Shown here: piece after piece, positions 1 to 64,000 of the stretch
How the letters are laid out: every line of letters begins with the position of its first letter
How positions within the stretch are numbered: the stretch's first letter is position 1
DNA from: a virus
Strand: one strand, 5' to 3'
Virus record (IMG/VR): IMGVR_UViG_3300028840_003271
Coordinates: 62,001 to 126,000 of that record
DNA length: 64,000 bases
Made by a program: the position numbers and the translations under genes
The notes under the pieces: model-generated
Databases searched by the model: none
Told to the model about the DNA's origin: nothing
What the model saw: only the letters and a program-made list of their open reading frames with translations

Positions 1-62
1 TTATTGTCATGCCATTGATTATAATATTCTTCATGTGTAAAGGGAACTTCACAAATTCTCAT
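1..62 (-). CDS. Partial small protein, cut by the window edge
   Basis: Twenty codons of a minus-strand gene are visible, starting MRICEVPFTHEEYYNQWHDN and running off the left edge. The start is supported by a GGAG ribosome site 7 bases upstream. It follows the next gene by about a dozen bases, as in the rest of this small-gene array. No function can be given. Confidence 0.55.
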   Translation of the reverse strand, partial: MRICEVPFTHEEYYNQWHDN

Positions 63-74
63 TTTCTTTTCTCC

Positions 75-572
75 TTAAATTACTTTATAAGTTTCTTTGT
101 CAATAGTAATTTCACGAATTCTATCAAGACGATAATCTTTTAAAACAATTGGATTTTCTATACCCTGATTGGTTGGTGATTTGTCCGTTTGTAACATATC
201 TGAAAAGTCTGATGGATTTATTCTTCTTTTAATAAAACCAGTTTTGTGAAAATATTGTGTTTTATATACATGTTGAAGTTTAAGTTCAAGATACTGATTT
301 CCATTATGTTCAACGAATGGAGTTTTTGGAATACGAAATCCCCATCGTCTCATATGACTTGAAAAATTAGCCGGTTTACCCTCTTTTGTTCTTTGTTTAT
401 TTACAGCATTGCTATAAATCCAGTTAATAACTCCATTTACTTTTGACTTTTTAATAAAGCGACCTTTATACTTTTTCTTACCTGGATCTGTTTCAACAAC
501 AAGAGTGACTATTTTTGTTCCACTCAAATTTTGTAGCATTTTTACTAAATCGTGACGCTTAATGGTTTTCAT
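75..572 (-). CDS. Hypothetical basic phage protein
   Basis: This encodes 165 residues, rich in Lys and Arg, with no membrane segment or Cys cluster. The central segment VNGVINWIYSNAVNKQR resembles a hypothetical protein I associate with large phages, but no function is known to me. The ATG shares its last base region with the stop of the upstream gene (one-base overlap at 572), which implies translational coupling. It lies in the early-type minus-strand small-gene array. Function unknown. Confidence 0.75.
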   Translation of the reverse strand: MKTIKRHDLVKMLQNLSGTKIVTLVVETDPGKKKYKGRFIKKSKVNGVINWIYSNAVNKQRTKEGKPANFSSHMRRWGFRIPKTPFVEHNGNQYLELKLQHVYKTQYFHKTGFIKRRINPSDFSDMLQTDKSPTNQGIENPIVLKDYRLDRIREITIDKETYKVI

Positions 573-1018
573 TATATTTTCCTTACTGTACGAGTGTGAA
601 TTTCTACATCTTCTAAACTAGAAAAATAACCTTCCCACGGAACATAATTATATTCACCTCCTTTATAGGTTTTATTATATATTGCTTCTGACACATTATA
701 TGCTTCATCATATGTTGCATAAACCCCTTCAATATAAAAATTTCCATGACTTGTTCCAAAAGTATCTCCATCTTTATAACGGACAACCACAATATGAACT
801 TCGCTTCCTTCTTTAGCATGAAAGAAAACTTTTTCTCGATGTTTTTCCCATCCAACCGTTTTACTTTTATTTATTTTTTCTTCTTCTCCAATATATACTT
901 GTTTCAATACAAAATCTATATAAGTTGGATTTTGGCTTGGCGGCCACTCTTCATTTTCTTCACCTGCTCGAATACCACCACCAGTAGTCATTTCTGAATA
1001 ACTAATGTAAACATACAC
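572..1018 (-). CDS. Hypothetical protein
   Basis: This encodes 148 residues, acidic near the N terminus (GEENEEWPP) and rich in Tyr and Val in a pattern suggesting beta structure. Its stop overlaps the start of the downstream gene by one base. The start is preceded by GGAGGAAT. No motif is recognised, and it is probably a cytoplasmic accessory protein of the early region. Confidence 0.75.
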   Translation of the reverse strand: MYVYISYSEMTTGGGIRAGEENEEWPPSQNPTYIDFVLKQVYIGEEEKINKSKTVGWEKHREKVFFHAKEGSEVHIVVVRYKDGDTFGTSHGNFYIEGVYATYDEAYNVSEAIYNKTYKGGEYNYVPWEGYFSSLEDVEIHTRTVRKI

Positions 1019-1049
1019 TATTCATTCCTCCATAAAGAGAGTTTAGTTG

Positions 1050-1751
1050 CTAACTATATGTATAAGAGAGACATTTATTTTGCTCTGTTTTTGGAAATTG
1101 AAAAGTAAATTTTAATTCTTCAAGTTTTCGTGGTGAAATATCTTTGTAACATCGACTGTCTTGATATGCTTCAATATCATTTAGTTCTTGACAAATTTCC
1201 CAGTAGTCATGAATATGAATGTTACCAACTGTTGGTGATTCTAAACAATCACAAGGTTTAATGTCTCCATTAGGTTTAATCATAACGTCACACCCAAAAC
1301 ATTCTTCACTACCTTCTAAACATCTTCCACTTTTTATAAGATTTTCGGAAGTATTTCTTATTGCTTTAAATCCACTAGTATTATAACGACAGGTTCCTAA
1401 CGCTTGAAAAACCCTAACTACTTCTTTATCTATTGGTTCATGAAATTTATCTTGAGACAGTTCAGCATGTATAACATTTTTTTGAGTTAGTTTTGCTAGT
1501 AACAATGCTCGTTCTTTTAGTTTACCATTAGTGATAATACTAACGTAGTTTACAGACGCTATTGCTAGACATAATATTTTTTCAAATTCAGGATGTATTG
1601 TTGGTTCACCACCACCTAGACAGATAAATTCATCAGTAAACTCTAGACATTTTTTAAACGTGAATAAACTCATATCTTCACCATTTGAAGTACAAGCAAA
1701 TCCACAATGACTACAATGCATATTACATTTTGAAGTTATTTGAACGTACAT
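1050..1751 (-). CDS. Radical SAM protein with C-terminal Cys cluster
   Basis: The 233-residue protein begins MYVQITSKCNMHCSHCG: Cys9, Cys13 and Cys16 form the CX3CX2C motif that binds the 4Fe-4S cluster of radical SAM enzymes. GGGEP at residues 46-50 matches the SAM-binding motif of the family. A C-terminal Cys-rich stretch (CFGC...KPCDC) resembles a short SPASM/twitch-type auxiliary cluster. It is short compared with a full radical SAM-SPASM enzyme (usually above 350 residues), so it may be a minimal version. The substrate is unknown. Such proteins modify peptides, nucleotides or cofactors, and a small partner peptide could be one of the neighbouring short genes. The family assignment is firm; the role is not. 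Confidence 0.85.
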   Translation of the reverse strand: MYVQITSKCNMHCSHCGFACTSNGEDMSLFTFKKCLEFTDEFICLGGGEPTIHPEFEKILCLAIASVNYVSIITNGKLKERALLLAKLTQKNVIHAELSQDKFHEPIDKEVVRVFQALGTCRYNTSGFKAIRNTSENLIKSGRCLEGSEECFGCDVMIKPNGDIKPCDCLESPTVGNIHIHDYWEICQELNDIEAYQDSRCYKDISPRKLEELKFTFQFPKTEQNKCLSYTYS

Positions 1752-1763
1752 ATGTCTATTCTC

Positions 1764-2000
1764 TCATGTAAAAATTGGTCCACTCCAATGAACATCTTCA
1801 ATAGAAGTTGCTCCAAAAAATTCAACTGCTGCTAATTTAATATCTTTTCCTGATGTGTCTGGTGGAAAATGTTCTAAAATATCTTCATCAACTAACAAAA
1901 TTTTTCTACTATCATATCTACACAGTGCTAACGACAGTAATTTTCCTCCACCTTTAGGGTGAACTGGACGAATGTACAAACGATAAGGTTTAGTAGACAT
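1764..2000 (-). CDS. Hypothetical protein
   Basis: This encodes 78 residues, starting MSTKPYRLYIRPV after a GGAG site (AGGAGAAAATT). It lies directly upstream (13 bases) of the radical SAM gene and is probably cotranscribed with it. The PVHPKGGGK stretch is Gly-rich and basic. It could be a substrate or partner of the radical SAM protein, but nothing in the sequence proves that. Confidence 0.7.
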   Translation of the reverse strand: MSTKPYRLYIRPVHPKGGGKLLSLALCRYDSRKILLVDEDILEHFPPDTSGKDIKLAAVEFFGATSIEDVHWSGPIFT

Positions 2001-2009
2001 AATTTTCTC

Positions 2010-2315
2010 CTAGACGAACCAGTCTTGATATTTCAACGCTTCTTGATAGTTCTCAGTTATAAGACGAAAAGCATATGCTGGTGTTTTTTCTTTCATACAT
2101 TCTGTGTGAACAAAGCGGTTTGGAATACCAACTTGATTTGAAATAATAAGATAAACTGAGGTAGTAGTTAGTGTGGTAAAAGCCTTTTTACATAAAGGAC
2201 ACACGTCTCTATTACCATATCTTCTTCTTGCTGCAACAAACTTTTTTCCATCTTCCATATATCTAAACGTGACACCTTTACCATCCCACATTATTTTCTT
2301 ATCTTGTGGATTCAT
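2010..2315 (-). CDS. Zinc-finger-like hypothetical protein
   Basis: The 101-residue protein carries CPLC near residue 39 and HTEC about 35 residues later, a CX2C...HX2C arrangement consistent with a treble-clef or similar zinc site. The rest is basic (FVAARRRYGNRD). It is closely spaced with neighbours on both sides. It probably binds nucleic acid or protein; the role is unknown. Confidence 0.75.
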   Translation of the reverse strand: MNPQDKKIMWDGKGVTFRYMEDGKKFVAARRRYGNRDVCPLCKKAFTTLTTTSVYLIISNQVGIPNRFVHTECMKEKTPAYAFRLITENYQEALKYQDWFV

Positions 2316-2317
2316 TT

Positions 2318-2503
2318 TTAGTAATCCTCATCTATTGGTTCATCACATTCATAACCACAATCGGTAAAAATCTCTGGACGAAATCCTCTTTTGACTTCAT
2401 CCTCACATTTTTCACAAACATTAGTTACAAAAATACCTCTGGCATCATAAAGAGGATAAGAAAATTCTTGACTACCACAGCTACAAAGTCTATCATATCC
2501 CAT
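2318..2503 (-). CDS. Small zinc-ribbon protein of a recurrent phage family
   Basis: The 61 residues contain CSCG near the N terminus and CEKC in the middle, around a conserved-looking core YDARGIFVTNVC and a C-terminal acidic tail DEPIDEDY. From memory this layout recurs in small proteins of many phages and bacteria; no function is established. A GGAA site precedes the ATG. Confidence 0.75.
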   Translation of the reverse strand: MGYDRLCSCGSQEFSYPLYDARGIFVTNVCEKCEDEVKRGFRPEIFTDCGYECDEPIDEDY

Positions 2504-2505
2504 TT

Positions 2506-2703
2506 TTATTCTTCCGATATTTCAGGTTTATTTATTTGAAATCTAGCAACTCTAAAACAAAACACATAAATATCTAAATAACACATATAACTACTATTCC
2601 ATTGATATATGATGTATTCCGAACTAATTGGTGTTAAAATACGGAACCAACTAAAAAACTCAAAAAACATACGTCTTACTTTTTCGTGTCCTTCAATTTT
2701 CAT
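2506..2703 (-). CDS. Hypothetical aromatic-rich small protein
   Basis: This encodes 65 residues, rich in Phe, Tyr and Cys, with a mildly hydrophobic centre (SSYMCYLDIYVFCF) that is too broken to call a membrane helix. AGGAAAATAAA precedes the ATG. It sits tightly between small genes on the same strand. No function is recognised. Confidence 0.6.
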   Translation of the reverse strand: MKIEGHEKVRRMFFEFFSWFRILTPISSEYIIYQWNSSYMCYLDIYVFCFRVARFQINKPEISEE

Positions 2704-2718
2704 TTTATTTTCCTGGTT

Positions 2719-2946
2719 TTAGGAGTGTGAACCAGTAATTTTTACAACGTTTTGTGGATTATCAATAAGTCTATCTACTTCAGTTTGTGTTATATAATTT
2801 CCAATATGTGGAGTGGTTGTATTAACTAGTTTTAATACTTTATACTTGTACACTGGATATAATTTATATTCGCTTGACCAAGTTTGAATTTTTCTTTTTT
2901 CGTTGTGTGAAAATTCTTGTCTTAATTCAATAATTGTTTTACTCAT
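2719..2946 (-). CDS. Hypothetical protein, distant relative of the product at 4248
   Basis: The chosen ATG (MSKTIIEL, 2946) has GGAGAATAA just upstream; a longer frame reaches 2991 but would overlap the upstream gene. The 75 residues include PHIGNYITQTEVDRLIDN followed by VVKITG, which aligns with PTIGTKLTVEQLQIYL and VNVTIV in the product at 4248-4457. The two are probably old paralogues. The likely use is a small single-domain regulatory or inhibitor protein, which is inference only. Confidence 0.65.
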   Translation of the reverse strand: MSKTIIELRQEFSHNEKRKIQTWSSEYKLYPVYKYKVLKLVNTTTPHIGNYITQTEVDRLIDNPQNVVKITGSHS

Positions 2947-2947
2947 T

Positions 2948-3160
2948 TTATTCTCCAAAAAAAGCGTCTTGACACTTTTGACACAATCCACTCATTCGAT
3001 ATTCTTTGAGAGATATTTCATTTCGAAATTCATTTACAAGAACAGGTTCTCCACATCCAATTGGTGGTTCTACACATCTATCATTTGTAATAGCTTCTGT
3101 TCGGTTTGTAAAAGAATTAAGATAATCTTCAATTTGTGGTGATTTTTTAGTTTGGTTCAT
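2948..3160 (-). CDS. Small Cys-rich phage protein
   Basis: Starting at MNQTKKSP (ATG 3160, GGAG ten bases upstream) the product is about 70 residues. It holds a Cys pair region (CVEPPIGCGEPVLVN) and a C-terminal CQKCQDAFFGE, so four Cys could hold a zinc ion. The segment EYRMSGLCQKCQD resembles a small conserved protein I recall from many phages. No function is known. An alternative ATG lies at 3175. Confidence 0.7.
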   Translation of the reverse strand: MNQTKKSPQIEDYLNSFTNRTEAITNDRCVEPPIGCGEPVLVNEFRNEISLKEYRMSGLCQKCQDAFFGE

Positions 3161-3194
3161 GTAAACAATCTCCATTTAGTTATTAGATTTATTA

Positions 3195-3804
3195 TTATTT
3201 AGTAATAGTTGCTAATTCAGTATTTTTAATAGTTGCTGATCCAGCATTTTCAATAGTTGCTGATCCAGCATATATAATAGTTGCTGATCCAGCATTTTCA
3301 ATAGTTGCCGATCCAGCATATTCAATAGTTGCTAATTCAGCATATTTAATAGTTGCTGATCCAGCACATTCAATAGTTGCTGATCCAGCATTTTTAATAG
3401 TTGCTGATCCGGCATATTTAATAATTGCTGATTCAGCATTTTTAATATTTGCTGATTCAGCATTTTTAATAGTTGCTAGTTCAGCATATTCAATAGTTGC
3501 TGATTCAGCATTTTCAATAGTTGCTGATCCAGTATATATAATAGTTGCTGATCCAGCATTTTCAATAGTTGCTGATCCAGCATATATAATAGTTGCTGAT
3601 CCAGCATTTTCAATAGTTGCCGATCCAGCATTTTTAATAGTTGCTAATCTAGCATATTTAATAGTTGCTGATTCGGCATATTCAATAGTTGCTGATTCGG
3701 CATATTCAATAGTTGCTGATCCAGCATATTTGATAATTGCTGATCCAGCATTTTTAATAGTTGCCGATCCAGCATTTTTAATAGTTGCTGATCCAGCATT
3801 TATG
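3195..3804 (-). repeat. 24-bp tandem repeat array (about 25 copies)
   Basis: On the plus strand the unit reads roughly atagttgctgatccagcatt, repeated every 24 bases with substitutions at a few fixed positions (a/t choice before the spacer, tcc/ttc). It is in frame throughout and encodes the octapeptide array, so it is a coding minisatellite rather than a CRISPR. Confidence 0.9.
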
Positions 3805-4175
3805 ATTCTCGAATTGGTACAACGATTAATAGTTACATTTCCAACTAAGATATAGCATCCATTAAAAAGAATTTTTTGATCTTGTGTAACTAGCATTTGA
3901 GAAACACGAGAACGTAATAACTGTTTTACATGATTCTGTTCGTATTCTGTAAACCATTCTGGACATATAGAAGAATCGATTTTTAATTGATATGATTCCA
4001 AATCTGCATAATTTTCTTTTTTTGGAATGTATTCTAATCTCACAAACGAATAGTTTCTATTTTGTTCATCATTAAGATTTGCATAATCAATCAAATCTTC
4101 GTGACTATCTGTAGATTCTGGATGAAAAATTAATTCACGACTTTGTGTGTAAATAGCAGAAAACGTTCGACACAT
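3195..4175 (-). CDS. Octapeptide-repeat beta-solenoid protein
   Basis: Starting at ATG 4175 (AAGGAG upstream) the product is 326 residues. The N-terminal 110 or so are a globular domain containing KQLLRSRVSQMLVTQDQ and NGCYILVGNVTI. From there on the protein is about 25 near-perfect copies of an eight-residue unit, N/Y-A-G/E-S-A-T-I-K/E. Alternation of small and beta-branched residues with a regular 8-residue period predicts a beta-solenoid, each unit one strand or half coil. Related short-period repeats (xGSAxVxA types) occur in other phage proteins as I recall them. The DNA repeat is 24 bp and remains nearly clonal, so copy number can change by slippage or recombination. The role is unknown; display, binding or a mimic are possible. 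Confidence 0.8.
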   Translation of the reverse strand: MCRTFSAIYTQSRELIFHPESTDSHEDLIDYANLNDEQNRNYSFVRLEYIPKKENYADLESYQLKIDSSICPEWFTEYEQNHVKQLLRSRVSQMLVTQDQKILFNGCYILVGNVTINRCTNSRIINAGSATIKNAGSATIKNAGSAIIKYAGSATIEYAESATIEYAESATIKYARLATIKNAGSATIENAGSATIIYAGSATIENAGSATIIYTGSATIENAESATIEYAELATIKNAESANIKNAESAIIKYAGSATIKNAGSATIECAGSATIKYAELATIEYAGSATIENAGSATIIYAGSATIENAGSATIKNTELATITK

Positions 4176-4247
4176 GTGATTGTTCTCCTTATTTTCCAAA
4201 AAGTGACTTTTTAGTTGGGTTCATGTAATTTTTTTTCTTTCTATAAC

Positions 4248-4457
4248 TTATTGTACTATTGTAACATTAATTTCTACATTGTGAAGATAGATTTGAAGCT
4301 GTTCAACAGTTAATTTGGTTCCAATCGTTGGGTTAATTAAATTAAAAAGCTCAACCACTTCATAATGAGTAATTTCGTCCACGTATGAATTGCCACCATA
4401 ATCTTTTTTGGTTACGTTGGTTGTAATTTGTCTAACCATGATTTGCTTTTGTTTCAT
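4248..4457 (-). CDS. Hypothetical protein, distant relative of the product at 2719
   Basis: This encodes 69 residues, starting MKQKQIMVRQ. The ATG overlaps the TGA of the upstream ATPase gene (ATGA), so the two are translationally coupled. The second half aligns with the product at 2719-2946 (IG..LT..Q/E-V/L and a closing VNVTIV/VVKIT strand). No function is recognised. Confidence 0.7.
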   Translation of the reverse strand: MKQKQIMVRQITTNVTKKDYGGNSYVDEITHYEVVELFNLINPTIGTKLTVEQLQIYLHNVEINVTIVQ

Positions 4458-5905
4458 TTTGACCTCACAATATACTTGAGGAAAAACTCTTGTAAATCCC
4501 GACTACCATCTTTTGACTTTGTAATATGGTGAACAACTTCTTCAAAAACAGTCATCCACAAATCATTATTTATTCCTCCTGTAGCATATTCTTTTTCCAC
4601 ATAAACAGTTTCAGTATCAAAATTGTAGACACCTTTTGCTTGACATTCAGCATTAGCCACCTCTGTAAAACAAGCAATTTTTGGTTGATTCAATCCATTA
4701 GTCAAACCAACATTATGAATTTTTGACCAAACATCGTTGAGAACTTTTATCAAAGTGTCTGTAGCTGGAGAAAATTGTTTACCTTTTTTTTCCAAACCAC
4801 TCAGAACACTATCTGCTACTACAACCTCACTTTCTTCAAGATTTTTTAACCATCCATCATTTTCAATTTCTACTACAGTATGTCCTTTTGCTGAAACTAA
4901 ACTACTTAGTGAACTATCTTTTCTACAAAGTACCGAAACACCAACCGCATTTTGCCAAGCCTTTTTCCAGTTGCTTTTTATTCTATTTTTCTGTTCTCGT
5001 GAATAGTTATATTTATTATTGTAGTTTAGATAGTATCCATCAAAATGTTTTTCCCACAATGGATCACATTTAATGAGAGAAGAAAATAGCGTGGTCAAAC
5101 TTTTTTCATTTGCTTCACGAATTGCTTCTGCTGCACGAGCTTGAGCAATATAGTCGCTTGCATTTCGACATTCATCTAACTTAAGTTCATCGCCAAAATT
5201 ATAATCAAATAATGCTGGTCGAGGGTTGTGGCTTTCACTATCAATTTCTCTTACATAAACACCTTTTTTATAAATAACTGCTGTTGGAATTTGACTGATT
5301 AAATTTCGGCTGTTTTTTGTTAGAACTTTTTCATAAACCAGTTCTGGTCGGTCTGAAAAATGCAAAAATCTTCGTGGAAGTTCGCCATAGAATTTTTGAA
5401 TTTCTTCATTTAGAGGAATAAAAATTCGTGTATATTCCTCTCTTGGTTCTAGACTAGATACTATTTCAACACTTAATTCATCTTTTGAAATAGCAGAAAC
5501 AAAATCTCCATCTTGACGAATTGTTCTATCAATAGCGTTTGCTACAAATTCACGCAATGCCATTGATAAATCATTCCAGTCTTTTTCTCCATATTCTACA
5601 ACAAAATTAAGTTCTCGTGACGGAGTATCGTTTATGCAAAATAACACTTGGTTTACTTTGGTTTCTGACAGACCATCGTTCACAATCTTTTCTTTTGTTG
5701 AAAAAGTTAATCTGTCTTTTCCACAATAAATTGTTGGTGACAAGCCTTTACGGAGAAGAAGATTTATAGCATGTTTTGTTCCTGACCCAAATTCTCCAAT
5801 TGTATCTGAACTATTTTCTTCATCATTTCGTGTCATACTCATTCCTAAAAGAGTAAAACCTTCAAGAGGAGCGACGCCTTTATTTTGTATTCTCAGATAC
5901 TTCAT
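4454..5905 (-). CDS. GHKL-type ATPase-like phage protein with degenerate metallopeptidase-like tail
   Basis: The 483-residue protein begins with a segment typical of Bergerat-fold ATPases: GMSMTRNDEENSS, then IGEFGSGTKHAINLLL at about residues 36-51, resembling the glycine-rich ATP-lid region of GHKL proteins. ALREFVANAIDRT near residue 136 looks like the N-box helix, with E and N placed to hold magnesium. Near the C terminus WMTVFEEVVHHITKSKD resembles the zinc helix of metallopeptidases, but the first His of HEXXH is Glu here, so activity is doubtful. I recall proteins of this layout in several phages without assigned function. The stop overlaps the next gene's ATG. The fold is fairly sure; the function is open. 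Confidence 0.7.
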   Translation of the reverse strand: MKYLRIQNKGVAPLEGFTLLGMSMTRNDEENSSDTIGEFGSGTKHAINLLLRKGLSPTIYCGKDRLTFSTKEKIVNDGLSETKVNQVLFCINDTPSRELNFVVEYGEKDWNDLSMALREFVANAIDRTIRQDGDFVSAISKDELSVEIVSSLEPREEYTRIFIPLNEEIQKFYGELPRRFLHFSDRPELVYEKVLTKNSRNLISQIPTAVIYKKGVYVREIDSESHNPRPALFDYNFGDELKLDECRNASDYIAQARAAEAIREANEKSLTTLFSSLIKCDPLWEKHFDGYYLNYNNKYNYSREQKNRIKSNWKKAWQNAVGVSVLCRKDSSLSSLVSAKGHTVVEIENDGWLKNLEESEVVVADSVLSGLEKKGKQFSPATDTLIKVLNDVWSKIHNVGLTNGLNQPKIACFTEVANAECQAKGVYNFDTETVYVEKEYATGGINNDLWMTVFEEVVHHITKSKDGSRDLQEFFLKYIVRSK

Positions 5906-6089
5906 TTTCTTTTCTCACAACTATAGTGAAAATGTTGAAAAAGCTTAGACAATTGAAAATGCCTTTTCTCACACGAACAATTTTAGCACCGTTTTTTCTC
6001 CATTTTCGAATATAATTTGCTACATCCTTTCTACTCTTAAATGGGTGTCTTAATGGTCCAAAAAAATCAAAAGCACTTATTTGTGTCAT
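5880..6089 (-). CDS. Small basic hypothetical protein
   Basis: This encodes 69 residues with a basic helix-like segment SRKDVANYIRKWRKNGAKIVRVRKG, which could bind nucleic acid. It overlaps the start of the ATPase gene by 26 bases. The ribosome site is weak (GGTGCTGAT), so the start is uncertain. Confidence 0.5.
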   Translation of the reverse strand: MTQISAFDFFGPLRHPFKSRKDVANYIRKWRKNGAKIVRVRKGIFNCLSFFNIFTIVVRKENEVSENTK

Positions 6090-6111
6090 ATCAGCACCAA
6101 GTTTGTTTAGG

Positions 6112-6312
6112 TTATTGCCCTTCTTTTATAACACAAGAACCATACAATTTTCCATAAATATCTCTATTAATTTCTATCATTGGTCTGTTTTTTTCGTTTA
6201 ATATTGTCTGAATTTGTTCATGAACAGTATTGACGATTTTTATTTCGCCAATAATATCTATTCCACTTACAACAACTATATTTGTTGATGGTTTAACACA
6301 TAATCTATCCAT
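6112..6312 (-). CDS. Hypothetical protein
   Basis: This encodes 66 residues, starting MDRLCVKPSTN after AGGAGAAGAAA. A beta-rich pattern (NIVVVSGIDIIGEIKIV) is followed by a helix. It is cotranscribed with its close neighbours. No motif is recognised. Confidence 0.65.
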   Translation of the reverse strand: MDRLCVKPSTNIVVVSGIDIIGEIKIVNTVHEQIQTILNEKNRPMIEINRDIYGKLYGSCVIKEGQ

Positions 6313-6321
6313 TTTCTTCTC

Positions 6322-6561
6322 CTAAATATTTAGTGGAATAACTGATGTAATTTGTTCTTCATCTATCCATTTTCCAGAATCCATATCACTACAATCAGAT
6401 AGAGTATCGACAATTCGATATTTCCATTTTCCAGTTAGTGGACTTTGTAAAACATCAGCAACTATTCCACAACCGTCATAAGTATATTCTATTTCTTGAT
6501 AAGGATTATAATACTGATAATTGTAAACTACTTCATCACCAACTTGATATTTCACGCACAT
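6322..6561 (-). CDS. Hypothetical protein, KOW/SH3-like pattern
   Basis: The 79 residues begin MCVKYQVGDEVVYNYQYY; an opening VGDEVVY followed by short strands (GCGIVADV, KWKYRIVD) resembles small SH3-like barrels that bind nucleic acid or protein. It has a GGAGATT site and overlaps the upstream gene by ten bases. The fold is a guess from the pattern. Confidence 0.65.
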   Translation of the reverse strand: MCVKYQVGDEVVYNYQYYNPYQEIEYTYDGCGIVADVLQSPLTGKWKYRIVDTLSDCSDMDSGKWIDEEQITSVIPLNI

Positions 6562-6797
6562 TTTCTAATCTCCATTATAACAGGAAATTCTGACATACTC
6601 AAATTGTGTTTTACTCCAACTTCCAATGGATAATTGCGTACCAATTTGTCAATTTCTTCTTCAGGAAGAGGATAAGCCCAGTGATAGGCATATCTTATAG
6701 CGTCTTCAAGTGTTTCAAATTTTGAATTTTTCCAATCTTTACAAGACGGATATCCAAAACAATCTGCCGGCTTATCGTCTTGAAAAACTTGAAACAT
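6552..6797 (-). CDS. Hypothetical acidic protein
   Basis: Start chosen at ATG 6797 (MFQVFQDDK), preceded by AAAAGGAAAAGAAA; 81 residues. It contains CFGYPSCKDWKNSKF and ETLEDAIRYAYHWAYPLP. The region just upstream is the fossil start of a phosphoesterase gene (see the pseudogene at 6771-6849), so this gene's 5' region is a recombination joint. Function unknown. Confidence 0.65.
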   Translation of the reverse strand: MFQVFQDDKPADCFGYPSCKDWKNSKFETLEDAIRYAYHWAYPLPEEEIDKLVRNYPLEVGVKHNLSMSEFPVIMEIRKCA

Positions 6798-6849
6798 TTT
6801 CTTTTCCTTTTCTGTTAACATCTCCAATTATTCGAAGATATTTAGTCAT
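6771..6849 (-). pseudogene. Decayed start of a calcineurin-like phosphoesterase gene
   Basis: From ATG 6849 the minus strand reads MTKYLRIIGDVNRKGK and stops after 25 codons. The first ten residues match MTKYLQIIGDIHGKY, the start of the intact phosphoesterase at 10304-10933, including 22 of 24 or so identical bases. The frame then runs into the 5' end of the gene at 6552-6797. This looks like a deletion joint that removed most of a second phosphoesterase copy. Confidence 0.6.
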
Positions 6850-6890
6850 TTTGACACAACTTGTCTAATATCATAGTAGTAGACGACATT

Positions 6891-7109
6891 TTACTTTCTA
6901 CTATATTTGAGAGCATAAAAAACTGAAGCACCGATGAAGATGCATAGTAGGATTACTAAAGCAATAATTACTGGAATCCAAAGCGGTGATAATACCCACC
7001 ACCACGACCAATTAATTACATTACATAATTTAAGAGTAATGAAGACAATTGTAAGTAAACCTACAAAACCTATTCCACCACTTGATGATGCGTTGTTTTT
7101 GTTAGACAT
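6891..7109 (-). CDS. Two-helix membrane protein with WSWWWVLSPLW core
   Basis: The 72-residue protein has two predicted transmembrane helices, about residues 13-34 and 41-66, joined by the Trp-rich turn INWSWWWVLSPLW. Small phage membrane proteins with this Trp-rich signature are common in my memory of phage genomes; their role is not established. GGAGAATAAAA precedes the ATG. It probably sits in the host inner membrane. Confidence 0.75.
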   Translation of the reverse strand: MSNKNNASSSGGIGFVGLLTIVFITLKLCNVINWSWWWVLSPLWIPVIIALVILLCIFIGASVFYALKYSRK

Positions 7110-7347
7110 TTTTATTCTCCTTTTTCTTAAATTGGGTGTATACTATATTCACAAGATATATCATATAATAATCGACCATTTCTGGTTTATTTGGAAAAAC
7201 TTTTTTCAGAATATTTTCTGCTTCGTAATATAAACGGTCATCATAGTTCTTACTGTAAGTATAACCAATAAAGTCTAATTCCAAATAACCCAACGCTTGA
7301 ATTAGTGCTTTATAGTATTTAACCATGTGAATTTGTTGTGATGTCAT
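7102..7347 (-). CDS. Hypothetical helical protein
   Basis: Start chosen at ATG 7347 (MTSQQIHMVKYY) because AAGGAAAGAAAAAG precedes it and the upstream extension runs into a terminator hairpin. The 81 residues are mostly helical (Tyr- and Lys-rich). It overlaps the membrane protein gene by eight bases. Function unknown. Confidence 0.6.
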   Translation of the reverse strand: MTSQQIHMVKYYKALIQALGYLELDFIGYTYSKNYDDRLYYEAENILKKVFPNKPEMVDYYMIYLVNIVYTQFKKKENKNV

Positions 7348-7369
7348 CTTTTTCTTTCCTTGTTTGTTA

Positions 7370-7413
7370 CAAAATAAAAAGAACCCCACTAGACATTTCT
7401 GCCTAGTGAGGTT
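7370..7413 (-). terminator. Rho-independent terminator
   Basis: Read on the minus strand, an 11-bp stem (AACCTCACTAG / CTAGTGGGGTT, one G-U pair) with a 10-base loop is followed by TTCTTTTTATTTTG. It follows the nucleotidyltransferase-like gene that ends at 7450. Confidence 0.85.
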
Positions 7414-7449
7414 TCCAAAAAATGGGTATTATCGCCACTGTAACACCCA

Positions 7450-7890
7450 TCAAGGAATTGATAAAACTCGTTTTATTCCTAACATTACAGAATTCCACAC
7501 TTTATATGGGGTTTGTGTTTTTTTCAAAATATCCAAAATCGTTGGACTGTGTTTAATAAATTCTTGAGTAAGAATTTTTAATTGCACATCGATTTGACAC
7601 TGAATATCCACTTTACCATTTCTGAAAACCGTTGCTGTGTTTTCGTCACAATAATCATTAAAATCTGTAACTTCAAATTCGAAATAGGAATCAGGATTAA
7701 TTTCTCGAAATCCATTTTCTCTCAAAAATTGTCTAACCTCTGGACTATCTTGAGTAAAAAAGTCCCAATCAGAATCAGGACGATCTGTTCCAAAAAACCT
7801 TGAACCTGTAAGGTAAAACTTAAATGAGTTTTTTTCCAAAATTTCAAGAATTCGTTGTGTTTCGTTTTTGGTTGAAAAACTGATTAACAT
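7450..7890 (-). CDS. Nucleotidyltransferase-fold protein
   Basis: Start chosen at ATG 7890 (MLISFSTKNETQ), preceded by AAAAAGGAATGTAAA; 146 residues. FYLTGSRFFGTDRPDSDWDFF contains the GSxxxG...SDxD signature of the DNA polymerase beta-like nucleotidyltransferase fold, with a third acidic position in GKVDIQCQ. The size suits a minimal (MNT-like) enzyme. It could transfer a nucleotide to tRNA, protein or a small molecule; the target is not evident. A terminator follows, so it may be the last gene of its transcript. Confidence 0.75.
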   Translation of the reverse strand: MLISFSTKNETQRILEILEKNSFKFYLTGSRFFGTDRPDSDWDFFTQDSPEVRQFLRENGFREINPDSYFEFEVTDFNDYCDENTATVFRNGKVDIQCQIDVQLKILTQEFIKHSPTILDILKKTQTPYKVWNSVMLGIKRVLSIP

Positions 7891-7948
7891 TTTACATTCC
7901 TTTTTGGAGAGAGAAAAAGAGTAAATCGGTTTACGCAAAAAAGCGAAC

Positions 7949-8344
7949 TTACGACACAATCATTCTAACTACTTTTGGATTGTTTGTTTGTGTAAATTCA
8001 CCTTTGTAATATTGTTCTAAAATATAATTATAACAAAGCTGACTAATTTTTGGGTTGATAGGAGTTCCTCTTTTTATTAGAATATTAGTTCGTATAAGAA
8101 CCGAACCGTTATTTGACCGAATTCTCATCCAACAAGTCCTACCTTTTTTACAGGGTATCCACATTAGTTTGTTTTGTTTTTTCTTCTCATCATTTTTGCA
8201 CTGTTGTCGTGCTAACTTACTGACTTCTTTACACTTATTACACACATTACGTGTACAGCCAAACAAATCTAAATCATCAATAAGCATAGTGAACTTTTTA
8301 TAACACACGTCACATCTTACTTGTATCGTATCTATGTCGGCCAT
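7949..8344 (-). CDS. Zinc-finger-containing hypothetical protein
   Basis: The 131 residues have four Cys in two pairs near the N terminus (CDVCYKKF... and CNKCKEV), a likely zinc site, then a basic stretch and a helical C terminus. The ATG follows GGTGGAAA. Its location between a tRNA and the nucleotidyltransferase-like gene is suggestive of nucleic-acid work, but nothing more is visible. Confidence 0.65.
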   Translation of the reverse strand: MADIDTIQVRCDVCYKKFTMLIDDLDLFGCTRNVCNKCKEVSKLARQQCKNDEKKKQNKLMWIPCKKGRTCWMRIRSNNGSVLIRTNILIKRGTPINPKISQLCYNYILEQYYKGEFTQTNNPKVVRMIVS

Positions 8345-8396
8345 TTTCCACCAAGTTTGTTTGAGTATTTAGAGGTTTAGTTTTTCTTTTTTATAG

Positions 8397-8480
8397 TGAC
8401 CTAGATGGGATTTGAACCCATATGTCATAAAGACACAGCTTTTTAAGAGCTGAGTGTATACCTATTCCACCACTAGGTCA
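8397..8480 (-). tRNA. tRNA-Leu (UAA)
   Basis: The minus strand folds as a type II tRNA: acceptor TGACCTA/TAGGTCA, anticodon stem CAGCT/AGCTG around loop CTTAAAA (anticodon TAA), a long variable arm (TGTC/GACA) as in tRNA-Leu, and a T arm with GGGTTCAAATCCC. It reads UUA, a preferred Leu codon in this AT-rich phage. No CCA is encoded. Confidence 0.93.
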
Positions 8481-8492
8481 ACCCTTTTTGTT

Positions 8493-8642
8493 TTATCCCC
8501 AATGTGTCATGTTTAGTGGAACACAATAATTTTGTCCACGACATTTCAAGACTACATAATCTTTTCCACTACCCACACAAAGATATTCTTGTCCCTTAAG
8601 AAAAGGAAAATAATCTTCAGTCATAAAGACAACTTCGCTCAT
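8493..8642 (-). CDS. Small hypothetical protein (49 residues)
   Basis: The frame starts MSEVVFMTEDYFPFLKGQEY and ends MTHWG. The start is strongly supported by CGAGGAGTAAAAGAA upstream. A middle Cys-containing beta-like segment (YVVLKCRGQNYC) could be a small barrel. It fits between the tRNA-Leu and the gene ending at 8648. Confidence 0.7.
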   Translation of the reverse strand: MSEVVFMTEDYFPFLKGQEYLCVGSGKDYVVLKCRGQNYCVPLNMTHWG

Positions 8643-8647
8643 TTCTT

Positions 8648-9190
8648 TTACTCCTCGGGAAAACATTCTTTGTAAATCTTTTCAACGATTTCTTTGCTAA
8701 TTGTATGTGATTTTTCACCAACATTACCAGCGTAGTGTATCCATTCTCCATCTATATCAATTTTGACATAATTACCTTGAACCTTAATTGGTGTGAGTCT
8801 TTCATAGATTTGTTTTATTGTTTGTTTTGTAATTTGAACACAACCAATTTTTACCACGTCTGATGTGTCACTAATTTCAACGTCGTAATCACCAATTTTA
8901 ATTTTTTCCTTTTGGGGAAAGTTTTGAAGAAGGTTGACAGCTTCTTCAATTGAAATTTGTCGCACATTTCTTGCACTTTTCTGTGGGTTCCATCCAAGAT
9001 TTCGATAGTCAGTTTTATCGTGTACAATAATCAACCAAGGGTATTTGTTATAACTTATTTGGTCCAAATTAAATATATTCCACTTATTTTCTTTTGCAAT
9101 TGCGTAAATAATTTTAGCTATTTCTACACACAAAGGATCAACTTGTAATTCAAATTCATCTGACAGTGTTAGTTCTGTTACGCTTTTCAT
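8648..9190 (-). CDS. Hypothetical protein, paralogue of the product at 9370
   Basis: Start chosen at ATG 9190 (MKSVTEL), preceded by AGGAGTAAAACAA; 180 residues. It aligns with the product at 9370-9768 along most of that protein: V-D/N-x-L-x-V/E-I/V-A-K-I/T near the start, LGWNP/VGFNP then K-S-x-x-N-x-R-Q in the middle, and VKIGC/IKVGC then T-x-x-T/V-K-Q/K-I-Y near the end. It has an extra C-terminal copy of the last element (EIVEKIYKE). It may recognise a shared ligand; no function is known. Confidence 0.7.
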   Translation of the reverse strand: MKSVTELTLSDEFELQVDPLCVEIAKIIYAIAKENKWNIFNLDQISYNKYPWLIIVHDKTDYRNLGWNPQKSARNVRQISIEEAVNLLQNFPQKEKIKIGDYDVEISDTSDVVKIGCVQITKQTIKQIYERLTPIKVQGNYVKIDIDGEWIHYAGNVGEKSHTISKEIVEKIYKECFPEE

Positions 9191-9224
9191 TTGTTTTACT
9201 CCTTTAGATAGGAACATTTTCCAG

Positions 9225-9377
9225 TTATCCAACCCTTGTTACAAAGTAGGAATTGTTAGGAAAATGACATTTCCAAATTTCCGCTTGTTTTTCTGCTTTT
9301 TGTTGGTCAAACCAAGTAGAGAGACTATATTGAAAATCTTCCCACTTGCTATTTCGACGCCATACTATTTTATACAC
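9225..9377 (-). CDS. Small hypothetical protein with GTG start
   Basis: Fifty residues from GTG 9377 (MYKIVWRRNSKWEDFQYS) to TAA at 9225. An AGGAGAAAAGAA site at the right spacing argues that GTG is used. It overlaps the end of the upstream gene by eight bases. Aromatic and basic residues dominate; function unknown. Confidence 0.65.
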   Translation of the reverse strand: MYKIVWRRNSKWEDFQYSLSTWFDQQKAEKQAEIWKCHFPNNSYFVTRVG

Positions 9378-9768
9378 TTCTTTTCTCCTGAAATTTCAGG
9401 TAAATTTTCTTAACTGTTTCGGCGTCAATTGTTTGACAACCCACTTTAATATACTTTTCGTGAAAAATAACTGGATAACCATCAATAAAGACTTGTTGAT
9501 CTTCCGTAATTATTGGTATAATTTCATCAATAGTAAATTGTCTCAAATTATCGTATGATTTGTTTGGATTAAATCCCACATGTCTGTCTTGATAAAAGAC
9601 TAACCAACATTCTTGAAAGCGACAATTGCGATAATTGTCAAATATACTTTCTGGTGTAAAATTGATTATCCAGCCGTGTTCTTGAGCAATCTTAACCAAA
9701 GTTTTTGCAACTTCAAGATTTAGCGTGTTAACTTCAACTTTTACTTCGTCAGGTAGAAATTCAGCCAT
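9370..9768 (-). CDS. Hypothetical protein, paralogue of the product at 8648
   Basis: The 132 residues start MAEFLPDEVKVEV. The core (VGFNPNKSYDNLRQF, then YIKVGCQTIDAETVKKIY) matches the neighbouring gene at 8648-9190. The two are a tandem duplication separated by the 50-residue gene. The conserved Cys after KIG/KVG is a candidate functional residue. Function unknown. Confidence 0.7.
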   Translation of the reverse strand: MAEFLPDEVKVEVNTLNLEVAKTLVKIAQEHGWIINFTPESIFDNYRNCRFQECWLVFYQDRHVGFNPNKSYDNLRQFTIDEIIPIITEDQQVFIDGYPVIFHEKYIKVGCQTIDAETVKKIYLKFQEKRSV

Positions 9769-9817
9769 TTTTTCCCTTTCTAATCAACAGTAAAGTTACT
9801 TTTGTTAGTTGCAGTTA

Positions 9818-9949
9818 CTAAATAACGCCCCATAGAATTTCATAAAACACTTTTACCATGTCTTCATAGGACATCATATTTGTATCATATCCCATATCTT
9901 CTAATTCATCTTTTAATTCTCCAGGTGATATGTAACTACAATTGTACAT
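9818..9949 (-). CDS. Small acidic hypothetical protein (43 residues)
   Basis: Starts MYNCSYISPGELKDEL and ends EILWGVI. GAAAGGAAACAATAAA precedes the ATG. One amphipathic helix (GELKDELEDMG) and one C-terminal helix are likely. No function is visible. Confidence 0.6.
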   Translation of the reverse strand: MYNCSYISPGELKDELEDMGYDTNMMSYEDMVKVFYEILWGVI

Positions 9950-9950
9950 T

Positions 9951-10307
9951 TTATTGTTTCCTTTCTTTTTGAGAAAGATTGCTCGTAAGATAAAATCGAT
10001 TTGCTAATTCCAATTTATACATTTCCTTTTTTTCCCCTTCCCACATTTCCCAAATTTCTTGTATTGAAATGTTATATTTAGTTTGAATTTTTTTAATTAG
10101 TTTGTGCAGATCTTTATTTGCTGTTTCTAGTCCTTTATAAGCAGTTTGAATAGCGTGTAAGTGTTCGTGTGTATTTAGATTTTCAACGTTAGGATATTCT
10201 GGAGCAATTCTTATTGCCATTCTTGCGACGTGTGAGTGTAATTGATTTATTTTATCAATACAGGTTTTAAGACGTTTAACAATAGATTGTATTTTTCTTC
10301 TCCTCAA
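9951..10307 (-). CDS. Helical basic hypothetical protein
   Basis: The 118 residues are almost entirely helix-forming (RRRKIQSIVKRLKTCIDK, then ETANKDLHKLIKKIQTKY), suggesting a coiled-coil or helical bundle. Its ATG overlaps the stop of the phosphoesterase gene by four bases (ATGA), so it is coupled to it and may work with it. Function unknown. Confidence 0.65.
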   Translation of the reverse strand: MRRRKIQSIVKRLKTCIDKINQLHSHVARMAIRIAPEYPNVENLNTHEHLHAIQTAYKGLETANKDLHKLIKKIQTKYNISIQEIWEMWEGEKKEMYKLELANRFYLTSNLSQKERKQ

Positions 10308-10933
10308 AAAAGAATTTTACCCTCTGGACTAAAATCCAAAGTTGACAATTCATTCAAACAAATAAAGCGGGTTCCTTTATACATTAGGATTTTATTGTTG
10401 TGATGATGACCAAATATCCACAAACCTGGTTGATGAAAATGAAAACATGCTGATAACAAACGGGTTGTATTTGAAAAATTTAGTTTTCCATAATGAGTAA
10501 CTACTTTTTTTGCTATTTGAAAAGGACAATCGTGTGATAAGACTATATTTGGTTTTATTTTACAGTATGCGTCATATGCAGCTTTTTGCTGCATAAAATT
10601 TAATTCTTCCTCTGGCCACCAACTTACTCCTTCAATTCTATATTTTTTGTCTACAGAATAAGCTCCACGAATAAAGAAAAAGTCAATTGGTGAGGAAAAA
10701 AAAGGAATAGTGTGTATTCCAAAATTTCCTAAAAAGTGCGGACGATTTATATCGTTATAATTATCATGATTACCAGGAATTATTTTATGTTTTCGACTGT
10801 CTACTTTATCCAACACAGAATAATCAAACCCAAAATCTCCCAATTGGATCGAATATTCTGCATCGGAAATTAGTTGGAGATATTGTTCATATTTTCCATG
10901 AATATCTCCAATAATTTGAAGATATTTAGTCAT
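10304..10933 (-). CDS. Calcineurin-like metallophosphoesterase
   Basis: The 209-residue protein has all core motifs of the family in order: GDIHG (residues 9-13), GDFG (about 32), GNHD (about 54), LSHD (about 134) and FGHHHN (about 175). These hold two metal ions at the active site. The family hydrolyses phosphomono- or diesters of proteins, nucleotides or nucleic acid; phage members include the lambda protein phosphatase type. The substrate cannot be read here. It is coupled by ATGA overlap to the helical protein downstream. A 46-bp element repeated at 11431 lies 48 bases upstream of its start and may be its promoter. A fossil second copy is at 6771-6849. Confidence 0.9.
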   Translation of the reverse strand: MTKYLQIIGDIHGKYEQYLQLISDAEYSIQLGDFGFDYSVLDKVDSRKHKIIPGNHDNYNDINRPHFLGNFGIHTIPFFSSPIDFFFIRGAYSVDKKYRIEGVSWWPEEELNFMQQKAAYDAYCKIKPNIVLSHDCPFQIAKKVVTHYGKLNFSNTTRLLSACFHFHQPGLWIFGHHHNNKILMYKGTRFICLNELSTLDFSPEGKILF

Positions 10934-10980
10934 TTCTTTTCTTCTTCTAATTCGTGTTTTATTTGACTAGGTTGGAGGTT

Positions 10981-11026
10981 GTTTTCAATAAAAAGGCTTC
11001 ATATATTAGGAGAACTAACAGGATAA
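10981..11026 (-). promoter_or_regulatory. Direct repeat element upstream of the phosphoesterase gene (copy 1)
   Basis: A 46-bp sequence here recurs at 11431-11476 with only two mismatches, exactly 450 bp away. On the minus strand it contains GTTAGTTCTCCTAATAT and, downstream, TTTTTATTGAAAAC. Each copy lies upstream of a minus-strand ribosome site, so a promoter or operator for the left transcripts is likely. No other copy was seen in the window. Confidence 0.5.
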
Positions 11027-11029
11027 AAC

Positions 11030-11060
11030 GAAAAAAGGGTGCCACATATTGTGACACCCT
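11030..11060 (-). terminator. Rho-independent terminator
   Basis: On the minus strand AGGGTGTCACA / TGTGGCACCCT forms an 11-bp stem (one G-U) with a 3-base loop, followed by TTTTTTCG. It ends the transcript of the gene at 11065-11301. Confidence 0.9.
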
Positions 11061-11064
11061 ACAT

Positions 11065-11301
11065 TCAGTATGAACCTTCAATATATTTTCCCGCATCAAT
11101 TAGTGCATATACACTGCTTGCGAGAAACATTGCTATTTCGTGTTTATGTCTTTTACTAAATATGTCGGTTGGGTCGTCTGCAATATTCCATTCAAACGGA
11201 TCTTTACAGTCTTCAATTTTACACGTTCCTGTTAAAACGTGCTTATCATAATCAAACTTGACTTTCACTCTATCAAAAGTCTGAGTAATATTGATTATCA
11301 T
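11065..11301 (-). CDS. Hypothetical protein
   Basis: 78 residues, beginning with beta-like segments (MIINITQTFDRVKVKFDY) and containing two Cys in TGTCKIEDCKD. GGAAAAAAGAAACG precedes the ATG. It is a single-gene transcript: repeat element upstream, terminator four bases downstream. Function unknown. Confidence 0.65.
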   Translation of the reverse strand: MIINITQTFDRVKVKFDYDKHVLTGTCKIEDCKDPFEWNIADDPTDIFSKRHKHEIAMFLASSVYALIDAGKYIEGSY

Positions 11302-11430
11302 CGTTTCTTTTTTCCTTTTTCTGGTCGGACACCAAGTTACTTTGGGTAATCAAACATTTCTATTTGTATTTTTTATTCTTCCATTTCTTTTCTCCTGAAA
11401 TTTGAAATTTATTCGATTAGATTACAGTTT

Positions 11431-11476
11431 GTTTTCAATAAAAAGGTTTCACATATTAGGAGAACTAACAGGATAA
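11431..11476 (-). promoter_or_regulatory. Direct repeat element (copy 2)
   Basis: Near-identical partner of 10981-11026. Downstream on the minus strand comes AGGAGAAAAGAA and then ATGGAAGAATAA, a three-codon frame, before the gene at 11301. The pattern suggests the same promoter used twice, the second with a degenerate leader. Confidence 0.5.
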
Positions 11477-11797
11477 TAAGATATGACAAGGGGTATAGCA
11501 TACTATTTACTATCCATTTTTTTATTTGTGAGAATGAACGTAACACGATAATTACAAACAAGATGATAACTACTTAATAAGAGTAAAAGAAGAATACAAA
11601 CCATACATACTATATATTCAGAAGAGGGGGGGGTGTTTCTGAATTTTTAGATAATAATACCTTTATATTAAAAACAAAAAAACTATTAAAATAACTATGA
11701 CCTTCAAGTCAATAATCTTGATTTTTACTTCAATAAACCATGACTATGACTACACTTATGACTTTTGCAATAATTGACTTTTTTAAGTAGGAAAGTA
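11477..11797. other. Non-coding AT-rich stretch with a G8-loop hairpin
   Basis: No convincing gene is seen in either strand. At 11616-11644 the inverted repeat ATTCAGAA / TTCTGAAT encloses a loop with eight consecutive G, followed by TTTTAG. Further right there are several loose ATGACTATGACT copies. The stretch may be an untranslated spacer between the plus-strand gene at 12038 and the left operons. Confidence 0.5.
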
Positions 11798-11866
11798 GGA
11801 CTATATGGAATCGAACCATATCCTCGGCCTTATAAGAGTCGCGTGCTTACCATTACACCATAGTCC
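11798..11866 (-). tRNA. tRNA-Ile (UAU)
   Basis: On the minus strand, acceptor GGACTAT/ATAGTCC, a D arm with GGT, anticodon arm CGACT/GGCCG around loop CTTATAA (anticodon TAT, one A-C mismatch in the stem), and T arm ATGG TTCGATT CCAT. It reads AUA, rare in many hosts and common in this phage. Tyr (ATA) is less likely because of the loop geometry. Confidence 0.8.
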
Positions 11867-12037
11867 CATACTTTTTATTTGTAGATTTGTTAGATGTGTC
11901 TACCCGACTGAAAAAAAACCTTACTAGTCTTACTGAAAAAAAACTGAAAAAAAACTTTGGCCGATTTCAAAGAAAATGTATGATTTCATATGTCAAAGTG
12001 AAAAAAACACGATACTATTGAAATAGGAGATATGACT

Positions 12038-12295
12038 ATGACTAAATGTTTATGTTGTGGTTTTCAAACAAATAATCCAAAGTTTTGTTCTTGTTCTTGT
12101 GCCAACTTATATAATTATAGAAAATATCCAAGACGATTAGGGCGGCGAAAAATTAATGAGATAAAAAAAGACATGTCCAAAAAACCAAATCATATTTGTA
12201 AGTTTTGTTCTGCTGAATTTTATAGCCCACATAAAAACGCCAAGTTTTGTTCTCGACTATGTTTTCAACGTCATATGAAAAAGCTTTTTGACTAA
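12038..12295 (+). CDS. Small double zinc-finger protein
   Basis: Start chosen at the second ATG (12038), eight bases after AGGAGAT; the first ATG at 12032 is too close. The 85 residues contain two Cys-rich modules: CLCCGFQTNNPKFCSCSC and CKFCSAEFYSPH...FCSRLCFQRH. Such paired CX2C...CX3C fingers occur next to nucleases and in DNA-binding phage proteins. It is the only plus-strand gene among minus-strand neighbours and sits between two tRNA genes. Probably binds DNA; it could be a nuclease fragment. Confidence 0.75.
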   Translation: MTKCLCCGFQTNNPKFCSCSCANLYNYRKYPRRLGRRKINEIKKDMSKKPNHICKFCSAEFYSPHKNAKFCSRLCFQRHMKKLFD

Positions 12296-12303
12296 TTTTA
12301 AGT

Positions 12304-12374
12304 GGGACCATTGGGAATTGAACCCAAATTGCCGGATTAAAAGTCCGGTGTTCTACCATTTGAACTATAGTCCC
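12304..12374 (-). tRNA. tRNA-Lys (UUU)
   Basis: Minus strand: acceptor GGGACTA/TGGTCCC, anticodon stem CCGGA/TCCGG with loop CTTTTAA (anticodon TTT), T arm TTGGG TTCAATT CCCAA. No CCA encoded. It reads AAA and AAG, very frequent in this phage. Confidence 0.93.
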
Positions 12375-12386
12375 GATTTTCCATCA

Positions 12387-12534
12387 TTTTTGTTTGGGTG
12401 TTAAATTTTAAGTTTATCTCAGTCTCAATAAGGACCCTCTCAGTCTCAATAAGATCCGTATAAGGGGGTTTGAAGCGTCTTATTGAGACTACGATTTTCT
12501 TATTGAGACTACGATTTTGTTTGGGTGTTAAATT
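12387..12534. repeat. Nested direct and inverted repeats beside tRNA-Lys
   Basis: TCTCAGTCTCAATAAG occurs twice in direct orientation (12417-12432, 12438-12453). Its complement CTTATTGAGACTACGATTTT occurs twice more (12479-12498, 12499-12518), so two arms of two copies each face each other across 25 bases. The whole is bracketed by a 20-bp direct repeat TTTTGTTTGGGTGTTAAATT at 12387-12406 and 12515-12534. It can fold into a long hairpin. It lies between tRNA-Lys and the gene at 12528. Confidence 0.85.
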
Positions 12535-12716
12535 ACTTCTTCTGTAGTGTGAGTTTGTTTTCTATTGACATAATAATATTTACCACCCAAGGGAATTCGA
12601 GTTAGAAAACGACCCCATTCATCTTTATAAATTTGACAATTATAAATGTCTGTTCCGTGTTTAATTTTAGCACATCCAACAGATTTAATTTTTATTTCTA
12701 CTTTTTGGGGTTTCAT
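12528..12716 (-). CDS. Hypothetical small basic protein
   Basis: 62 residues, starting MKPQKVEIKIKSVG, with a beta-strand pattern (KYYYVNRKQTHTTEEV). The upstream ribosome site is AAAGGTAGAAAA. Its last codons overlap the repeat region at 12515-12534. Function unknown. Confidence 0.6.
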   Translation of the reverse strand: MKPQKVEIKIKSVGCAKIKHGTDIYNCQIYKDEWGRFLTRIPLGGKYYYVNRKQTHTTEEVI

Positions 12717-12753
12717 TTTTCTACCTTTTCAAAATTACAGAGAAAAAAAAAGA

Positions 12754-13257
12754 CTACATAACTTCAGACAAAGGTTCCTTGCTTATTGCAGTGATTTTTT
12801 GCCGGCATCTTCGACAATAATACCTTTTTCCCTCCAAAAATCTTTTCTTTTGAGTTGCTCCCAATGTGCAGCCGTTATGACATGCACATTTTCCACGATA
12901 TCTTTTGACTTCCAATTTTTGACAACTTACATTATGACATCTTTGTGGTAATTTTCCACATTTTCGCATATAATATTGCCATTCAGTTCCATGACTAGGT
13001 GGTTGCCATCTACTTTCCTTAAATTTTTCCATGACTACAATATGACATGCTTCATGCACAACCGTATTTTCCCTTTCCTTTTCGGACATATGTTCCATTA
13101 CATGCGGAGAAAGTTCAATATAATACTTTCCATCTTTTCTATTTGCCCGACCAGCAGTGGTTTTCAATGCACAATTGACTACCATATCACATTTGATATT
13201 CGGGTAGCCACATTTAACAAAGGTTTCATTCATTAAAACACGATATTTGCCGGCCAT
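12754..13257 (-). CDS. SprT-like zinc metalloprotease
   Basis: The 167 residues include VVHEACHIVVM (residues 66-76, HEXXH with catalytic Glu69) and PPSHGTEWQ (third metal ligand His89), the SprT/Spartan arrangement. The C-terminal half carries Cys pairs (CHNVSC, CACHNGC, CRRCRQK) forming the zinc ribbon common after SprT domains. Spartan-type enzymes cleave proteins crosslinked to DNA; SprT members in phages may serve DNA maintenance or processing. AAGGAAAAGAAA precedes the ATG. Confidence 0.88.
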   Translation of the reverse strand: MAGKYRVLMNETFVKCGYPNIKCDMVVNCALKTTAGRANRKDGKYYIELSPHVMEHMSEKERENTVVHEACHIVVMEKFKESRWQPPSHGTEWQYYMRKCGKLPQRCHNVSCQKLEVKRYRGKCACHNGCTLGATQKKRFLEGKRYYCRRCRQKITAISKEPLSEVM

Positions 13258-13306
13258 TTTCTTTTCCTTTATTTTAAGGAGAAAAAAACAGACTACTTAA
13301 TTACAA

Positions 13307-13375
13307 TCAATAATAGCACCACCAATCTTTTTCCGTTAGTTCTAGTGCTAAGATAACCGTGTTTTCCGCACTCAT
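13307..13375 (-). CDS. Possible 22-residue peptide
   Basis: A short frame MSAENTVILALELTEKDWWC ending YY has a good AAGGAGAGAAAAA site upstream. It is 49 bases upstream of the SprT gene. It may be a leader peptide or a gene remnant; size alone makes it doubtful. Confidence 0.35.
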   Translation of the reverse strand: MSAENTVILALELTEKDWWCYY

Positions 13376-13562
13376 TTTTTCTCTCCTTAAATACTGACTA
13401 TGCCTGACTACCGAATTTTCCACCAAATTAGATTGGGTAATCATTTTCACATTTGGTGGCGAATTGTTTCTTTTTTTGTTTTCTCTTTTTTCCTTCTATA
13501 CTACATTTTACCTATTCAGCTTGCCCCACAAGGGGGGGTTGCATAGGCGAGGTGCCGCAACC

Positions 13563-13591
13563 ATTCTAGCATATCGGCAGACCGAATACAA
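13563..13591 (-). promoter_or_regulatory. Sigma70-type promoter facing left out of the island
   Basis: On the minus strand TTGTAT (13586-13591), 17 bases, then TAGAAT (13563-13568). An A-rich stretch AAAAACATTCTAGGGG precedes the -35 box. It would fire towards the SprT operon. Flanking arms CTATGGCAT (about 13608) and ATGCCATAG (about 13677) are inverted repeats that may bind a regulator. The twin is at 14789-14817. Confidence 0.65.
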
Positions 13592-13689
13592 CCCCTAGAA
13601 TGTTTTTCTATGGCATAGCTTTTGCTGGAATACCCCCCGATTTGACTAGACAGACGGCTGACACTATATATAGATAATGCCATAGCATT

Positions 13690-13895
13690 TGTACATCACT
13701 AATGGGAGGGGGGAGCGAATCCCACACCCCCCAAAGGTACCCCCCTAGGTGGAGAATGCTGTGCCCCACACCCCTCGAAGGCACCCCCCTGGTTGGATAG
13801 GGTTGTTCCCCACACCCCCTAGAAGTGCTTCTCCCCTAGGTGGGGGGTAGGGTATCCCTCGCGTGCGAAGCTGGAGTAGGGTATCCCTCGCGTAT
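13690..13895. repeat. C-rich repeat array, copy 1
   Basis: Imperfect units of 45-50 bp with the consensus CCCACACCCCCCGAAGG, then TATCCCCCTAGTTGG, then ATAGGGTTGTTC, followed by a closing part with AGGGTATCCCTCGCGT twice. The same arrangement recurs at 14945-15150. It lies downstream of the terminator at 13902-13924 and upstream of the left-facing promoter. Frames through it are repetitive and not credible as protein. Confidence 0.75.
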
Positions 13896-13901
13896 GCCCA
13901 C

Positions 13902-13924
13902 AAAAAAAGCCCCCTTGCGGGGGC
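13902..13924 (-). terminator. Strong rho-independent terminator of the island operon
   Basis: On the minus strand GCCCCC-GCAA-GGGGGC (GNRA-type loop) is followed by TTTTTTTG. It comes 12 bases after the last gene of the island cluster. Confidence 0.92.
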
Positions 13925-13935
13925 GAGCATGTTTC

Positions 13936-14076
13936 CTATCGCTTTGATAGGGTTTTCATGCGTTGTTGGTGGTGCCATCCTGCCTTGTGTCGGTCTAGAT
14001 TGCCTCCTCTGACGCGAAGGCCACATTGAGGGCATTTCTTGGGGCTTTGTTGGGAAGGGTCAGTTTTCGTTGTCAT
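13936..14076 (-). CDS. Small C2H2-type zinc-finger protein
   Basis: The 46 residues include CPQCGLRVRGGNLDRHKAGWHH, a CX2C...HX4HH single finger, after a Ser/Lys/Pro-rich N terminus. ACGGAGTCTGTGTT precedes the ATG. It is the last gene before the strong terminator. It could be a small DNA-binding regulator of the island. Frames in other phases over this stretch end in the repeat array and were discarded. Confidence 0.7.
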   Translation of the reverse strand: MTTKTDPSQQSPKKCPQCGLRVRGGNLDRHKAGWHHQQRMKTLSKR

Positions 14077-14113
14077 AACACAGACTCCGTAAAAGGGGAA
14101 GGGAAGCTACAAG

Positions 14114-14329
14114 CTAGTTGATACAATTGGGCGTACGCAAGGGGTGCCCTTTGTCGAACGTGTAACGATAGGGGTCTGCAAGACCATTGTCGATTTGGTG
14201 TTCTTCAGTCTCATATGGTCCTTGGCGAGGACAATCGAGAACTGGGCGGATATGCCACCCTATCGGGGCAATGTGGCGGATTGCTACATAGCCCACTATC
14301 ATATCTTGCGTGCTACCATAAAGGGACAT
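14114..14329 (-). CDS. Hypothetical island protein
   Basis: 71 residues from ATG 14329 (MSLYGSTQDMIVGYVAIRH). The ribosome site is weak (AAGAATC), so the start is uncertain; the frame extends to 14437 through a GC hairpin. No motif is recognised. It is 37 bases upstream of the finger gene. Confidence 0.5.
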   Translation of the reverse strand: MSLYGSTQDMIVGYVAIRHIAPIGWHIRPVLDCPRQGPYETEEHQIDNGLADPYRYTFDKGHPLRTPNCIN

Positions 14330-14373
14330 GTTTGATTCTTGGGTTATAGGGTGCAGAGAAGCTGACCTATTCT

Positions 14374-14393
14374 CCCCCCTCCGGAGAGGGGGG
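14374..14393 (-). promoter_or_regulatory. Stable hairpin between island genes
   Basis: CCCCCCTC-TCCG-GAGGGGGG on the minus strand is an 8-bp all-strong stem with a UNCG-type tetraloop. There is no T run, so it is more likely an RNA stability or processing element than a terminator. It lies in the gap between the genes at 14415 and 14114. Confidence 0.55.
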
Positions 14394-14414
14394 GTGGTAG
14401 GGTAGCTTGCCGTG

Positions 14415-14735
14415 TCACTCTTCAGTGTCTTCAACAAGAAGGGCAGTAAACGCGGTCTTTTTTCCGCTTCCCTTTGCTCGCCCCCTTGGAAGGGAAGGAA
14501 GGATAATCCCCCTTTCCTTCTTCAGGGCATTACGCAGTTCGACGCGAACCTTTTTCGCGTCATCAAGGGACAGTTGAAATTGTTCGGCGAGCTCTTCATT
14601 GGTGAGGGTCGCTTTGCCCTGGGCATCGGTCGCCTGCAATGCAACTACCATAGGGCGGGTACGACGTGCCTTGGCAATCAGTACTTCCCTCGTGTCGCCC
14701 GAAACCGCAACATAATCCTCGTAACTTGCCATCAT
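14415..14735 (-). CDS. Hypothetical island protein, possible small helical regulator
   Basis: 106 residues. TLTNEELAEQFQLSLDDAKKVRVELRNALKKE reads as a helix-turn-helix: a first helix EELAEQF, a turn, and a recognition-like helix DAKKVRVELRNAL. An AAAGGGTGA site precedes the ATG. The promoter at 14789-14817 lies 54 bases upstream, so this is the first gene of a sub-operon and a plausible regulator of the island. The family is not identified. Confidence 0.65.
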   Translation of the reverse strand: MMASYEDYVAVSGDTREVLIAKARRTRPMVVALQATDAQGKATLTNEELAEQFQLSLDDAKKVRVELRNALKKERGIILPSLPRGRAKGSGKKTAFTALLVEDTEE

Positions 14736-14788
14736 TCACCCTTTCGCAAAACAGAGAATAGAATCGGTTGAAACGCACAACACCTCTG

Positions 14789-14817
14789 ATTCTACACTGT
14801 CGACAATCGGAATACAA
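14789..14817 (-). promoter_or_regulatory. Sigma70-type promoter of the distal island genes
   Basis: TTGTAT (14812-14817), 17 bases, TAGAAT (14789-14794) on the minus strand, preceded by AAAACATTTTAGGGG. Box sequences, spacing and upstream tract match the promoter at 13563-13591. A tandem CTGA tract (14890-14913) lies upstream. Confidence 0.68.
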
Positions 14818-15145
14818 CCCCTAAAATGTTTTTTTTTGATTCCGTTTGGCACAAAATATGCTATTGGTGACGGACCATCAAGATAGATCGACTGACTGAC
14901 TGACTGACTGACAGACTAACTACTTCGCGTGGGGGGTAACCAGGTCTCCCCCCTGTCGGCAGATACCGTATTCCACACTCCCCAAAGGAGTATCCCCCTT
15001 GTGGAGAGTGTTGTTCCCCACACCCCCCGAAGGTATCCCCCTAGTTGGATAGGGTTGTTCCCCACATCCCCCAGTGGTGTTTATCCCCCGAGTGGGGGGT
15101 GGAGTTCTCCTCGCGTGCGAGATCCAGCAGGGTATCCCTCGTGTG
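14818..15145. repeat. Non-coding gap with tetranucleotide tract and C-rich array, copy 2
   Basis: No credible gene. Contents in order: a T9 run, a CTGA tetranucleotide tract of about six copies near 14890-14913, and from about 14945 three imperfect C-rich units that mirror the array at 13690-13895, including the closing CTCGCGTGCGA and AGGGTATCCCTCG motifs. The plus strand is open across the array, but only because the repeat lacks stops in one phase. Confidence 0.7.
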
Positions 15146-15397
15146 CTAGGCTAGGCCAAGGGGCAGGAAAAAGTCCCGATCGGCAAGATATTGTTCCATG
15201 CCATGGTACCATGCTGCCCATGCAATAGGATCGTGGGTGAGGGAGAAGGGGTTGTCGGTTGGATGGTCATATCCCCGATTGTACCCCCTCGCATAATGGG
15301 GGTCATACATGAATCTATGCCAATCCCTCTGATTAGGGGGTATGTCGGCAAAATGCCGATCGAGTATTGCAATGTGGCGAAGGGGTTCGGTTAGCAT
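15146..15397 (-). CDS. Hypothetical island protein
   Basis: 83 residues, MLTEPLRHIAILDRHF, rich in His, Tyr, Trp and Pro (HYARGYNRGYDHPTDNP, AAWYHGMEQYLADRDF). GGGAGAATCATCC precedes the ATG. The spacing of 12 bases to the upstream gene indicates an operon. No relative is recognised. Confidence 0.6.
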   Translation of the reverse strand: MLTEPLRHIAILDRHFADIPPNQRDWHRFMYDPHYARGYNRGYDHPTDNPFSLTHDPIAWAAWYHGMEQYLADRDFFLPLGLA

Positions 15398-15409
15398 GGA
15401 TGATTCTCC

Positions 15410-15715
15410 CTATTCTGAGGGGGCAAGATAGAATCTTATCAAAGCTTGTCTTTCATCTTCCGAAATGGAGGGAAAGACTCCCTTCATATAAGAAGCTTTC
15501 TGTACTCGCGTAAAATGCGGAAGGGGGGTTCCCTTATCGCTCAGTCCGAAAATACGATATAGTAATCGGGGGAGATCACCTTTGAGATGCACACCTTCCC
15601 CCTCATCGAAGGGGGTTTCGCCTTGTGCCCTTCTGCCGAGAGTGTAGAACTGGGCAAGTTCTTCCACCCTTTCGGGAGTAGCTCGCCGAGGGGCATATGG
15701 TATCGGAAGGAACAT
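15410..15715 (-). CDS. Hypothetical island protein
   Basis: 101 residues, MFLPIPYAPRRATPERVEEL. The ATG overlaps the stop of the upstream gene (TGATG), with AAAAGGAGGATTCC as ribosome site. A C-terminal amphipathic helix (SEDERQALIRFYLA) is visible. Function unknown. Confidence 0.65.
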   Translation of the reverse strand: MFLPIPYAPRRATPERVEELAQFYTLGRRAQGETPFDEGEGVHLKGDLPRLLYRIFGLSDKGTPLPHFTRVQKASYMKGVFPSISEDERQALIRFYLAPSE

Positions 15716-16062
15716 CAGGAATCCTCCTTTTGGGGGGTAACTAGATAGGCGAGCATTTTCGCAAACTCATCCGACTTTTGGGGGGTATTGTTCCCTCTCC
15801 TTTTTCTCCCCTGTTTTGAGGTATACTTATACCTCCCCTTGCAATTGTTGGGGTGTTTGCCTACTGCCGTTTTCGGATAGCGGCGAGCTAGGATACCTTC
15901 CGATTCTGCCTGACTTGATATGGCCTTGTCCCTTGTCTTTCTCGCCTCCACTAGTTCCATTGCCTTTTGTGGAGTTAGTTTCTGTATCTCGGCAGAGGAA
16001 AGGTACCGTTTCATAAGAGGCAGCATCATCTCCACCAAAATGGGGGGTGTGTTCTCAGTCAT
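15715..16062 (-). CDS. Hypothetical basic island protein
   Basis: 115 residues from ATG 16062 (MTENTPPILVEMMLPLMKRY). The ATG overlaps the TGA of the upstream gene (ATGA), which fixes the start. A helical N-terminal half (AEIQKLTPQKAMELVEARKTRD) is followed by a Lys/Arg-rich region (CKGRYKYTSKQGRKRRGNN) likely to bind nucleic acid. Function unknown. Confidence 0.65.
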   Translation of the reverse strand: MTENTPPILVEMMLPLMKRYLSSAEIQKLTPQKAMELVEARKTRDKAISSQAESEGILARRYPKTAVGKHPNNCKGRYKYTSKQGRKRRGNNTPQKSDEFAKMLAYLVTPQKEDS

Positions 16063-16232
16063 CGTATTACTACCTTTTGGGGTGGAAGGGATTGTACTAG
16101 GCCGGTGGTCGAATCGACCACTATAGCTCGTAATCGCTTGCTGTTTGCCTCCCTTACGTAGGCTAGCAGATAGCCCATGCGGGAGGTTCTCAGTCGGTTG
16201 TTTACTGGCGTGCGTCGAATCTCGACTTGCAT
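16059..16232 (-). CDS. Small basic island protein
   Basis: 57 residues, MQVEIRRTPVNNRLRTSRMG to KVVIR. AGGAGG seven bases before the ATG is the best ribosome site in the island. Arg-rich with a beta/alpha pattern (LLAYVREANSKRLRAIVVD). Both ends interlock with neighbouring genes, so it is a real operon member. An overlapping longer frame in another phase was rejected. Confidence 0.65.
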   Translation of the reverse strand: MQVEIRRTPVNNRLRTSRMGYLLAYVREANSKRLRAIVVDSTTGLVQSLPPQKVVIR

Positions 16233-16256
16233 TGTTCATCCTCCTGCTAGGGGGAA

Positions 16257-16529
16257 CTAGTCCCCCGCTTGCCGAAGTAGTTCCTTTGGGGACAACCCCC
16301 CCGATTGTAGGGCAATCCACTCCGCCCTACTCTGCAATCCCCCCTGCTGGTTGTCGATTCTCCGCCCGATGGTGGGAGAGCTATCGGTATGCAAAGGGGA
16401 TATCGGGGTATTCTGTACAATCCCGAAAAAGGTTCCTTTCGTGCGGGGAGGTTCCTTGCCTCCGATAGGGAAGCACAGTTTCCCTTTGCGGAATTGCCCC
16501 TTGCGTTGACGGGGTTGAATCGTCACCAT
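16257..16529 (-). CDS. Hypothetical island protein
   Basis: 90 residues, MVTIQPRQRKGQFRKGKLCF, basic at the start and ending EWIALQSGGLSPKELLRQAGD. GAAGGAAGACC precedes the ATG. It overlaps the upstream gene by seven bases. Around its stop the palindrome-like GGGGGACTAGTTCCCC may act in RNA folding. Function unknown. Confidence 0.6.
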   Translation of the reverse strand: MVTIQPRQRKGQFRKGKLCFPIGGKEPPRTKGTFFGIVQNTPISPLHTDSSPTIGRRIDNQQGGLQSRAEWIALQSGGLSPKELLRQAGD

Positions 16530-16810
16530 GGTCTTCCTTCATGGAGTATAAAGGTTGCCATTTCATAGGCTAACTTGGCCTGTAATAGACCGAGGTGTGG
16601 CAACACGGACCGAATAACCTTTATCGTGGCAAGTCTTCTCTCATTGCCGCTACTAAGGTTATATTGGCACAATGCCATGATACTTTTGTATTCCTGTTCT
16701 TGCAATTCAAGGGTGGGGTTCGGCTGGTCCATTTGCCACGATCCGTCTGCCTGCTCCCGATACGTTACTACCACGCCATTGTCGCCATGAATTCGGATTA
16801 CGTGTTGCAT
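16523..16810 (-). CDS. Hypothetical island protein, first gene of the cluster
   Basis: 95 residues, MQHVIRIHGDNGVVVTYREQ, an N-terminal beta part followed by helices (ERRLATIKVIRSVLPHLGLL). GGGGATCGGCG precedes the ATG. It is the promoter-proximal gene of the island operon, with an inverted repeat 32-55 bases upstream. Function unknown. Confidence 0.65.
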   Translation of the reverse strand: MQHVIRIHGDNGVVVTYREQADGSWQMDQPNPTLELQEQEYKSIMALCQYNLSSGNERRLATIKVIRSVLPHLGLLQAKLAYEMATFILHEGRPW

Positions 16811-16841
16811 CGCCGATCCCCTTATGCGAAAGTACAGTTCC

Positions 16842-16877
16842 GATTCTCACCGGATTGTGAGAATCTACCGAAGTATA
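16842..16877 (-). promoter_or_regulatory. Inverted repeat and -10-like box before the island operon
   Basis: A perfect 9-bp inverted repeat GATTCTCAC-N6-GTGAGAATC (16842-16865) lies between the first gene and TATACT (16872-16877, minus strand), a -10 candidate. TTGACA occurs at 16882-16887, too close to pair with it. The repeat looks like an operator at the start of transcription. Confidence 0.5.
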
Positions 16878-16887
16878 GCATTGTCAA

Positions 16888-17243
16888 GCCCACCCCCCAA
16901 AAGATATTCGTCGCAAGTCGGTTCATAGTCAATACTTAGGGCAATATTTTTCTCGAAGTGGACACACCGAAAAATGAGACCAGCAAACCGTATGCCAATG
17001 GTTCGGTATGGCATTTGCTGTCGGGTTTTGGTACGAAAGTTGCTGTGAGTCCAGGTGGGGGGGATGCCGGCACCCGTAGGATATAGTAGGATTTGGGGCT
17101 GTGGGGCATAGGTTCGCAGAGAAGGGGGAGAACAAACGTTCATACCCCATATGGGTGGGTGGTATTTTCTGATTTTGGGTTGTGGGGGATATTATACCCC
17201 CCAAAAACGGAAGGCATGTATTCTAAATATAGACCAAACAATA
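16888..17243. other. Non-coding right edge of the island
   Basis: I see no supported gene. There are imperfect hairpins (AGCAAA...TTTGCT near 16980-17020; CCCATATGGG near 17147) and several runs of five to seven G. Composition returns to AT-rich at about 17.21 kb, some 30 bases before the end of the nuclease gene. Confidence 0.5.
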
Positions 17244-18188
17244 TCAAACGGACACCTTTTTGTTTCCGTTTCTTACTAATCTTAATCTATCGTTCATATT
17301 ATCTTTATCACTTCCAAGTTCCAAATGGTAAGGATTACAGCATAATTTATTATCACATTTATGACGAACAACCAATCCGTTAAAAGGTTTATTAGAGAAA
17401 AGAAAATACATTAAACGGTGAGCGGGCCATGTACGTCCTGTTAATTTAATTTGTCCATATCCATCTTTACACGTCTTTCTTGTCCACAATAAACATTCTT
17501 CTTTGTCTCTTATAATAATTGATGCTTTATCTCGACCTTTATATTTTAAGTTTTTCAATAATGGATCAAATTTAAACTCAACTCTTGTTTTATCAAAAAA
17601 AGATAAAAAATATTCAACTTGTCGATACGTTAAATTTAATATTTGATGTTTAATAGTAGTATTATATAACATGGTTGAATCAAGCCCATATAAATATCTT
17701 GCTTCTAATTTCATCGCTTCGTGTTCTGTATTCGTATATTTCAAAACACCATATCCAAAATTATCACGTCCTAACTTATTATAATCTTGTTGTAGGTTTC
17801 TATTTTCGTGTTTGTTTTGATTAAGAAATCTAACATGTGTTTGAAATCTATAACCCAAATTTGAAGTATATCCAATATAAAATTTATTATTAATCAAACA
17901 CTGAATAAAATACAACCCACACAAATTTTCCAAACTTGTATTATTGATAATTTGTTTCTCATTATAGTGTGCTACAGTACCAATTTTAATCAACTTGAAC
18001 TCTCGTGCTTTATTATAAATAGCATATTGTGATTTATTAAAATGTTTTTGTAACTCTTTATTTGACATTTTGTGATACAACTTTTTAAATTCTTGTTCGT
18101 CTTTTGCTGTCCAGTGTGAGCGATATTTTTTATTTGGTCCACAAGAACCTTTTGGTCTACCTACTTTCTTTTTTTTCAACATGTACAT
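17244..18188 (-). CDS. SANT-like / GIY-YIG / HNH fusion endonuclease
   Basis: The 314-residue protein has three parts. Residues 20-67 (HWTAKDEQEFKKLYHKMSN) look like a SANT/Myb-type DNA-binding domain. Residues 90-170 are a GIY-YIG nuclease: GLYFIQ (91), YIG (104-106), Arg114 in NLGYRF, and the metal-binding Glu162 in MKLEARYL. Residues 225-305 are an HNH_3 domain: AHRLMY (256), VRHKCDNKLCC (274), NPYHLE (285-290). Each alone is typical of homing endonucleases; having both catalytic cores in one chain is unusual. AGGAGG precedes the ATG. It abuts the GC-rich island, which it could have helped mobilise, though nothing shows this. Confidence 0.85.
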   Translation of the reverse strand: MYMLKKKKVGRPKGSCGPNKKYRSHWTAKDEQEFKKLYHKMSNKELQKHFNKSQYAIYNKAREFKLIKIGTVAHYNEKQIINNTSLENLCGLYFIQCLINNKFYIGYTSNLGYRFQTHVRFLNQNKHENRNLQQDYNKLGRDNFGYGVLKYTNTEHEAMKLEARYLYGLDSTMLYNTTIKHQILNLTYRQVEYFLSFFDKTRVEFKFDPLLKNLKYKGRDKASIIIRDKEECLLWTRKTCKDGYGQIKLTGRTWPAHRLMYFLFSNKPFNGLVVRHKCDNKLCCNPYHLELGSDKDNMNDRLRLVRNGNKKVSV

Positions 18189-18399
18189 GTATATTATCCT
18201 CCTGTTTTTCTATACACCAAAAAATCCCCCTATGTCCATGTTTAATAATTCCCAACTTCCTCCTCTGTTTACGTAAAGCTTGCAAACTAATTTTTCGCCC
18301 ACTCAAATTCTCCAATTTCCGACATAACTCCTCATCTTTCATGGTGGGAGCTAACTTTTTAATAAGTGCGTGTTCTGCTGGCGTCCACACTATATTCAC
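18157..18399 (-). CDS. Small SANT/Myb-like DNA-binding protein
   Basis: 80 residues from a GTG start (18399) with AAGGAG seven bases upstream. VWTPAEHALIKKLAPTMKDEELCRKL, then ISLQALRKQRRKLGI, follows the pattern Trp-acidic-helix, helix, recognition helix also seen at the N terminus of the downstream nuclease and in the product at 21181-21384. It overlaps the nuclease gene by 32 bases, so they are probably translated together. It may be a repressor or a specificity partner. Confidence 0.65.
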   Translation of the reverse strand: MNIVWTPAEHALIKKLAPTMKDEELCRKLENLSGRKISLQALRKQRRKLGIIKHGHRGIFWCIEKQEDNIHVHVEKKESR

Positions 18400-18410
18400 T
18401 TTTTTTCTCC

Positions 18411-18442
18411 TTAATTTGTTAATTTGTTAATTTGTTAATTTG
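18411..18442. repeat. Octanucleotide tandem repeat
   Basis: TTAATTTG is repeated four times between the divergent genes at 18399 (minus) and 18578 (plus). Slippage here could tune the divergent promoters. Confidence 0.85.
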
Positions 18443-18483
18443 TTTTTGTGTTTATGTGCTTATGTAGTAGTAATGTGACTAAT

Positions 18484-18493
18484 GGTGTATAAT
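18484..18493 (+). promoter_or_regulatory. GGTGTATAAT promoter motif
   Basis: GGTGTATAAT 85 bases before the virion-like gene at 18578. One of six intergenic copies of this motif aimed at structural genes. No -35 box is visible. Confidence 0.6.
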
Positions 18494-18508
18494 TACATAA
18501 GAAAACTT

Positions 18509-18570
18509 ACAAAGTACAAAAAGTACAAAAAGTACAAAAAGTACAAGGCACAAGGTACAAGGTACAAGGT
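18509..18570 (+). repeat. Tandem 9-bp repeat in the 5' leader
   Basis: AAAGTACAA units, about four in a row, then degenerate ACAAGGT copies, lie in the leader just before the ribosome site of the gene at 18578. They also encode KYKKYKKYK in frame, but this leader frame is probably not translated, since the paralogue at 19108 starts at the equivalent of ATG 18578. Confidence 0.75.
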
Positions 18571-18577
18571 CTTTATT

Positions 18578-19072
18578 ATGGCAAACGATATATTTTCATG
18601 TAAAGGAACGGGCAATACTACACTTAACCATGCCGTAATTGTAACAAATATTCCTGGAACTGGTTATGCTCGAAATGATGATTTTAGAACTCAAAACCCC
18701 ACTTTAACTAAAATTCAAGACAAATGGGACGCGAGATTTGATGACGTGGGCGTTATAACCTCTACATCTGGAACCACGGGTGATCTTACTGGAAGTGGTG
18801 GAACTTACAAGAATACGGGAGCAACGGCTCTTACAGAATACAACCTACCTTCTGCGTCCGAGGGTTTAAATTACTCTTTTCTTGTAACAAATTCCAATGG
18901 AATTCGTGTAAATGCGAATACAAGTGATCGAATTCTCGTTGGAGAGGTTACGGGCGTAATTGGTGGTTATGTCGAATCGTCTGGTGTTGGTTCAGTTTTG
19001 AAGCTTCTAGCCGTTGACAGTCAAGATTGGTATAGTCAAGAATTTGAGGGTGGGTGGTTTCTAAAACAATAA
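18578..19072 (+). CDS. Fibre- or appendage-like virion protein
   Basis: 164 residues from ATG 18578 (MANDIFSCKGTGNTTLNHAV). The N-terminal 58 residues match the short product at 19108. The C-terminal 75 residues (YNLPSASEGLNYSFLVTNSN ... GGYVESSGVGSVLKLLAVDS ... GWFLKQ) match the C-terminal modules of the proteins at 43200 and 43673. That module looks like an all-beta receptor-side or trimerisation domain of phage fibres. It is preceded by a GGTGTATAAT motif. Probably an accessory virion protein. Confidence 0.65.
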   Translation: MANDIFSCKGTGNTTLNHAVIVTNIPGTGYARNDDFRTQNPTLTKIQDKWDARFDDVGVITSTSGTTGDLTGSGGTYKNTGATALTEYNLPSASEGLNYSFLVTNSNGIRVNANTSDRILVGEVTGVIGGYVESSGVGSVLKLLAVDSQDWYSQEFEGGWFLKQ

Positions 19073-19107
19073 GTTAGCAAGCTAACAAAAAGATAAAGAG
19101 AGAAAAA

Positions 19108-19293
19108 ATGACAAATGATATTCACGCGGCTAAAGGGGCGGGAAACACACAATTAAATCATGCCGTTGTTGTGACCAACACTCCAGGAACCGGCTACATG
19201 GCAGGTCGTGATGACATTACAAACAGTCCCACGCTCACAAAAATTCAAGATAAGTGGGACGCGAGATTTGATGATTACGACGCATACGACTAG
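19108..19293 (+). CDS. Truncated paralogue of the preceding fibre-like protein
   Basis: 61 residues, MTNDIHAAKGAGNTQLNHAV, matching residues 1-58 of the protein at 18578 (PTLTKIQDKWDARFDD is identical) and then ending DYDAYD. GAGAGAAAAA precedes the ATG. Either a duplicated N-terminal domain that kept its own function or a truncated copy. Confidence 0.7.
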   Translation: MTNDIHAAKGAGNTQLNHAVVVTNTPGTGYMAGRDDITNSPTLTKIQDKWDARFDDYDAYD

Positions 19294-19329
19294 CGGCAAA
19301 AACTCAAATTAAAAACAAAAACAAAAGAA

Positions 19330-19357
19330 GGTCGGAATTTAATGTTTTTTTCCGACC
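19330..19357. terminator. Bidirectional terminator between convergent genes
   Basis: GGTCGGAA / TTCCGACC form an 8-bp stem with a T-rich loop, with T-rich tracts on both sides (CTTTCCATTTATTTTTTT on plus, TTCTTTTGTTTTTG on minus). It separates the plus-strand gene ending at 19293 from the minus-strand gene ending at 19393. Confidence 0.8.
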
Positions 19358-19392
19358 CTTTCCATTTATTTTTTTATTTTTTATTTTTTTCT

Positions 19393-19632
19393 CTATAAAA
19401 TTACGTCGTCGTCTGGATCAGGTGTTACGGCTTCTTCAGCAATTTGGCGATTTCCAATATGTACCTGAACCACAACCCATTTTCGCACTCGTTCTTTAAA
19501 CCAAGCTGCTTCACCCATTGTGGGTTCGCCCGTTTCTTCGTCAAGTGGAACCGGATGAACTTTTAAAAATCCAGCCCGAAACGATGGAACTTTTGCTTCG
19601 GGAATCGTAAAAGTAATGTTAACATCGGCCAT
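19393..19632 (-). CDS. Small hypothetical phage protein
   Basis: 79 residues, MADVNITFTIPEAKVPSFRAGF, a pattern I associate with small proteins near phage virion genes. AAGGAGAAAAAAAT precedes the ATG. It is downstream of the fibre-like gene at 19690 and likely cotranscribed with it. Function unknown. Confidence 0.7.
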   Translation of the reverse strand: MADVNITFTIPEAKVPSFRAGFLKVHPVPLDEETGEPTMGEAAWFKERVRKWVVVQVHIGNRQIAEEAVTPDPDDDVIL

Positions 19633-19689
19633 TTATTTTTTTCTCCTTAATTTTTATTTTTTTTTATTTTTATTGTTATTGTTATTTAA

Positions 19690-21048
19690 TTAGTGTGCTG
19701 AAATTCCTAAACAATAAATTGTAACTGCCTCGGAACTTTCTGTAACATTTGTAACCACAGCCATAAAAGTACCCGTTTCTCCTTCTCCAATTGCGTTACT
19801 TGGATCGTTTGGAGAGATGGTTACACCTGTTCCTCCGTCGAGGGTGAGATCTTGGTCGTCATCGGTATTATGAATATAAAATGTAAATCCGTCACCAACT
19901 TGACAATTTGGAATGGCGGCTACAATATTTGCTGCTGTGTCTGTATCGTCTTCTTTTGCTCCAGCCGTCATGCCTGAACGAATAATCATTTTTCCTAACA
20001 TTTCTGCTGCTGTGTGCGTTCCAGCTCCATCCGTTGTGTCGGTTGTGACTACATATTTTTCAGTTAATGCTCCATGAATAGTAACGTTTTGCCCAAAAAT
20101 GGCATTGCCCGAGCTGTCAATCTTAAACCAGTCTCCATCCGTGTTGTCGTCACTCGATACCATAAACGGGGCTGTTGCTCCACCCGAGGCAGAGACTTCC
20201 AGAATGGCGTCGGGGTCGTCATCTCCAATTCCAAGCTCACCAGCACCAGTGAAGTATGCTACTTGAGTATCGCCGACAGTAAAGACCATCTCATCATTGG
20301 CGTCTGTTTCCGTATGATCGTACAAAATGCCGCCTTCTAGCGAATCATTGTTGTCGCCAAAGATGAGATATGCGTTCTTGTTATTTGGACAAAGTATACT
20401 GATTGCAACATTGTCATTCTTCTCAACTGACAAGGCCGAATAGCTATGGCTGCTTACCGAAGCATCGGAAGCCATGAAATGTCCCAAGGTGTCAGGCGAA
20501 GTTGTACCAATGCCGACGTTGCCGTCATGATCTATTCTCAGTGCTTCAAAAACAGCACCACTATTAGCTACAGAAAATACTAATTCGGTACTATTATTGT
20601 CTGCTGCAAAAGTATCATCTGCTTCAGCCCAAATTGATGCACCAACAACAATAGCATCTGTTCCATCAGATTCTAATGGAGCTTGAAAATCAATTTGTCC
20701 CAATTTATCTCCATCGACAACAGTAAGTTCTTTTGTTGATAAAGTTATAGTACCAGCAGCAGCGGCAGCGGCACGCAATTCTAACATTGATCCTGGAGAC
20801 GGTGTTCCTAAACCAATTCTAGCAGTTGAAGCGTCATAAAAAAAGTCATTAGCAGAAGTATCTCCACTAAAACTTAAATCCACGTTTTCTTGTTTTTCAT
20901 TAAATGTCCAAGTTCGATTATTTAAAGAAAATGGTCCTATTGAATTTAAAGTTGCTCCAGATTGAGCAGAAATTATATCTACAATAGAAAAAGTTATTAT
21001 TGAGAAGAAAAATAAGGATAAAAACAAACCTATAATTTTAGGTGGCAT
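19690..21048 (-). CDS. Secreted or exported fibre-like protein with signal peptide
   Basis: The 452-residue protein starts with a Sec-type signal (KIIGLFLSLFFFSIITFSI, then IISAQS). The body is Gly/Asp/Thr-rich beta structure with motifs such as GNVGIGTTSPDT and GELGIGDDDPDAILEV that recur in phage fibre shafts and tail-spike proteins. A C-terminal module (VGDGFTFYIHNTDDDQDLTL) is of the same kind as in the protein at 37406. A signal peptide on a fibre-like phage protein is unusual: it suggests export from the infected cell, or acquisition of a cellular gene. A GGTGTATAAT motif lies 30 bases upstream. Confidence 0.7.
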   Translation of the reverse strand: MPPKIIGLFLSLFFFSIITFSIVDIISAQSGATLNSIGPFSLNNRTWTFNEKQENVDLSFSGDTSANDFFYDASTARIGLGTPSPGSMLELRAAAAAAGTITLSTKELTVVDGDKLGQIDFQAPLESDGTDAIVVGASIWAEADDTFAADNNSTELVFSVANSGAVFEALRIDHDGNVGIGTTSPDTLGHFMASDASVSSHSYSALSVEKNDNVAISILCPNNKNAYLIFGDNNDSLEGGILYDHTETDANDEMVFTVGDTQVAYFTGAGELGIGDDDPDAILEVSASGGATAPFMVSSDDNTDGDWFKIDSSGNAIFGQNVTIHGALTEKYVVTTDTTDGAGTHTAAEMLGKMIIRSGMTAGAKEDDTDTAANIVAAIPNCQVGDGFTFYIHNTDDDQDLTLDGGTGVTISPNDPSNAIGEGETGTFMAVVTNVTESSEAVTIYCLGISAH

Positions 21049-21077
21049 GATAAATCTCCGTTTTCGTAATTATATAT

Positions 21078-21087
21078 ATTATACACC
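21078..21087 (-). promoter_or_regulatory. GGTGTATAAT promoter motif
   Basis: Minus-strand GGTGTATAAT, 30 bases upstream of the gene at 19690-21048, followed by ATATATAATTACG. Confidence 0.65.
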
Positions 21088-21111
21088 AATTCACAAATTA
21101 CGAAAATAAAA

Positions 21112-21141
21112 AACTGCCGAGAAAAAAATTTCCCGACAGTT
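21112..21141 (-). terminator. Rho-independent terminator
   Basis: On the minus strand AACTGTCGGGAAA pairs with TTTCTCGGCAGTT (two wobble pairs), followed by TTTTTATTTTCG. It ends the transcript of the gene at 21181-21384. TTAACAG is repeated in tandem just before it. Confidence 0.85.
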
Positions 21142-21180
21142 AACAGTTAACAGTTAAAATCAGCTTATTAATTTACTAGT

Positions 21181-21384
21181 TTACTGACTTACTACCGTAC
21201 AACCTCGCCCACGAGCCTTTTTAATACCTAATTCTCGACGAACAGCACGCACATCAGACACGGTAAATACTGACCCGTTTTTTTCACTTAATGTTTGAGA
21301 CAGCCTTTTATCTGTCATAGTCGAGGCGTTTTCCTGCACATAAGTCTTAACGTCCTCATTCCACACTTTCTTTACTCTTGCCAT
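21181..21384 (-). CDS. Small SANT/Myb-like DNA-binding protein
   Basis: 67 residues from ATG 21384 (MARVKKVWNEDVKTYVQENA), with AGAGAGGAC upstream. The chain VWNEDVKTYVQENAS - MTDKRLSQTL - FTVSDVRAVRRELGIKK follows the same three-helix pattern as the product at 18157. It is a single-gene unit with its own terminator, divergent from the terminase operon, so it may regulate it. Confidence 0.65.
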   Translation of the reverse strand: MARVKKVWNEDVKTYVQENASTMTDKRLSQTLSEKNGSVFTVSDVRAVRRELGIKKARGRGCTVVSQ

Positions 21385-21505
21385 TTTTTTGTCCTCTCTA
21401 AACTTTTTTTGAGCACTTGTGTTTTTTGAATGACAAACTACTTCGTTTATCATATTATATAATACAGTTCGAAACTTTTTTTTCACAAACAAAAAGGAAA
21501 TTTTC

Positions 21506-21694
21506 ATGACTTTTTTGAAATCAACGCTCGAAGTTAAGGCTGTGGGCGGACTTACGGAGCAAATCGGTGGTGAAATTAATTTACCAGATCCACCAAAAGA
21601 GGTTGCTCAGGCAATGTTAATGTCTATCGACGAAATAGACGAAGACGATGAAGAAGAAAACAAAAAAAATGCAAATTCCAAACGGAATGACTGA
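21506..21694 (+). CDS. Small acidic hypothetical protein
   Basis: 62 residues, MTFLKSTLEVKAVGGL, ending in an acidic tail SIDEIDEDDEEENKK. AAAGGAAATTTTC precedes the ATG. It overlaps the sigma-like gene. First gene of the packaging operon; function unknown. Confidence 0.6.
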   Translation: MTFLKSTLEVKAVGGLTEQIGGEINLPDPPKEVAQAMLMSIDEIDEDDEEENKKNANSKRND

Positions 21695-22253
21695 AAATGA
21701 AGTTGTTGAAATTATTAATAAAATAGCTCGACGACTTTCTACAATTTTTCGATTTGGATATTATAGTGCGGACGATATATTTCAAGAGGCATGGATTATT
21801 GCTATCGAGGGTTTAAACCGATATTCTGTTCAAAAGGGTCCTCTTGAAAACTTTCTTTGGATACATGTTCGTAATCGTTTGTGTAATTTTAAAAGAAATA
21901 AATATGAAAGATTGGAAAAACCTTGTAAAAGATGCATATACGACTGTGAAGAATCACCGTTGTGTGAAATTTATAATAAATGGTTAAAAAGACGAGATAG
22001 TAAAAAAAATTTGGTAGATATGATCGACTTGAATTGCGTAGATGATAAATATGAAAAAAATATGAAAATTGTTAATGAATATGGAGATATTGATCATTTG
22101 TCTGAAATTATTGATAAATTTTTACCTCCACAATATCGTCGTGACTATTTACAGATGATTGGTGGTATATATGTGCCCAAAAAAAGACGAATTGAAATTC
22201 AGAATATAATTCGTGAAATTCTAGAAGAACATGGATATGATATTGATTTTTAA
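21669..22253 (+). CDS. Sigma70-family RNA polymerase sigma factor-like protein
   Basis: About 194 residues; the start is chosen at ATG 21669, with alternatives at 21648 and 21690. YYSADDIFQEAWIIAIEGLN, then GPLENFLWIHVRNRLCNFKR, is the region 2 pattern of sigma70-family factors (DDxxQE...F..WL...RN), which binds core polymerase and melts the -10 box. A Cys cluster follows (CKRCIYDC...C). The C-terminal QYRRDYLQMIGGI...RIEIQNIIREIL may be a reduced region 4. With GGTGTATAAT motifs and no -35 box before virion genes, this is a candidate late sigma factor. It lies immediately upstream of packaging genes. Confidence 0.72.
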   Translation: MQIPNGMTENEVVEIINKIARRLSTIFRFGYYSADDIFQEAWIIAIEGLNRYSVQKGPLENFLWIHVRNRLCNFKRNKYERLEKPCKRCIYDCEESPLCEIYNKWLKRRDSKKNLVDMIDLNCVDDKYEKNMKIVNEYGDIDHLSEIIDKFLPPQYRRDYLQMIGGIYVPKKRRIEIQNIIREILEEHGYDIDF

Positions 22254-23143
22254 TGGTTAAAAAAATATCTCAAGAACAATTAGATCGAGAAAATAAGCGT
22301 GGTCGATGGTCTACTAAAGCCACCGAACTTATTATGAATTGTATGAATTTGGGTGAGGATGCTCATACAATTAAAGAAAAATTGGAAAATATGAAGCCAC
22401 CATGTAAAAGAAATTTAAACACTTTGGTAAAATATATGACAAAATTGAGAATGAAGGTTGGATTAAAACAAGCAACGGATAAAATTGAAGGATTAAGTTT
22501 GGGTTTACGAGCAAAAACTTTTTATCCACGACTTAAATCTCAATTTTCAGCAGACGAGTTAGAATATTTTGAAGAGTTGTGGGTGCGTTATATGGAACAG
22601 TTTCGAGAAGACGTATTACCTTCTGAAGAAATGCAATTAAAACAACTTTTGACTTTGGAAATTTTTATTACTCGGGCTGTTGAAGATAAAAGAAAGTTGA
22701 CTCGTAGAATAGAAAAATTACAAAAAATATTAGATGCGGAATATGAAAAAAAAGATCCAGATTTAAAAGTTATAGGTAATTTACAAACAGATATTGATAC
22801 AATTAGAGACAGTTTAGCAACACATAATAAAGATTATCTAAACTTAATTCAAGAACACCGAACACTAAATAAAGAACTTAAAGCAGATCGTAATCAACGA
22901 ATAAAAAGAATTGATGACTCAAAAAGTCATTGGGCTGGACTTTTGAGATTATTAGATGATGCTGAAATTCGTTCACGAGTTGGAGAACATATTGAGTTAC
23001 GACGGGTAGCTAAAGATAAAGCTAAAGAAAAATTGTCTGAATTACATATTTATGAAGACGAACGGGCTGATTACCCATTATTAAATGCAGATACAATATT
23101 ACAAGTACAAGGAGATGAAAATGACGAAGAGGATTCCAATTAG
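22253..23143 (+). CDS. Coiled-coil protein, candidate small terminase subunit
   Basis: 296 residues. The ATG overlaps the stop of the sigma-like gene (TAATG). The N terminus has a helix-turn-helix-like part (GRWSTKATELIMNCMNLGED); the middle is long helical (RKLTRRIEKLQKILDAEYEK ... LIQEHRTLNKELKADRNQRI) as in oligomeric small terminases. Its location five genes or so ahead of the large terminase supports that reading, but the intervening genes weaken it. Could also be a transcription partner of the sigma-like protein. Confidence 0.5.
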   Translation: MVKKISQEQLDRENKRGRWSTKATELIMNCMNLGEDAHTIKEKLENMKPPCKRNLNTLVKYMTKLRMKVGLKQATDKIEGLSLGLRAKTFYPRLKSQFSADELEYFEELWVRYMEQFREDVLPSEEMQLKQLLTLEIFITRAVEDKRKLTRRIEKLQKILDAEYEKKDPDLKVIGNLQTDIDTIRDSLATHNKDYLNLIQEHRTLNKELKADRNQRIKRIDDSKSHWAGLLRLLDDAEIRSRVGEHIELRRVAKDKAKEKLSELHIYEDERADYPLLNADTILQVQGDENDEEDSN

Positions 23144-23363
23144 TTTAATGGAACCAAGTAGCTTGGTTAAACCAAGTCGAGATAGTGTAAAAAAAGTTAG
23201 ATTAAGTGAGAAAGAAAAGGCAAAACGAAAACAGGAAGAAGAAGAAAAGAAAATTGAGCGTGAAAAATTAAAAAAACCCAAGGATTATTTTGTAATAAAA
23301 GAAGGTGAAGTGGAATGTCAAGGAACCGTTTTTACCGGAGGAAAATATGTCAAGCATAAGTGA
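23121..23363 (+). CDS. Highly charged small protein
   Basis: 80 residues from ATG 23121 (MTKRIPISLMEPS), with AAGGAG six bases upstream. A Lys/Glu-rich coiled stretch (KAKRKQEEEEKKIEREKLKK) precedes a small beta C terminus (YFVIKEGEVECQGTVFTGG). It overlaps both neighbours by 17-23 bases. Function unknown. Confidence 0.6.
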   Translation: MTKRIPISLMEPSSLVKPSRDSVKKVRLSEKEKAKRKQEEEEKKIEREKLKKPKDYFVIKEGEVECQGTVFTGGKYVKHK

Positions 23364-24471
23364 GGAACCACTTATTATACACACTGAAGATTATAAAACT
23401 GAACTAAATCCTAAATGGAATTTAATACCAATATTACCAAAAGTAGCAATGGTTTGGGGTGTAACAGGACAAGACGGGTCATATTTGTCAGAATTTTTAC
23501 TTAAAAAAGGATATACCGTTATTGGTGTTAAAAGACGGACAAGTTATGATAATACCGAAAGATTAAAAGAGGTAAAAAACAACTCTAATTTTACTCTTGT
23601 TGAAGGCGATATTTGTGATTCGGGCAATGTTTTTTCTCTCATTAAAAAATATCAACCAACAGAATGTTATAATTTAGCTGCTCAATCTCATGTTCATACG
23701 TCGTTTGAACAACCATCCTACACATTTCAAGTAAATACTTTGGGTGAACTAAATATTTTAGAAGGAATACGACAATTTAGTCCACACACCAAACATTATT
23801 TTGCTGGAACATCAGAAGAATTTGGTAACAATTATAGTGTTGATCAGTTTGGAAAAAAATATCAAGATGAAGATTGTGAATTTGATCCAAGTTCTCCATA
23901 TGCTGTAAGTAAAGTTGCCGCTCATAATTTGGTTAATCTTTATCGAGATGCTTATAATTTACACGCTAATGTGGGAATATTATTTAATCACGGAAGTCCA
24001 CGACGAGGAGAAGAATTTGTAACACGAAAAATATCAAAATATGTTGCCCAACTAAATTGTTGGATGAAGAAATATGGGCAAAGTAAGTCTGTTATGAAGT
24101 GTTTGAAAGAAGTTGGACACCTACATTTAGGTAATTTAGACGCTTGTCGAGATTGGAGTCATGCTAAGGATATGGTTAGAGGTATGTGGTTAATGCTACA
24201 ACAAGAAAAACCACGAGATTATGTGTTGGCATCGGAACGCACACATTCTGTTCGACAATTTTTAGACGAAGCGTTTAATTATATTGATGTTAATTGGAAA
24301 CCTTTTGTAAAAATAGATGATAAATTTAAACGACCAAAAGATGTAGAATATTTATGTGGTCGAGCAACACGAGCAAAAGAAGAATTGGACTGGAAACCTC
24401 AAATTTGTTTTTCTTTTCTCGTTAAAAATATGGTTCAAGCAGATATTGATTTATTAGGAGATAAAAGATGA
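23347..24471 (+). CDS. gmd: GDP-mannose 4,6-dehydratase
   Basis: 374 residues from ATG 23347 (MSSISEEP), with a GGAGG site in the end of the upstream gene. GVTGQDGSYL (residues 38-47) is the NAD(P)-binding glycine motif of Gmd, TSEEFG (155-160) carries the catalytic Thr/Ser and Glu, and YAVSK (185-189) the catalytic Tyr and Lys of the short-chain dehydratase family. Near the C terminus RPKDVEYLCGRATRAKEELDWKP is typical of the family. The enzyme makes GDP-4-keto-6-deoxymannose, precursor of fucose, rhamnose and perosamine. In a phage it probably alters host surface sugar or glycosylates a phage product. No downstream reductase is seen in the window. Confidence 0.92.
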   Translation: MSSISEEPLIIHTEDYKTELNPKWNLIPILPKVAMVWGVTGQDGSYLSEFLLKKGYTVIGVKRRTSYDNTERLKEVKNNSNFTLVEGDICDSGNVFSLIKKYQPTECYNLAAQSHVHTSFEQPSYTFQVNTLGELNILEGIRQFSPHTKHYFAGTSEEFGNNYSVDQFGKKYQDEDCEFDPSSPYAVSKVAAHNLVNLYRDAYNLHANVGILFNHGSPRRGEEFVTRKISKYVAQLNCWMKKYGQSKSVMKCLKEVGHLHLGNLDACRDWSHAKDMVRGMWLMLQQEKPRDYVLASERTHSVRQFLDEAFNYIDVNWKPFVKIDDKFKRPKDVEYLCGRATRAKEELDWKPQICFSFLVKNMVQADIDLLGDKR

Positions 24472-24686
24472 CAATTACGAAAAGCCAAACTAATAAAGAC
24501 GATATTTTATGGTATATATTTAAAGTAATTTCTCGTTATGGAGTATGTGTAACTGAAGAACAACCAATAAAATGTTTATCTTTTTTGTAATACAGAAGAT
24601 GGTGGGGTTCTCAAATTAAAATATAATAATGGGTTTTATATAGTAGGTTCTGATGGTGTGAAGGAAGTTAATGATGATACAAAATA
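24468..24686 (+). pseudogene. Small gene apparently split by a frameshift
   Basis: ATG 24468 overlaps the gmd stop (ATGA) and the frame runs 40 codons to a stop at 24590 just after a T6 run (CTTTTTTG). In the +1 frame from that run translation continues CNTEDGGVLKLKYNNG and ends at 24686, in the 5' overlap of the next gene. The joined product would resemble the next gene's product (a VLFKILKV-like start and a KLKY-like strand in both). So a T insertion, a programmed shift or a sequencing error is likely. Confidence 0.5.
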
Positions 24687-24895
24687 ATAAATCATATAAT
24701 AATGGGACCGTTTTATTCAAAATTTTGAAAGTTTTAATAGAACATTCGTGTGAGTTTTTAGATTTTAATTATTGGATAACAAATGATAGTAATATAGTTA
24801 TTAAGTTTAAAGACAAACATAATAACCAAACCTATGAAATAAATTCTAGGAATATTAAGAATTTAAGTACGGAGAAGAAAAGTGTCAATCAATAA
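24671..24895 (+). CDS. Hypothetical protein, probable paralogue of the preceding split gene
   Basis: 74 residues, MMIQNNKSYNNGTVLFKILK. AAGGAAGTTA precedes the ATG. Its layout (helix ILKVLIEH, strands NIVIKFKDK and TYEINSRN) parallels the frameshifted gene before it. It overlaps the next gene by 14 bases. Function unknown. Confidence 0.6.
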   Translation: MMIQNNKSYNNGTVLFKILKVLIEHSCEFLDFNYWITNDSNIVIKFKDKHNNQTYEINSRNIKNLSTEKKSVNQ

Positions 24896-25247
24896 ATCAT
24901 ATGGTAAAGAATTAATTTTAGATTTAGCAGATTGTAATACTGAATTGTTTAATGAAGACAAACTTACAGAATATGTTGAGAAGGTGACGGATTTGGTAGA
25001 AATGAAAAGGGTTGGCAATCCGTTTTTTTGGGCCGATTGGCTAACTAAAGAAAAACATTTACATGGAATTTCGTGTTTTCAATTTATTGAAACGAGTAAT
25101 ATTGTAATTCATGCTTTAGATTTATTAGGCAAGGTTTGTGTAAATTTATTTGCTTGTAAAGATTTTGATAGTCAAGATGCTATAGATTTTACTAGAGATT
25201 TTTTTGGAGGTAAAATTATTAATGTGGCTGTACTCGTTAGGGGTTAA
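24882..25247 (+). CDS. SpeD-like S-adenosylmethionine decarboxylase family protein
   Basis: 121 residues, MSINKSYGKELILDLADCNT. The start GKELILDLADC matches the N-terminal strand of bacterial AdoMet decarboxylases. IETSNIVIHALDLLGKVCVNLFACKDFDS aligns with the family's ES-HISIHT-x-PE...V-D-x-F-T-C: Ser72 would be the residue that cleaves to pyruvoyl, His77 and Cys92 match catalytic positions. Differences (Thr before the Ser instead of Glu, Asn after it) leave self-cleavage in doubt. Family members make decarboxylated SAM for spermidine; some phage relatives may decarboxylate ornithine or arginine. GGAGAAG precedes the ATG. Confidence 0.72.
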   Translation: MSINKSYGKELILDLADCNTELFNEDKLTEYVEKVTDLVEMKRVGNPFFWADWLTKEKHLHGISCFQFIETSNIVIHALDLLGKVCVNLFACKDFDSQDAIDFTRDFFGGKIINVAVLVRG

Positions 25248-25540
25248 TGAGTAAACATAACGGTAACGGTAGTCGAAATTATCGTTCTTTAGCATATCGA
25301 AAGTGGCGAAAAGCTGTTCGGAATAGGGATGGTGGTCGATGTCAGTGGCCAGGATGTAAACATAAAGGTAGAGTGTATGCTCATCATATTCGTAAATGGG
25401 AAGATTATCCGTCATTAAGATATGATGTGGATAATGGAATTTGTTTATGTTATCGTCATCATAAGCAAGTTACTGGACGAGAGGAGGAATATGTGAAATT
25501 TTTTAAGATGATTCTTAGGAGAAATGAAAATGCAGATTGA
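25247..25540 (+). CDS. HNH endonuclease
   Basis: 97 residues. CQWPGCKHKG, then YAHHIRKWEDYPSLRYDVDN and GICLCYRHHKQV, form a typical HNH core with metal-binding Cys pairs and the catalytic His in AHH. It is a small free-standing HNH of the kind found next to terminases, where some cooperate in DNA packaging; it could instead be a homing nuclease. The ATG shares a base with the stop of the SpeD-like gene (TTAATGAG). Confidence 0.88.
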   Translation: MSKHNGNGSRNYRSLAYRKWRKAVRNRDGGRCQWPGCKHKGRVYAHHIRKWEDYPSLRYDVDNGICLCYRHHKQVTGREEEYVKFFKMILRRNENAD

Positions 25541-25880
25541 AGATCAAAAATATATTTATTGTTGGAAGTGTGGAAACAAAATACCTGAACCCGGTCGTTT
25601 AGATTGGTCTAATAAAGCTTGTAATGAATGTAGTCAAGAAGTCTATAAAATTTTTAATAAATATGGTCCATGGGAGTATATACCGGTTACTGGTTGTGTA
25701 ACACAGGTTGGTTTAACAGATAGACCAAATTGGTCAAACTATGAAGAAATGAAAGATATTATTACATTAAAAGCTTTTGGGTTTGATGAGCAATACGATT
25801 CTTATCTTTTGAAAAAAAAGAAGTATTCTCATATTAATGTAATTTTTTGTGGTCCTATAATTCACTATAATAAGGAATAA
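25530..25880 (+). CDS. Hypothetical zinc-ribbon protein
   Basis: 116 residues from ATG 25530 (MQIEDQKYIYCWKC), eight bases after AGGAG; ATG 25524 is too close. CWKCGNKI and CNECSQEV form a four-Cys zinc ribbon at the N terminus. The remainder has a beta-rich C terminus. Function unknown. Confidence 0.7.
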   Translation: MQIEDQKYIYCWKCGNKIPEPGRLDWSNKACNECSQEVYKIFNKYGPWEYIPVTGCVTQVGLTDRPNWSNYEEMKDIITLKAFGFDEQYDSYLLKKKKYSHINVIFCGPIIHYNKE

Positions 25881-25882
25881 AA

Positions 25883-26260
25883 ATGTATCCAGAAATAGGA
25901 AGCGAAATAACGATTAAATGGGATGGGTTGAGTTATGTGGATGACAAGGGTTTTGCGTTTTTAAAATTTATACCTGTTGATGATATCAATAAGAAATTTC
26001 CAGATTTTTGGAAACATTTACCTACTGGTAGTGTTGATAATGTTACTCAACCTACTTATTATAGTAAGTTTAATGGTTTTGGTGATGGATGTGTGAATAG
26101 AAAATATTGTCCAAATTGTGATATTTGGTATGTTTGCGACAGTTCTGGTACAAAAAATCGAGATAATATTGTTTATATTGATGGGCCGTGTTGTTGTGGA
26201 ATGTGGAGATGTGATAGGTGTGGAGGTAATTTAAAATTAACAAATGAAAATATTAATTGA
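25883..26260 (+). CDS. Hypothetical Cys-rich protein
   Basis: 125 residues, MYPEIGSEITIKWDGLSY. Near the C terminus CPNCDIWYVC, CCCGMW and CDRCGG make seven or so Cys in 40 residues, probably one or two zinc sites. AAGGAATAAAA precedes the ATG. Its end overlaps the nuclease remnant at 26244. Function unknown. Confidence 0.65.
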   Translation: MYPEIGSEITIKWDGLSYVDDKGFAFLKFIPVDDINKKFPDFWKHLPTGSVDNVTQPTYYSKFNGFGDGCVNRKYCPNCDIWYVCDSSGTKNRDNIVYIDGPCCCGMWRCDRCGGNLKLTNENIN

Positions 26261-26330
26261 TACAAGAGAAAAAATTCCATGGAAATTTGAGTCAACTTCT
26301 GCTTCATATGAAAAAATTTTATGAGAATTT
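26244..26330 (+). pseudogene. Internally deleted remnant of the ERCC4-type nuclease gene
   Basis: The first 63 bases (26244-26306) match the start of the nuclease gene at 27161-27223 with one mismatch. The next 21 (26307-26327) match its end at 27574-27594. The middle is missing, so the frame stops after 26 codons. The intact copy lies on the other side of kdsA. This is direct evidence of a duplication and deletion around kdsA. Confidence 0.9.
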
Positions 26331-26346
26331 TAGTAAGAAATAAAAA

Positions 26347-27177
26347 ATGAAAGCCGTACATATAAACGATTATACATGTGGTACTGGTTATCCATTATTA
26401 ATTATGGCTGGTCCTTGTGTTATTGAGAGTGAAGAATTAACTTTAGAGATAGCACAATATCTTAAAAAAATTACTGATAGATTAGGGTTGCAATTAGTAT
26501 TTAAGGCATCTTTTTGTAAAGATAATCGTACAAGTATTCAATCGTATCGTGGAGTTGAATTATCGAGTGCTATTAAGATTTTTCAGCGTATTAAAAGTGA
26601 AATTAAATTACCTATTGTTACGGATATTCATCAACCTTATCATGCAGAAGCTCTTAAAAATGTTATAGATATTATACAAATTCCTGCTTTTTTATGTCGT
26701 CAGACAAGTTTGTTGTTAGCTGCTGGTTTGACCGGTTTACCTGTACATGTTAAAAAAAGCCAAATGATGTCTCCTAATGATATGAAATATGTTATTGAAA
26801 AATTAAAGCATGTTGATTGTAAGCAGATTTTACTTTGTGAACGAGGTACTTTTTTTGGTTATGGTAATTTGGTAAACGATATGACTTCTATTCTTAAAAT
26901 GCAGCAATTGGGAGTTCCTGTGATATTTGATGCTACTCATAGTGTGCAAAACAGACATAATAGTAATCAAATAAGTGGTGGTAATATTGAAATGATTGTT
27001 CCGTTAGCTAAAGCAGCGGTAGCTATAGGAGTAAATGGTTTATTTTTTGAAGTACATCCAACACCTCAATTAGCTTTAAGTGATAGTGCAAGTATGTTGT
27101 CGCTTGATAATTTTGAGGATTTATTACAGCGATTATTATTAATTCGTAAAGTTGTTGATAATGAAAATAATAATTGA
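26347..27177 (+). CDS. kdsA: 3-deoxy-8-phosphooctulonate (KDO-8-P) synthase
   Basis: 276 residues. AGPCVIES (21-28), FKASF (52-56, with NRTS after), VKKSQ (135-139), FDATHSVQ (194-201) and FEVHPTP (234-240) are the substrate and metal motifs of KdsA, which joins phosphoenolpyruvate and arabinose-5-phosphate to make KDO-8-P for lipopolysaccharide. Cys24 would be the metal ligand of the metal-dependent type. RGTFFGYGNLVNDM also fits. The length equals cellular KdsA. In a phage it could boost or alter LPS during infection. It sits exactly between the nuclease remnant and the intact nuclease gene and overlaps the latter's start, so it probably arrived with a duplication. Confidence 0.9.
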   Translation: MKAVHINDYTCGTGYPLLIMAGPCVIESEELTLEIAQYLKKITDRLGLQLVFKASFCKDNRTSIQSYRGVELSSAIKIFQRIKSEIKLPIVTDIHQPYHAEALKNVIDIIQIPAFLCRQTSLLLAAGLTGLPVHVKKSQMMSPNDMKYVIEKLKHVDCKQILLCERGTFFGYGNLVNDMTSILKMQQLGVPVIFDATHSVQNRHNSNQISGGNIEMIVPLAKAAVAIGVNGLFFEVHPTPQLALSDSASMLSLDNFEDLLQRLLLIRKVVDNENNN

Positions 27178-27604
27178 TACAAGAGAAAAAATTCCATGGA
27201 AATTTGAGTCAACTTCTGCTTCAACTGAAGTGTGTAAGCTTGATACTGGTGATTATAGTTTAGAAGGATTTGAAAAACAATTTATTATTGAGAGAAAAAA
27301 GAGCGTGTCGGAACTTGCTGGTAATATCACCCAAAAAAGATTTGTACGCGAATTACAAAGAATGAGTGAATATGAATGCCCGTTTATGATTTTAGAATTT
27401 GATTTTCGTCACATTGACGATTTTCCTAACGAACTTCCATATCCAGTTAGAAAGAAAATTAAAATTAGTGGAAATTTTATTATTAGCAAGCTGTCTGAAT
27501 ATATGGTAAAATATAATGTGAAAATTTTACCTTGTAGTTGTACAGTATATGCTGAACATGTAGCATATTCTATTATGAAAAAATTTTATGAGAAAAATAG
27601 ATAA
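27161..27604 (+). CDS. ERCC4/XPF-type nuclease
   Basis: 147 residues from ATG 27161 (MKIIIDTREKIPW); a TTG three codons earlier is possible. IDTRE, LDTGDYS and IIERKKS form the ERCC4 active-site set (D...GDY...ERK). The length suits a catalytic domain alone, without the helix-hairpin-helix dimerisation domain. Such nucleases cut branched or flap DNA. It overlaps kdsA by 17 bases and the methyltransferase by 17 bases. Confidence 0.85.
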   Translation: MKIIIDTREKIPWKFESTSASTEVCKLDTGDYSLEGFEKQFIIERKKSVSELAGNITQKRFVRELQRMSEYECPFMILEFDFRHIDDFPNELPYPVRKKIKISGNFIISKLSEYMVKYNVKILPCSCTVYAEHVAYSIMKKFYEKNR

Positions 27605-28208
27605 TTATATTAATAAAATTATTTTAGGTGATTGTTTACAGGTAATGAAAGAAATTCCGTCTTCATCTATAGACTTAATTATTACAGATCCACCATATGA
27701 AGAAAAATATAATTATTTATGGGAACCTTTTGCCGAGCAATCTTCACGATTATTAAAAGTTGGTGGTTCGTTAGTTACTTTGTGTGGACACTATCAATTA
27801 CCGTATGTTATTTCTTCTCTCAATAAATATTTGAGATATTGGTGGATTGGTTGGTTATATCATCCTGGAAATTTTAATAGATTTCCTGGTAAATGGGTGT
27901 GTATAACAGGTAAACCTTTTTTATGGTATGTAAAAGAAAAAAGAAAAAAGAAAGACTATAGGTGTCCCGAAGATACTATTTTTAGTGATTTACAACAATC
28001 TAAAATAGCAAAACTAAAACATAAATGGGGACAGTCAGAAAATTTGTTCAGTAAGTATATTAAAGAATTATCAAACGAAAACGATGTTATATTAGATCCT
28101 TTTATTGGTTCTGGTACAACTATTAGAGTTGCTAAGAAATTAAATAGAAAATTTATTGGTATTGAAATTGATAAGAAATATTATGAATTATGTAAGGAAA
28201 TTGAATGA
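27588..28208 (+). CDS. DNA adenine/cytosine-N4 methyltransferase
   Basis: 206 residues. DPPY (near residue 35) is the catalytic motif IV and DPFIGSGTT (near 168) is the SAM-binding motif I; the order DPPY-then-FxGxGT is the beta class. The chain ILGDCLQVMKEI before it is the usual start. It is an orphan methyltransferase (no restriction enzyme nearby), probably protecting phage DNA from host restriction. The ATG overlaps the nuclease end; its own end overlaps the terminase start (ATGA). Confidence 0.9.
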   Translation: MRKIDNYINKIILGDCLQVMKEIPSSSIDLIITDPPYEEKYNYLWEPFAEQSSRLLKVGGSLVTLCGHYQLPYVISSLNKYLRYWWIGWLYHPGNFNRFPGKWVCITGKPFLWYVKEKRKKKDYRCPEDTIFSDLQQSKIAKLKHKWGQSENLFSKYIKELSNENDVILDPFIGSGTTIRVAKKLNRKFIGIEIDKKYYELCKEIE

Positions 28209-30313
28209 GCAATTTTGAAGAAATTTTAAAACCAATAAATCAAAGTAAACACGGTTGGGTAGATGATGCTTGGTTAGGATTGGGTGATACGTCTAATTTA
28301 CGATTTCGTAATCCACTTATAAAAACAACTCCATTAGAACGAGAAAATATTGGTTTAAAAGAGTTGAAGTTGATGAGAGATCCAGAATATTTATATTTTG
28401 CTGCTCGTTTATTGTTGAATGTCGAACTTATTCCAATGCAATGTGCTGTTATGGAAGAACTTTGGACAAGACCTTTTCCTATGATGATATGTTCTCGTGG
28501 ATTTTCAAAAACGTTTTTACTTGCTGTTTATTCTCTTTTAAAATGTGCTTTATATCCTGATCAAAAAATTATTGTTGTTGGTGCTGCTTTTCGTCAATCA
28601 AGATTAGTATGGGAATATATGATTAAAATTTGGGATAATGCTCCAATTTTACAATCTATTGCTGTAAAAGGTACAAGATTTGGTCCAAAAAGAGAAGTAG
28701 ATAGATGTAGCTTTTTTATTAATAGTAGTGTGACGCATTGTATTCCGCTGGGTACGGGAGAAAAAATTCGTGGTATGAGAGCTACAACTATTTTAGTTGA
28801 TGAATTTAGTTCTGTTAGTCCTGAAATTTATGAAACTGTTGTTGCTGGTTTTGCTGCCGTGTCTTCAGATCCAGTTACTAATATAAAAGAAGCAGCAAGA
28901 CGAAAAGAAATGAACAAACTGGGAATTTGGACGGCCGATGCTGAGAAAAAATATCAAACCAAAGGTGGTAATCAAGCAATTATTTCTGGAACAGCTTCTT
29001 ATGATTTTAATCATTTTGCTGATTATTGGAAAAGATATAAATCAATTATTGAAAGCAAAGGAAATTTAGAAAGATTAAAAGATATTGTTGGTGAAGACGC
29101 TTTATCTGATAATTTTAATTGGAGAGATTATTCAATTATTCGTATTCCATACGAACTCATACCTGAAGGATTTATGGATGATCGTCAAGTTATACGAGCA
29201 AAAGCTACTGTTCATAGTGGTGTTTATATGACTGAATATAGTGCTGTTTTTGCTTTAGATTCAACTGGTTTTTTTAAACGGTCTCTAATAGAAAAATGTG
29301 TAACTTCAGATGTTGAACCTGTTGTTTTACCTTCTGGAAAAATTTGGTTTGACGCTATATTAAGGGGAGATGAAAAATATAAATACGTTATTGGAGTAGA
29401 CCCTGCTGTAGGTAGTGATGCTAAAACTGGTGGTGACAATTTTTCAATTGTGGTTTTAGAACTTCGTCAAGATCATACTCGAATTGTATATTGTTGGTCA
29501 ACTAACCGAAAAGAGTTTAAACGACGATTAAAAGAAGGATTGTCAGATAAGTATGATTTTTATGGTTTTTGTTCTCGTAAAATTCGTGATTTAGTAAGTG
29601 CGTTTCCTTGTGTTGGTATTGCACTTGATACTCAGGGTGGTGGTCGAGCTATTTTGGAAGCATTACAAGATCCAGATAAAATGAAAGAGGGTGAAATTGC
29701 TATTCTACCAGTAATTGATGATGATCATCCTGCCGATACTGACAATTTGCCCGGTAAACATATTATTCATTTATGTCAATTTGCTAGTTCTGATTGGACT
29801 GCTGAGGCTAATCATGGTCTGAGAAAAGATTTTGAAGACCGAGTTTTATTGTTTCCAAGATTTGATCCATTAAGTTTAGAAATATCTAGTGAAGATGATG
29901 AGAGAAGAAGATTAGCGTGGGAAAAACGACATCCTGGTAAAAAGTTTAATATTTATGATACACTGGAAGATTGTGTAATGGAAATTGAAGAATTAAAAAA
30001 TGAGTTATGTACGATTGTTCAAACTCGTACAGGAACAGGTGTACAGGCTCGTGATCGTTGGGACACTCCAGAAACAAAATTGCCTAATGGAAGAAAAGGT
30101 CGTCTCCGTAAAGATAGATATTCTGCTTTAGTTATGGCAAATATGATTGCTCGTAATATTCAAAGATATGTTCCACCACCCGAATACGAAGTGATTGGTG
30201 GAAACACTAAAATTCTTAAAGGTAAACATGCTTCTGGAAAATTATATCATGGTCCAGAATGGTTTACAAAAGAAGTAAATCGTGGTTTTATTGGTCGAGC
30301 AATTTCTAAATAG
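28205..30313 (+). CDS. terL: Terminase large subunit
   Basis: 702 residues. SRGFSKT (97-103) is a variant Walker A, ILVDEF (196-201) the Walker B, and VDPAVGSDAKTGGDNFSIVV (near 398) with LDTQGGG (near 477) the acidic positions of the RNase H-like nuclease. It therefore has both the packaging ATPase and the headful nuclease. It is longer than typical (about 500-600), with insertions in the C-terminal half. It is coupled to the methyltransferase by ATGA. Confidence 0.93.
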   Translation: MSNFEEILKPINQSKHGWVDDAWLGLGDTSNLRFRNPLIKTTPLERENIGLKELKLMRDPEYLYFAARLLLNVELIPMQCAVMEELWTRPFPMMICSRGFSKTFLLAVYSLLKCALYPDQKIIVVGAAFRQSRLVWEYMIKIWDNAPILQSIAVKGTRFGPKREVDRCSFFINSSVTHCIPLGTGEKIRGMRATTILVDEFSSVSPEIYETVVAGFAAVSSDPVTNIKEAARRKEMNKLGIWTADAEKKYQTKGGNQAIISGTASYDFNHFADYWKRYKSIIESKGNLERLKDIVGEDALSDNFNWRDYSIIRIPYELIPEGFMDDRQVIRAKATVHSGVYMTEYSAVFALDSTGFFKRSLIEKCVTSDVEPVVLPSGKIWFDAILRGDEKYKYVIGVDPAVGSDAKTGGDNFSIVVLELRQDHTRIVYCWSTNRKEFKRRLKEGLSDKYDFYGFCSRKIRDLVSAFPCVGIALDTQGGGRAILEALQDPDKMKEGEIAILPVIDDDHPADTDNLPGKHIIHLCQFASSDWTAEANHGLRKDFEDRVLLFPRFDPLSLEISSEDDERRRLAWEKRHPGKKFNIYDTLEDCVMEIEELKNELCTIVQTRTGTGVQARDRWDTPETKLPNGRKGRLRKDRYSALVMANMIARNIQRYVPPPEYEVIGGNTKILKGKHASGKLYHGPEWFTKEVNRGFIGRAISK

Positions 30314-30322
30314 GTGTATAAT
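30313..30322 (+). promoter_or_regulatory. GGTGTATAAT promoter motif before the portal gene
   Basis: GGTGTATAAT begins at the last base of the terminase stop codon and 32 bases before the portal ATG. It is followed by TCTATTATAATAGG, itself palindromic. Confidence 0.65.
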
Positions 30323-30344
30323 TCTATTATAATAGGATTGTAAT

Positions 30345-32483
30345 ATGACTAATCAAAGAAAATATAAATCTGGTGTTGATTTAGCTAATATGGGTGGGTC
30401 GAAAGCGGCATATGTTACTTGGACTGGTGAAAAAATTAGTCCAGAAGCTTTGAATGCTTGGTCTAAGACTATTGATGATCTTAATCCAATTCAACGCAAT
30501 CGTGGAGTTACACGGGGTCGGTGGAATCAAGATTTATCAGATTTACAAACCGATGTGTCTGGTCGTCCTGGTCTTTCGCCCAATGATTATTATGCATTTC
30601 GTCCAGAACTTCGTCCACCTACAAAATTTGCTGATATTTTATCTTCAGTAAACGATATTTATTATTCTATTGGTCTTATTCGTAATATTATTGACTTGAT
30701 GAGCGATTTTGCCTGTTCGGGCATTGATATTGTTCATCCTAATAAAAGAATTGAAAAGTTTTATCAACGATGGTTCCAAAAAGTTAATGGTCCTGAAAGA
30801 AGTGAAAGATTTCTCAATAATTTATATCGGTTGGGCAATATTGTTATTCGAAAACAAACAGCAATAATTAAGAAAAAGAAAAAGCAAACATTATATAAAA
30901 CGTTAGGTAAAGAAGATATTGAACTTGAAAAAGAAACCGTAAATAAGGGTGAAATTCCATGGAGATATTCATTTTTATATCCTGGTTATGTTGAAAATAT
31001 TGGTGGCCCGTTATCTTCTTTTCTCAATAAACCTATTTTGGCTGTAAAACTTTCAAATAAATTATCTCAGGCTCTTAAAGGAGCAGATTCTAAAATACTT
31101 TCGTCTTTACCTACAGAAGTTCGTCAAGCTGTAAAATCAAATAGACCAGTTCCATTACCTCCAGAAAAAACACGAGTATTTTATTACAAAAAGGACGATT
31201 GGCAATCTTGGGCTTATCCCTTTCTTTATTCTATTTATGATGATATTAATATGCTTCGTCAATTAAGATTAGCTGATATGGCTGCTCTTGATGGAGCAAT
31301 ATCAAATATTCGTATTTTTAGAATTGGCAATCTTGAACATAAAATTGCTCCAACATCAGTAGCTGCTGCTCGACTAAGTAGCATTCTTGAAGCTAATGTT
31401 GGTGGTGGAACTATTGATATTGTGTGGGGGCCAGATATTGACTTATTGGAAAGTAAAACCAATGTTCATGAGTTTTTGGGAGAAGACAAATATATTCCAC
31501 ACTTAAACGCAATTTATGCCGGTGTGGGTATACCTCCTACTTTAGCTGGACAAGTTGGACAAGGTGGAACTACAAATAATTTAATTAGTTTAAAAACTTT
31601 AATTGCTCGTTTAGAATATGGTCGTAAACTTCTTACACAATTTTGGGAGGAAGAAATTGAAAGTGTGCAAAAAGCTATGGGTTTTCGTCTTCCAGCACGA
31701 ATTGAATTTACAATAACAAATTTAGGAGAAGAAGCTGCTGAACGAGCTTTGTTAGTACAATTAGCTGATCGTAATCTTATTAGTGACGAATTGTTACAAC
31801 GACTTTTCCGACACGATCCTGATATTGAAAGAATACGAATTAAACGAGAAAATCGTGATAAAGAAGATGGTAAAATGGTTCCTAAAGCTGGTCCTTTTCA
31901 TGATCCACAATTTGGTTTGGCTCTTAAGAAAATAGCTTTACAGAGTGGATTATTATCACCTGAGCAATTGGGATTAAGCGAGGATAGTAGTGTTCCATCA
32001 TTAAAAGTTTCTCCAGGAAAACCTCTTCCAAAGGATAATAAAACCGGAGTTCCTGGACGACCTAAAAATGCTAAAGATAAAACAAAGAGAAAAACTAAAA
32101 CATTTGTTCCGAAAACTAAGGCGTCATTAGGATTGTGGGTAAATTCTGTTCAAGAAGAAATTAATAAAATATTATCTCCGTTAATTTTAGCACATTACAA
32201 TAAGAATAATATGAGACAATTAACGAGAAAAGAAATGTTGAATTTTGAACAAATTAAATTTGGAGTTTTGTGTAATTTAGTTCCGTTTGAAAAAATAAAC
32301 AATAATAAAATACAAACCGCATTACAACACTCATTACCTAAAAATGTAAATGGGGTGTATAAAGATATGTGTAGTCAAGCAAGTTACGAAGTCGGACGGA
32401 CTTTGACGCTTGATGAAATGCGGTATTTACAAGCATATACTTATATTTTAGTTCATAAAGGAGAGGAAGATGTCCAAGATTAA
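30345..32483 (+). CDS. Portal protein
   Basis: 712 residues directly after the terminase. The order terminase-portal-protease-capsid is the main evidence, backed by typical portal segments: an early LRPPTKFADILSSVNDIYYS region and a central IYAGVGIPPTLAGQVGQGGT, which matches the loop near the channel of many large-phage portals. The C terminus is long and basic (GRPKNAKDKTKRKTK). It forms the 12-mer vertex through which DNA enters. Confidence 0.85.
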   Translation: MTNQRKYKSGVDLANMGGSKAAYVTWTGEKISPEALNAWSKTIDDLNPIQRNRGVTRGRWNQDLSDLQTDVSGRPGLSPNDYYAFRPELRPPTKFADILSSVNDIYYSIGLIRNIIDLMSDFACSGIDIVHPNKRIEKFYQRWFQKVNGPERSERFLNNLYRLGNIVIRKQTAIIKKKKKQTLYKTLGKEDIELEKETVNKGEIPWRYSFLYPGYVENIGGPLSSFLNKPILAVKLSNKLSQALKGADSKILSSLPTEVRQAVKSNRPVPLPPEKTRVFYYKKDDWQSWAYPFLYSIYDDINMLRQLRLADMAALDGAISNIRIFRIGNLEHKIAPTSVAAARLSSILEANVGGGTIDIVWGPDIDLLESKTNVHEFLGEDKYIPHLNAIYAGVGIPPTLAGQVGQGGTTNNLISLKTLIARLEYGRKLLTQFWEEEIESVQKAMGFRLPARIEFTITNLGEEAAERALLVQLADRNLISDELLQRLFRHDPDIERIRIKRENRDKEDGKMVPKAGPFHDPQFGLALKKIALQSGLLSPEQLGLSEDSSVPSLKVSPGKPLPKDNKTGVPGRPKNAKDKTKRKTKTFVPKTKASLGLWVNSVQEEINKILSPLILAHYNKNNMRQLTRKEMLNFEQIKFGVLCNLVPFEKINNNKIQTALQHSLPKNVNGVYKDMCSQASYEVGRTLTLDEMRYLQAYTYILVHKGEEDVQD

Positions 32484-32706
32484 TGTTGAATTTGATACAA
32501 AAGAAAAATCTTTATCAGTAAAAAAGGATGGTAAAGATGTTGCTAGTGTGAGCGAAGTTATGTTTTATAATTATATGTATGATGATAAGCCACAAGCAGA
32601 AATGTCAATCTATACACGAGAAAAAGTTGATGATGAAGACATGTATGTTGTAACCAAACTTTATGCTTCTGAAGATGGACGAATTTCTAGTAAAAAAATT
32701 AAATAG
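32470..32706 (+). CDS. Small hypothetical head-region protein
   Basis: 78 residues, MSKINVEFDTKEKSLSVKKD, a plain beta-sheet pattern. GGAGAGGAAG precedes the ATG inside the portal gene's end. Common position for a small head accessory; function unknown. Confidence 0.65.
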   Translation: MSKINVEFDTKEKSLSVKKDGKDVASVSEVMFYNYMYDDKPQAEMSIYTREKVDDEDMYVVTKLYASEDGRISSKKIK

Positions 32707-32715
32707 GGTTTATTT

Positions 32716-34218
32716 ATGTTTAATTCTAAAATAAAAATATATCGTGCTGAAGCAGAATTAGCAGAGAAAATTGAGCAAAGTGCGTCTGTTGCGTGTTGTT
32801 CTTTATTAGAAACTGCTGATGATAAGTTGAAAAAGCAAATTTTTGGTAATGTGGATAAATTGGGAAAAACCTTTGCTTCTGCTCAAGATAGCGATTTATA
32901 TTTTACGAAATCTTTACTTGTAACTACTTGTTGGAATAAAAATGATGATGTTTTTGCTCCAGAAGAAGTTTGGGCAGCTCGTCATACTCCTTCACATAAA
33001 CGAACAAATTTGGAACATAACGAACATGAGGTTGTTGGTCATATTGTAGATGGATGGCCAATTGATGATGAAGGTAATTTTATTGCTGAAAATACTGTTA
33101 TTGAAGATTTACCACAGAAATTTCATGTGGTTGTTGGTTCAGTAATTTATTTAGTTTGGGAAGATGAAAATTTACAAAAAAGAACAGACGATTTAATTAC
33201 GCAAATTGAAGCAAATGAAAAATATGTGAGTATGGAAGCGTTGTTTACGAGCTTTGATTATGCTGTTCAAAATAAGGATGGAAAATCTAAAGTAATTTCA
33301 CGAGATGAAAATTCAGCATGGATGACAAAATATTTAAGAGCATATGGTGGTTCTGGAGAGTATGAAGGTAATAAAATTGGAAGATTGTTAAGAAATATCA
33401 CTTTTTGCGGTAAAGGGTATGTAGATAAGCCAGCAAATCCAGAAAGTATTATTTTTACTTCTGCTGAAAATTTACCTTTTATTTTGGATAAAGACGAGAA
33501 AAATGAAAATAATACAAATGCTGATATAAGTGGTGTATATATTTTACAGAGTGACGTAAACTCAAATATAACAAAGGGAGAGGATAACATGGCTGATGAA
33601 AAAGAGAAGCAAATTGCTGATCTACAGAAAGAATTGGCTGAAGTTCGAGATCAATTAGCCAAGGCTGATATTGATAAGTATACCTCTCAAATTAGTGATC
33701 TTGAAGATCAGGTTAAAACTTCAACTGAAAAAATTGAAGGTCTAAATAAGCAATTAAAAGAATCGAAAGATAAGTTGGTTGCTATGGAAACCGAACTTAA
33801 AGATCTTAATGAGAGTAAGGCTCAGGTAGAAACTCAATTAGCTGAAGCTAAAAGGGAAAAAATGGTAACTGATCGAATTTCGATGCTAGTTGATGCTGGT
33901 ATTGAAAAAAACGATGCCGAAAAGAAAGTTGAAGTTTTTGCAGATCTTTCTGATGAGCAATTTCAAGTTGTTGCTAAAGAATTAATTGAAGCTAAAAAAA
34001 GTATGAAAGTTGAGGGTGAGAGTTCTGAGGATCAGGATGATGATGTAGACGATACTCCTGCTGATTCTACTGACCTCGATAAAACTCAAGCTGAAAACGA
34101 TGTTGATTTAACTTCTGCAACTGAAGTTGAAAATGAAGACGATGAAGTTACAAAAGTTCGTAATGAAATGGCTACGGCTTTTGCTGCTTTGAATCCAAAA
34201 GAGAAGGGAGATAAATAA
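32716..34218 (+). CDS. Prohead protease fused to scaffold
   Basis: 500 residues. The N-terminal 260 form a prohead serine protease: TTCWNKNDDVF, then LEHNEHEVVGHIVDGW (catalytic His at 101 or 104), then YVSMEALF (nucleophile Ser172 in the SxEA motif). It processes capsid and scaffold during maturation. From about residue 292 a coiled-coil scaffold follows (EKEKQIADLQKELAEVRDQL, long heptads, an acidic Asp/Thr-rich end). A ribosome site GGGAGAGGATAAC and an ATG at 33589 sit at the join, so the scaffold is probably also made alone. GGGTTTATTT precedes the main ATG. Confidence 0.88.
   Translation: MFNSKIKIYRAEAELAEKIEQSASVACCSLLETADDKLKKQIFGNVDKLGKTFASAQDSDLYFTKSLLVTTCWNKNDDVFAPEEVWAARHTPSHKRTNLEHNEHEVVGHIVDGWPIDDEGNFIAENTVIEDLPQKFHVVVGSVIYLVWEDENLQKRTDDLITQIEANEKYVSMEALFTSFDYAVQNKDGKSKVISRDENSAWMTKYLRAYGGSGEYEGNKIGRLLRNITFCGKGYVDKPANPESIIFTSAENLPFILDKDEKNENNTNADISGVYILQSDVNSNITKGEDNMADEKEKQIADLQKELAEVRDQLAKADIDKYTSQISDLEDQVKTSTEKIEGLNKQLKESKDKLVAMETELKDLNESKAQVETQLAEAKREKMVTDRISMLVDAGIEKNDAEKKVEVFADLSDEQFQVVAKELIEAKKSMKVEGESSEDQDDDVDDTPADSTDLDKTQAENDVDLTSATEVENEDDEVTKVRNEMATAFAALNPKEKGDK
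33589..34218 (+). CDS. Nested in-frame start for free scaffold protein
   Basis: ATG 33589 (MADEKEKQIADLQKELAEVR) is in frame with the protease gene and is preceded by GGGAGAGGATAAC, as good as any start in the operon. The product would be 209 residues of coiled coil. Nested scaffold genes are well known (lambda C/Nu3). It would give many scaffold copies per protease. Confidence 0.7.
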   Translation: MADEKEKQIADLQKELAEVRDQLAKADIDKYTSQISDLEDQVKTSTEKIEGLNKQLKESKDKLVAMETELKDLNESKAQVETQLAEAKREKMVTDRISMLVDAGIEKNDAEKKVEVFADLSDEQFQVVAKELIEAKKSMKVEGESSEDQDDDVDDTPADSTDLDKTQAENDVDLTSATEVENEDDEVTKVRNEMATAFAALNPKEKGDK

Positions 34219-34799
34219 TGGCGATTAAAACTAATCGAAGTTACATGCCTCACGGAACTGATATCTCCTTTTTCATGAATGAGACTGGTGAAAAAGGTGA
34301 AGTTCTCGTATTTAACACTGGTGGTTCCGGTGCTTCAATGGATGACGCTAATGCTGTTGTGAAAACTCCTGCTACTCTTTCTGGTTCAATTCCTGCTGGT
34401 ATTTTAATGAATGATGTGGTTAATCTTGATTTAACTCGTCAGCATTTAAATCAGCATAAAGACGAAGTACAGCTAGGTGGTAAAGTTACGCTAATGCGTC
34501 ATGGTGTGGTTGTTACGAACGTAATTCATACTGGTGCTGGTGGAGCTTGTAAGGAGAACGGTGTTAGTGTTCCTGCTGTTACAATCGGTGCTCCAGCATA
34601 TCTAGGTCGTGGTGCAATTACGTCTGGTGGAACTGTCCAGGGGTGGCTTTCTACTCTACCCCCGCTTGACCACCGTTGGGAAGGTGCTGACGGAACTAGT
34701 CCAAATGCTACCGATGTTGATCTATTGTATCGTGTTGGAACGTTTTTGAGCGTAAAAGATAGTGATGGTTACGCTAAAGTAGAAGTTAATATACCATAA
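34218..34799 (+). CDS. Head decoration-like protein
   Basis: 193 residues, MAIKTNRSYMPHGTDISFFM. Gly- and Val-rich beta structure, no Cys pairs. Position between scaffold and capsid genes fits a decoration (cement) protein that stabilises the shell. Its ATG overlaps the protease stop. AAGGGAG precedes it. Codon use and base composition are slightly richer in GC than neighbours, as in highly expressed structural genes. Confidence 0.7.
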   Translation: MAIKTNRSYMPHGTDISFFMNETGEKGEVLVFNTGGSGASMDDANAVVKTPATLSGSIPAGILMNDVVNLDLTRQHLNQHKDEVQLGGKVTLMRHGVVVTNVIHTGAGGACKENGVSVPAVTIGAPAYLGRGAITSGGTVQGWLSTLPPLDHRWEGADGTSPNATDVDLLYRVGTFLSVKDSDGYAKVEVNIP

Positions 34800-34810
34800 G
34801 GAGGTTTATA

Positions 34811-35812
34811 ATGAAGATTAAAGCTACTGAAAAAATGCGAAAGCTCTTAAAAACCTCCGGTAATAGTAATCCTGATATCGCATTAGCTGCTTTTCGTGAA
34901 ATCGTAAAAGCTCTACAAACACCCCTTCGTCAGGGTGTGTTAGATGGTGATATTATTGGAGGTTTGTTCGAAGTCGAGGAGCTTCCTCCGGGTCACGGTT
35001 CAACCGTTGAATATCCGTTGGATTTTATTGCTCCTGGAACTGAAAAAGATTATGTGGCATACACGCTTCCTAATCATGGTGCAATTCCTCACCAAACCGT
35101 TGAGGGTGATTATGTAATGATCCCCACGTACGATATTGGTGCTGCACTTGATTGGAATCTAAAATATGCTAAAAATGCTCGTTGGGGTGTTGTTGAGCGT
35201 GCATATAATGTGCTTCGTTCACAGTTTGTTAAGAAAATGAACGATGATGGTTTTCATACTATTATCACTGCTGGTGTAGACCGTAACTTGGTGGTTGCTG
35301 ATAGTGATGCTGCTGCTGGTCAATTTACGAAGAGACTTGTTTCTCTAACTAAAACCGTTATGCGTCGAAATGGTGGTGGAAATAGCTCGTCTGTAAATCG
35401 TGGTAAACTTACTGATTTATGCGTGAGTCCAGAAGCGGTAGAAGATATTCGTAACTGGAATGTAGATCAGGTTGACGAAATTACTCGACGTGAGATTTAT
35501 GTTGCCGAAGACGGTACTTTAAATCGTGTTTTCCAAGTCAATTTACGTGATCTTGATGAACTTGGTGAGGGTCAGGAGTATAATAAATTTTATACTAATA
35601 CTCTTTCTGCAAGTATTCCAACTGGTGACGTGGAGATTGGTGTGGGTCTCGATCTTTCTAAGGGTGACACTTTTGTGATGCCTGTTCAGGAAGAACTTGA
35701 GATTTATGAAGACTCAAATCTGCATCGCCAAAGAATGCAGGGAATCTACGGTTGGCAGACACAAGGATTTGGAGTTCTTGATAACCGGCGTGTAGTTCTT
35801 GTTTCAATGTAA
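34811..35812 (+). CDS. Major capsid protein (HK97 fold)
   Basis: 333 residues after AAGGAGG. IIGGLFEVEELPPGHGSTVEYP and the later VYLAE-like REIYVAEDGTLNRVFQVN fit HK97-type capsids: an N-terminal arm, a P domain and A domain. It follows protease, scaffold and decoration genes and is followed by a terminator. The gene is well supported by a very strong ribosome site. Cleavage by the protease near residue 20-30 is plausible but not visible. Confidence 0.85.
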   Translation: MKIKATEKMRKLLKTSGNSNPDIALAAFREIVKALQTPLRQGVLDGDIIGGLFEVEELPPGHGSTVEYPLDFIAPGTEKDYVAYTLPNHGAIPHQTVEGDYVMIPTYDIGAALDWNLKYAKNARWGVVERAYNVLRSQFVKKMNDDGFHTIITAGVDRNLVVADSDAAAGQFTKRLVSLTKTVMRRNGGGNSSSVNRGKLTDLCVSPEAVEDIRNWNVDQVDEITRREIYVAEDGTLNRVFQVNLRDLDELGEGQEYNKFYTNTLSASIPTGDVEIGVGLDLSKGDTFVMPVQEELEIYEDSNLHRQRMQGIYGWQTQGFGVLDNRRVVLVSM

Positions 35813-35826
35813 AAAATAAAAATATT

Positions 35827-35874
35827 ATCCCCAAGGACAAAATCGGTGCTTTGCTCTTTGGGGATTTTTTTTGG
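35827..35874 (+). terminator. Rho-independent terminator after the capsid gene
   Basis: ATCCCCAA ... TTGGGGAT with a partly paired loop (GGACAAA / TTTGCTC) and a following T8 run. It ends the head transcript. Confidence 0.9.
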
Positions 35875-35948
35875 ATTTTTTTGGTGTAGATGGATGACAG
35901 AACCATAAATATATGGATAGACTACTTACAACATAAATGGAGAATAAA

Positions 35949-37361
35949 ATGCTACTTATGTCGGAAACTTTAGAAAAATATGGTTATTCTTATGACGAAC
36001 TTAGTTATGGTTCTAAAAAACCAATCATTGTTCAGTGTGATTATTGTAATAAAATTTATGAAACAAATAAAAAACGACGACTTAAAGCAAACGAATTAGT
36101 AGATAAAGACGCTTGTATAAATTGTAAATTCAAAAAGCGTGCTGATATAAGTATGTGTAAATATGGAGTAGATAATATATCAAAATTAGAGAGTGTGAAA
36201 AATAAAATACGAAACAAAAATCAAGATAGATTGAAATCTGAAGAATATAAACAACAGCACAAGAAAATTATGTTAGAAAAATATGGTGTAGAATCAGCAT
36301 TTCAAAATAAAGATTTAAAGGAGAAACAAAAGAAAACAATGTTAGAAAGATACGGTGTTGAACATTTTGCTCAAAATAAAGAACGACATAAATTAACTAC
36401 AAAAAAAATGATTGAAACAAAAATAAAGCGTGGAAAAATCAAACTATATGATGGTAAAACACGACCGACCATTGCTAAAGAACTTGGATTTTCTCGTTCT
36501 CATTTTGGTAAAATGGTAAATAAATATGGATATGATAAAGCAAAATTGATGACACATTATGAAACCAGTTTAGAAAAAATGTTTAGAGAATGGGTAGACA
36601 CTTTAGAAATAGATTATCAAAAGCAATTTCGGGTAGAAAATAAAGTGGCCGACCTATATTTTTCTTCTCATAAAATAATTGTTGAATTGGATGGTTTATA
36701 TTGGCATTGCGAATTAACCACACCAGATTATCTTTATCATTATAATAAATACGAGTGCTATATTAAAAACGGTTATTATCCATTATTTTTCCGTGAAGAT
36801 GAACTTACAAATCCAATTAAATTTAAGATAATTCAATCTATGGTTTTGAACAAGTTGGGACGAAGTAAAAAATTAGGAGCAAGGAAATGTGATATTTTAA
36901 TGTTAGATAATAAAAAAGATATTGAAGAATGTAGAAAATTTGTTAACGAAAACCACTTAATGGGAGTTGGGGCTGGACAATATTTTATACTCAAATACTC
37001 TGGACAAATTATGTCTGTATTATGTTTAAAGAGAAAAAAAGAAGATGAATATGAAATTTCACGCTTTTGTTCTCGTCGAGACTATTCTATAACCGGAGCT
37101 TTTTCTCGTCTTTTAAATTTTGCTGAAAATCGTGTAAAAATGTCGTCGTTGTCTACTTTTATTGATCGAAGATATGGAAGTGGAAATTATTTACCAAATT
37201 TGGGTTTTATAAAAAAGACAAATTATCCAAGTTTTAAATGGACTGATGGGTTGGAGACTTTTCATCGAATGAAATTTCCAAAAAACACTGGCTATGATAA
37301 AGGATTGGTAAAATTATGGGATTGTGGACAGGTAAGGTGGACCAAAGAATATGGTGTATAA
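35949..37361 (+). CDS. Vsr-type (PD-(D/E)XK) homing endonuclease
   Basis: 470 residues from ATG 35949 (MLLMSETLEKYGYSY), with GGAG seven bases upstream; ATG 35937 lacks a site. The N terminus has Cys pairs (CDYCNKIY, CINCKF). Two copies of MLEKYGVESAFQNK/MLERYGVEHFAQNK resemble NUMOD-type DNA-binding repeats. YFSSHKIIVELDGLYWHCE is the Vsr-like nuclease core with the catalytic Asp. The C-terminal half (ENHLMGVGAGQYFILKYSGQ...) is a module that follows such nucleases. It is inserted between the capsid terminator and the next promoter, a common place for homing genes. It could be mobile between phages. Confidence 0.85.
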   Translation: MLLMSETLEKYGYSYDELSYGSKKPIIVQCDYCNKIYETNKKRRLKANELVDKDACINCKFKKRADISMCKYGVDNISKLESVKNKIRNKNQDRLKSEEYKQQHKKIMLEKYGVESAFQNKDLKEKQKKTMLERYGVEHFAQNKERHKLTTKKMIETKIKRGKIKLYDGKTRPTIAKELGFSRSHFGKMVNKYGYDKAKLMTHYETSLEKMFREWVDTLEIDYQKQFRVENKVADLYFSSHKIIVELDGLYWHCELTTPDYLYHYNKYECYIKNGYYPLFFREDELTNPIKFKIIQSMVLNKLGRSKKLGARKCDILMLDNKKDIEECRKFVNENHLMGVGAGQYFILKYSGQIMSVLCLKRKKEDEYEISRFCSRRDYSITGAFSRLLNFAENRVKMSSLSTFIDRRYGSGNYLPNLGFIKKTNYPSFKWTDGLETFHRMKFPKNTGYDKGLVKLWDCGQVRWTKEYGV

Positions 37362-37362
37362 T
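37353..37362 (+). promoter_or_regulatory. GGTGTATAAT promoter motif
   Basis: GGTGTATAAT overlaps the last codons of the homing nuclease gene and sits 44 bases before the gene at 37406. Confidence 0.6.
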
Positions 37363-37405
37363 TTAATATAATATGACGATATAACACTTTTATAGGACTA
37401 GAATT

Positions 37406-38125
37406 ATGACCCCTTTTTTTCTCTATAAATATAAGTATGGATTATTTATTTTGTTGTTTTTAACATTATTATTACCTTCTTTTGGTTTTACGCAAGGTAT
37501 TACTCCATTACCAAGCTTAGATCGTTCTTATCGTGGAGGTGGTACGGTTACGGTAGATATTTCTAATGTGGTTTGGAATATGACGAGTACATATGATTTT
37601 TTGGTTCAAGATGATGGAACAACTTTTTTTAGAATTATTGATACTGGTGATATTGAAATTCCTTTAGATGATGCTGAAATTCGATTTGGTACTGGTTCTG
37701 ATGCTTATATAACTTTTGATGGTGATAGTTTAAATATTGTTGCTAATAATGTTACTGCTACTGATGATTTTAGTATAACTGCTGATACAATGGTAGTAAA
37801 TTCGGAAGTGGCATACACTCCTTCAAGTGATCAATCTCAAGCTAATGATTCAGCTATTACTGTAACTAAACGAGTTATGAGAGTTGTGGGAGACGGTGGT
37901 GCTGTAGTTTTAGACACTTCTCCTTCTGTAAATGATGGTGAATATGATGGACAAGAGGTGGTTATTCAAGGAACTTCAGATGTAAATACAGTTCAGATTA
38001 CGGATAATACTAATGTTCAATTAGATGAAGACACGGCAGTTACATTAGGTAAGGGTGATACGTTACATTTACTATGGGATTCTGGTGATTCTGATTGGTA
38101 CGAGTTGGGTCGTTCGGACCCTTAA
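37406..38125 (+). CDS. Exported fibre-like protein with signal peptide
   Basis: 239 residues. The N terminus is a clear signal peptide (YGLFILLFLTLLLPSFGF). The body is all-beta: TGDIEIPLDDAEIRFGTGSDAYITFDG resembles fibre shaft repeats. The C-terminal module (DGQEVVIQGTSDVNTVQITD ... LHLLWDSGDSDWYELGRS) is of the type closing many phage fibres. It pairs in position with the PL1-like protein downstream, which also has a signal peptide. A GGTGTATAAT motif precedes it. Probably secreted rather than virion-bound, or exported before assembly; not settled. Confidence 0.65.
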   Translation: MTPFFLYKYKYGLFILLFLTLLLPSFGFTQGITPLPSLDRSYRGGGTVTVDISNVVWNMTSTYDFLVQDDGTTFFRIIDTGDIEIPLDDAEIRFGTGSDAYITFDGDSLNIVANNVTATDDFSITADTMVVNSEVAYTPSSDQSQANDSAITVTKRVMRVVGDGGAVVLDTSPSVNDGEYDGQEVVIQGTSDVNTVQITDNTNVQLDEDTAVTLGKGDTLHLLWDSGDSDWYELGRSDP

Positions 38126-38186
38126 ATACCCCCCCGGCTTTTCCTGGAGCTGAGGGGGTTGGAGCAATAACAGGAGATGGTGATTC

Positions 38187-41153
38187 ATGATAAATAGAAT
38201 AGTTATATTTATTGTTATGTTATTAGTTCCGACAGTTGCTGTTGCTGGTTGGCGAAATTCATCTTGTACTGTATATCATGTTACGAGTTTATCTGGAGAT
38301 GGAACAGGAAGTGGTACATTTCGAGATGCTGTTGCTGCTGATGGAGACGATATTGATACACCAAGAATTGTAGTTTTTGATATTGGTGGAATGATTCGGC
38401 CGACTAGTAGAATTAGTATTACGCGAAACAATTTGTATATCGCAGGTCAGACTGCACCAGGTGGAATTACGATTGCTGGAGCGGAAGTAAGGATACCTGG
38501 TACGTTTCATGCCGATGGAGAGCGGGATGAAGGAGATAATACTTATCACGATATTTGTATTCGTCATGTTCGGTTCTATTGTAATCACCTCGATACATCT
38601 TCTCAGCGGGGTAGTCTCCGCAGTTTTTCAGCAATCAACGCAGACCGGTTGATTCTTGACCATTGTTCGTTTATGGGGTCGTCGGATGAGTCGCCTGGAT
38701 TCTATCTCTGCGACGACGTTACGCTGAGTCATTGTGTCATCTTCGATCCGGCTCTTTGTGGTCAGGGCGGGGGATACCATGACGAGGGCAATCACCACTT
38801 TGGTCCTCTGTTCTCGTATTCCGACTTTGGCCAGTATGACGTACATCATTGCCTGCTCGCCAACGTCTACTACAGGATGCCTAATATCGCGGTGCCTGAT
38901 GGTTTGGGCTGCGAAATGATTAACAACGTGTTCTTCAACTGGGAGGCACTTGGTCCTTGGGTGATGTGTAATCATGCTGAGGCTTATTGCAACTACGAAG
39001 GCAACTCGATGATTGCTGGGGCCAGTAGTGTTGCCGCAGGCAAGAAGAAGTTCATGTTCTCGCCAGACGGATCGTATGATCTTTTACTTTATCGTAATGA
39101 TAATGATTATCATATCGACGGGAGCTGGGAGGATTGGACTGCTACACACAGTGTTGATATGTATGATCCCGATGGTGATAAAAATGAACAGGAATCGCGA
39201 TGGACAAGTCCAACATTATGGCCTATTACAAGATCTGCTAGAGCAACTGCTTATACGAACGTACTAGCAAATGCTGGGGCTTGGCCGAGAGATGCGGCTG
39301 TGCGAAAATTGGTTGCTGATGTAGCTAATCTTCAATCTGGTGGTTCAATGGGATTAAAGTATCCAATTGAACATTTTTCGAGTGATAGTGATGGGCCAAC
39401 TGCTGCTGCCAATGACGATGATCGTGATGGAATGAACGATACTTGGGAAGACGAAAATGGGTACGATAAAACCGATGCAACTGATTTTAAAGAATTTGTT
39501 ACTAGTGGTGAGTATGATGGTTTTATGGCAATCGAGTGGTATCTTGAGACGCTGCACGATGCGAAAGAGGCGGTTGATGGTACGCTGCGTACCCTGACGC
39601 TTTCCAAGACCGGAACCGGGGCCATCTGTCCATCATATGGTCGCATTACCCAGGATGGTCTATTCGCCTGGGGTGGACGCGACATGGGGCAGTGGTATGG
39701 GCAGATTGATCTCGTCACCAACTCTCCCTACAGTTACAACGATGGCTCGATTGTTGTGTTACGGGCACGTCCGACTCGCAAGCCGGGTTACGATGATAGT
39801 GTTGCTGGTACGGTCTTTAGCAAATGGGACTGTGACGGCGAGGACATAGATGAACAGACCGCACCTCACATCGAATTCCCGATTGGAAAAGATCTGACAA
39901 TTGATGCCGTTTTTACCAACGCTACTCAACGAACTATTACTACGACTGTTGATGGGACTGGGACTGTATGGGGTGGTGGTGATTATGATGATGGTGAAGT
40001 GGTAACACTTATTGCTTATAGTACTGGTGGTACACACGACTTTAAACAATGGAACCAAACGGCTGGAGATGCTCATGCAATGGATGGGCATGACGGACCA
40101 ATTCTTCAATTTCATGCAGATGGTGATTATACGTGGGAAGCCGAATTTGAGGCAGGTTCGGCCGATGACGTGTTGATCGACGACTTTGACGACCAAGACC
40201 TAAGCGATACGGAATGGGGTAGTTTGACATGGATTCTTGGAGGTGTGCCTGGTGCATTTGGGGCTTCTTCCGGTTTAGAGCATTATGACTTCGGCGGCGG
40301 TGACTATGGCATTCGATACTATCAGCAGTCAGGCGGGATTGCCAATCTGATCCTGCGAAGGGACACGGCCGAACCTCCGAACGGACTTGGGGTAGACCCA
40401 TACTACGAGATTCCCGATGGCACGGTCGCCTTGGCATTTGACATCCACAACAAAGATGACGGGGCCGATGTGGCTAAGCTCGATCCCCAGTTGTCGCCAT
40501 ATGGTAGAAGTTGTCCGTTTGAATATGCAGACAGATTTTATGTGGCATGGAAAGTCGGCGATAGTAGTTGGGGTTGGGACGACCGCGAGGACAATCGGTT
40601 TTGGCACCACTTCAGCGACAGATGGAGGGTGCCAGAGATTGCAGTAGACGCCAGCCATACTGTGGTGATCCCGCTGATTTTCTTAAATGGGCACACTTAC
40701 GATACCGATCATCAGGTCACAGATCAATCCAAGTTTGGCGTATTCTGGGCGGAGTATTTTCTGCATGCCCGCGTTTGGGATGATGCCTGGGTAGTCATGG
40801 ATGATATTCGGTGGTTGCGGGCTGATACGGCCGCGTTGAGTTGGTCGGACGTGACGCCCGTTGCTCACGCGGGAGCTGACCAGACCACAAAGGACTTTGA
40901 TTCATCCGGCGGTGAGACTATTCTTTTGGATGGCACGAAGTCGATTTGCCCAGATGGCGAGATGATTGCTGAGGCAAACTACGATTGGAGTTGGACGGAC
41001 GAAGGTGGGGAGAAGACAGCGGAAGGACCAACTGCACTGGTGACAATTGAGGAAGATGACGGTGACACGGTAACTGTTACTCTTACAATTACGGATGGAG
41101 ATAACGATACGGATACAGATACCGTAGATATTACAATAGCGGCTCCGCCATAA
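38187..41153 (+). CDS. Secreted PL1-like pectate lyase with repeat and PKD domains
   Basis: 988 residues. Residues 1-20 are a signal peptide (FIVMLLVPTVAVA before Gly21). Residues 30-330 form a right-handed beta-helix like pectate lyase family 1: VVFDIGGMIRPTSRISITRN, then HDICIRHVRFYC, ILDHCSFMGSSDES and CVIFDPAL. Two bacterial beta-repeat domains follow (TLSKTGTGAICPSYGRI and TITTTVDGTGTVWGGG). A carbohydrate-binding-like region around residues 650-880 and a PKD domain (VAHAGADQTTKDFDSS...TVTLTITDGDNDTDT) close it. The metal-binding residues of the lyase were not verified, so catalysis is unproven. Base composition changes along the gene, suggesting assembly from foreign parts. GAGATGGTGATTC precedes the ATG. 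Confidence 0.75.
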   Translation: MINRIVIFIVMLLVPTVAVAGWRNSSCTVYHVTSLSGDGTGSGTFRDAVAADGDDIDTPRIVVFDIGGMIRPTSRISITRNNLYIAGQTAPGGITIAGAEVRIPGTFHADGERDEGDNTYHDICIRHVRFYCNHLDTSSQRGSLRSFSAINADRLILDHCSFMGSSDESPGFYLCDDVTLSHCVIFDPALCGQGGGYHDEGNHHFGPLFSYSDFGQYDVHHCLLANVYYRMPNIAVPDGLGCEMINNVFFNWEALGPWVMCNHAEAYCNYEGNSMIAGASSVAAGKKKFMFSPDGSYDLLLYRNDNDYHIDGSWEDWTATHSVDMYDPDGDKNEQESRWTSPTLWPITRSARATAYTNVLANAGAWPRDAAVRKLVADVANLQSGGSMGLKYPIEHFSSDSDGPTAAANDDDRDGMNDTWEDENGYDKTDATDFKEFVTSGEYDGFMAIEWYLETLHDAKEAVDGTLRTLTLSKTGTGAICPSYGRITQDGLFAWGGRDMGQWYGQIDLVTNSPYSYNDGSIVVLRARPTRKPGYDDSVAGTVFSKWDCDGEDIDEQTAPHIEFPIGKDLTIDAVFTNATQRTITTTVDGTGTVWGGGDYDDGEVVTLIAYSTGGTHDFKQWNQTAGDAHAMDGHDGPILQFHADGDYTWEAEFEAGSADDVLIDDFDDQDLSDTEWGSLTWILGGVPGAFGASSGLEHYDFGGGDYGIRYYQQSGGIANLILRRDTAEPPNGLGVDPYYEIPDGTVALAFDIHNKDDGADVAKLDPQLSPYGRSCPFEYADRFYVAWKVGDSSWGWDDREDNRFWHHFSDRWRVPEIAVDASHTVVIPLIFLNGHTYDTDHQVTDQSKFGVFWAEYFLHARVWDDAWVVMDDIRWLRADTAALSWSDVTPVAHAGADQTTKDFDSSGGETILLDGTKSICPDGEMIAEANYDWSWTDEGGEKTAEGPTALVTIEEDDGDTVTVTLTITDGDNDTDTDTVDITIAAPP

Positions 41154-41212
41154 TGATAAGATATATTATGAGAAAAAAACAGCAGTTTTGTTATTATATG
41201 GTATTTAACAAT

Positions 41213-43198
41213 TTATGCTGTTTGTGGTATAGCCCATTTATTTCCATCTGTATTCATACAAATCAAGTTTGCACCATATCCAGATGTTAGCACTAAGTTT
41301 CCAGCTCCGACATCTAAATTAGCACTATCATTTAATGTACAACTTCCGCTAAAAGCTACTAAACGAACTTGTTGTCCACGCCAACCATTAGTAAGAGTAT
41401 TAATACTACCACTACCAGTTAAATATATTAAATAATTTGGACCCATAGCAGTTTTTACAGACACGGTTGATGATATTGGAATTTTAATACCGTCGCTATA
41501 AAGATAATTTTGATATCTTAATTTACTAGCATCGAAAATGTGTGGATTAATGTATGTTGTATACGAACCAGAATTTATAACATCTTGTATTGGTCTTGGA
41601 TAATAGACCCACCAATTTTCTGCCAAATTAGCACCGTCTGTTTTTGCATATATGGATTCTACATAAGTGTAGAGACAATTAGTATCAATAGAAACAAAAC
41701 ACTCATAAAAATTTCGACCTCTTACATTTTTAACAGAACAAGCATTGCAATCTATTAATTCGACACATCTTCTTGGTGCTCGTCTTTTTACTGCACTGAT
41801 AGCATATAATCTGGCTGTACCACCATTATCACCACCTGGATCTTCGTTTAATGTTACAACACCACCAGTAACACCAGATATAGTATAAATTCCTGGTGTA
41901 ACACCAGTAGCAATACTATCCCAAAGATAGACTTCGTCTCCATTTTCTAACATAGTAGATGCCCAACTAGATCCAACATCTTGCACTGTTTGATCAATTT
42001 GGTCTACTTTTAGGCTTGGTTTAGAGGCTGCTGTACCTATCGTAATTGTTGTACTTACGTTTTCTATTGAACAATTTTCTGCTTTTTCCATACGTATAAA
42101 TGTATCAGCCAATGTTAATACGTCCGCTTCTTCATATCGTATGTCACGCAAAGTTACGTTGTCTCCATGTATAATAGATAGTGGATAATAATTTGTTGTT
42201 AAACCAGAAGAATTAAAATTAACTTCTTCAAAATGTAAGCTGTTTACACTCATTGAATCGCAATTGAAATATGTTCCACATCGTAAATCGTATTTAGGAT
42301 CAGAAGCTAAATCAATGTCTAAAGTATGTGTTGAAGATTCACCAGTAATAGTTTCATTTTCATCAAAATCACCACTACCGCTTGGATGATGTACAACAAT
42401 TTGGGTACTGGCAGGATGAGCACTCCATCCTAGAAAGATACCCGCATTACCACTATTTCCAGAAAGTTTTTCTAATGGCCAAAAAGTGGTTTGAAAAGCA
42501 CTTTCACTCCAATTATCAACATTATAACTTTTAATAACAGGTACTTGTGTTGCAGATTTACCAAATACAGATAATTGTTCAGTTTTACAACCATTTGCTC
42601 GTAAAAACATTGTTCCCATACCGTTAGCGTTTGAAATATTAATGTGTTTATAGTTACCAAACCATGCATCATTAGCTATTAAACCACAAAATTTAGAATT
42701 ATGTATATAAACTCGATATAACATTCCTTTATTTAAACGATTGGTATATATTCCAGCAATTTTACCATTACAATTTAACATAATATTGGATAACACACGA
42801 CCAACATATTCGGCGTCTGGAGAAAAGTTTATAAAAAACGTGTTCATATGTGGTTGATCGGCTCCACCCCAATTTAACCACACATTGCCTTCACCACGTA
42901 ATGTACAACCTGTTTTTTGATTTGGTCTCCAGTGTCCATTACTTTGTGAATATCCAATGTATAAAGGTGAGCCTATAGCATATTGTCCTGCTGATAATAT
43001 TATTTCTGGAGAAAAGAATCCTTCATTGGCTCCCCAATCATAAATAGACGATTGAGCCTCGTTAATAGCTGCTTGAATTTCAATATGATCATTTACATTG
43101 TCACAAACATAATCAGCACCACATTTAATACGATCACTAGCATTATTAGCTGCAATATAAATTTGACCAGTTTTTTGTTTTGTTGATTTTAAACCCAT
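41213..43198 (-). CDS. Beta-helix tail spike protein
   Basis: 661 residues. The start NASDRIKCGADYVCDNVNDHIEIQAAINEA is a common entry to beta-helix spike proteins. IILSAGQYAIGSPLYIGYSQ and a series of short strands (IMLNCNGKIAGIYTN, YRVYIHNSKFCGL, YKHINISNANGMG) form the parallel helix. Such spikes bind or cut surface polysaccharide. The C-terminal 80 residues (NYLIYLTGSGSINTLTNGWR ... GNKWAIP) are a fibre-type end module. It starts six bases or so after a GGTATAAAATG-like site; AGAGGTATAAA precedes the ATG. Cotranscribed with 43200-43718. Confidence 0.75.
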   Translation of the reverse strand: MGLKSTKQKTGQIYIAANNASDRIKCGADYVCDNVNDHIEIQAAINEAQSSIYDWGANEGFFSPEIILSAGQYAIGSPLYIGYSQSNGHWRPNQKTGCTLRGEGNVWLNWGGADQPHMNTFFINFSPDAEYVGRVLSNIMLNCNGKIAGIYTNRLNKGMLYRVYIHNSKFCGLIANDAWFGNYKHINISNANGMGTMFLRANGCKTEQLSVFGKSATQVPVIKSYNVDNWSESAFQTTFWPLEKLSGNSGNAGIFLGWSAHPASTQIVVHHPSGSGDFDENETITGESSTHTLDIDLASDPKYDLRCGTYFNCDSMSVNSLHFEEVNFNSSGLTTNYYPLSIIHGDNVTLRDIRYEEADVLTLADTFIRMEKAENCSIENVSTTITIGTAASKPSLKVDQIDQTVQDVGSSWASTMLENGDEVYLWDSIATGVTPGIYTISGVTGGVVTLNEDPGGDNGGTARLYAISAVKRRAPRRCVELIDCNACSVKNVRGRNFYECFVSIDTNCLYTYVESIYAKTDGANLAENWWVYYPRPIQDVINSGSYTTYINPHIFDASKLRYQNYLYSDGIKIPISSTVSVKTAMGPNYLIYLTGSGSINTLTNGWRGQQVRLVAFSGSCTLNDSANLDVGAGNLVLTSGYGANLICMNTDGNKWAIPQTA

Positions 43199-43199
43199 T

Positions 43200-43718
43200 T
43201 TATACCTCTATTAACCATGTTCCTTCTTGTGATAATGTATACCAACAACCGGTTGTAGCAGCAAATAAAGTGATAATAGATCCTATTCCAGTAGAACTGA
43301 TATATCCACCTTTAATACCAGAAATGGTTCCTACCCATATATGATCTACATCATTAGCTGTAACTTTTAAACCGTGTGTTGTATTAACAATAAAAGACAT
43401 TTCTACTCCACCAGATGCTACTGGTAAATTAAATAAAACATGTTCAATAGCATTATTAGTATTAAACATATAATTTTGATGAGTATAATTTAATGCATGT
43501 GTTCCAGATGCTATACCAGAAATTGGAATTGAATGCATAGAACCCGTACTGGCAAGATGATCACCAATTAATTGAAAATTATCAGTTAAAGCTTGACCAC
43601 CATCTCCTTCTAATGGTTCTGGACGAACAATTTTTATACCAGTATGATTATATGTAACTAATATAACACTCATTATGTTGATATACTCCAATGACCTAAT
43701 GATTTTCTTACTATCCAA
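43200..43718 (-). CDS. Fibre/appendage protein with shared C-terminal module
   Basis: 172 residues. The C-terminal 75 residues (FNLPVASGGVEMSFIVNTTH ... KGGYISSTGIGSIITLFAA ... GTWLIEV) match those of the proteins at 18578 and 43673. NFQLIGDHLASTGSMH matches NFILIADHMVTTNNPH in the latter. The N terminus overlaps the upstream gene by 46 bases; a later ATG at 43673 (MSVILVTYN) has a weaker overlap and may be the start. Probably a small baseplate or fibre appendage. Confidence 0.65.
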   Translation of the reverse strand: MDSKKIIRSLEYINIMSVILVTYNHTGIKIVRPEPLEGDGGQALTDNFQLIGDHLASTGSMHSIPISGIASGTHALNYTHQNYMFNTNNAIEHVLFNLPVASGGVEMSFIVNTTHGLKVTANDVDHIWVGTISGIKGGYISSTGIGSIITLFAATTGCWYTLSQEGTWLIEV

Positions 43719-44878
43719 GTGGTGGTATCTATAGCAACCAATCTAATAACAGACCCTTTATTAGATGATTCTATATATCCATTACTATTACTTACTATTG
43801 TACCACTTCTAATTATGCTATTATTAGTAGCTGTTGCTCGTAATGTTTGACTATTTTTTTCAACTAAAAAAATAAATTCGTCTCCTATTACGGGTGTTGG
43901 TAAATTTAAATTAATAGATGTTGTAGCATTTCGATTGGAAAATATTTGTTGGCGTTGATTACTAACTAAATTAGTATTGTTTGCTAATACATGCGTTTTT
44001 CTATAATGTGGATTATTAGTTGTAACCATATGATCGGCTATTAAAATAAAATTATCATTTAATGCCATGCCAACATCGGTAGTTGTTCTACCACGAACAT
44101 ATTTAATACCACTATTATTATATCTATCCAAAGTCGGTTCATCGATAGATCTAAAACTTTGTAGAGGATAAAAAAGTATGTGTGGATTTGTGGAGTGTTG
44201 AATTATTTCAGATTGTGATAATGTACGATTATATATAGCTAAAAACAATAAACCACCATTTAAACAATAAGAAGCATTATTACCATGTTTACCTATTTTC
44301 CAACTTTCAGTAGAAGTGGCCACGCTTTTTGTTTTGGTTTTTATACCATATTGTTTTCCATCTCGATAAAAAACTACACGATTATTAGAATTAATTGTTA
44401 CACCAATACATATCCATTTATTAGTTGTATAATTTAAACATACATTTGAAGATCTTAAATCGTCAGCCGCACTACCATCACCTAAGATTAATTTTAAATT
44501 GGCTGGGGTGGCTGTTGATAAATTTAATCTATGTGTAGCGGCTGTAGCACCCTGGCTATTACTTATAATGCCATAATTACTGGCAAATGTATTCCATTTT
44601 ATCCAAGCAACAATACTAAGATTAAAATTACCTACAGCTAAAGTGTCTAAAATAGGAAATTGGTCTAAATCAATCCAACCATTAGAATTTGGTATATTAA
44701 TAAAAGGACCATATTGATGAGTATTCCAATTAATTCCAGTAGAACCTTTTTCTATGCCGTGGTTATCATATCCAGAATAGTCTCGAATGAATTTATGAGT
44801 ATTGCATAAAAACGGAGCATAACATGCTACTAAACCTTTCCATAAATTAGATTTTGGATAATGATAGGTTGTTAACAT
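43673..44878 (-). CDS. LamG-domain fibre protein
   Basis: 401 residues. Residues about 10-245 are a concanavalin-like (LamG/jelly-roll) domain: WKGLVACYAPFLCNTHKF, YSGYDNHG, LSIVAWIKWNTF, NKWICIGVTIN, NRVVFYRDGKQYG, GGLLFLAIYNRTLSQSEI. It is a sugar-binding fold. The C terminus is the module shared with the proteins at 18578 and 43200. It is probably a receptor-binding appendage. No strong ribosome site is seen before the ATG at 44878 other than by distance to the next stop. Confidence 0.75.
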   Translation of the reverse strand: MLTTYHYPKSNLWKGLVACYAPFLCNTHKFIRDYSGYDNHGIEKGSTGINWNTHQYGPFINIPNSNGWIDLDQFPILDTLAVGNFNLSIVAWIKWNTFASNYGIISNSQGATAATHRLNLSTATPANLKLILGDGSAADDLRSSNVCLNYTTNKWICIGVTINSNNRVVFYRDGKQYGIKTKTKSVATSTESWKIGKHGNNASYCLNGGLLFLAIYNRTLSQSEIIQHSTNPHILFYPLQSFRSIDEPTLDRYNNSGIKYVRGRTTTDVGMALNDNFILIADHMVTTNNPHYRKTHVLANNTNLVSNQRQQIFSNRNATTSINLNLPTPVIGDEFIFLVEKNSQTLRATATNNSIIRSGTIVSNSNGYIESSNKGSVIRLVAIDTTTWIVRKSLGHWSIST

Positions 44879-44884
44879 TATACA

Positions 44885-45325
44885 TTATATGCTAAATGGT
44901 GTAGATTTTTGGCCAGAAGCACTATTAAATACTATTGCTGTTACGAAATCGGCGTCTTTTTGTATGTCAGATTCAGCTTTGTCGTTTGGCCATGTTGTTC
45001 CAGCATCGATTGAGTGTTCTATATATAATTCTACGGTTCCGTTAGCAGTACCACTAGTATGTGTTACATCAAAAATTCCGTGTAGACCTAAATCTACTTC
45101 AGATGAATTATCTTGAGACGATCCTTTTTCAGATCCACTAATTGCTAAAATGTCACCACCACCAAACGTATTTAATGCTCCAGTTATAGCGGTTCCATAA
45201 ACTAGTTGACCATTACTATTAAATCTCCAAGGCATGTAGCTTACACCTATAGAACATCCTGTATTACGATGCATATCTACGCCACTATTATTAAAAGCTA
45301 TAAAACGAAAAGTTTGTGGTAACAT
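44885..45325 (-). CDS. Hypothetical virion appendage protein
   Basis: 146 residues, MLPQTFRFIAFNNSGVDMHR. The segment FDVTHTSGTANGTVELYIEHSIDAGTTWPNDKAESDI resembles proteins in phage appendage operons. AGGAAATTAAA precedes the ATG. It is part of the minus-strand block ending at 41213. Function unknown. Confidence 0.65.
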   Translation of the reverse strand: MLPQTFRFIAFNNSGVDMHRNTGCSIGVSYMPWRFNSNGQLVYGTAITGALNTFGGGDILAISGSEKGSSQDNSSEVDLGLHGIFDVTHTSGTANGTVELYIEHSIDAGTTWPNDKAESDIQKDADFVTAIVFNSASGQKSTPFSI

Positions 45326-45334
45326 TTTAATTTC

Positions 45335-45871
45335 CTATAATCGAGTAGTAGAACCATAATTTGTTCGACTTCTATTATTTTCTGTAATTCCAGACAAATT
45401 AGTTGGATCAAAGTCGTTAGAAACAAACGGTGACATAACGGCTTTAACAATTTCAGCATTACCAAATATCCACGATTGTTTTAATTGTTCATAAGCAGCA
45501 CACGGACCTCTTTCTAATAAAGTATTAAATCCATCTAAATGTTTCAAAGTGTCAAGCTGTGTTGGTCCACATTTTGCTTTAATTCCAGCTAAAAGTGCTT
45601 TTGAACGATACGTACTCCAGTCCGTAAGACATGCGGCTTTTAAACAAGTAAAATTAACAAATGCATCGTCATCAAGTGATACTGGATCTGGAGAAATTGT
45701 AGGAGGAGCAAAAGTAATAGTATATGTATTAGCAAAATCCATTTCAAGGTCAACATATTGTGCAGCAACTACAAGAATTTGTTCTAAGCGTCGATCAGAA
45801 TATGTAGGAGTAGTTCCTAAATCACTAATTAAAACTCGTAAAATTTCAATCATAGAGTCTTTCCAAGCCAT
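45335..45871 (-). CDS. Hypothetical virion-operon protein
   Basis: 178 residues, MAWKDSMIEILRVLISDLG, with the pattern TYSDRRLEQILVVAAQYVDLEMDF seen in proteins next to tail appendage genes of large phages. AGGAGAAAACA precedes the ATG. A neck or appendage assembly role is possible; nothing in the sequence decides. Confidence 0.65.
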   Translation of the reverse strand: MAWKDSMIEILRVLISDLGTTPTYSDRRLEQILVVAAQYVDLEMDFANTYTITFAPPTISPDPVSLDDDAFVNFTCLKAACLTDWSTYRSKALLAGIKAKCGPTQLDTLKHLDGFNTLLERGPCAAYEQLKQSWIFGNAEIVKAVMSPFVSNDFDPTNLSGITENNRSRTNYGSTTRL

Positions 45872-45880
45872 TGTTTTCTC

Positions 45881-46186
45881 CTAAGTGTCGCTTACTTGTA
45901 ATAAACCGTCGCCTTCTAATATTTGACTATTACTTGTAACTATTAAAATCTCAATTCTATAAACTCGTCCGTGTGTACCACCAGCGATATTAAAAGTAAC
46001 GGTTTGTGATGATATTGATTCTCCACTAATAGTTAGATTTCCTGTGCCACCACCGCGATATTCGTTTGTAATACTAGTAATACTTGAAATTGTTTCTCCG
46101 GTAGACATTTTTCCACCAAAATTCATGGAAAAAGATTTGGTTTCACTAGGTTGTTTTTCTAAAATTCTTGGAGCGGTTTCAGACAT
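45881..46186 (-). CDS. Hypothetical virion-operon protein
   Basis: 101 residues, MSETAPRILEKQPSETKSFS. LEKQPSETKSFSMNFGGKMSTGETISS and the Ig-like GRVYRIEILIVTSNSQILEGDGLLQV resemble a small phage virion protein I recall as recurring in appendage operons. Its ATG overlaps the upstream stop by one base. Function unknown. Confidence 0.65.
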   Translation of the reverse strand: MSETAPRILEKQPSETKSFSMNFGGKMSTGETISSITSITNEYRGGGTGNLTISGESISSQTVTFNIAGGTHGRVYRIEILIVTSNSQILEGDGLLQVSDT

Positions 46187-46968
46187 TATATTGTTGATCC
46201 ACTAACTGTTAATGTATATGTTGATTTTGTAGCAGCCGTTCCAGCAGCTAATGTTAGTTTAAGCCATACACCAATAGCTTCTTCAGTATCTAAATCAGTA
46301 TCATTATTTAAGCTTTTAGTATTACTATCAAATGTTGGACTTCCTTGCATGCCGCTTGCTGCCGGAGCTGTTCGACGATTTGTACTTGTAGTACTTCCGT
46401 CTACATTAGCATCTAAATCAAAAGTAATATATCCAGTTGGATCTGCATTTTCACTAATTTGTGCTGATAATAGAGCATTAGTAGCATTATTATTTTTAAT
46501 AAACACTTTTTCATAATAATCGCGGCTACTACCACCAGATGCTTCTGCTGACACATTATAAAATGGACGACGTACTGTTGTTACACCTGTTTCAATATCA
46601 ACTAAAGTTGTATTTGTATCAGTATCTAAAACACGAACTGTTCCTGTAGGTGATCCGCTTGTAACTACACATTTTAATATTCTTTCAAAAGTAGAATTGC
46701 CATTTTTTTGTACTTTATTTGCTAAAAGTTCAATATCTTCACTGATAATTGAACCAGCAGAATTTCTTCCCGTCACTCTTATATTTCCAGTGTCAGCAGT
46801 ACCAAATCCGCTTACAGAAATTGCACCTGGACCAGGATCGTTTGCGATTGTTGAACTATCAAATATTACCCGAGTAGTTGTATCAATAGTTCCACCTTGA
46901 GTACCACTATCGGATTCTTGCATATTAGCACTGCCATATACTACAATATCGCTTGATGTAACTGACAT
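46186..46968 (-). CDS. Baseplate/appendage-like beta protein
   Basis: 260 residues, all beta, Gly/Thr/Ser-rich. RPFYNVSAEASGGSSRDYYEKVFIKNNN recalls virion proteins of large phages; the C-terminal VWLKLTLAAGTAATKSTYTLTVSG is Ig-like. GAGGAAAAAAATA precedes the ATG. Part of the minus-strand appendage operon. Exact role unknown. Confidence 0.65.
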   Translation of the reverse strand: MSVTSSDIVVYGSANMQESDSGTQGGTIDTTTRVIFDSSTIANDPGPGAISVSGFGTADTGNIRVTGRNSAGSIISEDIELLANKVQKNGNSTFERILKCVVTSGSPTGTVRVLDTDTNTTLVDIETGVTTVRRPFYNVSAEASGGSSRDYYEKVFIKNNNATNALLSAQISENADPTGYITFDLDANVDGSTTSTNRRTAPAASGMQGSPTFDSNTKSLNNDTDLDTEEAIGVWLKLTLAAGTAATKSTYTLTVSGSTI

Positions 46969-46993
46969 TTATTTTTTTCCTCTATAATTAATT

Positions 46994-47542
46994 TTATGGA
47001 TCATATGATATATTAGTACGATTTCCATCATTATCTACTGTAATAGTGATTCGATCTGTACTTCCATCTAAACCTTTAAATGTTTCTGTACTTGTACCAG
47101 CTCCAGATGGAATTTTTCCAGCAATTACAGCACCCAAATATCTTAAAGTTTGTCTAACTGTTTTTGTATCAATAGTTCCTGCTAAATCTAATAATGCCGT
47201 TCCAACATCGTTTTTTTCTTCTGGAGTTAAATTTACAATTCCAGTACCGTCCCAATTTATATTAGATTGACCAATTGGAGGAAAATCTCCTTCTCCCAAA
47301 TTTGTTCCAGTTTGATTAAGCATATATGCTTGATATTTACCAGCTTTAACTGTAGGTACTGTAAAACTGTATATTGCTGTATTACCAATTTCTGAACCAG
47401 TAATAGCATATTTTGACACATTTCCTACTGAATAACTTTCAAAACTTGTACTATCTGTATTATACCAATTTGTATTTTCATCTAAAACAACTATTACTAA
47501 ATTTAGTCCAGTTGTTAATACTCCTGTTAATTTATTTCCCAT
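46994..47542 (-). CDS. Hypothetical virion-operon protein
   Basis: 182 residues, MGNKLTGVLTTGLNLVIVVL. GKYQAYMLNQTGTNLGEGDFPPIG and a C-terminal GLDGSTDRITITVDNDGN have the look of fibre-associated proteins. A minus-strand GGTGTATAAT motif lies 33 bases upstream, so this is the first gene of the operon that runs to 41213. Confidence 0.65.
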   Translation of the reverse strand: MGNKLTGVLTTGLNLVIVVLDENTNWYNTDSTSFESYSVGNVSKYAITGSEIGNTAIYSFTVPTVKAGKYQAYMLNQTGTNLGEGDFPPIGQSNINWDGTGIVNLTPEEKNDVGTALLDLAGTIDTKTVRQTLRYLGAVIAGKIPSGAGTSTETFKGLDGSTDRITITVDNDGNRTNISYDP

Positions 47543-47574
47543 TTTTTCTGCTTATTTGTATTGTAAGTTGTAAT

Positions 47575-47584
47575 ATTATACACC
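47575..47584 (-). promoter_or_regulatory. GGTGTATAAT promoter motif
   Basis: Minus-strand GGTGTATAAT, 33 bases before the gene at 46994-47542, followed by ATTACAACTTACAA. It would drive the appendage operon 47542 to 41213. Confidence 0.65.
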
Positions 47585-47592
47585 GAAATTGT

Positions 47593-49092
47593 TTATTCAA
47601 GTATCCAAGTTGTAGGATGGTTTGACAATGTCCATTGTGTTGGTTGAGTGTTTAAAGTCCATTTACTTGAATTAGGTAATTTTGGTACGACATTAATTTC
47701 ATAAACTAAGATTTCATTAAAAGTGGTTGGTGGTATAGTGACTGATTTTAGTTCTATATTTAATTGTTTATTTTCTTTAATAATATTTTTAAAACTAGTT
47801 GGTAAAACTTTATTTTGTTCGATTATTTGTGGAAAAGAAAATGTAAAATTGTGTGTAGATAATGATGCTAGTTCTTGTATAAAAGAAAGATTATGTATTT
47901 TTGATGTAGATAATATTTCTATCCAAGAATAATTTAAAATTGTTGTTTTGAGCAAGGTACATAACCAAGATAAATTATAAATTTTTGATGTTGATAGGGT
48001 TTTAGTAAATGATATTGGTAATATATTTAAAGATGATAAAGTTTGTGTCCAAGAAAAATTTTTAATTTTATTAATCGATATAGTATTAATAAGATCCAAA
48101 TTAAGTTGTTTGTTTAATGTTGGTAATGGTGTAGATATTCCACGAAGAGTTTTTGTTCTAAAAGTTAGTGGTTTGAATGTTGTTGGAGCAAAAGTAAGTT
48201 TGTTTTGTCCTATACCATATATTATATTTTGTAGATTTTCAATATTAGATGTTTTGTTTGATATTAAGTTAGAATACCAACTTACATTAGGAACTTTATT
48301 TTCTGATAATGTAGATGACCAACAAACATTATAAATATGTGATTTTGAAACCGGAGTTGATGAAGTACCACCACACAAATTAATTGGTCGAGAAGGATAA
48401 ATTATAGGTGGATGATCGGCTGTTGATGGAGTGTTATAGGGAGTCATATTATAACCACCTATTATATCATGGTCTCCATCATTTTTATCATAAATTCCAC
48501 CTAATGGCCAATATCCAACTAGACCTTGTCGAAAAAATAATGGTGAATAACCAGCAGCTAATGCTGGAACGGCTAATCTTTCAAATTCATCTGCTTTATC
48601 TGATGCTGTATTACCTGGCCAATTACTTAAGTTCCAAATTGCTGTTTCTGCAACACGACCAGAAAAATAATATGATACACCTCCATTCCAACGAGAAGCT
48701 CCTATTGTTGTATTATCTAAACCACCTGGTGTTTTATCTGTATTGTTTGTTCCTTTTGATCCACCATTTAATAAAACGCGACGATCAGTACCAGAAACAA
48801 ATAATCCAATAGCATGGTGCCACTTGTTTGTTGTATATGCAATACTAGAATCTGCTGCTCCTGCTCCTGCTGCTTCCCATGTCCAAGCTCGAACGGGATC
48901 GTTTGTTACACCGCCCATTATAGAAAGAGAGTGAACATTAGTCCATGAAGCATCTCCAATACTAAGAATTGTTTGACTAACTATTAAAGTATCAGTATAA
49001 AACCAGCCACATAATACAAACGGTGGTGATGATATTACAGCAGCATTATGATGTAAATATTCGTTACTACTATCATTAAATAGTCGTGCCAT
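47593..49092 (-). CDS. LamG-domain fibre protein with novel C-terminal repeats
   Basis: 499 residues. Residues 1-210 are a LamG-like concanavalin domain (FNDSSNEYLHHN, FVLCGWFYTDTL, NKWHHAIGLFVSGTDRRVLLNG, YYFSGRVAETAIWN). Residues about 250-460 carry some ten degenerate units of about 20 residues with a core K-I/L-x-N-x/L-S-W/F-x-x-x-L-x (for example KIKNFSWTQTLSSLNILP and KIHNLSFIQELASLSTHN). The units look like a long thin shaft, not a known family. Three closing WTL-type short motifs end it. Probably a receptor-binding fibre. Confidence 0.72.
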   Translation of the reverse strand: MARLFNDSSNEYLHHNAAVISSPPFVLCGWFYTDTLIVSQTILSIGDASWTNVHSLSIMGGVTNDPVRAWTWEAAGAGAADSSIAYTTNKWHHAIGLFVSGTDRRVLLNGGSKGTNNTDKTPGGLDNTTIGASRWNGGVSYYFSGRVAETAIWNLSNWPGNTASDKADEFERLAVPALAAGYSPLFFRQGLVGYWPLGGIYDKNDGDHDIIGGYNMTPYNTPSTADHPPIIYPSRPINLCGGTSSTPVSKSHIYNVCWSSTLSENKVPNVSWYSNLISNKTSNIENLQNIIYGIGQNKLTFAPTTFKPLTFRTKTLRGISTPLPTLNKQLNLDLINTISINKIKNFSWTQTLSSLNILPISFTKTLSTSKIYNLSWLCTLLKTTILNYSWIEILSTSKIHNLSFIQELASLSTHNFTFSFPQIIEQNKVLPTSFKNIIKENKQLNIELKSVTIPPTTFNEILVYEINVVPKLPNSSKWTLNTQPTQWTLSNHPTTWILE

Positions 49093-49101
49093 ATTTAAGT
49101 T

Positions 49102-49617
49102 TTATCCATCGTCTTGAATTTCTAAACAACTAATAAAAAGGTCGCCAGACGCAGTATCTCCTGGAGAATCGGTATCTCGTCGAAGACCAAATCTTACCAA
49201 ATCTCCAACAGCCATACTATCGTTGTTATTTAAATCAATTTCTAAAGTTAAAGGATTAGTACCATCACTACTTAAATCTTTAATTCCACTATTAACAGAA
49301 TCCCAAGAAGTAGCAATATTCATATTTAAAGTATCAGAATTGGGAGTTTTGGATTCTACAAACACATCTAAAACAACTCCATTACCATCGTTTTTATATT
49401 CACTGTATAGATATATTACAGCCTTTGGTCCGCTTCCAGTATATTGAGTGGGTACAGCTACCTCTGGAGTAAGAGCTGCTTCTTCATTTGTAGCATCAAA
49501 TGCTAATGCTGGTCGTCCACTATGAGATACGAAATTTGCTCCAGCGTCTTCATTTACTAATTGTTCATTTATATCTGGAATAAAACTTGAGGCTGGAAAT
49601 TCTAATATTGTAGCCAT
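49102..49617 (-). CDS. Fibre or virion beta-sandwich protein
   Basis: 171 residues, MATILEFPASSFIPDINEQL. Beta-sandwich pattern with GVVLDVFVESKTPNSDTLNM and DLVRFGLRRDTDSPGDTASGD, common in phage fibre-associated proteins of the DUF-like kind (exact family not recalled). It is the first gene of a minus-strand unit whose start faces a divergent promoter pair at 49646-49673. AAGGAAAATGAAC precedes the ATG. Confidence 0.65.
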   Translation of the reverse strand: MATILEFPASSFIPDINEQLVNEDAGANFVSHSGRPALAFDATNEEAALTPEVAVPTQYTGSGPKAVIYLYSEYKNDGNGVVLDVFVESKTPNSDTLNMNIATSWDSVNSGIKDLSSDGTNPLTLEIDLNNNDSMAVGDLVRFGLRRDTDSPGDTASGDLFISCLEIQDDG

Positions 49618-49645
49618 TTAAAGTTCATTTTCCTTATTTTATTGT

Positions 49646-49673
49646 GGTGTATAATCTATATATATTATACACT
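49646..49673. promoter_or_regulatory. Back-to-back GGTGTATAAT and AGTGTATAAT motifs (divergent promoters)
   Basis: Plus-strand GGTGTATAAT at 49646-49655 faces the gene at 49684. Minus-strand AGTGTATAAT at 49664-49673 faces the gene at 49102-49617. The two halves make a 28-bp near-palindrome. Divergent use of the same motif fits a true promoter element. Confidence 0.7.
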
Positions 49674-49683
49674 ATGGAGATGT

Positions 49684-50220
49684 ATGGTGACTAATCCTTT
49701 TTCTGGAATAATTACGTCGGACTTAAAAGCTTTATTTACTAATGCTATTGATGCTTTATTGGAAGACGATGCCTGCATGATAAAATGTAAATTAATTTAC
49801 GGAGATACAAAATGGTCTAATTGTTGTAATTGTATTTTTGACGCTACTAAAAATCGTTCATCAAATAAATATAAATCCGGTGGGCCGACTCCTTTTTATC
49901 ATGGTGTGTGTCCACATTGTAAGGGAGTTGGTAGAGTGGCTACAGAATCTACAGAAGATATTTATTTATTACCTTTATGGAATTATCGAGATTGGATTAC
50001 GTGGGCTGGGTCGGCGGAAAAAAGTCGTTATCCAGAAGGTTCTGTACAAACAATGAGTAAAATGAATACTTTAGCACAATTATCGAGAGCAAAAGAAGTA
50101 ATAATTAACACGGATATTACACATTATGAGCACCACAAATTTACACGAGCAGGAAAACCAACACCAATTGGATTTGGAAATGATGCTTATATTTTTACTA
50201 TGTGGGAACATTTAAAATAA
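49684..50220 (+). CDS. Zinc-containing head-tail connector-like protein
   Basis: 178 residues from ATG 49684 (MVTNPFSGIITSDLKALFTN), with GGAG a few bases upstream. CCNCIFDA and CPHCKGVGR form a four-Cys zinc ribbon, a layout I recall in small neck-region proteins of phages that follow capsid genes. It begins the plus-strand tail block. Its role as a completion protein is inferred from position. Confidence 0.65.
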   Translation: MVTNPFSGIITSDLKALFTNAIDALLEDDACMIKCKLIYGDTKWSNCCNCIFDATKNRSSNKYKSGGPTPFYHGVCPHCKGVGRVATESTEDIYLLPLWNYRDWITWAGSAEKSRYPEGSVQTMSKMNTLAQLSRAKEVIINTDITHYEHHKFTRAGKPTPIGFGNDAYIFTMWEHLK

Positions 50221-50879
50221 TGTCAGAAGTTACAGCAGCACAATTAGAAATTAAATTTAATGTAAAGTCGATGAAAAATTCGGTTATTTTGAAGATGTTG
50301 GCTCAAAAAATTAAACCAAAATTAGATACAATTGCTTATAAATTGTCTGAAGAAATTAAAACTCAATTTAAACATTTAATTTTTACTCATCCAGTAATTA
50401 CAGCAATAATGAATGATAGATTGGGTGGTGAAGTGGGCGTGGATTATGCTGAAAGTAGAATGGATTATATTATTCACGTTTGGACTAATGGTTTAAAATT
50501 AACTACAAAATCCGTAACGACCGGACATAATGAATTAAGAGGTGGTTTTACACTTCAAATGGTTCGTTCAAATTATGATGAAGTTTTAACTATTCGAGAT
50601 GCTATAATTAAAGAAAGAACGGTGAGACCTTTACCATGGTTACAATGGTTATTGACTGAAGGAGATAGGGCTGTTGTTCAAAATTATGATTTTGTTTTAC
50701 AACATGGAACCGGTCGAACTGGATGGGGGCATATGAGAAAAAATTGGAATCGTAAACAGTGGAGCGTTCCTACAAACGCGGCTGGTACGTCTGACAATAA
50801 TTTTGTGACTGATGTTATTTCTGTTCTCCATAAAGATTTATATAAAATGATAAAACAGGAATTCAAACGAGTGTTTTAA
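50220..50879 (+). CDS. Tail completion-like protein
   Basis: 219 residues; ATG 50220 (MSEVTAAQLEIKFNV) overlaps the upstream stop (TAATG), which fixes the start; a longer frame begins at 50202. VGVDYAESRMDYIIHVWTNGL and LPWLQWLLTEGDRAVVQNYD fit tail completion or neck proteins that sit between connector and tube genes. No catalytic motif. Confidence 0.6.
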   Translation: MSEVTAAQLEIKFNVKSMKNSVILKMLAQKIKPKLDTIAYKLSEEIKTQFKHLIFTHPVITAIMNDRLGGEVGVDYAESRMDYIIHVWTNGLKLTTKSVTTGHNELRGGFTLQMVRSNYDEVLTIRDAIIKERTVRPLPWLQWLLTEGDRAVVQNYDFVLQHGTGRTGWGHMRKNWNRKQWSVPTNAAGTSDNNFVTDVISVLHKDLYKMIKQEFKRVF

Positions 50880-51862
50880 TGGCTACGAGCTACGATTATA
50901 CTGAATTTCAAGGAGTTACGAATTTTGGTGAGACCCAACTTTTAACAGAATTGGAAAATAATTTAAAAGCATATTTAGATTGGTCTTTTTTGAGAATTGG
51001 TGCTTGGACTAATGTAAATATTTCTTCGACTGGTGGATTGGATTTATATGGTGGTTCGCCAGAGACTCTAAGGTGGGTTGATAATCCAGCTTATGCTGAT
51101 GGACAGGTTTGGCAAGGATTTCGTAAAGACTGGATTTATGAAACTGGAGTTAATTTTTCTTATAGTGGGCAAGATTATGACCCAATTAATGTGATGACTT
51201 CTGGTGTGGAAATTAATGGTACTTTTCAAACAACTGGTTTTTTTGTAAATTATCCACAAGGTCAAATAGTTTTTAATGATAGAATTCCTACTGGAAGTAC
51301 TGTAAAAGCACAATTTAGTTATCGAAATGTACAAGTAAATATTGCTGATGATGTGCCGTGGTGGAAAGAAATTCAATTACAATCATGGAGATCTGATGAT
51401 ATTCATTTTACTCAAGACCATCGTACTGGAGATTGGTCTTTAGGAGGACATCATAGAATTCAATTGCCGACTATTGTGATTGAAGCTGTTCCACGAGGTA
51501 GGTCGTTGGGTTATGAATTAGGAAATTCGGCTTTAACTGTTGAACAAGATGTTTTATGTCATATTTTGGCTGATAGTCGTGAAATGAGAAATAAATTAGT
51601 AAGTATTTTAGAAACTCAAAACGAACATACAATTTGGCTTTGGGATAGTGATGCCGTAGCTGCTGCTGAAATTACACCATTGGATTATCGTGGTGAAAGA
51701 GTACATACAAATGTTTATCCAGATATTGTTGCAGATTCCACTTATCGGTGGAAAAAATGTAGATTAAAAAATATTATGGTATCAGAAGTTGGAGTAATTA
51801 ATCCACTTTTATATGAAGGAACTGTAAGAATCACTTGTGAAGTGGTTTTTGGAACAATTTAG
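50879..51862 (+). CDS. Tail structural protein
   Basis: 327 residues. ATG overlaps the upstream stop (TTTTAATGG). All-beta with Trp-rich strands (LGGHHRIQLPTIVIEAVPRG) and a long N-terminal helix. Position before the probable tube gene suggests a tail-terminator or neck protein. No specific family recalled. Confidence 0.6.
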   Translation: MATSYDYTEFQGVTNFGETQLLTELENNLKAYLDWSFLRIGAWTNVNISSTGGLDLYGGSPETLRWVDNPAYADGQVWQGFRKDWIYETGVNFSYSGQDYDPINVMTSGVEINGTFQTTGFFVNYPQGQIVFNDRIPTGSTVKAQFSYRNVQVNIADDVPWWKEIQLQSWRSDDIHFTQDHRTGDWSLGGHHRIQLPTIVIEAVPRGRSLGYELGNSALTVEQDVLCHILADSREMRNKLVSILETQNEHTIWLWDSDAVAAAEITPLDYRGERVHTNVYPDIVADSTYRWKKCRLKNIMVSEVGVINPLLYEGTVRITCEVVFGTI

Positions 51863-51868
51863 CAAAAT

Positions 51869-51878
51869 GGTGTATAAA
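51869..51878 (+). promoter_or_regulatory. GGTGTATAAA promoter motif (variant)
   Basis: GGTGTATAAA 29 bases before the tube gene at 51907, one base from the consensus. A 2-copy GGTG follows (AATGGTGAATTTAGGAG). Confidence 0.5.
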
Positions 51879-51906
51879 TTAATGGTGAATTTAGGAGAAT
51901 ATCTAA

Positions 51907-53076
51907 ATGGCTAATGATAGAATATGGTACGCCGTTCAACAAGTTGGAATGAAGGCTTTGAACGGCGATAGTTATACTGCTGCTCACGGTGTCCAAAGTT
52001 TTGGAATGACTACAAATTTTAATTTAGATCAAGTATTCGAATTAGGACAACAGGAAATTTATGAAAATATTGAAGAAATTCCAGATGTTGAAATTACAAT
52101 GAGTAAAGTTTTGGATGGTTATCCGTTACTTTACCATTTAGCAACTAAAGGTGCTGCTACTACCGCTCCTACTTTAGCGGGTCGTCAAAATACAAAAACT
52201 TTTGTTGCTGCTGCAATTTTTCCTGACACAAATACATCGTGCGACGGTGTTGCAGATTCAATCGTAGAATGTTCTGGAATGCGAATTGGTAGTGTGGGAT
52301 ATAATTTTCCAGTTGATGGCAATTTTTCTGAAGACGTAACTCTTGTTGGAAATGATAAAATTTGGAAGGGTGATTCGAACATTTTACATACCGCTACACA
52401 AACTCGTCGAAATGCTATTAGTTTTGATGGTGCTTTTGGTAGTGAAGATTCACCTCTTGCACCTAATGTTGGAGTTAATCGTAGGCAAGATTTAATTTTT
52501 GGTGCTGGTAATGGTGAAGCAGATACAAACGGTTCATTAGATGATCCAGATGTAACGGTTTTACCACAAGAGGTTTATGGTATCACAAGTAGTGGTACTA
52601 ATGAAAAAACTAATGATGTTTATGGTGCTCACGTTTCTAACATTTCTGTTTCAGTGGATTTTGGTCGTGAACAAATTAATGAATTGGGTCGTCGTGCTCC
52701 TTATCACCGATTCGTAAACTTTCCTGTAGAAGTAACAACTGAAATTGAAGTAGTTTCAAGTAGTGGTGATATGGTATCAGCAACAGAAGATGGTATTTTG
52801 ACTGTTGGTGCTGGTGGATGTTTAGATGCTGGTAATTTGAGCCACAGAACAATTCGTATTGCTGTTTGTGAAGGAACTCGAATTTATCTTGGACGAAAAA
52901 ATAAATTGTCTTCAGTGAATTATGGTGGTGGTGATGCTGGAGGAGGAAGTGTTTCTGTATCTTATACCTATACAACTTATAGTGATTTTACAGTGATGCA
53001 TTCTGGTGATCCACATGCTAATGGTTCAACGTGGTGGGCAAATCGTGAAACTAATACTTACTTAGTTGAAGATTAG
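51907..53076 (+). CDS. Probable major tail tube protein
   Basis: 389 residues. FELGQQEIYENIEEIPDVEITMSKVLDGYPLLYHL is a segment I associate with tail tube proteins of large phages; the rest is beta-rich with several Gly-rich loops. It has its own ribosome site (TTAGGAGAATATCTAA) and promoter motif, as expected for an abundant protein, and precedes chaperone and tape-measure genes. A sheath gene is not seen in the window. Confidence 0.65.
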   Translation: MANDRIWYAVQQVGMKALNGDSYTAAHGVQSFGMTTNFNLDQVFELGQQEIYENIEEIPDVEITMSKVLDGYPLLYHLATKGAATTAPTLAGRQNTKTFVAAAIFPDTNTSCDGVADSIVECSGMRIGSVGYNFPVDGNFSEDVTLVGNDKIWKGDSNILHTATQTRRNAISFDGAFGSEDSPLAPNVGVNRRQDLIFGAGNGEADTNGSLDDPDVTVLPQEVYGITSSGTNEKTNDVYGAHVSNISVSVDFGREQINELGRRAPYHRFVNFPVEVTTEIEVVSSSGDMVSATEDGILTVGAGGCLDAGNLSHRTIRIAVCEGTRIYLGRKNKLSSVNYGGGDAGGGSVSVSYTYTTYSDFTVMHSGDPHANGSTWWANRETNTYLVED

Positions 53077-53111
53077 TTTATATATAAATTAGGATTTTTT
53101 AGGAGAAAAAA

Positions 53112-53324
53112 ATGGACGAAACACAGGAACTTTATGCTCTAATTGGACGATTATATACCGAAAATTATCGTTTAAGAATGGTTTTGAAACAGTCTCAGGA
53201 CCATATTAACAAACAAAACGAAGAATTGGAAAAGTCGAGAAGTACGATTAAGGATTTTCATCAAAGGGTTGTGGTAGAGGATCATGCAGGACCAACAAAC
53301 CTTAATTCCAAGTCTAATAAATAG
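53112..53324 (+). CDS. Small coiled-coil protein
   Basis: 70 residues, MDETQELYALIGRLYTENYR, with helical heptads through DHINKQNEELEKSRSTIKDF. AGGAGAAAAAA precedes the ATG. It overlaps the next gene by 41 bases in another phase. Possible chaperone or assembly helper. Confidence 0.6.
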   Translation: MDETQELYALIGRLYTENYRLRMVLKQSQDHINKQNEELEKSRSTIKDFHQRVVVEDHAGPTNLNSKSNK

Positions 53325-54309
53325 AATTATGTCTGGTCAATATTATTTGACTAGGTGTGGTTCTAAATATCTTATTAAACAACCCCCTCCTGCTTTACGA
53401 GCAAAAGCTCAGGTTTATTACGAAGAAATTTTGGATAAAAATAGGTTTTCAAATTGGATTACTCAACCACAGTGTCTTGCTAAATTAATTAATATGGGTG
53501 TTTTATCACCTACATATTCACAAGAATTATCCAACCTTAATAAAACTTTAGACAATCTTAAGCTCGATTTGTATCATAGTGGTTTTAATGAAAAAAAAAT
53601 GAAAAATTTAAAAAGATTAATTGGTCAAACTAAAAATAAACTTGAACGACTTTATAGTAATATGTCTTTATTAAGACCATTTACTTTAGAAGGCTATGCT
53701 TCTTTGTGTAGGCAGGAATTTTTGTGGTTAAATAGTGTTTACACATTAGACGACAGGCTTGTTTTTAATTCTTTAAATGTAGATTCAGCATTGGCTTATC
53801 GTATTTTTTCTTCTATTGCAGACCATACATTATCTATGGAACAATATCGTACAATTGCTAAACATCCAGAGTGGTATAATTATTGGAAAATTGTTCAAAT
53901 GAATTCAACTTTTCCCCTCTGTAAAGATTTAACAGAAGAACAAATTTATTTATTGAATTTTAGTAAAATGTATGATAGTGTTTATGAAAGTTATGATTGT
54001 CCATCAAGCGAAATAATTCAAGATGATGACATGTTAGATGGTTGGTTTGTTGAACAATCACGTAAGCGAGAAAAAGAAAAACGAGAAAGTATGGCTTCAA
54101 AATTAAGTGCAAAACATAGTAATGCTGATGAAATTTTTGTTGTAGCAAATTCTGAGCAGGATCGTCAAAGAATTGCTGCTATGAACAGTGCTGCTGCTAG
54201 AGCAACTAAACAAGAGAGAACTAGGTTATTAAAACAAAAAGGTGAAGCTAAGGATTCTGAATTATTACGAAACAAATTAAAGAGGAAAAATACATATGGA
54301 CGACCATGA
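53284..54309 (+). CDS. Hypothetical tail assembly-region protein
   Basis: 341 residues, starting MQDQQTLIPSLINRI; another ATG at 53329 (MSGQYYLTRCGSK) may be the real start. The N-terminal half is helical; the C-terminal third is basic (SRKREKEKRESMASK ... KLKRKNTYGRP). Lies between tube and tail chaperone genes, so probably in tail assembly. Function unknown. Confidence 0.6.
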   Translation: MQDQQTLIPSLINRIMSGQYYLTRCGSKYLIKQPPPALRAKAQVYYEEILDKNRFSNWITQPQCLAKLINMGVLSPTYSQELSNLNKTLDNLKLDLYHSGFNEKKMKNLKRLIGQTKNKLERLYSNMSLLRPFTLEGYASLCRQEFLWLNSVYTLDDRLVFNSLNVDSALAYRIFSSIADHTLSMEQYRTIAKHPEWYNYWKIVQMNSTFPLCKDLTEEQIYLLNFSKMYDSVYESYDCPSSEIIQDDDMLDGWFVEQSRKREKEKRESMASKLSAKHSNADEIFVVANSEQDRQRIAAMNSAAARATKQERTRLLKQKGEAKDSELLRNKLKRKNTYGRP

Positions 54310-54682
54310 AACTTTACAAAGACGATATAATGCTTATAAAAAATTACAAGAAGATAGATATCTTGAAAGTTGTAAAAAGCGTCTGACTACTCTTATACAG
54401 AAAAAAATTCAAACAACAATGATTGGTGCTTTAGCAGAATTTGAACAATTGTTTGGATATTTATGGGGTATGGGTAAGGATGATATTGATTTAGACGAGG
54501 ATGAATTGAATTTTCGTCGTCAATGGGATAAGGCGAGAACAGAAATTTTAAACAATGGAAATAGTCAAATACGAGCATGTGTAGAAGAAATTGCTCAATA
54601 TACTATTAAATGGAACCGTTATCATACTGAATTTATTGTAAAACCTAAAGAAATGAAAGATAAAGAGGAAAAAAATGGATAA
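54296..54682 (+). CDS. Hypothetical helical tail-region protein
   Basis: 128 residues, MDDHETLQRRYNAYKKLQED. AGAGGAAAAATACAT precedes the ATG, inside the upstream gene's end. Predicted helices with an acidic DDIDLDEDELNFRRQ centre. Overlaps the next gene by eight bases. Likely tail assembly. Confidence 0.6.
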   Translation: MDDHETLQRRYNAYKKLQEDRYLESCKKRLTTLIQKKIQTTMIGALAEFEQLFGYLWGMGKDDIDLDEDELNFRRQWDKARTEILNNGNSQIRACVEEIAQYTIKWNRYHTEFIVKPKEMKDKEEKNG

Positions 54683-55544
54683 CACAAAAGAACAGAAATT
54701 TGAGGAATTTAAAATTACTCTGGATGATAAAGAAGTGGAATTTCGAGTCAATCGACCAAGTTTGGCTGACCAACGAGAAGCAAATAAGGTTCGTAATAGA
54801 ACTTTTACTGAAATGTTAAAATCTGGTGCTCCATTACGCCGTGAGTTACAAAATGAGTTAAAAAAGAGAGGAACTTGGAATGATGTTGTAGATAAACAAT
54901 TGAACGAATTAATTGAAAAAATAAATAATGGTGAAAAAAGATTGGCTCAGGGTGGATTTGATTTAGACGATGCTAAAGAACTTGCTTTACAAATGCGACG
55001 TTGGAGGCGTCAACAACGAGAATTGTTATTTGAGTTAAGTGAGCTTACAGACGCTACTGTTGAGGGGCAATCTGATAATATGGCGTTTAATTATCTTGTT
55101 TCAGTATGTACGGTGTATAATATAGATGGAAAATGGAAAAAATATTTTAAAGATTTAGATGATTATTTGGAAAAAATTACGACAGAAGTTGCTTTTACAT
55201 CAGCAAGTAAGTTAGCAGTTTTAACACAGCAAATTAGTTATGAGACAGATGCAGATTTAGCAGAAAATAAATTTTTGGTAGATTTTGATTTTGCTGATGA
55301 AAATTTAAGATTGGTAAACGAGGATGGAAAATTGGTTGATGAAAATGGTAGTTTGGTTGATGAATTTGGTAGGTTGATAGATGAAGAAGGTAATTTAGTG
55401 GACGACGAAAAAACACCAATAACTGAAAGTGGAGATTTTAAGGTTGAAAATAAGGGATTTTTGAAAGGCGGAAAAGTTGTGTTTGGAAAATCTCATAAAG
55501 AAAAAGTAGAAAAAGTAGAAAAAACCAAAAAAGAAAAAGATTAA
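54675..55544 (+). CDS. Tail assembly chaperone-like protein with acidic octapeptide repeats
   Basis: 289 residues. The core EFRVNRPSLADQREANKVRNRTFTEMLKSGAPLRRELQ ... SDNMAFNYLVSVCTVYNIDGK follows a pattern I recall for tail assembly chaperones upstream of tape measure genes. Residues 220-250 contain four or five copies of LVDE-x-G-x, for example LVNEDGKLVDENGSLVDEFG, not part of that family. AAAGAGGAAAAAA precedes the ATG. It has no visible slippery frameshift at its end. Confidence 0.65.
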   Translation: MDNTKEQKFEEFKITLDDKEVEFRVNRPSLADQREANKVRNRTFTEMLKSGAPLRRELQNELKKRGTWNDVVDKQLNELIEKINNGEKRLAQGGFDLDDAKELALQMRRWRRQQRELLFELSELTDATVEGQSDNMAFNYLVSVCTVYNIDGKWKKYFKDLDDYLEKITTEVAFTSASKLAVLTQQISYETDADLAENKFLVDFDFADENLRLVNEDGKLVDENGSLVDEFGRLIDEEGNLVDDEKTPITESGDFKVENKGFLKGGKVVFGKSHKEKVEKVEKTKKEKD

Positions 55545-55555
55545 TAAACGGATAG

Positions 55556-55600
55556 GCGTGTTCGGATAGTGTTATTTTTATAATAATTTTACGGACACGC
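55556..55600 (+). terminator. Possible terminator
   Basis: GCGTGTTCG ... CGGACACGC form a 9-bp stem (one G-U) with a long AT-rich loop, followed by T-rich TATATTTATATATTTTTTTTT. It comes 12 bases after the chaperone-like gene. The loop is longer than usual, so confidence is moderate. Confidence 0.55.
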
Positions 55601-55643
55601 TATATTTATATATTTTTTTTTCTCAATAAAAATTTAAGATAAA

Positions 55644-58600
55644 ATGGCTGAAGCATTTCAATTAACGGCACAGGTGGTTCTTAAAGGACCAGATGTAAAT
55701 AAATTAAAGGGAGATTTGGAAAGAAAACTTAAAGGTAAGTTGGTATATCCTATTCGATTTAAATTGCCCGCCGCTGCTGATTTGAGAAAAGCTATAAAAA
55801 AGAAGTTGGGTTCTCTTCAGTATAATGTTCGACTAACCTTTCCTAAAAATGTAAAAACAGATGTTGATGCTGTTACCGGCAGTTTTGAAAAATTAACAAA
55901 GCAAATTAGTAATACTGCTTTGACTAAAGACAAGTTTATAAATAACTTAAAGACTCTTCAGAAGAATCTTAATTTAACTGTTCGTCAACAACAAAAAGCT
56001 ACGACATCTACGCAGAAAAACGCAAAATCTATGAAGGAGGGTGAAAAGGCCGCTCAAAGTTTTGCTCATGGCATTTTTCTTGCAGGTTCTCGTTATGCGA
56101 AATTCGTAATTGCTACTGGTGGTGCTGTTATTGCATTACGAGAATTAAAGGAGGGGTTGTCTCAAGCAGTAGAATTTGAAAGATCATTATTAAGAGTTGC
56201 TCAAGTTGGTGGGGTTTCACTAAAAACTATTCGTGGATTAGGAAGTGAAATTCGTGACGTTGCTATTCAATATGGTGTGGCTGGTCAAGAATTAGCTGAA
56301 ATTGGTTTGATTTTAAAACAATCTGGTTTTTCAATGGAAAAGGTTGGTCAGCTTCTTCCTGTTTTTGCTAAGGCTAAATTGTCTCCAACTATTTCAAATC
56401 TACAAGACGTAGCTAATGCTGTTATTTTGTTACAAAGATTTGGTCAGACAGATGTGGGTGAATTAGAGCGAAGTTTGTCTGCAATTAACACTATTGCTGG
56501 ACAGTTTCCGGTTGAAGCTCAAGACCTGATTACTGGACTATCTCGTGCTGGTGGTGCATTTTTAAACACGAGTGATAGGGTGAGAGAACTTTTATCTCTA
56601 CTTGGAACTCTTCGGGCCACTACTCGTGAAAGTGCTCAGGCTTTGGGTGTTTCTTTACGTACTGTTATTACTCGACTACAAAGATTAAGGTCTATTCAAA
56701 CCGCTCGTAAGTTAGGTGTGGAATTTGTTGAAGGTGGGCAATTTGTTGGTGTTTTTGAAGCGTTTAAACGGTTGTCAGAAGCTCAGAAGCGTTTTCAAGG
56801 TCGTGGACAGAATCTTTTCTTTACTCAACAATTAGAGCAAATTGTAGGTTTAAGACAAGTTTCTCGAATGTCATCGCTTATTCAAAATATGGCGATGGCT
56901 CAAGAAATGTTAATTGCTTCACAAAAAGAAGGTAATACTCTTGCTAAAGATGCTGCGACTGCTCAAGAGGCTTTAGCTGTTCAATTAACAAAGGTTCGTG
57001 AACGGTTGTCGAAGGTTTTTGATGAATTTTTGGCTAGTGATAGGGTGAGAGAATTCACACGAAGTATTATTGATGGTGGTAATGCTTTAATTAGTTTTGT
57101 TTCTAAGTTAGATAATGTTGCTGGTAGTTTAGCTGATGTTGCTCCACTATTGGCTGTTTTGTTTGCTAGTAATAGATTAGGTGGATTTATTCAGGCTGGT
57201 AAATTGCCTGGTGGTAAGTTACCAAGTGCTTCTGCAAATTGGGCTGGAGTTGGTGGTAAAACTGGATTTTTTAAAAATACAGTTAAAACTTTTGGTCCTC
57301 GTGTAGACACTCCTCGTAATTTGAGACTTTCACAGCCTTTGATGGGTCATATGGGTATGAGTTTTGTAAATCAACCTCGTATTTTACAACGTCGTTTTAC
57401 ACCTTGGCGTGGTATAAAAGGTTTAGCTGGTAGAATGGGAGAAGGTTTAGGTCAAGCAGGACAGGCTTTAGGTCGGTTAGGTCCAGGAGCAATGGTTGGT
57501 GGTGCTGTTGGTGCTCAAGTAATTGCTCAACAATTTGAAAAATTAGAACATCCGATTGCTCATGGTATTTTAACTGGAGTTACGAATGGATTGTTGGTAG
57601 GCATGGTGAATCCATTAGCTGGAGCTGCCGTTGGTGTAACTTCAGCTTTTAATGAGTTAATTGATACTCTTGCTGATAAAGACATTGCTAAATTATTTGC
57701 TGGTATGGAGCAAGAGTTAATTAACTTTAAATTTGGATTACGTGAAGCTGGTGGTAGCAAGGAAGAAATTAGAAATCTTGTTTTAGGTCGTATTAGAAGT
57801 ATTCGAACTCGTTTGGGTCGTGCTGAAAGTTTTGAACCAAGTACAGCATCTTTTGTAAAAGCCTATCGTCAGAGTGGTGGGTGGGCAAGAAAATGGTTAA
57901 CTCCAATACAAATGATTAATGAATTTGCAAGAGGTGAAGGCGGAGGTATTAGTAGAGATATTAGACAACAAATTAGATTGCAGGCAAGGGAGAAGATAGT
58001 GGGACAAACATTATCTACTCCAGAGGGTCGTCAATTATTAACGGAAACCCGTGACACTTTTGCTACTTTGTTTAAGAGTTTTAAAGAATTTGAAGCTGAT
58101 GAACTTGGTAGTCAATTAATTTCATTAGCTGTAGAAGCTGGTATTAATGAACAAGCGTTTATTAAAAATACTAAAGAAATTATTGCTAATGCACAAACAG
58201 TACGAGATAATACTAAAATACTACAAACTTCACAACAGTTTTTATCTGCTGGAACTTTTGCTTTACGTAGTCGTTTAAATAGACAACCTAGATTAAGAGA
58301 TATTACTAATCCACAAGGTTCTACAGCAGCGTTGTTTGGTAATGTTGGTAATACTTCTCAAATACGTGAGGGTTTAAATAGATTAGGAGTTAATAGAGGA
58401 CAGAGAAGCTGGGGTATAGGTATTTCTAGTGTAATACAAGGTTTGACAGCCAGAGGAACTGTTGGAGACGATGTAACAAATGCAAATATTCAAAAAGATA
58501 TATCTAATCGACTTATAAATAGTTTATATCTTGAAGGAATCGATAAAGAAGTTCGTGAATCTTTAAATTCTTTAGTAACGGAAGCATTTGAGGGTGCGTC

Positions 58601-59750
58601 TTCAATGGAAAATGTTATAAAGAAATTTGAAACTTTAACTTCTGGTAGAATTGAGGCTTTAAGAAAAACAGCACAACGAGAGGATGAAGAACGACAAAAT
58701 ATTATTCGTAATTTACGTAGTTATTATTCACAAGCACAAACAACAAGAGGAGCTATTTCTGCTGCTCGTGGAGCTGAATTTGCTTTAGAAGAAACACGAA
58801 GTAGATTTGCTAATCGGTTTGCATTGCCTAAAATGGGATTTAGAGGTGTAGATGTTGGTAATATAGACGATATTATTATGCAATTACGACGAGTGACTGC
58901 TGAATATGTGAGAACACAAGATCAAGAACTTCTTCCAGTAGTGGATGATTTGAAAAATAGGTTAAGACTTTTAGCAGATACATCTACACGATTAAAAAAT
59001 GCTCAAGAAATATTATCTAAACTTGAAGAGAGGAGACAGGCTCGATTGTCGTTACGAGGAAGCTATTTTGGTGCTGATATTCAACAACGACAGCAAATGT
59101 TAAGAAATGCTATGATGGCAAGGTTGGCTGTGAAAGTTGGCGATTTAAGAAAATTGAGTCCGTGGCAACAACAAGGAGCAATGAGAGGATTTCAATCTTT
59201 GGGTAATATACAAAATCTATTTGGAACAGGTAAATCACGAGATCAATTATTAGATGAACTTTTGTCTAAATCTGGTGGAAGATTACCAGAGGATATGCAA
59301 ATTAAAAGAGCACAAGAAAAAGTGTTGGCGGCTATGACTGAGGCTGCTAAAGCACAACGAGAATTGGCCGAACAAGAAAAACAAATGCAAGCACTCTTTT
59401 TTAATAATTTAGCACAACAACATGGAAGTTTTTTACAACGGCTTGAAGCAATTTTGAAAGGTTTTGGAGGAGGAAAAGTAGCAGGTAATGGACCGTTTGT
59501 ACCTGAAAATGTTCAGCATAAATTTAATGGTCAGGTAGCCGTAAACATAAATGGTCATCAAGTAATGGGTGAATTACAGGATGCTATTGGAGATATTGTG
59601 AATAAGGCTGTAGCTCAAGCGGTAAAAGATACGGTTAATCCCGTTACTGGAGAAACGAAAGAGCAAAATCCAGTAGGTAATTGGCGTGGTCATAGATCTA
59701 GACCGTGGTGGGAATTACAACCACACACAACGTGGAAACCAAACGTGTAG
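55644..59750 (+). CDS. Tape measure protein
   Basis: 1368 residues, the longest gene here. Helical throughout, with Gln- and Arg-rich repeats typical of tape measures. Residues 140-360 (AVEFERSLLRVAQVGGVSLKTI ... RATTRESAQALGVSLRTVIT) are the conserved TMP domain with the AAL-like tail contact. Hydrophobic segments at about 145-165, 610-640 and 645-670 (GILTGVTNGLLVGMVNPLAG) may insert into the host membrane during DNA entry. Length predicts a tail of about 200 nm by the usual 0.15 nm per residue rule. Confidence 0.9.
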   Translation: MAEAFQLTAQVVLKGPDVNKLKGDLERKLKGKLVYPIRFKLPAAADLRKAIKKKLGSLQYNVRLTFPKNVKTDVDAVTGSFEKLTKQISNTALTKDKFINNLKTLQKNLNLTVRQQQKATTSTQKNAKSMKEGEKAAQSFAHGIFLAGSRYAKFVIATGGAVIALRELKEGLSQAVEFERSLLRVAQVGGVSLKTIRGLGSEIRDVAIQYGVAGQELAEIGLILKQSGFSMEKVGQLLPVFAKAKLSPTISNLQDVANAVILLQRFGQTDVGELERSLSAINTIAGQFPVEAQDLITGLSRAGGAFLNTSDRVRELLSLLGTLRATTRESAQALGVSLRTVITRLQRLRSIQTARKLGVEFVEGGQFVGVFEAFKRLSEAQKRFQGRGQNLFFTQQLEQIVGLRQVSRMSSLIQNMAMAQEMLIASQKEGNTLAKDAATAQEALAVQLTKVRERLSKVFDEFLASDRVREFTRSIIDGGNALISFVSKLDNVAGSLADVAPLLAVLFASNRLGGFIQAGKLPGGKLPSASANWAGVGGKTGFFKNTVKTFGPRVDTPRNLRLSQPLMGHMGMSFVNQPRILQRRFTPWRGIKGLAGRMGEGLGQAGQALGRLGPGAMVGGAVGAQVIAQQFEKLEHPIAHGILTGVTNGLLVGMVNPLAGAAVGVTSAFNELIDTLADKDIAKLFAGMEQELINFKFGLREAGGSKEEIRNLVLGRIRSIRTRLGRAESFEPSTASFVKAYRQSGGWARKWLTPIQMINEFARGEGGGISRDIRQQIRLQAREKIVGQTLSTPEGRQLLTETRDTFATLFKSFKEFEADELGSQLISLAVEAGINEQAFIKNTKEIIANAQTVRDNTKILQTSQQFLSAGTFALRSRLNRQPRLRDITNPQGSTAALFGNVGNTSQIREGLNRLGVNRGQRSWGIGISSVIQGLTARGTVGDDVTNANIQKDISNRLINSLYLEGIDKEVRESLNSLVTEAFEGASSMENVIKKFETLTSGRIEALRKTAQREDEERQNIIRNLRSYYSQAQTTRGAISAARGAEFALEETRSRFANRFALPKMGFRGVDVGNIDDIIMQLRRVTAEYVRTQDQELLPVVDDLKNRLRLLADTSTRLKNAQEILSKLEERRQARLSLRGSYFGADIQQRQQMLRNAMMARLAVKVGDLRKLSPWQQQGAMRGFQSLGNIQNLFGTGKSRDQLLDELLSKSGGRLPEDMQIKRAQEKVLAAMTEAAKAQRELAEQEKQMQALFFNNLAQQHGSFLQRLEAILKGFGGGKVAGNGPFVPENVQHKFNGQVAVNINGHQVMGELQDAIGDIVNKAVAQAVKDTVNPVTGETKEQNPVGNWRGHRSRPWWELQPHTTWKPNV

Positions 59751-59759
59751 GATAATTTA

Positions 59760-61280
59760 ATGTCTACTACAATGACGTATGGAACTTATAGTTTTTCACC
59801 AGTTCCTATGGTGAATATTGCTAAAGTATATCATAAAACAGAAGATGGAACTCAAATTGGAACGACATTTAATATGGATTTGAATGGAGTGTTGACTCCA
59901 TTACCTACTGGTACGGCTGGTATTACTGAAACCATGCATTATATGGATGTTTTAAGACATGCTTTTGCTACTGATGGATGCCCGTTTGTAATTTCTTGTA
60001 ATGACGATGTTTTGTGGAGTGGAAATCCAAGAGTAAATGATATTAGTTTTGAAGAGAATGGAAATAATTGGGTGAACACAATTGATTATACGGTTTCTTT
60101 AAGCTTTGATACTGAAGACAGTGAAGAAGACGACAGTTTAGCACCTCCACATATTGAAAACGCAAGTGAGACGTGGAGTGTAGAGTTTGCCGATGGAATT
60201 AATCGGTTTTCTATTGATTTACCTACTGCTGGTGTAGATGCTAGTCCATATGTTTTAAATATGTCCCATACCATTAGTGCTAAAGGTAAAAAACACTTTA
60301 TTAGTTGTAATACTACAGATAAAGAACCGTGGGAATATGCTCGACAATATGTAATAACAAAATTAAGTACTGGAGCTGATTCAGCTTTTAATACACAATT
60401 GGAGGGATCGGGCGTTATCAATCTTCGCTATGATCTTTATTCCTCCTATAATCATATGAGAGTTCAAAATACAGATAAATTGGGTGGGTCTTATTCTGTA
60501 ACAGAAAATTGGTTAGTAATGAATACTGGTTTAGGTATTCCTGGAAACAGTTTAGAAGATTTTACAATAAATGTAGATAAAAGACATGATTCAGCTTTTA
60601 CTACTGTTACGGTTGATGGTACAATTCGTGGAGTGGAAACAAGGTCATATGGTTCAGATCCACGAGATTTTACAACTACTGAAACAAAATATGATGCAGC
60701 TTCGGGATATTGGAATACGGTTAAGGATCGTATTTTTTATCGAGCACAACTTATTCATCGAGATCAAAATGCTGGTGAGATTAATGTTTTATCTTTAAAT
60801 ACAGATACGGTGTCGGAAAGAGTAGGTCATAGTCCATCTCAGGGTGTAATTACATATAGTTATACTTATAATAATCGACCGTCGAATTGTATTACTGGTG
60901 CTTTAACTGAAAATATTAGTATTGTAGACAACAATCCCGCTGATGTTTTTGCTTCGGTTATGGTATTGGGTCGTGCTAATGGACCTGTGCTTCAGAATCT
61001 TAATACTCAAACTGTTGCTTCAAGAGAAATTTCTATAGAATTGTTATGTCGTCCTTCTACAGCTTGTACGGCAGTGGATTTACGAGTACCTAGTCATTTT
61101 GTACAAGACGATGTTCGGCATTTATTGTGTGAATTTCAAAATGATCTAACAGATAATTACGATCAAGTATTTAAAACAGCAGATTCGGAATCGTGGAATC
61201 CAAAAACTGGTCAATATTCACGTCGAGTGGGCTATACATATCAAAGTTGTACTGCTATGAGTGGAACTACAGTCTGCTAG
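59760..61280 (+). CDS. Distal tail or baseplate protein
   Basis: 506 residues, MSTTMTYGTYSFSPVPMVNI. The strand-rich N terminus resembles distal tail proteins that follow tape measures. The C-terminal Trp/Thr-rich half (SFDTEDSEEDDSLAPPHIEN ... STACTAVDLRVPSHFVQ) is not identified. It starts nine bases after the tape measure. Expected at the tail tip. Confidence 0.7.
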   Translation: MSTTMTYGTYSFSPVPMVNIAKVYHKTEDGTQIGTTFNMDLNGVLTPLPTGTAGITETMHYMDVLRHAFATDGCPFVISCNDDVLWSGNPRVNDISFEENGNNWVNTIDYTVSLSFDTEDSEEDDSLAPPHIENASETWSVEFADGINRFSIDLPTAGVDASPYVLNMSHTISAKGKKHFISCNTTDKEPWEYARQYVITKLSTGADSAFNTQLEGSGVINLRYDLYSSYNHMRVQNTDKLGGSYSVTENWLVMNTGLGIPGNSLEDFTINVDKRHDSAFTTVTVDGTIRGVETRSYGSDPRDFTTTETKYDAASGYWNTVKDRIFYRAQLIHRDQNAGEINVLSLNTDTVSERVGHSPSQGVITYSYTYNNRPSNCITGALTENISIVDNNPADVFASVMVLGRANGPVLQNLNTQTVASREISIELLCRPSTACTAVDLRVPSHFVQDDVRHLLCEFQNDLTDNYDQVFKTADSESWNPKTGQYSRRVGYTYQSCTAMSGTTVC

Positions 61281-61302
61281 GAAAATTAATGAGGAAAAAA
61301 AT

Positions 61303-64000
61303 ATGGGTAATCAAGTAAGTCGAGGAAGTTTCTGGGACGCTCAAAGTTTTGCAAATTGGGCAGGACTTACCAGTAATGAATGGAATTTACTCAAAGCAGA
61401 TAACTGTCTTCCCACATCTGTTTTCGGTCCTTTTCCTCAATCTTTATTTTTAGGATGTAGTGTTTCTAATTTTTCATGTTCTGTTGGTTGGAATGAGCAA
61501 GTTAGTGAATTAACAGTTAATCTTGTTCAAGATCCTTGTGAAGGTACAAAAGTATATTGGGATGATAAGCTTTTTATTCGTGTGTTAACCGGAGCTGATC
61601 CTGGTTTTATTGGTGAGTCTATTGATATTATTGGGTCACCTGCTTATTTTCGCGTAGGTAATTTTGAATATACTGGAATAATTCAGTCTTGGGAAAAGAT
61701 TTCAAGTTCAAGTATTTATCCTGGATACACTGTTAAATTGGTTGATCCACGAGATATTTTAAGAGGAACGCAAATTATTATTGGTGAATATGCTGGTGGA
61801 ATTGGATGTACTGGATTTGCTACCGGTATGGGTCCGTATAACTTATTTAATGTTTACGGTTATCTTGAGTCTTTAGGTTCATCGTGTCCTCAACGCTCTT
61901 TGACTACTCTTACTGCTGGTAATCCTTATCCTAATAATACAGATTATGTAACGAGCAATAGTGGTCCAGACGGGTCGATGTTTGGAGCACCAGCTAATGG
62001 ATTTGGTGGTGCTGGAGTAAATAATAATGGAATGAGTTGGAATAATATTTTAAGTGGGGTTAATTCTCTTGTAAATAAAGTTCCGTGCGTGTCTAATGTT
62101 TTTTCTCCTCATGGAAGGGTTTTGTTTCGTGCAACAAATAGTTCTTTTGGATATGGACTTCTTCCTGGAGATCGTTTAGATGTATTGGGTCCATTTACGA
62201 GTTTGGCAAGTTCGAGATGGTTGGCTGAGTATTTTATAGATTTATCTGAAATTCCCATTACTCCTACATATTGGAGATTAAGTGGAAGCAATACTTCATT
62301 ACTTGATGTTATTACTCAAGTTTGTGAAGATGCTGGATATGATTATTATATTGAATTAATTCCGGTAAGGGGGGTGTCGTCTTTAGTTGCTCCAAGTGGA
62401 ACTGCAAAATTTATTAAAATTAGAACCGTTAAAAGACTATTACAACCCGTATTAGGACAATTAGCCAATTTTATTGATAGTTCTGAAGGTGTGGTGAGTA
62501 AAAGAGTAGGTACTGAGCTTCGTAACGAGCCGACTACTTCATTTTTGATTGGAGGTAAAAAGAACACATATTATCAAATTGAAGAAGAAGATGTTAGTGG
62601 TGATGATGCTGAAGGAAATAATTTTAGTGACAATACTATTATTCCGTATTTTGGAGTGGATAGTAATGAAGATGTAATTATACCTACTAAAGTTGAGGGT
62701 GGAGATGGAACTTTATGGTGGCATTTTGATGCTGATGCAACTTTTCTTGATGAGACCTTACAGAGTATTGATATTTCAGCAACGTTAGGTAGTTTAACCG
62801 TGAATATTGGAGAGAGGGAGCTTCAAGCTGCTTTGGGTGGATTTGATTCGTGGGTAATGTATGTTGATACGATGGAAACTGATACTGGACAAGTGTTGAA
62901 TGATAATGATATTGGAGCAATGTGGGATTGGGATAAATTTGAGGCTTTTGTTAATGGAGAAGATGCAGATAAATTATTTGCTCCTGATATGATTAATCAA
63001 GCATTTGCTGCAAATCCATTTTGTGGTTTGGCAAATGATGATGAAGGTACGAAACTTATGGAAGATGCCCAAGCTATTTTTGATTGGGTATATCAATTTG
63101 CAACTGAATTTTATGGAAAACAGTATCAGGTAAGAGTGCCATATGTTTGTGCAAGAGTGGATAGTGAAAGTGGACAAATTCTTACGAGCGAATCTCCTAC
63201 GTCTACAGGATGGACCGACCAAACTTATATTTTAGGAATGGTTAATGGTTCGACTATTCATAGTTATTTTCAAGATGAAGACGGTCGAACTTTGGCAATG
63301 GTTCGTATGGATGATTTAGATATACTTAATGTGTCCCAACTTGATCCAGATGATTTTGCTGTTTTGGGTGATAGTTATTTTATCAAATGTGATGTTGCAG
63401 ACGAATATGTTTATACCGATAAATCTACACGAACAAGTCCACGAGGAGTAATTTCATTACCCGCACCAGTATTTGAGATTTTGAGTTCTGCACAGCCCGC
63501 TCAAAGTAATTCTCTTATGGAAAGACTGGTAATCGAAAAAATTGATGCTGGAAAACAGGCCGATGCTAATGCTGCTTTAGCTGAAATGCAAAAAAATATT
63601 GGTAATAAAGAAATTTTTGCTCCTATGGCTTTTCCATTTCATATGCCTGATGCTGCTGGATTTGGAGTACAAAGTGACGTTTTAACGTATGGACCTTGGG
63701 TAACAATGGGGCCTGCTGGAACAGTAAGAGTAGACCATGATCCAGGGCTTGTGCCTTGGGAATATGGTGGTGTAACGACAATGAATTTGGCTGGAATGTC
63801 TAAAGCAAATGCTGGTATTACTTATCAACAAGTAAGTGAAAAAGGTAATATTGTGATGCCGGGACATCCAATACTTCCATTGGGTGCTGAAATTGGAGCT
63901 ATTGGAGGTAATTTTTATGGTACGGCCGGTGTTCATTTAGTTGAAAATCGAACAACAGGATCAGCAGGTAATATAACTGTTGGTATTGGAGGATGGGTTG
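61303..64000 (+). CDS. Large tail-tip protein, incomplete at the right edge
   Basis: The frame from ATG 61303 (MGNQVSRGSFWDAQSFANWA) stays open for 899 codons to the window end. GAGGAAAAAAAT precedes the ATG. A large beta-rich tail-tip or baseplate hub protein is likely: the N-terminal part (SVSNFSCSVGWNEQVSELTV) and the middle KFIKIRTVKRLLQPVLGQLAN resemble hub proteins. No peptidase or lysozyme motif seen so far. The C terminus lies beyond the window. Confidence 0.8.
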   Translation, partial: MGNQVSRGSFWDAQSFANWAGLTSNEWNLLKADNCLPTSVFGPFPQSLFLGCSVSNFSCSVGWNEQVSELTVNLVQDPCEGTKVYWDDKLFIRVLTGADPGFIGESIDIIGSPAYFRVGNFEYTGIIQSWEKISSSSIYPGYTVKLVDPRDILRGTQIIIGEYAGGIGCTGFATGMGPYNLFNVYGYLESLGSSCPQRSLTTLTAGNPYPNNTDYVTSNSGPDGSMFGAPANGFGGAGVNNNGMSWNNILSGVNSLVNKVPCVSNVFSPHGRVLFRATNSSFGYGLLPGDRLDVLGPFTSLASSRWLAEYFIDLSEIPITPTYWRLSGSNTSLLDVITQVCEDAGYDYYIELIPVRGVSSLVAPSGTAKFIKIRTVKRLLQPVLGQLANFIDSSEGVVSKRVGTELRNEPTTSFLIGGKKNTYYQIEEEDVSGDDAEGNNFSDNTIIPYFGVDSNEDVIIPTKVEGGDGTLWWHFDADATFLDETLQSIDISATLGSLTVNIGERELQAALGGFDSWVMYVDTMETDTGQVLNDNDIGAMWDWDKFEAFVNGEDADKLFAPDMINQAFAANPFCGLANDDEGTKLMEDAQAIFDWVYQFATEFYGKQYQVRVPYVCARVDSESGQILTSESPTSTGWTDQTYILGMVNGSTIHSYFQDEDGRTLAMVRMDDLDILNVSQLDPDDFAVLGDSYFIKCDVADEYVYTDKSTRTSPRGVISLPAPVFEILSSAQPAQSNSLMERLVIEKIDAGKQADANAALAEMQKNIGNKEIFAPMAFPFHMPDAAGFGVQSDVLTYGPWVTMGPAGTVRVDHDPGLVPWEYGGVTTMNLAGMSKANAGITYQQVSEKGNIVMPGHPILPLGAEIGAIGGNFYGTAGVHLVENRTTGSAGNITVGIGGWV

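What the first reader, a model, noticed from the sequence alone, without database searches (positions are those of the whole stretch)
13500..17215. GC-rich island with nine small genes of unknown function in an AT-rich phage
Composition changes within tens of bases at both ends. Genes are packed, overlap by 1-4 bases, have strong ribosome sites and end at a strong terminator, so the island is expressed and maintained. None of the nine proteins is recognised. The absence of an integrase leaves the entry mechanism open; the right edge touches a GIY-YIG/HNH nuclease.
Basis: partly seen in the sequence, partly recalled or inferred. Interest (0 to 1): 0.75.

Follow-up and report, generated by a model that had tools for sequence, protein, structure and literature searches.

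The report
Foreign multi-gene cassette in a phage
A 3.7 kb stretch of clearly foreign DNA, holding about nine small genes of unknown function and its own duplicated promoter modules, sits inside an AT-rich uncultured phage; it is a large example of a known kind of gene cassette that phages pick up, with donor and function still unidentified.

Summary
Maximum-likelihood edges are 13517 and 17215; GC is about 0.52 against 0.32 for the 170,004-nt contig, which has a 144-nt terminal direct repeat (circular, apparently complete). The tetranucleotide signature is unrelated to the phage (r = 0.07; other same-size chunks 0.69 +/- 0.09, minimum 0.45), while the phage's other GC-rich stretches look native (r = 0.53-0.56). 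So the DNA is foreign and compositionally of one source. The genes are real: nine minus-strand ORFs with ATG and Shine-Dalgarno match (eight kept as genes) against 2.7 in shuffles, 0 of 300 as many. No product matches Pfam, PHROGs, NCBIfam or PADLOC above chance, and no relative was found in phage or plasmid records or in the IMG/VR and GTDB scans made. One reads into the last three genes; the other lies beyond the terminator and points out of the island at phage genes (SprT-like). These promoters occur nowhere else in the phage. Best reading: a polycistronic 'moron' cassette, perhaps spread by co-conversion with the adjacent GIY-YIG/HNH nuclease. Donor, entry route and function are not shown; assembly chimerism is unlikely but not excluded without reads.

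The parts
13517..17215 (.). GC-rich foreign island
   Evidence: maximum-likelihood edges; tetranucleotide signature r = 0.07 to the phage
16842..16900 (-). likely promoter of the operon: TTGGGG-17-TATACT with TGC before the second hexamer (16900-16872), and an operator-like palindrome GATTCTCA-N8-TGAGAATC (16842-16865)
   Evidence: read from the sequence; palindrome unique in the 170 kb
16523..16810 (-). gene 1, 95 aa; weak resemblance to ribosomal L7/L12 C-terminal domain (E 0.0099, below cut-off)
16257..16529 (-). gene 2, 90 aa, orphan
16059..16232 (-). gene 3, 57 aa, orphan, strong Shine-Dalgarno
15715..16062 (-). gene 4, 115 aa, basic orphan
15410..15715 (-). gene 5, 101 aa, orphan, strongest Shine-Dalgarno
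15146..15397 (-). gene 6, 83 aa, orphan
14789..15120 (-). regulatory module 2: three repeats spaced 44-45 nt (about 14967-15100), then promoter TTGTAT-17-TAGAAT (14817-14789) reading into gene 7
14415..14735 (-). gene 7, 106 aa, possible helix-turn-helix protein (low-confidence model)
14114..14329 (-). gene 8, 71 aa, no clear ribosome site, least certain gene
13936..14076 (-). gene 9, 46 aa, zinc-finger-like Cys/His pattern
13909..13924 (-). intrinsic terminator GCCCCCGCAAGGGGGC-TTTTTTT
13563..13868 (-). regulatory module 1, duplicate of module 2: three 44-nt-spaced repeats and promoter TTGTAT-17-TAGAAT (13591-13563) pointing out of the island to the left
12754..13257 (-). left flank: SprT-like metallopeptidase gene, first sizeable gene downstream of module 1
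   Evidence: no minus-strand terminator found in between
17244..18188 (-). right flank: free-standing GIY-YIG + HNH_3 nuclease gene, AT-rich like the phage

Best explanation
The island is a horizontally acquired multi-gene 'moron' cassette. A block of DNA from one foreign, more GC-rich source entered the auxiliary region of this phage, most likely by non-homologous recombination, since it has no integrase. It carries its own expression system: a right-hand promoter with an operator-like palindrome starts a leftward operon of six small genes; an internal promoter module (three ~44-nt repeats upstream of a sigma70-type promoter) starts three more, which end at a strong terminator; a duplicate of that module beyond the terminator points out of the island towards the SprT-like phage gene. 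The repeats are most likely binding sites for one regulator, possibly the gene 7 product, so cassette and neighbouring phage genes may respond to the same signal. The small orphan products most likely act on the host early in infection (takeover or counter-defence). The adjacent GIY-YIG/HNH nuclease could spread the cassette among related phages by cutting cassette-free genomes and co-converting the flanking DNA. Shown: foreign signature, gene reality, duplicated modules, terminator. Inferred: regulation, function, insertion route, role of the nuclease.
For: Edges and GC; tetranucleotide r = 0.07 against 0.69 +/- 0.09 for the phage, halves of the island agree with each other at 0.49 but with the phage at about 0; SD-preceded genes beyond all 300 shuffles; duplicated modules with promoters unique to the island; terminator; GIY-YIG + HNH_3 gene at the right edge; closed circular contig. 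Literature: moron definition (PMC1524935), co-conversion by free-standing homing nucleases (PMC2988022), nucleases at exchange boundaries (PMC10448857).
Against: No donor and no cassette-free relative was found (flank absent from relatives), so insertion is inferred from composition only. No function could be assigned. The promoters are consensus matches. No read data.
Confidence: 0.68

Rival explanations
1. Assembly chimera: a fragment of another organism or phage in the sample was joined into the contig by mistake.
For: Signature and GC are wholly foreign; no relative of the island found anywhere; no reads available.
Against: It would need two false joins inside an otherwise circularly closed contig (144-nt terminal repeat); no long exact repeat is shared between the two edges that could cause mis-joining (longest 9 nt, T-rich); the only near-copy of edge sequence elsewhere in the contig has just 13 exact bases in a row.
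Confidence: 0.12
2. Remnant of a small plasmid or phage satellite that integrated into the phage: the 44-nt repeats would be iterons of a replication origin rather than regulator sites.
For: Two arrays of three regularly spaced repeats, compact operon of small genes, one compositional source.
Against: No replication initiator, integrase or packaging gene recognised; no match in 72,556 plasmids by DNA or protein; both arrays lie at a similar distance upstream of a conserved promoter, which suits gene control better.
Confidence: 0.12
3. Native phage genes with unusual composition: the GC level reflects codon or structural constraint, as in the other GC-rich stretches of this phage.
For: Other GC-rich stretches exist at 34-36 and 38-41 kb.
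Against: Those are long genes with native-type tetranucleotide signature (r = 0.53 and 0.56) while the island is at 0.07; its non-coding parts are as GC-rich as its genes.
Confidence: 0.05

Closest known systems
Morons (inserted phage gene cassettes with own promoter and terminator, described for lambdoid phages)
   Same: Insert with distinct %GC, own promoters and terminator, no integrase
   Different: About nine genes instead of one or two; duplicated repeat-promoter module, one copy pointing out of the insert; the phage is a large AT-rich uncultured one
HEG islands / co-conversion tracts beside free-standing homing endonuclease genes (T4 seg genes, ICP1)
   Same: A GIY-YIG/HNH nuclease gene lies 28 nt from one edge of a block of foreign DNA
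   Different: Nuclease on one side only and with phage composition; no second phage sharing the block was found, so exchange is not shown
Early host-takeover gene clusters of large phages
   Same: Operon of small orphan proteins with strong ribosome sites in the auxiliary region
   Different: Those normally share the base composition of their phage; function here is untested

Membership tests
Moron cassette | base composition distinct from the surrounding phage | tested here: met
   GC 0.52 against 0.32; tetranucleotide r = 0.07
Moron cassette | own promoter and terminator | tested here: met
   duplicated TTGTAT-17-TAGAAT promoter, terminator 13924-13909; sequence matches only, transcription not measured
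Moron cassette | absent at the same place in related phages (empty site) | tested here: inconclusive
   the flanking SprT-like gene was not found in 25 related records, so the site cannot be aligned
HEG island | homing-type nuclease gene at the boundary | tested here: met
   GIY-YIG E 5.5e-9, HNH_3 E 8.2e-8 at 17244-18188
HEG island | block of high nucleotide identity shared with another phage, bounded by nucleases | tested here: not met
   no similar DNA in phage records and no nuclease on the left side
Plasmid or phage satellite remnant | replication initiator, integrase or packaging gene | tested here: not met
   no family match for any product
Plasmid or phage satellite remnant | iterons that act as replication origin | not testable with these tools
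   44-nt repeats present, function untested

The most novel reading that the evidence does not exclude
An undescribed kind of mobile phage element: a self-regulated cassette of about nine orphan genes with repeat-array promoter modules, one of which takes over transcription of the phage operon next to its insertion site.
Probability: 0.12. Interest if true: 0.75.

Novelty: new member of a known kind. Interest (0 to 1): 0.4.

Why it matters
Foreign DNA in a large phage is rarely so clear-cut: edges, operon and control sites are all readable. That makes it a good place to test how multi-gene cassettes enter phages without an integrase, and whether they bring neighbouring phage genes under their own control. 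All products are orphans, so any function found (for instance counter-defence) would be new.

Tried and rejected
Terminal repeats or target-site duplication at the edges: longest direct match 9 nt of T-rich sequence, longest inverted 8 nt (CCCCACAA), not convincing. Structured RNA in the repeat arrays: z = -0.67 for module 1 and -3.89 for module 2, not consistent; DNA fold z = -1.52; no Rfam family above threshold, best E 0.83 at 16.4 bits against a cut-off of 50. tRNA as insertion site: tRNAs lie at window 8.4, 11.8 and 12.3 kb, none at an edge. DNA patterns of promoter, left edge and repeats: none in IMG/VR, the left-edge pattern also none in GTDB genomes. Protein relatives of four island genes in IMG/VR and of one in GTDB genomes: none; these scans reach close relatives only. 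Single-sequence structure models were too poor to use (pLDDT 62 and 56) and the one fold search gave nothing below E = 0.3. Sequence search of solved structures gave only chance-level or implausible hits, the best E 0.0067 to a titin construct. The hit of gene 7 to Serratia phage Kevin (E = 10) is chance level.

Full report
Setting. The window is bases 62001-126000 of a 170,004-nt IMG/VR virus record. The two ends of the record repeat each other directly over 144 nt, so it is circularly closed and probably complete. Mean GC is 0.321. Its terminase (28205-30313) has hundreds of relatives in IMG/VR, the 80 kept at 50-57% identity, but only about 20-30% identity to cultured phages: an uncultured lineage. 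Head and tail genes lie right of about 21 kb. The island lies in the leftward auxiliary block, which is not conserved in the relatives fetched.

The observation. Other GC-rich parts exist at 34-36 and 38-41 kb. To test whether the island merely has high GC, I compared tetranucleotide deviations corrected for lower-order composition. Same-size chunks of the phage correlate with the phage mean at 0.69 +/- 0.09 (minimum 0.45), the 38-41 kb gene at 0.56, the 34-36 kb genes at 0.53, the island at 0.07. The operon part and the left part of the island correlate with each other at 0.49 and with the phage at about zero, while native pieces of similar length have mean 0.58 and minimum 0.37. Relatives of the phage at 38-43% GC still resemble the phage backbone (0.42-0.70) rather than the island (-0.04 to 0.31). 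The island is therefore foreign and looks like one source.

The genes. ORF length alone proves little at 52% GC, since the plus strand has long ORFs too. ATG plus Shine-Dalgarno does: nine such minus-strand ORFs of at least 45 aa against 2.72 +/- 1.25 in dinucleotide shuffles, none of 300 as many. One of the nine (13745-13978) runs across the terminator and the first repeat array and is not counted; I keep eight plus 14114-14329, which lacks a clear ribosome site. In most of them GC is lowest at the second codon position, as usual for genes. The ORF at 16865-17143 has no ribosome site and is probably not a gene, so the right 400 nt is an upstream non-coding region.

What the products are. No product has a significant match in Pfam, PHROGs, PADLOC or NCBIfam, and phage and plasmid records match neither by DNA nor by translated search. 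There are only weak leads: gene 1 resembles the L7/L12 C-terminal domain (E 0.0099, below the curated cut-off), gene 9 has a zinc-finger-like Cys/His pattern, gene 7 has a helix pair that reads like a helix-turn-helix (low confidence).

Two modules of about 300 nt are duplicated within the island: a 178-nt block at 80.6% identity (E 1.7e-39) and the promoter block at 80%. Each has three repeats spaced 44-45 nt, a spacer of about 100-130 nt, and on the minus strand TTGTAT, 17 nt, TAGAAT. This promoter sequence occurs twice in the island and nowhere else in the 170 kb. Module 2 reads into gene 7; the terminator at 13924-13909 closes genes 7-9. Module 1 lies beyond the terminator and reads leftwards out of the island; no minus-strand terminator was found between it and the SprT-like gene at 12754-13257. 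A palindrome with perfect 8-nt arms lies beside an extended -10 box upstream of gene 1. That one regulator binds the repeats and couples cassette and neighbour is inference.

Entry and spread. No integrase and no convincing end repeat were found. The GIY-YIG + HNH_3 gene ends 28 nt from the right edge and is AT-rich like the phage (GC 0.28), so it is not part of the foreign piece. Free-standing homing nucleases carry flanking DNA along by co-conversion (PMC2988022) and sit at exchange boundaries between phages (PMC10448857); this one may help spread the cassette, but that it brought the cassette in is not shown. The 51-nt match between the left edge and G000:7250-7300 (78%, with a 25-nt core differing at two bases) is unexplained; at the second place it lies inside an apparent membrane-protein gene and in another frame, so it is a nucleotide-level resemblance.

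Classification. By distinct %GC, own promoters and terminator it works like a moron (definition in PMC1524935); the empty-site test could not be done. It has more genes and a more elaborate control region than the usual moron. A chimera stays possible until reads are mapped. A plasmid or satellite remnant is possible but has no replication or mobility gene to support it.

Noticed in passing
G000:7250-7300 (outside the window) and window 13502-13551: A 51-nt stretch at the left island edge has a 78% match in an AT-rich gene 68 kb away, with a GC-rich 25-nt core (CTCGCCTAYGCRACCCCCCCTTGTG) differing at two bases.
   Followed up: partly
window 18157-18399 and 21181-21507: Two related small genes flank a block with fibre-like genes (18.4-21.1 kb); relatives L016 and L020 show a single copy right next to the 21648 homologue, so the block looks like an insertion between duplicates.
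   Followed up: partly
window 35937-41153: A second GC-rich stretch (988-aa gene with PKD and InlB-like repeats, GC 0.48) lies close to a gene with DUF559/DUF7487 nuclease-like domains; its signature is native-type.
   Followed up: partly
window 8396-12374: Three tRNA genes (Leu-TAA, Ile-TAT, Lys-TTT) on the minus strand left of the island.
   Followed up: no
window 23305-27177: By sequence look, sugar-nucleotide dehydratase-like (23305-24471) and KDO-8-phosphate synthase-like (26347-27177) genes, hinting at surface-sugar changes in a Gram-negative host; not tested against family libraries.
   Followed up: no
window 13414-13480: A 15-nt inverted repeat followed on the plus strand by a T-rich run, just left of the island edge: plus-strand terminator or leader hairpin of the outward transcript.
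   Followed up: no
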